A stretch of 15,960 nt of DNA from Candidatus Thorarchaeota archaeon MP11T_1 (GTDB lineage: Archaea; Asgardarchaeota; Thorarchaeia; Thorarchaeales; Thorarchaeaceae): positions 1 through 15,960 of the forward strand of contig PJET01000139.1 of assembly GCA_002825515.1 (NCBI GenBank). The letters run 5' to 3'. The notes below the pieces were generated by a model. It had not been told where the DNA came from and did not search any database. It saw only the letters and a program-made list of their open reading frames with translations. Both the position numbers and the translations under genes were made by a program. Positions 1-15,960 of the stretch are shown one piece after another; positions within the stretch are counted from its first letter, which is position 1; every line of letters starts with the position of its first letter.

Positions 1-540
1 ATCTAATCGAGCCAGCTCAGAGGGAGCAGTATCCTTGGCTTTTAGCCAAACTCGAGGTTCCTCTTTTTTTGTGCTAGTACAGATAATCTTGTTATCAGAC
101 CAGAGACTAGTAAGATCGGATTTATGAAGTTGCCAACTCGAGGTTTCATGAGTGTCTTTCTGAATTGAAACAAGTCTTCCATCACTTGCTCCCACATAGA
201 AATAATCACCATGAAGTGTCGATGTTAGAGCATTATAACTTAATTCAAACCAACCAGTCATTCCCCAGGTTTCTTTCTTCCACACATAGACTCTACGTTC
301 ACATGTTGCAAAAACCTGAGTATCATCCACATCAACAATTAAAGGTGGAGTATCTGTTTCTCCTAGCTCAGCCACCAGTTGCCAATCAGTTTTGGACCAG
401 ACTCGAATTCTTTGGTCTTTGCAAGCAGCATAGAGAAATGACTCATCATATGTAAGGTCAACTGCAGGTGCCTCTAGTAGGATAACTTTTTCATAACTTA
501 CAGGCACAGAGTCATTTGAGCCTAAGGAGCTTTTATCCAT
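1..540 (-). CDS. WD40 beta-propeller protein, N-terminal part (cut by window edge)
   Basis: This frame is open for 180 codons from an ATG at 540 to the left edge, so the C-terminus is missing. A Shine-Dalgarno AAGGGGAGA lies at 545-553, about 4 nt before the ATG. The protein shows four WD40-like blades about 40 residues apart: near residues 26-48 (ending RIRVW), 67-87 (ending RRVYVW), 106-125 (YVGASDGRLVSI) and 145-165 (ending PRVW). Each has the pattern of a hydrophobic strand, a YxAxxD/ASDG-type turn and a terminal hydrophobic-W. There is no signal peptide or membrane segment, so it should be cytoplasmic. WD40 propellers are protein-interaction scaffolds; no specific partner can be read from the sequence. 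It is transcribed divergently from the coiled-coil/tubulin-family operon across a 211-bp gap, so shared control is possible but unproven. The family assignment is good and the function is unknown. Confidence 0.85.
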   Translation of the reverse strand, partial: MDKSSLGSNDSVPVSYEKVILLEAPAVDLTYDESFLYAACKDQRIRVWSKTDWQLVAELGETDTPPLIVDVDDTQVFATCERRVYVWKKETWGMTGWFELSYNALTSTLHGDYFYVGASDGRLVSIQKDTHETSSWQLHKSDLTSLWSDNKIICTSTKKEEPRVWLKAKDTAPSELARLD

Positions 541-544
541 AATG

Positions 545-553
545 TCTCCCCTT
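545..553 (-). promoter_or_regulatory. Shine-Dalgarno site of the WD40 gene
   Basis: Read on the minus strand this is AAGGGGAGA, a purine-rich site just upstream of the ATG at 540. It supports that start and supports a real gene in this frame, even though the frame has no stop inside the window. Confidence 0.6.
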
Positions 554-738
554 GAGATTCTGCAAGTACCATTCCGAATTTTGGAGTGCTTAAGGGTGTT
601 TCTTTCGGGGTTAAAATTGAGTTAGAACACGTGAAACAGTGATTTACAGTGTCTTAATACATAGTAAAATCGTTGAAAAGGGAGGACCCACACAGAAAGA
701 ACTTAAGACATCCACAATGAAGGATAGCCATATTAGAC

Positions 739-743
739 GGAGG
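739..743 (+). promoter_or_regulatory. Strong Shine-Dalgarno (GGAGG) deciding a TTG start
   Basis: GGAGG lies 8 nt before the TTG at 752. The next in-frame ATG (residue 27, nt 830) lies inside well-formed helical sequence and has no comparable site, so the TTG is the preferred start of the 896-residue protein. Confidence 0.7.
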
Positions 744-751
744 CAGGCATC

Positions 752-3442
752 TTGGATACCAGCGGATGGAGACGAGAATTAGATAAACTCGCCGAACTAA
801 AAGGAATCCTAGTTTCGGTAAATCCTGCGATGGAAGAACAGGCAGACCGTCAGGTTCGTCAACTCTATGACATCTTCGCAAACTTGACGAAATTAGATAA
901 CGATCTTGCCACAGCGGGATTTATGAAAAAAAGGAAGTTTCAGACTCAGGTGGATAAGACAGCTAGTGACTTGGAAACAGATTTCATGAGAGTGACTCGT
1001 GATTTTGCAGAATACTTCCGTAAGGAACTAAAGGACACACTTGCTATTGCACCAAAAATCCAGTCAATCAAGCCAGCAGAGGTAAAAGGAATATCAACAC
1101 TTAATTTTCCAGGCATTGGTGCTGGAGACCTTAAGGATTTTGAAAAGCTTCATGAGTTTGCAAAAGTGTTCTCCAAGCTATACTTGGTTATCCATGAAGA
1201 TGTTGCTCGAGAAGTCAAATCAGTCCTAGATGAGAACAAAGCCACGGTAGAAACTTATGAACGGCACATCACGATCGACAAAAGTGAAGTTGCAACCACA
1301 GTATCAAACAATGAGGTTTCAGGCCTCTCGCTCCGCGATCTTATCATTCTGAATGACAAACTTCAGACTGATAGAGAGTTTTTGGATGGCAGGAAGGATG
1401 AAGTAAGCAAGTTACTCAGTACTTCTCTTGTTGGCTCGACCGAGTCCCTTCAAGCATCTGTAGAAACTGCTGCTAAATTAGGCTTGGAATTACCCATGGA
1501 ATTCTCAAAGGAGCTCAGATTGATTGCGAGAGATGCTGCTAAAGCAGACACTTTGACATCCCTAGTGGCTCTAGAGAATCAGCTCCATTCGGCTCAGGTG
1601 AAAATGGCTAATGCACTCCGTGATAAGATCATTAACATAAAGCATGAAGTAACAACCAAAATTGTAGAGGGAGGAATCCCGACTACAGCAGAGGTGATCC
1701 CGACTCCACCTAATGTAAGTATAGAAGGAGATAACGTTGTATCCTTACTTTCTAGTTACCAGCGAATGGTGGAATGGGAAGGACAAGTTAAGATTGCACT
1801 CAAAGAACGTTTGTTCGAACTACTCGATGATGTTGAGAAGGCTACTGAAGCACCAGACGACGCAGGAGTAAAAGATGTCGTTGCTGTCCGTCAATTCATT
1901 GCAGATTCAAAGAAATCTTTGAAAACAGCAGAAATTAACGATATGGTCAGAATCTATCTCCAAGCAAAGTCAATGGACGACGAATATCGAAAGAATATCA
2001 CTGATAGTATTCGCGGTTATTTGGCAAAATTCAATGAGCTAGCAACATCAGCAGATAGAGTTTTGGACCATGCTCAATTGAGTAAGAAGGCTCCAAAGGT
2101 AGAAGAACTTGAGGGTGGAATTGTCTACTTGCTTGGTTCACTCACAAGTCTTCGAGGTGCAGTCGAGAGTGGTGTAGCAACATTTCGAGAAGCCTGTCAG
2201 CAGGAGATTGATGCTATTGTCCATGACCTACAGACGGTGAAACCAGCCTATGCAGAGATTTTCATGCCAATTATCGTAGAACTCGATGAAGGAGCAACAC
2301 GTATACAAGGCTTGGATGATTTTGCTGAAATCAAATCTGAAATGCGGTCTATCAAAGATGGCATTCTTGTCAAAGCTCAAGATGCTCTTGAGAACCTCAG
2401 ATACAGACTTGGTGTCAAGATCAGACTGGCTGCAGCTAAACTGATGGGCGCAGGCGTGGGAATTCCACCTGAAGCACAGGAAGCAATCAGTGAGTTGAAC
2501 AATGTTGGAGTTGCAGCTGACACAGTATTCAGCCTCCCAGCAATTGCACGAAAAATGGTCGAGATATATGAAAAGAAAATCCAAGACAAGATTATTGAAA
2601 AGCTTGGAACGGAGGTTGAGTCTCTCTCTACTAGCTTGGAGAGAGCAAGCAGCATTGGAGTGAAACTTAACAAAGAACTGAAGATGCTCAATGACCTTAA
2701 GAGTAATCCTCCATCTGAACTTGAAGAAGCAGCGGATGCATTTGATCAACTACAGAATCTTACTACCTCACCGAATGTTCACAAAAAGATTAGAGACCGC
2801 GTAGATGAAGCGTATGTGCAGATTAAGGGAGCGCTTTCACTTTTCGAACAGCAGGGAATGTCTGATTTTGTAGAACGGTTGAAAGTTCTCATTGAAAAAG
2901 TTCCATCTCAACTGGAAAAGGAGTCACCCCATGTCAACGAAGCACTGGACGTCTGTCTAACTCTATCGAATATTCAGGAAGAAATGCTCCAGATGATAAA
3001 GAGCATAGCTGGCAAGAGTGGTGAGTCTCATGTGGAGGAGTTGAAGACAAAGAGTCAGTATTATTCCACGATCGAACGAGTTATCGCAAAACATCCTGAT
3101 GATTTCAGCAAGATTGTTTTTGATATCAAGAAAATGGAAACACTTGAAGGAAGTCTCATTGAAGCGTTAGATCTAGATGATGCAATTACTAGCTTCCACG
3201 AATTGGAGGAATTACGAAGTCAGTGGTTGGATAAGGCTGTTGCAATGGATGACTGGCACAAGTCTCTTAGGATGTTCATGACTGGATTCAGTCCTGCAGC
3301 AAAACAAGATGAACGCGATAAGTTCATTGAAGATGCAATTAGGAAGGTAAAGGAAACCTATAGCCGAGAAGATATCAGTTCATACCTTAGCTGGGCAATT
3401 AAAGAGAGTGCTCAGGCTTTAGTCGATTCAAGAAAGAAATAG
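752..3442 (+). CDS. Large helical repeat/coiled-coil protein, first gene of a tubulin-family operon
   Basis: This 896-residue protein starts at a TTG with a good GGAGG site. It is almost entirely amphipathic helix, rich in E, K, D, L and A, with no signal peptide, membrane span or enzymatic motif, so it looks like a cytoplasmic structural or adaptor protein. Reading it against itself shows diverged internal repeats. A type A unit of about 60 residues appears at 238-296, 557-618 and 628-690 (small residues with a G-I/V-x-L/P turn, a helix, then a K-I-R/Q-D-K/R helix). A type B unit of about 48 residues appears at 318-365 and 447-494 (P-x-V-x-x-x-E-G, then V-x-x-LL-x-S). Residues 1-180 and 700-896 are helical without clear repeats. 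The tubulin-family GTPase gene follows after 14 nt, so co-transcription is near certain. I do not recognise the family. A spectrin- or talin-like rod that partners or organises the GTPase polymer is a reasonable guess only. Confidence 0.9.
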   Translation: MDTSGWRRELDKLAELKGILVSVNPAMEEQADRQVRQLYDIFANLTKLDNDLATAGFMKKRKFQTQVDKTASDLETDFMRVTRDFAEYFRKELKDTLAIAPKIQSIKPAEVKGISTLNFPGIGAGDLKDFEKLHEFAKVFSKLYLVIHEDVAREVKSVLDENKATVETYERHITIDKSEVATTVSNNEVSGLSLRDLIILNDKLQTDREFLDGRKDEVSKLLSTSLVGSTESLQASVETAAKLGLELPMEFSKELRLIARDAAKADTLTSLVALENQLHSAQVKMANALRDKIINIKHEVTTKIVEGGIPTTAEVIPTPPNVSIEGDNVVSLLSSYQRMVEWEGQVKIALKERLFELLDDVEKATEAPDDAGVKDVVAVRQFIADSKKSLKTAEINDMVRIYLQAKSMDDEYRKNITDSIRGYLAKFNELATSADRVLDHAQLSKKAPKVEELEGGIVYLLGSLTSLRGAVESGVATFREACQQEIDAIVHDLQTVKPAYAEIFMPIIVELDEGATRIQGLDDFAEIKSEMRSIKDGILVKAQDALENLRYRLGVKIRLAAAKLMGAGVGIPPEAQEAISELNNVGVAADTVFSLPAIARKMVEIYEKKIQDKIIEKLGTEVESLSTSLERASSIGVKLNKELKMLNDLKSNPPSELEEAADAFDQLQNLTTSPNVHKKIRDRVDEAYVQIKGALSLFEQQGMSDFVERLKVLIEKVPSQLEKESPHVNEALDVCLTLSNIQEEMLQMIKSIAGKSGESHVEELKTKSQYYSTIERVIAKHPDDFSKIVFDIKKMETLEGSLIEALDLDDAITSFHELEELRSQWLDKAVAMDDWHKSLRMFMTGFSPAAKQDERDKFIEDAIRKVKETYSREDISSYLSWAIKESAQALVDSRKK

Positions 3443-3456
3443 GAGAAAAAAAACCA

Positions 3457-4851
3457 ATGTTTGGAAGCAGTCCACCGAAAAAACCTGTTGAAATTGATGA
3501 TACAACAAAAGCAGCTGAAGTCTTCGCCATTGGAATTGGTGAATGTGGCTCAAACATTGTAGGGTCATATCTGCAAACAAGCAGAGACAAGAGACTACCA
3601 TCCAGAGTCAGGGGCTATTTGTTGATAAACACAGACAGAGCTGACCTAACTAAAGTTCGCCAAAAGTATGGAATTCCAAAAGAGAACACACTTCTTTATG
3701 GAGCTTCGGAAATTGGTGTGGGTGGTCGATTTATGGACGGGTACAATTCGATCATGGAGTCCAAGGATATCATCTTTGATCAGCTTGGAAATCTCGGATT
3801 CGAAGGAGTTTCAGGTTTCTGTATCTTCACAAGTCTTGGTGGTGGTACTGGATGTGGAGGTACACCTGCATTAATCGAGCTACTGAAACAGAGATTCCAG
3901 GAGGAGGAAGGACGTCGAATCTTCGTCTATGTTGTTGGAATCCTTCCATTTGAGGGTCAATCAAGTGAGGCGTTAAACTCAATCTGGGCGGTTTCAAAAT
4001 TACTACGTGCGCAGCTTCAAGAACGAGGTGCAGATCTCACAATCCTGCTTTCTAATAGAACGATGCTGAAGCGAATTCTCCAGTGGAGAAAAGGAGATAC
4101 TGTCGATTATCTCCGGAAGGAACTTGAAGTTGACATAGCTGATATTGACTCGATTGAAACCATGGTACCTTCAACTTTGGATGAGAGTTCTGATTTAGAG
4201 GCTAGAACTGAGCAAGCATTTGTAGAGCTTGTCAACCCCCTGGCTCTAGATGTTGTAGAGGCTATGCTTTCTCCTGGTGTTTGGGAGAAATCAAAGGACG
4301 TTTTCCCAACAACTGACCTTGCAGACTATGCAAGAAAACTAGACCCTGTTGTGGTTCCCGCGCTCTATACAGACATTGGTCTGATTCCTGACGCTGGCAG
4401 TATGCCAAAACAGCTAAAAACTATGATCGACTATGCTGTGATGGAATGTTCCTATGCCGATGTTGGTGAAGAGCCAAATGCAGAGAGTGTGTACTATGTC
4501 CTATCTGGACCTAGGCACATTGCGAAGGCAGAATTTGGTATGCATGTGAAAGAAGCATTAGACAAGTTCATTGCACCCGGGGCAGCAATAACCCCTTGCT
4601 ATGTGCAATATCATGAGGAAGACCCAAGGACAAACTTACTTCTTCTGCTTGGGCTACCTAAGATCCCTGAACTAGTCCAAATTATAAACGAAGCAACACA
4701 ACTGGTCAATCTACACAGTGGAGCCTCACCCCTCAAACAGGGGTGGTTCATGAGATCGAAAGGTACAACTCGAAAAGAGCTGGTTGATGCAATAAACGAC
4801 TTTCGTGAGTTATTCAGCTACTACATGACTCCAGGTGACACAATGGAATAG
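3457..4851 (+). CDS. Divergent tubulin/FtsZ-superfamily GTPase (CetZ-like)
   Basis: This 464-residue protein carries the nucleotide-binding loops of the tubulin/FtsZ family in order. They are T1 GIGECGSN (26-33), a T3-like glycine loop ASEIGVGGRF (83-92), the signature T4 loop GGGTGCGG (128-135), T5 GILPFEG (161-167), the guanine-contacting LSN (198-200), helix H7 (about 254-273), and a T7-like loop TTDLAD (285-290). T7 keeps both acidic residues of the FtsZ NxDxxD motif (D287, D290) but has Thr in place of Asn. The C-terminal activation domain is present (about 310-410). It is longer than usual FtsZ/CetZ (about 350-400 residues), with an insertion of about 45 residues near 205-250 before H7 and a short N-terminal extension. 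AGGAG (3441-3445) overlaps the stop of the upstream gene. It probably binds and hydrolyses GTP and polymerises. The operon context suggests a dedicated cytoskeletal or membrane-remodelling role rather than general cell division. It is not a canonical FtsZ. Confidence 0.87.
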   Translation: MFGSSPPKKPVEIDDTTKAAEVFAIGIGECGSNIVGSYLQTSRDKRLPSRVRGYLLINTDRADLTKVRQKYGIPKENTLLYGASEIGVGGRFMDGYNSIMESKDIIFDQLGNLGFEGVSGFCIFTSLGGGTGCGGTPALIELLKQRFQEEEGRRIFVYVVGILPFEGQSSEALNSIWAVSKLLRAQLQERGADLTILLSNRTMLKRILQWRKGDTVDYLRKELEVDIADIDSIETMVPSTLDESSDLEARTEQAFVELVNPLALDVVEAMLSPGVWEKSKDVFPTTDLADYARKLDPVVVPALYTDIGLIPDAGSMPKQLKTMIDYAVMECSYADVGEEPNAESVYYVLSGPRHIAKAEFGMHVKEALDKFIAPGAAITPCYVQYHEEDPRTNLLLLLGLPKIPELVQIINEATQLVNLHSGASPLKQGWFMRSKGTTRKELVDAINDFRELFSYYMTPGDTME

Positions 4852-4867
4852 AACTGGTGGTGACAGA

Positions 4868-5938
4868 ATGTCTGACTCCTCATCATTCCAATATGAAGAC
4901 CTCATAGATAGACTTCTTCTTATTGTCACCTTGAATTCAACACTCATTCACTTTCTTCTGAGCACTCAGGTTGAAGAAACTCTAGATCCTGATAGAGTTG
5001 ACTCTTTGACTCAAGGGCTCTTGAGAACACGCAAATGGATGGAGGAAGCTACCACAATGAAGGGGATTCCGCCATCCACACAGAATATCATGAGTCTAAT
5101 CGTGAAACGCCTCTCACAGATTGAGAGTCTTCTACCCAAATTATCGAATAAGGCCAGACAAATGGAATCTGGGACTGCTACACAAGAGATACTTTCTCTG
5201 CTTGAAGGGAGTGAGGTTCCAGCAGGACAGACAGCACCTACTGGAGGACCAGGAGCAGGACCTTCTGATAGTGAATTGGTCCCATTAGTGGGCGAGGAGC
5301 AACCAAAACCTGTCGAACCATTTCGCAAAGTCGATGTTGAAGATGACATGTTTGGTCTCATTGGTCAGAGCCAGAGATTAATCCAGCAATATTCGAAAAG
5401 ATGTCATATTCTCCTTCCGACTTTTTGGCTTGAATCTCTGAGAGAGATTCATCGATATAGATCTGACTCACCCTATTTTGGAGACGTTGTTGAGCTTCCG
5501 GCTCGAGTCTTGGTCAAAATAGCCAAAGGACTACTAACAGAAGCTCCAGGCGCAAGATTATTGCAGGATCTAATGAAACATCGTCAGCAAGAGAACTATC
5601 TGAATGGTTCCGAGATGGAACGAGTTGAAAGAGCAGTATCCAAATATTTCCAAGGGGTAGAACCGGTTCTCAAAGAGAACGAGCTTGATGTGAAAGAAAA
5701 AATCCTTGAAGCTCAAACGGCATTCGATGGTTTTGGGTGGGGTGGACCTGAACTCGAAAAACGCATCATTAAGAGACTGAATCAAGAGGTTGAGGAAGCT
5801 ATTCAAAATGCTGAGTCTGGTTCTGATCCTGCACGCCAGGTCATTTATGCGGAAATAGCGAAGCTACTTAGCAAACTTCAGCATGCCATTTTAGCTGAAT
5901 CGAGGCCAAGAGAGATTCTAGCTCAGATGAAACCCTGA
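4868..5938 (+). CDS. Two-domain helical protein, third gene of the tubulin-family operon
   Basis: A longer frame opens at a GTG at 4835 inside the previous gene, but GGTGGTGA (4855-4862) sits 5 nt before the ATG at 4868, giving a 356-residue protein. Residues 1-113 are helical, with a hydrophobic stretch at 16-31 that looks like a buried helix rather than a membrane span. Residues about 114-155 form a flexible Pro/Gly/Glu-rich linker (for example PTGGPGAGPS). Residues 156-356 are a second, mostly helical domain with conserved-looking aromatics (FW near 186-187, FGWGG at 289-293). There is no catalytic motif, signal peptide or metal site. Its start is 17 nt after the GTPase stop, so the two are translated together. 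By analogy with linker-containing partners of FtsZ it may be an adaptor, but I see no homology to SepF, ZipA or FtsA. The function is unknown. Confidence 0.88.
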   Translation: MSDSSSFQYEDLIDRLLLIVTLNSTLIHFLLSTQVEETLDPDRVDSLTQGLLRTRKWMEEATTMKGIPPSTQNIMSLIVKRLSQIESLLPKLSNKARQMESGTATQEILSLLEGSEVPAGQTAPTGGPGAGPSDSELVPLVGEEQPKPVEPFRKVDVEDDMFGLIGQSQRLIQQYSKRCHILLPTFWLESLREIHRYRSDSPYFGDVVELPARVLVKIAKGLLTEAPGARLLQDLMKHRQQENYLNGSEMERVERAVSKYFQGVEPVLKENELDVKEKILEAQTAFDGFGWGGPELEKRIIKRLNQEVEEAIQNAESGSDPARQVIYAEIAKLLSKLQHAILAESRPREILAQMKP

Positions 5939-5978
5939 ATCATCAGGACAGTAGAATTCAACACATTGGCATACATAG

Positions 5979-5990
5979 CCCATATAAGGG
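5979..5990 (+). promoter_or_regulatory. TATA-box-like promoter of the acyl-CoA synthetase gene
   Basis: CCCATATAAGGG is a near-palindrome with a TATA core about 40-50 nt before the ATG at 6030. An archaeal start site about 25 nt downstream would leave a leader of roughly 20 nt that includes the Shine-Dalgarno site. It lies in the only sizeable gap (91 bp) between the tubulin-family operon and this gene, which suggests independent transcription. Confidence 0.45.
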
Positions 5991-6018
5991 ATATTGGCAA
6001 CTCAGATTAAAGACATAC

Positions 6019-6026
6019 GAGGGTGA
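6019..6026 (+). promoter_or_regulatory. Shine-Dalgarno site GAGGGTGA
   Basis: This purine-rich site, close to the archaeal consensus GAGGTGA, ends 3 nt before the ATG at 6030 and supports that start. Confidence 0.55.
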
Positions 6027-6029
6027 GAG

Positions 6030-7436
6030 ATGACTGCTCTAAAGACGATGCTTAATCCTAAAGTGACTGCAGTAGTTGGTGTTTCCACATCCAATCCCTT
6101 CAGTCCTGGCAATGTGATTTTTCGAAAACTTGCATTTGAGAATGGTCTTCCAACGTATCCTATTAATCCGAAAGGAGGAACTGTTGAAGGAGTAGCAGTC
6201 CATAAATCAATCACTGAAGCTCCTGATGACATCGAATTAGCGGTGATTTCAGTTCAAGCAAAATATGTTGCAGGAGTATTAACTGAGTGCGGGGAGAAAA
6301 ATATCAAATCTGTTATCGTTGTGTCTGGCGGCTTTAGTGAGGTTGGAGAAACAGGTGCTAGTCTTCAATCTGAGATTGTTAAAATTGCAAACAAATATGG
6401 AATCTCAATGGTTGGACCAAATTGCATCGGAGTTTTTGTACCAGATATTCTTGATACTTTCTTCTTACCCTCAGAACGAGTAGCCAGACCCAGAAAAGGA
6501 TGTGTAGCAATTATTTCACAGAGCGGAGGGTGGCTAATAGAAAGACTAGAAGAATTTGCGGGGAGAGATGTCGGGATAGCTGCAGCTATATCAATAGGCA
6601 ATGCAGCGCAGACTAAAGTGACTGATTTCGTTGAATATTTTGGCAAAGAGGCTAATGTAGACGTTATTCTTGCTTACATCGAAGGATTTGTTGAAGGAGA
6701 AGGAAGACAATTCGTCGAAACTTGTAAGAAGATAGTACCAAAGAAACCAGTAATCGTCCTCAAAGGCGGAGAGTCAGAAGCAGGCCATCGCGCAACTCAA
6801 AGTCATACGTCATCACTAGCAGGAGACCATGCTGTGACTAATGCCGCTTTCAATCAGTATGGGATCATTCATGCATTAGATGAAGATGAGGTGATGGCGT
6901 ATGCAAAAGTTTTCTCTTTCAAACCGAAGAAAATGCAAGGACCCAGAGTTGGGACATTAACTGTCAGCGGTGGACATGGAGTCATCGCCAGTGATGAAGC
7001 GTCACAATATGGTCTCTTAATGCCATTATTCAGTAAGGAGCAGCAAGAATCCATGCGAAAAGCAATGACTCCAGCTTACCAGAATATTGCATCATTTCGT
7101 AATCCCTGCGACTTGACTGGAAGTGCATCAGATATTGATTATGAACGAGTTCTTGATAAGATGCTTGAATTCAAAAACATTGACGCAGCTCTTTTGCTCC
7201 TCCTACCATATGCTCCTGGAATTTCTCTTCAGATAGGAGCTCGCGTAGCTAATATTGCCAAAAGACACAACAAGACTGTGATTGCATACGTTCCAGATTT
7301 GGACAAGTATGAAGTTATTATTCGTGGATTCGAGTTGAATGGGATTGCAGTTGGTGACACCATTGAGGAAGCAGTCCAAATGCTAAATGGAATTCAAATA
7401 CGTTCCAAATACCTCAGACGAATAGGGATGACCTAG
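6030..7436 (+). CDS. ADP-forming acyl-CoA synthetase, alpha (CoA-ligase) subunit
   Basis: This 468-residue protein has the layout of the alpha subunit of archaeal ADP-forming acetyl/acyl-CoA synthetases, which convert an acyl-CoA, ADP and phosphate to the acid, CoA and ATP. An N-terminal Rossmann CoA-binding domain (VVGVSTSNPFSPGNVI, 15-30; GPNCIGV, 129-135) is followed by succinyl-CoA-ligase-like domains with ISQSGG (162-167). The motif QSHTSSLAGD holds His259, which matches the phosphorylated histidine of the characterised alpha subunits (His257 region). There is no ATP-grasp beta domain: the protein ends at the usual alpha-subunit length and the next gene is unrelated and on the opposite strand. 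A separately encoded beta subunit is expected, as in Pyrococcus. The acyl substrate cannot be deduced. Its stop is one nucleotide away from the stop of the convergent IPP isomerase gene. Confidence 0.92.
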   Translation: MTALKTMLNPKVTAVVGVSTSNPFSPGNVIFRKLAFENGLPTYPINPKGGTVEGVAVHKSITEAPDDIELAVISVQAKYVAGVLTECGEKNIKSVIVVSGGFSEVGETGASLQSEIVKIANKYGISMVGPNCIGVFVPDILDTFFLPSERVARPRKGCVAIISQSGGWLIERLEEFAGRDVGIAAAISIGNAAQTKVTDFVEYFGKEANVDVILAYIEGFVEGEGRQFVETCKKIVPKKPVIVLKGGESEAGHRATQSHTSSLAGDHAVTNAAFNQYGIIHALDEDEVMAYAKVFSFKPKKMQGPRVGTLTVSGGHGVIASDEASQYGLLMPLFSKEQQESMRKAMTPAYQNIASFRNPCDLTGSASDIDYERVLDKMLEFKNIDAALLLLLPYAPGISLQIGARVANIAKRHNKTVIAYVPDLDKYEVIIRGFELNGIAVGDTIEEAVQMLNGIQIRSKYLRRIGMT

Positions 7437-7437
7437 C

Positions 7438-8568
7438 CTAGATTCCACGGGCAACTTTTTGATAATCAATACCAAGCGATTTCAGAGACTCAACAAGTTT
7501 ACCACTCAGTATTAGCTGTTTTGAGGACAAATCCTCAACCTTTTGAGATCCTGTAAGGTACATGGCGACTGCAAGTCCTTCAAGAAACCGCTCAAGCTCA
7601 ACAACAACATCCAATGATGAACCATGTACTGCTTGTCGAAGAAGAGGCTGAGCAATACCAGCAGCAGTTGATCCAAGAGCTAGCGCTTTCGCAATATCGA
7701 GACCGCTCCTAATTCCCCCCGTGGCAATTACGTCTAGTTCGGTAGAATCTAAGACCATCAACACACTCAAAGCTGTAGGAATACCCCAATCCCAAAACTC
7801 AAGACCTAGCTGAGCTTTGAGGTCGTCATCTTCTTTCTGGGCACGAAAGTACTCAACTCCAGCCCAACTGGTACCTCCAACGCCTCCAACATCAATTCCC
7901 GCAACACCGACTTCTTCTAATCGTTTTGCTACATCACTAGATATTCCAGCACCGGTTTCTTTGATAATGACAGGAATATCAACTGAATCAACTATAGTAG
8001 CGATGCTTTCCAAGGCACCAACTGAGTTGCAGTCACCCTCAGGTTGTATAGCTTCCTGGAGTGGGTTAAGATGAATCGCTAGGATGTCTGCATCAATCAT
8101 CCTCACTGCTTCAGGAGCGTCATCAACATGTGTAGCTCCAATGTTAGCTATCACTGGAACCGAAGGTGCAGATTCTCTGACGATTGTGAAAGTGTCAGCT
8201 AGTGATGGATCTTCCACAGCTGCTCTCTGACTACCTACACCAATAGGCAGTCCTAGTTCTTCCGCAGCACTCGCTAGTCGTTGGTTTATGCTTTTTGCCT
8301 TAGGATGTCCACCTGTCATTGCTGCAATGACCAATGGTGCATTAGCTCGTAAACCAAAGAAGTTGGTAGTGAGGTCGATACTGTCTTTATCTATCTCAGG
8401 TAGTGCATTATGAACGAATTCAATATCCTCGAACATGGTAGACCGTTGACACTGAACCTCTTCATCAAGACATATCTCGATATGCTCAATTTTTCTTCTC
8501 CTAGTCAATGATGCTTCTGATGCATCATCTTCTATTCCAGATTCATCTAGTGGTCTACCTTCGACCAT
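7438..8568 (-). CDS. fni: Type II isopentenyl-diphosphate delta-isomerase (FMN-dependent)
   Basis: This enzyme interconverts isopentenyl and dimethylallyl diphosphate using FMN and NAD(P)H, feeding archaeal isoprenoid lipid synthesis. Family motifs appear in order: TRRRKIEH (22-29), MTGG (84-87), VGSQRAA (111-117), NIGA (142-145), HLNPLQEAIQPEGD (166-179, including metal and substrate ligands), KETGAGIS (203-210), GVGGTSW (229-235) and TGGIRSG (283-289). The start at 8568 is chosen over an in-frame ATG at 8628 for two reasons. GGAGGT (8575-8580 on this strand) lies 6 nt before 8568, and the likely TATA box (8632-8643) would place the transcript start downstream of 8628. The 376-residue product is slightly longer than the usual 350 or so because of an acidic N-terminal extension of about 20 residues. 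It converges on the acyl-CoA synthetase gene with a 1-nt gap. Confidence 0.96.
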   Translation of the reverse strand: MVEGRPLDESGIEDDASEASLTRRRKIEHIEICLDEEVQCQRSTMFEDIEFVHNALPEIDKDSIDLTTNFFGLRANAPLVIAAMTGGHPKAKSINQRLASAAEELGLPIGVGSQRAAVEDPSLADTFTIVRESAPSVPVIANIGATHVDDAPEAVRMIDADILAIHLNPLQEAIQPEGDCNSVGALESIATIVDSVDIPVIIKETGAGISSDVAKRLEEVGVAGIDVGGVGGTSWAGVEYFRAQKEDDDLKAQLGLEFWDWGIPTALSVLMVLDSTELDVIATGGIRSGLDIAKALALGSTAAGIAQPLLRQAVHGSSLDVVVELERFLEGLAVAMYLTGSQKVEDLSSKQLILSGKLVESLKSLGIDYQKVARGI

Positions 8569-8574
8569 CACAGT

Positions 8575-8580
8575 ACCTCC
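8575..8580 (-). promoter_or_regulatory. Shine-Dalgarno GGAGGT fixing the start of the IPP isomerase
   Basis: Read on the minus strand, GGAGGT is followed by 6 nt and the ATG at 8568. This is an optimal spacing. The alternative ATG at 8628 has no such site. Confidence 0.75.
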
Positions 8581-8596
8581 GACAATAAGATGAGTA

Positions 8597-8608
8597 AGTA
8601 CATGTACT
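8597..8608. promoter_or_regulatory. 12-bp perfect palindrome, possible operator
   Basis: AGTACATGTACT reads the same on both strands. It lies just downstream of where transcription of the isomerase gene should start (about 25 nt from the TATA candidate at 8632-8643) and upstream of its Shine-Dalgarno site. That is a typical place for an archaeal repressor to bind. No regulator is known for it, so its role is inferred from position and symmetry alone. Confidence 0.35.
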
Positions 8609-8631
8609 GATAGGAGTTGTGGTCGCATTAT

Positions 8632-8643
8632 GATTTTAAAATC
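8632..8643 (-). promoter_or_regulatory. Palindromic TATA-box candidate for the IPP isomerase gene
   Basis: GATTTTAAAATC is a perfect 12-bp palindrome whose AT core suits TBP binding. On the minus strand it is preceded by a purine-rich stretch (ACGA) that could serve as a BRE. A start site about 25 nt downstream would fall near 8612, inside the leader of the gene starting at 8568. Confidence 0.45.
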
Positions 8644-8668
8644 TCGTTCTGTTGCGTTATGCGAAGAC

Positions 8669-8677
8669 TTTATTCTA
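8669..8677 (+). promoter_or_regulatory. TATA box with BRE-like GCGAAGA for the membrane-protein gene
   Basis: TTTATTCTA is preceded directly by GCGAAGA (8661-8667), resembling an archaeal BRE plus TATA pair. A start site about 26 nt downstream falls near 8698-8700, only 12-14 nt before the ATG at 8712. That leaves little room for a leader and fits the lack of a Shine-Dalgarno site. Confidence 0.5.
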
Positions 8678-8711
8678 TGACTAAACTCTCCTACAGTACA
8701 GTGTGACGTTT

Positions 8712-9260
8712 ATGGCAAACGAGGAAAAGTACAGAGTTGAAACTCCAGAAGAGGAAGAAAAACCAGAAGAGAAGAAAGGTCTTCTGAAACCACTTCCAAC
8801 AAGAGAAGAACCTCAGTACATCGATAAGGATGGGAGACCTCAGCCAATCGTCAAGGTATTAGGAGTATCAATGCCTGAAAAAAGAAAAGACCTCCTTATG
8901 ATGACTTTAATTCCTGCGTTAGTTGGACTGATTGACACGACAATTTACTCTTTCATAATCACGGGAACATTTGAGAGTTCAGCCACATACTTATTTTTCG
9001 TCCCAATTATCGTTGCCATTCCCATTGGATTGACAGCTGCTGAAGCTGGAAGAGCTCTTGTTTCAAGCCTCTTTGGTGCGATCTTTTTCATGATATTCTT
9101 CATTATATTCCTTGCATCACCAGGTCTATATGTACCAGAACTCGGAATTGGTTCTTTCTTGTTGAGTGCACTTACTTTGTCGATTGCATACTTCATTTTA
9201 ATAATAGTTTCAACATTTCTAGGGACGGTTTTTGGGGTCATTATTCGAGAATTCTTTTGA
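8712..9260 (+). CDS. Small four-helix membrane protein with charged N-terminal tail
   Basis: I chose the ATG at 8712 over a GTG at 8703; neither has a clear Shine-Dalgarno site and the promoter position suggests a very short leader. The 182-residue product has a hydrophilic N-terminal segment (about 1-60), strongly acidic/lysine-rich at 3-22 (runs of E and K) with no signal peptide. Four hydrophobic helices follow at about 61-83, 91-113, 116-137 and 147-176, and the last is followed by the short polar end IIREFF. The N-terminus is probably cytoplasmic. I do not recognise the family. The general shape (charged tail plus a four-helix bundle) resembles many uncharacterised archaeal membrane proteins and gives no substrate. 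It stands alone between divergent and downstream promoters, so it is probably a single-gene unit. Confidence 0.8.
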   Translation: MANEEKYRVETPEEEEKPEEKKGLLKPLPTREEPQYIDKDGRPQPIVKVLGVSMPEKRKDLLMMTLIPALVGLIDTTIYSFIITGTFESSATYLFFVPIIVAIPIGLTAAEAGRALVSSLFGAIFFMIFFIIFLASPGLYVPELGIGSFLLSALTLSIAYFILIIVSTFLGTVFGVIIREFF

Positions 9261-9347
9261 TGTAGATTGAATTTGCGAGAGAATTGAAAACTCAAAGTTC
9301 TATAGCTAGGAAGAGCAAAAATATGGGCTGATTCCGTTAGTGACAGA

Positions 9348-9355
9348 TTATATTA
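9348..9355 (+). promoter_or_regulatory. TATA box of the purine operon
   Basis: TTATATTA is centred about 29 nt before the purN ATG at 9381. With the usual archaeal spacing the transcript would start within a few bases of the ATG, so purN would be leaderless or nearly so. No Shine-Dalgarno is visible before purN, although the downstream genes of the operon have strong ones. The rest of the 9261-9380 gap shows no gene and no clear T-rich terminator for the upstream gene. Confidence 0.5.
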
Positions 9356-9380
9356 GTAGCATTATTCTTGGATAGTTCGC

Positions 9381-9989
9381 ATGAAGCGGATTGGTGTCCT
9401 CATCAGTGGACGTGGAACAAATCTTCAAGCACTTATTGATGCTCAATTACATGGAGAACTTGGTGGAGAGATAGTTGTTGTAGTGAGCAATAAATCCAAA
9501 GCCGTAGGTATCAAGCGAGCTCAGACAGCTGGGATTCCGACTGAAATTGTAACCAAGAAGTCGTATCAAAGTAGAGTTGAGTTCGACAGCAATCTCCTAC
9601 AAGTTCTTAGAAAATATGGTGTTGATCTTGTAGTGCTTGCAGGATTTATGAGAATTCTTAGTGATGATTTCATAAATGCATATCCGAACAGAATAATCAA
9701 TGTTCATCCTTCAATCCTCCCAACTTTCAAAGGTGTAAAAGCTCAATGGCAAGCAGTCAATCATGGAGTTAAGGTATCAGGTTGTACCACGCATTTTGTG
9801 ACTAATGAAATGGACAACGGACCAATAATTCTACAAAAATCAGTTCCAGTATTTGAAAACGATGATGGTGAAGCGCTTGCGAACAGGATTCTACCTCAAG
9901 AACACATTATTCTAGTGCAATCAGTACGTCTTTTTTGTGAAGGACGCCTTGAAGTTGAAGGGAGAAGAGTAATTATCAAAGATAGGTGA
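9381..9989 (+). CDS. purN: Phosphoribosylglycinamide (GAR) formyltransferase
   Basis: PurN transfers a formyl group from 10-formyltetrahydrofolate to GAR to make FGAR, the third step of purine synthesis. The 202-residue length is typical. The N-terminal ISGRGTNLQALI (8-19) is the phosphate-binding loop, and the catalytic Asn-x-His-P lies at 107-110 in INVHPSILP. The essential Asp is D145 in NEMDNGPII. Thus N107, H109 and D145 match the catalytic triad known from the E. coli enzyme. The segment after FKG reads VKAQWQAV where bacterial enzymes often have a histidine-containing variant; this looks like a lineage feature. It is the first gene of the purine operon, and its stop overlaps the Shine-Dalgarno site of purF. 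Folate dependence here contrasts with the formate-dependent PurP two genes downstream. Confidence 0.96.
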   Translation: MKRIGVLISGRGTNLQALIDAQLHGELGGEIVVVVSNKSKAVGIKRAQTAGIPTEIVTKKSYQSRVEFDSNLLQVLRKYGVDLVVLAGFMRILSDDFINAYPNRIINVHPSILPTFKGVKAQWQAVNHGVKVSGCTTHFVTNEMDNGPIILQKSVPVFENDDGEALANRILPQEHIILVQSVRLFCEGRLEVEGRRVIIKDR

Positions 9990-9990
9990 G
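9984..9990 (+). promoter_or_regulatory. Shine-Dalgarno AGGTGAG inside the purN stop
   Basis: It overlaps the TGA of purN and lies 7 nt before the ATG at 9998. It settles the purF start in favour of the ATG that leaves Cys at position 2. Confidence 0.7.
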
Positions 9991-9997
9991 TAATACA

Positions 9998-11392
9998 ATG
10001 TGCGGAGTGTTGGGAATTTTGGGGGATTATTCTTTGAAAATGGCAAGAGACCTTTTGCTTCTACTGACGCATCGAGGCCAAGACGCTTCAGGACTCTTGT
10101 GGGTAAATGATGGGGAAACTGCTATTTCAAGGGCAATGGGAAGTCCAGACAGGATTAATATCGAAGAACAAAACAGCAAATTCATTTTGGGTTGTACAAG
10201 ATACCCAACTATTGGTCGTCGTGTTGCGTCGGAAGAAGAACTAGATTCATTTGTAGGACCTTTTAGTTCTGGGATTGTATCTCTAACGCATAATGGTAAC
10301 GTGACCAATATTAACACTCTCTCGTCGAAAAACTATGATTGTGACACTGAATTTCTTGTCGAACGCATTGCGTGTAATATTGATGCTTCTGAAGGAAATC
10401 TACCCAAAGCATTCAAAAAACTTGAATCCGAGGTCGATGGAGCATTTAGTTTAGTTGGGATTGTAAATGACAAACTATTTGCTTATAGAGATAGTAGAGG
10501 GTTCAAACCACTTGTTTTCGGTAGAAGCAACGACACAACAATGGTCGCATCAGAGAGTACTGTTCTAGATATGGCGGGAGTTCAATTAGAACGTGATGTC
10601 TATCCAGGCGAGCTGCTCATCTTTGATAAAGGGGGAGTGATGGAATCATATTCGATTTCACAGAATGCGTTGCACTCTCACTGTTTCTTTGAGTATGTAT
10701 ACTTTGCACATCCAGCTGCCATGATAGAAAATCAGCTTGTTTACGATGTAAGATTCAGACTGGGCAGAGCACTTGCACAAGCTTTCAACAAGATGAATCA
10801 TAGCCCTCCTGACTATGTTGTACCAGTACCGGATACGAGTAGACCAGCCGCTCAAGCAATGGCAGAATCATTACAAGTGCCTATTAGAGAAATTATTCTC
10901 AAGAACCGATACCTGGGTCGTACTTTCATAATGAGGACTCAAGAAGAAAGAGACTCGATGGCTCGAAACAAGTACATCTATCTTGATGATAAAATCAAAG
11001 GAAAGAACATACTTGTTGTTGATGACAGTATTGTACGGGGGACCACAGCAAGAATGATTGTTGACGATCTAAAGAGAAGAGGTGCATCAAAGGTCTACTT
11101 CGCTGTGACATGTCCACCACAGAGTCATCCATGCTATTATGGCATTGATATTGCGACTGATCGTGAATTAATAGCATCTACAGCAAATATTGAGGAGATT
11201 GCTGATTTTGTTCAAGCTGATGCATTGGTCTATCAAGAAACTGCTACACTTGAGAATGCTATTGGTCTCAAAGATCTATGTTTGGCATGTTTAGATGGAA
11301 AATATCCAACAGAGTATGCGCAGAGAATCCGTGATAAGGTTCAAGAACTAGAAACAGTAACATATGGAAGAGACTATGAGAGGGATTTGTAG
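9998..11392 (+). CDS. purF: Amidophosphoribosyltransferase (glutamine PRPP amidotransferase)
   Basis: PurF makes phosphoribosylamine from PRPP and glutamine, the first committed purine step. The frame is open from a GTG at 9986, but the start is set at 9998 so that Cys2 becomes the N-terminal nucleophile of the glutaminase after Met removal. AGGTGAG (9984-9990) supports this. The Ntn glutaminase domain shows HRGQDASG (25-32), the TRYPT arginine (67-71) and THNGN (97-101). The phosphoribosyltransferase domain carries the PRPP loop ILVVDDSIVRGTT (338-350). Four cysteines sit where the 4Fe-4S ligands of the Bacillus-type enzyme lie: C229 (HCFFEYVYFA), C379 (HPCYYGID), and C428 and C431 (CLACLDGKYPT). 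An oxygen-sensitive, cluster-containing enzyme is therefore likely. Length 464 residues, normal. The purP1 ATG follows after 2 nt. Confidence 0.97.
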   Translation: MCGVLGILGDYSLKMARDLLLLLTHRGQDASGLLWVNDGETAISRAMGSPDRINIEEQNSKFILGCTRYPTIGRRVASEEELDSFVGPFSSGIVSLTHNGNVTNINTLSSKNYDCDTEFLVERIACNIDASEGNLPKAFKKLESEVDGAFSLVGIVNDKLFAYRDSRGFKPLVFGRSNDTTMVASESTVLDMAGVQLERDVYPGELLIFDKGGVMESYSISQNALHSHCFFEYVYFAHPAAMIENQLVYDVRFRLGRALAQAFNKMNHSPPDYVVPVPDTSRPAAQAMAESLQVPIREIILKNRYLGRTFIMRTQEERDSMARNKYIYLDDKIKGKNILVVDDSIVRGTTARMIVDDLKRRGASKVYFAVTCPPQSHPCYYGIDIATDRELIASTANIEEIADFVQADALVYQETATLENAIGLKDLCLACLDGKYPTEYAQRIRDKVQELETVTYGRDYERDL

Positions 11393-11394
11393 GA

Positions 11395-12348
11395 ATGAAG
11401 ATTGGAACCATCGCAAGTCATAGCGCCCTGAACATAATTTCAGGAGCGAAAGCCGAGGGGTTTCAAACAGAACTATACTGTCCACCTGAACGCATAGATT
11501 TCTACAAATCATTTGGTCTGGAAAATTCAATTGTTGAAATTGAGTCCTTTGATCAGATACTAGAAATGAATCTCTCAGATGTTGTATTAATTCCACATGG
11601 TTCATTCGTGGCTTATATCGGTGCTCAGAAAATACTTGATTCAGATTTGAAATTATTTGGAAATAAAGAGCTGTTAAAATGGGAAGAGAATCGCAAGCTG
11701 AAATCGAAATTAATGAAAGAAGCAGGATTCATGCTTCCAAGAGAATATTCATCATTAGAGGAGATTGACGGCCCAGTAATTGCCAAAACTCATGGTGCAG
11801 CAGGTGGTGAGGGCTATTTCATCGCAAAGAATGGCGATGAGATCAAAAAGAGTATGGATCCATCAATCCAATACTCGTTTCAAGAGTATATTGTTGGAAC
11901 AAAAGTGTTTGTCACATATTTCAACTCAATAGCAAAGAAAAGAACAGAGGTCTTTGGGGCAGACATTAGATATGAAACAGATGCTGATGCTAATGTTCGA
12001 TTTGACAACCAACCGAGTTTTATTGTAGTCGGTAATTTGCCTTTGGTCTTAAGAGAATCAACTCTAGTAAAATATTATGACATGGGCGTCGCTTTCGTAA
12101 AGGCATTTCATAGTCTTTCTAAGCAATCTATACCTGGACCATTCTGCATTGAAACAATTATTGACAATAGGCAGAGAATCTACAGCTTTGAATTCAGTGG
12201 GAGGATAGTCGCCGGAACAAATGTGTGGATACCCTCCTCACCATATTCGTATCTCCAATTCGGAGAACCTGTTTGGATGGGCAGAAGGATTGCGATTGAA
12301 ATTCGTGAACTAATTGAGCAAAATAGACTTGATGAGGCATTAAAATGA
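11395..12348 (+). CDS. purP: Formate-dependent AICAR formyltransferase (FAICAR synthetase), PurP
   Basis: PurP is an archaeal ATP-grasp enzyme that formylates AICAR with free formate and ATP, replacing the folate-dependent domain of PurH. Signature segments are the N-terminal ASHSALNI (7-14), the glycine-rich ATP-grasp loop GAAGGEGYFIA (134-144) after Lys131, FQEYIVG (162-168), VVLRES-type VLRES (218-222), RIVAGTN (270-276), SPYSYL (282-287) and GRRIA (296-300). At 317 residues it is shorter than the Methanocaldococcus enzyme (361). Much of the difference seems to lie in shortened loops, notably around 194-206, and not in a truncation, since the start is 2 nt after the purF stop and the C-terminal motifs are intact. 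It is followed by a diverged paralogue. Confidence 0.93.
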   Translation: MKIGTIASHSALNIISGAKAEGFQTELYCPPERIDFYKSFGLENSIVEIESFDQILEMNLSDVVLIPHGSFVAYIGAQKILDSDLKLFGNKELLKWEENRKLKSKLMKEAGFMLPREYSSLEEIDGPVIAKTHGAAGGEGYFIAKNGDEIKKSMDPSIQYSFQEYIVGTKVFVTYFNSIAKKRTEVFGADIRYETDADANVRFDNQPSFIVVGNLPLVLRESTLVKYYDMGVAFVKAFHSLSKQSIPGPFCIETIIDNRQRIYSFEFSGRIVAGTNVWIPSSPYSYLQFGEPVWMGRRIAIEIRELIEQNRLDEALK

Positions 12349-12362
12349 AGGAAGTGAGATAG

Positions 12363-13436
12363 ATGAAACTACCCACAATTGGTATGATTGGTTCACACAG
12401 TGCTGAAGAGATTGGAATAGCCGCAAAGGCAAATGGCTTTCGTACAGCTATAGTATGTGAGAAAGGTAGAGAACATCTGTATACTCACTACAATGAGCAT
12501 CTCTATGATGAATTTATTATTCTTGACAGATTTAGGGATATAATTCAAGATGACATTCAAAAGAAGTTAGAGGAGCTGGATACTCTCTGGATACCAAATA
12601 GGTCGTTCTCTGTTTATGTGGGATATAATGAAATTGAAAATGATTTTAGAATACCCCTGTATGGAAATCGGTATTTATTGAGAGTTGAAGAAAGAGGCTT
12701 TCCAAAGGATCAATACTGGCTTCTAAAAGAATCAGGCATCAGAACACCAAAATCATTCACTCCAGATTCAATTGATAGACTAGTAATTATCAAAGTCCAA
12801 CAAAAAGACAATCCACTTGAACGAGCTTTCTTCTTTGCATCTTCATCAGCTGACTATGAAACCGAGAGTCGTTCACTACTCAAAGAAGGAATAATCTCAG
12901 AGGAGGACCTGAGGAAAGCAACTATCGAGGAATTTGTGCTTGCACCCCGTTTCAATGCTAATTTTCAAGCATATGGTATGAGTCATTATTTTGGTGACCT
13001 AGATTTAGTCGGTTTTGATGATCGCATCCAGACCAATATCTCGGGGTTACTCAATCTACCAGCTAAGGAGCAGTTGAAAATCAAGATTTCGATATTGAAT
13101 GAAGAAGTTGGCCACAAAGGAGTCACTATGAGAGAAAGTAAGAAGCCACTTGTGTACAAAACCGCAGAGTTGCTACTAAAGGGAATAGAGCAACATTTTC
13201 CGCCCAAGATGATAGGTCTCTTCTCTCTTCAAGGTGCAATTACAGAAGCTTCAGAATTTATTGTCTTTGACCTAAGTCCAAGAGTGCCAGGAGCACCTTG
13301 TGTAGGACCAACAAGTCCTGAGATGAGAAGATTATCTATCAAATTCAAAGTTGATATTCAAAGCCCACTAGACCTCTGCATGATAGATATCAAAGCCGCT
13401 GTGGAAGAAAATAATCTAGATGAGGTGTCAACATGA
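12363..13436 (+). CDS. PurP paralogue (PurP2-type), probably altered ATP-grasp site
   Basis: This 357-residue protein belongs to the same family as its upstream neighbour: GSHSAEE (10-16) matches the PurP N-terminus, IEEFVLAPRFNANF (188-201) matches the EEYVVG region, and TMRES (255-259) matches VLRES. It differs where it matters. The glycine-rich ATP-grasp loop is replaced by KVQQKDNPLERAFFFAS (144-160), and the RIVAGTN/SPYSYL region reads SPRVPGAPCVGPTSP (305-319). Several archaea carry a second PurP of this kind, and as far as I recall its activity is not established. It could be a non-catalytic partner of PurP1, a differently specific ligase, or an alternative AICAR formylating enzyme. 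GGAAGTGA (12350-12357) precedes the ATG, with 14 nt between the two purP genes, so they are co-expressed. Confidence 0.88.
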   Translation: MKLPTIGMIGSHSAEEIGIAAKANGFRTAIVCEKGREHLYTHYNEHLYDEFIILDRFRDIIQDDIQKKLEELDTLWIPNRSFSVYVGYNEIENDFRIPLYGNRYLLRVEERGFPKDQYWLLKESGIRTPKSFTPDSIDRLVIIKVQQKDNPLERAFFFASSSADYETESRSLLKEGIISEEDLRKATIEEFVLAPRFNANFQAYGMSHYFGDLDLVGFDDRIQTNISGLLNLPAKEQLKIKISILNEEVGHKGVTMRESKKPLVYKTAELLLKGIEQHFPPKMIGLFSLQGAITEASEFIVFDLSPRVPGAPCVGPTSPEMRRLSIKFKVDIQSPLDLCMIDIKAAVEENNLDEVST

Positions 13437-13437
13437 A

Positions 13438-13446
13438 TTTATTTAA
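13438..13446 (+). promoter_or_regulatory. Possible internal promoter (TATA) before purC/S
   Basis: TTTATTTAA lies just after the stop of the second purP gene, in the longest gap (48 bp) of the purine operon. A start site about 25 nt downstream would leave a short leader carrying GGAGAGGA (13473-13480) before the ATG at 13485. It might allow purC/S-purQ-purL to be transcribed separately. Judged by sequence only. Confidence 0.35.
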
Positions 13447-13484
13447 TCCACCTACATGGATAATAGAATCAAGGAGAGGAAATC

Positions 13485-14449
13485 ATGGATTTAATTCATG
13501 AAGGAAAAGTGAAGAGAGTATATCAAGATCCTAAATCACGTGATAACGTGATAATTGAATTCATGGATGTAGTCACAGCACTTGATGGAAAAAAGCGAGA
13601 AGAGGTTGAAGGCAAAGGGGATCTTGCTTGTAACACTACTGAATTTCTTCTTGGCTACCTTGAGGGCAAAGGTATAGACACACATTTTCTGAAAAAGCTT
13701 GATGGTCCTAGATTACTATGTAGAAAAACGGAGATTTATCCTATTGAGGTTGTATGCCGCAATATTGCAGCAGGTTCATTCTGTCGTCGATATGGGGTGA
13801 AAAAGGGAAAGGTTTTGGAGATTCCTATTATTGAATTCTTTCTGAAAGATGATGAACTGCATGATCCATTGATTACGGATAATGCAATTATTGGTTTGAA
13901 TCTCATCACTAACGAAATACTGCAATTCGTTCAATCAGTGACACATTCTGCAAACTATTACCTTACTGAGTTGTTGAAACAACGAAACCTTACTCTGGTA
14001 GATTTCAAACTCGAGTTTGGATACACAAAGGATAGGCACATAGTTCTAGCTGATGAACTCTCAGGGGATACGATGAGAATCTGGGGAAAAAATCAAGTCT
14101 CGATGGATAAGGATGTGTTTAGGGAGGATAAAGGAGATCTCTCCAAAGTCTATACGACACTTATGAACGAACTAACCCAAACAAAACCTGAGGAAGTGAG
14201 AAATCGGAGAGAGATAGTGCAGGTATTAGTAAATCCGAAGGATGGGATTAAGAATCCTCCAGGTGACGTAACTAAGAAAGCATTAGTTAGATTAGGTTTC
14301 GGAGAAGCTGATGATGTTAGAGTTGGGAAGATTTTCAATATCTATCTTAGAAAACCCGTGACGTCGGAAGTTCTCAATCATCTCAAAATCATGAACATCA
14401 AACTCCTCTCCAATCCAATTTCCGAAAAACAAGAGGTGAGCTTCAGATA

Positions 14450-14450
<1 letters not shown>
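13485..14450 (+). CDS. purC: PurC-PurS fusion: SAICAR synthetase plus FGAM synthetase small subunit
   Basis: This is one continuous 321-residue frame. Residues 1 to about 236 are SAICAR synthetase (CAIR + aspartate + ATP): GKVKRVY (7-13) is the ATP-binding start, followed by the EVVCRNIAAGSFCRRYG segment (88-104), LITDNAI (129-135), LVDFKLEFG (171-179), and LADELSGDTMRIW (188-200), the substrate-binding signature. Residues about 242-320 match PurS, the roughly 80-residue FGAM synthetase subunit: VQVLVNPKDGIKNPPG (245-260), then KALVRLGF (265-272), DDVRVGKIF (276-284), and KLLSNPISE (306-314), the usual LxANPVIE-type end. PurC alone is normally about 235-240 residues and PurS about 80, so the length fits exactly. 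The next genes are purQ and purL, the other FGAM synthetase subunits. A sequencing error removing a stop cannot be excluded without comparison, but no frameshift is needed to read both domains. Confidence 0.93.
14433..14440 (+). promoter_or_regulatory. Shine-Dalgarno GAGGTGAG deciding the GTG start of purQ
   Basis: This near-consensus site lies within the end of purC/S, 9 nt before the GTG at 14450, and indicates translational coupling of the two genes. Confidence 0.65.
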
Positions 14451-15138
<688 letters not shown>

Positions 15139-15142
<4 letters not shown>

Positions 15143-15960
15143 TTACACAAGAAGAACTCCAGCATGTAAAGAAAGTCTTGGGTCGTGAACCTACAAAGAC
15201 TGAACTTGGTATGCTGGACGTTCTCTGGTCAGAACATTGTAGCTATAAGAGTAGTAAAAGATGGTTTTACCTTTTCAAAACCTCTGGAGAAGATGTTGCA
15301 CTTGGTATCGGGGAGGGTGCGGGACTTGTTGACATTGGAGGAGGCTATTATGTTGGGGTTGCGATGGAATCCCATAATCATCCTAGTCAGATAGACCCCT
15401 ATAACGGAGCAGCCACAGGTGTTGGTGGGATTATCCGAGATGTAATTTCGCAAGGCTGCAAAGCTGTTGGTCTAATGAACTGCCTAAGGTTTGGTCATCT
15501 TGAGAAACCTCACAATGCATATCTTCTCGAGAATGTAGTTAGAGGGATATCTGAATATGGAAATAGCGTTGGAATACCTGTGGTTGGCGGAGAAATTGAG
15601 TTTGATGATTCTTATGATGACAACTGCCTGGTAAATGTGGTCTGTATTGGATATGTGAAGCCAGAGAAAGTTGTTAGAAGCAGCGCCAAAACTCCCGGGC
15701 ATCATCTTGTAATGTTTGGTTCTACAACAGGACGAGATGGAATAGCAGGTGTTAGTTTCGCATCAGAAACGTTCTCTGATGAAGAAGAGGAAAACCGAGC
15801 TGCGGTTCAGATTGGGGATCCTTTGGCAAAGAAGGTACTAATAGATACATTGACTGAACTCATTGAAGAAGAACTCATAGATGGTCTTCAGGATTTTGGT
15901 GGAGGAGGAATGACATCAGCTGCTGGAGAACTTGCCAGAGCTGGAGGAACTGGAGTAGAG
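15139..15960 (+). CDS. purL: FGAM synthetase catalytic subunit, N-terminal part (cut by window edge)
   Basis: The frame is open from an ATG that overlaps the purQ stop (ATGA) to the right edge, 274 codons; the C-terminal half or more is missing. GTGAGG around 15125-15130 serves as ribosome-binding site. The motif WSEHCSYKSS (30-39) contains the conserved His33 near the active site. AMESHNHPS (75-83) and PYNGAATGVGGIIRDV (87-102) form the ATP/metal-binding part, and the stretch VVGGEIEF together with QDFGGGGMTSA near the edge is typical of the small PurL (about 720-770 residues). It uses ammonia from PurQ to make FGAM, with PurS as the structural bridge. The small-type N-terminus, lacking a PurS-like domain of its own, agrees with PurS being fused to PurC upstream. 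Confidence 0.95.

What the first reader, a model, noticed from the sequence alone, without database searches (positions are those of the whole stretch)
752..5938. Uncharacterised three-gene operon: giant helical repeat protein, tubulin-family GTPase and two-domain helical partner
Three genes are packed with gaps of 14 and 16 nt. The middle one carries the full tubulin/FtsZ loop set (GGGTGCGG at T4). The flanking ones are helical, non-enzymatic and unrecognised. I know of no described FtsZ, CetZ, TubZ or artubulin locus with this composition: no SepF, ParA, segregation or phage gene is present. The arrangement suggests a dedicated polymer with its own rod-like scaffold (896 residues) and a linker-containing adaptor, that is, a self-contained archaeal cytoskeletal or membrane-shaping module.
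Basis: partly seen in the sequence, partly recalled or inferred. Interest (0 to 1): 0.82.

Follow-up and report, generated by a model that had tools for sequence, protein, structure and literature searches.

The report
Asgard archaeal three-gene tubulin-like module
In many Asgard archaea, close relatives of eukaryotes, a tubulin-like protein is encoded together with two unknown helical proteins, which suggests a little-known cell skeleton separate from the division machinery.

Summary
The three genes are real: A, 752-3442 (896 aa, predicted all-helical); B, 3457-4851 (464 aa, tubulin/FtsZ GTPase); C, 4868-5938 (356 aa, helical); gaps 14 and 16 nt. The window is Thorarchaeota-like. Of 56 related loci with sequence on both sides of B, 50 show A-B-C in order on one strand. 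Of 73 Asgard genomes (227 searched) with any of the genes, 65 have all three; in the other eight the hits are partial or at a contig end. A and B trees recover the same lineages and share one A+B duplication. Carriers also have FtsZ-like proteins. B's best solved relatives are CetZs. B may belong to Asg.Tub, a group reported in 2023 with unknown, mostly coiled-coil neighbours; I found no description of the conserved operon in what I read. Most likely B forms GTP-driven filaments, A is a rod that bundles or spaces them, and C is an adaptor. Joint function is well supported; the three roles are inference. The catalytic T7 loop is only inferred: B's C-terminal half matches no superfamily structure by sequence.

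The parts
752..3442 (+). Gene A: 896-aa helical protein, probably rod-like, with a tentative internal repeat of about 66 residues (TTG start)
   Evidence: ORF; model, mean pLDDT 85.7, helices only (pTM 0.39, so overall shape unsure); profile self-comparison off-diagonals at shifts near 63, 137, 235-275 and 331; full-length homologues 894-1311 aa
3041..3439 (+). C-terminal stretch of A (residues 764-896): 4 of the 9 invariant and 5 of the 6 nearly invariant residues of the family
   Evidence: alignment A2 of 19 sequences; part of what is left of A in L010 and L041
3457..4851 (+). Gene B: 464-aa tubulin/FtsZ-superfamily GTPase
   Evidence: PF00091 69.9 bits; best solved relatives 4b46, 3zid, 4b45; one search listed homologues 49-94% identical
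3532..3555 (+). T1-like loop GIGECGSN (residues 26-33)
   Evidence: alignment A1; aligned to CetZ
3838..3861 (+). T4 GTP-binding loop GGGTGCGG (residues 128-135)
4051..4059 (+). T6-like Ser-Asn-Arg (residues 199-201)
   Evidence: hhalign to Asgard FtsZ-like proteins covers residues 16-205
4306..4326 (+). Inferred T7 catalytic loop PTTDLAD (residues 284-290; D287 and D290 invariant)
   Evidence: 57 of 57 full-length B proteins; position is inference, not aligned to a known structure
4868..5938 (+). Gene C: 356-aa two-domain helical protein (GTG at 4835 possible)
   Evidence: start by comparison with L001; model, mean pLDDT 83.4
4892..5206 (+). C N-terminal three-helix domain (residues 9-113) with a hydrophobic first helix
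   Evidence: in 53 of 57 C proteins the most hydrophobic 19-residue window starts within the first 100 residues
5207..5317 (+). C disordered linker, rich in Pro and Gly (residues 114-150)
   Evidence: pLDDT 36-54 in blocks 111-150
5321..5929 (+). C C-terminal helical domain (residues 152-354)
   Evidence: pLDDT 92-98; seven of the family's eight invariant residues lie in it and the eighth, K355, just behind it

Best explanation
The locus encodes a dedicated, non-divisional tubulin-superfamily cytoskeleton of Asgard archaea. B binds GTP and assembles head to tail into CetZ-like filaments, with turnover by hydrolysis at the T7 loop of the next subunit. A is a long helical rod whose length differs between lineages; it binds the filaments and bundles, spaces or links them, much as rod-shaped filament-associated proteins do. 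C is an adaptor: its compact C-terminal domain binds A or B, and its hydrophobic N-terminal three-helix domain on a flexible linker ties the assembly to the membrane or to another partner. Shown here: co-occurrence and kept order of the three genes, B's GTP-binding half, helical predictions for A and C, FtsZ-like proteins in the same genomes. Inferred: polymerisation, hydrolysis, the rod and adaptor roles, and a task in cell shape or membrane organisation rather than division.
For: Joint function: A adjacent upstream in 59 of 62 loci with room, C adjacent downstream in 57 of 60, A-B-C in 50 of 56; 65 of 73 carrier genomes have all three, partial matches counted. A and B trees agree at lineage level and share one A+B duplication in Heimdall-/Hodarchaeota. 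B: PF00091, best solved relatives CetZ1 and CetZ2 (PDB names from PMC9856176), invariant T1 and T4 glycines in 24 of 24, D287 and D290 invariant in 57 of 57. Separate from FtsZ: one or two FtsZ-like PF00091 proteins besides B in 9 of 9 module genomes listed in full; 48 of the 65 full carriers show three or more PF00091 matches, B included. A: helical, self-similar, 894 to 1311 aa where full length. C.
Against: B's C-terminal half matches no FtsZ, CetZ or tubulin chain by sequence at E up to 10, and forced hhalign put FtsZ's T7 elsewhere, so polymerisation and hydrolysis could differ. Foldseek found no significant solved relative for A or C (best E about 0.09). No transmembrane-like segment in A or B; C's hydrophobic helix passes 1.6 on the Kyte-Doolittle scale in only 12 of 57 and may simply be a buried helix. 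Second copies L053, L054, L056 lack C. In two loci on assembled chromosomes, L010 and L041, only the C-terminal part of A was found (about 233 and 609 residues), which is either misassembly or a sign that the full rod is not always needed. No interaction was tested.
Confidence: 0.5

Rival explanations
1. B is a nucleotide-switch GTPase of tubulin fold that does not form long polymers; A is a tethering rod (as in vesicle tethers) and C a membrane or cargo adaptor, so the module is a trafficking or membrane-tethering complex.
For: The unrecognisable C-terminal half of B. In Heimdallarchaeota locus L042 the module lies near an Arf-family GTPase and a CDC48-like ATPase, and in L053 the second A+B pair lies beside two Gtr1/RagA-type GTPases (Pfam); L044, L046, L049, L054 and L056 show like-looking ORFs, not tested. 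A published haloarchaeal precedent links a CetZ-like protein to an adaptin-like sorting system (PMC10936438, passage).
Against: Neighbours differ between lineages: in Thor a WD40-like protein and a CoA ligase, in Borr (L038) a chaperonin and a CoA ligase; the two Baldr (L059) neighbours scanned matched nothing. T1/T4 and the D-x-x-D motif stay invariant, as expected of hydrolysing polymers.
Confidence: 0.2
2. The module serves cell division as an accessory to FtsZ: A acts like a spectrin-type Z-ring regulator, C as membrane anchor in place of SepF.
For: Carriers have FtsZ-like proteins. In eight carriers that I assign to Heimdall-/Hodarchaeota no SepF was found while the module is present: G005, G006, G007, G010 through named loci, G049, G052, G058 by matching coordinates to named loci, G050 by list position.
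Against: SepF and the module coexist in 11 of 20 carriers tested. 154 of 227 Asgard genomes show none of the three genes, although 219 of 227 have a PF00091 protein.
Confidence: 0.13
3. B segregates DNA or a plasmid, as TubZ does.
For: TubZ also belongs to the superfamily (PMC9871819).
Against: Mostly one locus per genome, on records titled chromosome in L010, L016 and L041-L043; trees follow the named lineages; no relative in 72,556 plasmid records at E up to 0.01 and none confirmed in viral contigs.
Confidence: 0.05
4. The three genes are merely neighbours kept by chance or shared transcription.
For: Operons can persist without interaction.
Against: Order kept across lineages in which A and C have fallen to 16-27% identity, joint presence and absence, joint duplication of A and B.
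Confidence: 0.04

Closest known systems
Asg.Tub, CetZ-like group of Asgardarchaeota (Santana-Molina et al. 2023, PMC9871819)
   Same: Asgard CetZ-like GTPase; the paper says the context of such proteins is unknown genes, most with coiled-coil regions, and that the C-terminus matches no other family, as here. The Heimdallarchaeota LC_3 protein named 'Tubulin-like protein CetZ' is a homologue of B at 51% (P0115).
   Different: Described there as Heimdallarchaeia and Lokiarchaeia; my named carriers are mostly Thor-, Hermod-, Borr-, Heimdall-/Hod- and Baldrarchaeota, and the few labelled Loki look Thor-like. In the sections I read (7, 8 and found passages) no conserved A-B-C operon, joint inheritance or partner families are described. 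I could not compare sequences.
CetZ (H. volcanii CetZ1 4B46, CetZ2 4B45)
   Same: Best solved relatives of B in the GTP-binding half; CetZs too coexist with two FtsZs in Haloferax (abstract of PMC10606840).
   Different: B's C-terminal half not recognisable by sequence; two dedicated helical partners.
Archaeal FtsZ1/FtsZ2 with SepF
   Same: Superfamily, T4 motif.
   Different: TIGR00065 30.5 bits against a cut-off of 295.2; FtsZ-like genes are separate in the same genomes; no SepF seen in the locus.
Asgard tubulins AtubA/B/C, OdinTubulin
   Same: Asgard, superfamily; AtubA among the weak PDB hits of B (25.9 bits).
   Different: [quoted passage not shown] B scores weakly against them and has a conserved context.
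FtsZl1 system (Makarova and Koonin 2010, PMC2875224)
   Same: FtsZ-like GTPase predicted to work with dedicated partners in membrane remodelling.
   Different: FtsZl1 carries its coiled coil and helical domain in the same long protein and is linked to a vWA protein, another GTPase and OmpA-type proteins (part 1 of the text).

Membership tests
Tubulin/FtsZ superfamily | Match to PF00091 above the curated cut-off | tested here: met
   69.9 bits against 33, residues 21-205
Tubulin/FtsZ superfamily | T4 glycine-rich motif (GGGTG[ST]G in the classical form) | tested here: met
   GGGTGCGG; its six glycines invariant in 24 of 24; Cys replaces the classical Ser/Thr
Tubulin/FtsZ superfamily | T7 loop with catalytic acidic residues | tested here: inconclusive
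   PTTDLAD-like motif with D287 and D290 invariant in 57 of 57, but no confident alignment to a known T7
FtsZ (cell division) | NCBIfam TIGR00065 above cut-off | tested here: not met
   30.5 bits against 295.2
CetZ | Closest solved relatives are CetZs | tested here: met
   4b46 47.5 bits, 3zid 35.7, 4b45 32.4; other FtsZ and tubulin chains listed at 26 bits or less; 3zid as CetZ is recalled
CetZ | CetZ-type C-terminal domain | tested here: inconclusive
   No match of the C-terminal half to a PDB chain of the superfamily at E up to 10; no fold of B was predicted
CetZ | Groups with CetZ in a tree of the superfamily | not tested
   No CetZ sequences were in hand
Asg.Tub | CetZ-like protein of Heimdall- and Lokiarchaeia with coiled-coil neighbours | tested here: inconclusive
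   All listed homologues that bear an organism name are Asgard and A and C are helical, but coiled coils were not computed and true Lokiarchaeia carriers were not seen by name
Asg.Tub | Same sequences as the published group | not testable with these tools
   Supplementary files could not be opened
FtsZl1 | FtsZ-like domain, coiled coil and helical domain in one protein, with vWA partner | tested here: not met
   B is 464 aa and the helical parts are separate genes; no vWA hit among the 7 window proteins or the 20 neighbours
TubZ-type segregation | Carried on plasmids or phages | tested here: not met
   No plasmid match at E up to 0.01, no confirmed viral match

The most novel reading that the evidence does not exclude
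A hitherto undescribed cytoskeletal system, already present before most of the sampled carrier lineages split: a CetZ-like polymer with its own co-inherited, length-variable helical rod (by analogy an archaeal counterpart of a microtubule-associated rod protein) and a two-domain adaptor. In Heimdall-/Hodarchaeota, which are often placed nearest to eukaryotes (recalled), the polymer-rod pair was duplicated and the copy lies beside Rag-type GTPases.
Probability: 0.4. Interest if true: 0.87.

Novelty: new variant of a known kind. Interest (0 to 1): 0.72.

Why it matters
[quoted passage not shown] This would be a further tubulin-superfamily system, held by 72 of 227 Asgard genomes searched (by B), with dedicated accessory proteins, which prokaryotic tubulin relatives seldom have (recalled). 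Three proteins of 464, 896 and 356 aa without clear transmembrane segments can be co-expressed and tested directly for filaments, bundling and lipid binding.

Tried and rejected
First idea rejected: I took N260-P-L-A-L for the T7 loop and thought the catalytic Asp had been lost. The MAFFT column that suggested a match aligned this stretch to the 'NPLL' that lies beyond T7 in FtsZ (reading of FtsZ from recall), and P-T-T-D-L-A-D further on has two Asp invariant in 57 of 57. hhalign with forced coverage put FtsZ's T7 at about residues 223-230 instead; D226 there is also invariant in 57 of 57, but only 26 residues after N200 of T6, too few for helix H7 by recalled FtsZ geometry. Left as inference.

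Repeat HMM from hand-picked units of A finds the units it was built from, and weakly or not at all those of other lineages; biased, so I rely on the profile self-comparison, whose E-values may also be inflated by helical composition.

Mirror correlations of -ln identity, A-B 0.958, B-C 0.931, A-C 0.971 over 1081 pairs of 47 loci, and the hypergeometric values mostly reflect shared descent and are not used as proof of interaction.

Is the 311-aa gene beside the second copies a replacement for C? No similarity found. Searches of plasmids and viral contigs gave nothing. Profile searches of A and C against PDB gave only rows at E 0.012 or worse.
Full report
What is in the window. ORF listing gives A 752-3442 (+, 896 aa), B 3457-4851 (+, 464 aa) and C 4868-5938 (+, 356 aa; a GTG at 4835 would give 367). 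Upstream and divergent is the start of a WD40-like protein (1-540, -; matches below Pfam cut-offs). Downstream follow a CoA-ligase alpha-type protein (6030-7436), a type 2 IPP isomerase on the other strand (7438-8628; TIGR02151), a 185-aa protein without a family (8703-9260) and genes I read as purine synthesis (9381-15960; recognised by eye, not tested). B's closest full-length relative among the fetched loci is Thorarchaeota L001 (97%); two partial contigs of Thorarchaeota SMTZ1-45, L058 and L066, match at 100% and 99%. No whole genome is held for the window.

B. Pfam PF00091 at 69.9 bits, and NCBIfam ftsZ at only 30.5 of the 295.2 required. A profile of 24 homologues finds 4b46 (47.5 bits), 3zid and 4b45 first, then tubulin-like chains and tubulins at 26 bits and less (84 sequences matched, 60 shown). 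4B46 is CetZ1 and 4B45 CetZ2 of H. volcanii (PMC9856176, passages); 3zid as a CetZ is recalled. Similarity fades after T6: a profile of the C-terminal half finds no superfamily chain at E up to 10, and hhalign against Asgard FtsZ-like proteins aligns residues 16-205. Beyond it, P284, D287, D290, L295 and D296 are invariant in 57 of 57; by spacing and resemblance to NxDxxD (recalled) I take residues 284-290 as T7.

A and C. AlphaFold2 with 19-row alignments gives helical models: A mean pLDDT 85.7 but pTM 0.39, so local helices are trusted and overall shape is not; C mean pLDDT 83.4, pTM 0.59, as a three-helix domain, a disordered linker and a compact C-terminal domain at pLDDT 92-98. No Pfam family recurs among 19 A or 19 C proteins: each listed family matched one member only. 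A's profile aligns to itself at shifts near 63, 137, 235-275 and 331 columns, which I read as a repeat of about 66 residues. Of 62 A copies, six begin at a locus edge. Two of the other 56, L010 and L041 on records titled chromosome, hold only a C-terminal part, with no trace of the rest by tblastn. The remaining 54 run from 894 to 1311 aa: about 895-940 in Thor, Hermod and Borr, 1023-1029 in Baldr, 1140-1311 in Heimdall/Hod. Neither A nor B has a transmembrane-like segment (best 19-residue Kyte-Doolittle mean 1.59); C's first helix is hydrophobic, passing 1.6 in 12 of 57.

Does the module hold together? One pattern-based scan of the GTDB species contigs gave 66 loci; all bear Asgard lineage names or the bare label 'archaeon'. 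With my thresholds (at least 600 nt upstream, 300 nt downstream of B): A adjacent in 59 of 62, C in 57 of 60, both in 50 of 56. Exceptions: L026 (513 nt between A and B), L046 and L047 (other ORFs between; A is 4.3 kb upstream in L046 and outside L047's held stretch, probably 9.9 kb upstream if L047 is contig C230 of G052, as coordinates suggest) and the second copies L053, L054, L056 (no C). In 227 genomes of the phylum, profiles hit 74 (B), 70 (A) and 68 (C) at E up to 1e-5. I dropped G175 and G176 from B: their hits are about 39 bits over profile positions 12-136, in ORFs of 375 and 380 aa with an FtsZ-type GGGTGSG. Then B is in 72, the union is 73 and all three are in 65, partial matches counted. 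The eight exceptions are G051, G056, G057, G071, G189, G195, G199 and G220; in seven B is a partial match and in G189 A begins at base 39 of its contig. I did not check every contig length. Absence elsewhere is limited by the fast first look of the tool and by incomplete genomes.

Homologue searches with A and C profiles (161 and 211 proteins, 120 of each listed, only about 8000 candidates scored) list only Asgard organisms where an organism is named; this does not exclude distant relatives elsewhere.

Trees of 30 B and 28 A proteins recover Thor, Hermod, Borr, Heimdall/Hod and Baldr in both, and in both the second copies are sister to the other Heimdall/Hod sequences, so A and B were duplicated together. 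The order among lineages differs between the trees at weak or long-branched joins. A and C have drifted to 16-27% identity between lineages while B stays at about 40-60%.

Relation to division. Nine module genomes searched in full (G002-G005, G008, G012, G049, G058, G069) each have one or two FtsZ-like PF00091 proteins in addition to B, and 48 of 65 full carriers show three or more PF00091 matches, B included. SepF was found in 11 of 20 carriers; it was not found in G179 or in the eight I assign to Heimdall/Hod. So the module is neither a replacement for FtsZ nor tied to SepF.

Neighbours. In Thor a WD40-like protein and a CoA ligase flank it; a CoA ligase also follows C in Borrarchaeum L038. 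In L042 an Arf-family GTPase and a CDC48-like ATPase lie nearby, and a gene of 273-297 aa follows C in L042, L044, L046 and L049. In L053 the second A+B pair stands beside two Gtr1/RagA GTPases and a 311-aa unknown that is conserved in L054 and L056.

Print. Santana-Molina et al. 2023 (PMC9871819; outline, sections 7 and 8, and found passages) describe Asg.Tub, CetZ-like, from Heimdallarchaeia and Lokiarchaeia, among proteins whose neighbours are unknown and mostly coiled-coil. Searches listed no paper whose title or shown start of abstract describes this three-gene module; only open-licence full texts are covered, figures are not held and supplements could not be opened, so Figure 6 of that paper may show the same genes. 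I also saw part 1 of PMC2875224, part 1 of the Results of PMC13394414 with found passages, and found passages only of PMC5898192, PMC12583498, PMC10936438, PMC12993045 and PMC9856176.

Verdict. A real and old module around a CetZ-like GTPase, seen only in Asgard archaea in what I searched. The GTPase family may be known; the dedicated partners and their joint inheritance are the new part. Filament formation and the rod and adaptor roles are the most likely mechanism and remain untested.

Noticed in passing
L053, L054, L056: Second A+B pairs without C in Heimdall-/Hodarchaeota; in L053 they lie beside two Gtr1/RagA-type GTPases (Pfam tested there only) and in all three beside a conserved 311-aa protein that matches no Pfam family in L053.
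   Followed up: partly
L010:9094-9957 and L041:7986-9965: On records titled chromosome only the C-terminal part of A is found next to B; misassembly or true shortening not settled.
   Followed up: partly
   Followed up: partly
L042:12532-13425, L044:12580-13401, L046:12559-13434, L049:12559-13437: A fourth gene of 273-297 aa follows C in Heimdall-/Hodarchaeota; no Pfam match in L042, only weak ones below cut-off in L049 (the two tested).
   Followed up: partly
window 6030-7436; L038:12655-14076: A CoA ligase (acetate-CoA ligase alpha-type) gene follows C in Thor- and also in Borrarchaeota, an unexplained wider conservation.
   Followed up: no
window 1-540 (-); L001:5181-7088 (-): Divergent WD40-like protein upstream of A in Thorarchaeota (Pfam scores below cut-offs); 635 aa in L001.
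   Followed up: no
window 8703-9260: 185-aa protein, hydrophobic by eye and probably of the membrane, with no Pfam or NCBIfam match; a like-looking gene stands at the same place in L012.
   Followed up: no
window 9381-15960: Purine biosynthesis cluster by eye, with two tandem purP-like genes (11395-12348 and 12363-13436).
   Followed up: no
L011, L026, L061: Bins labelled Lokiarchaeota (L011, L026) or Odinarchaeota (L061) carry Thor-like or Baldr-like copies, so their labels are doubtful.
   Followed up: partly
   Followed up: no
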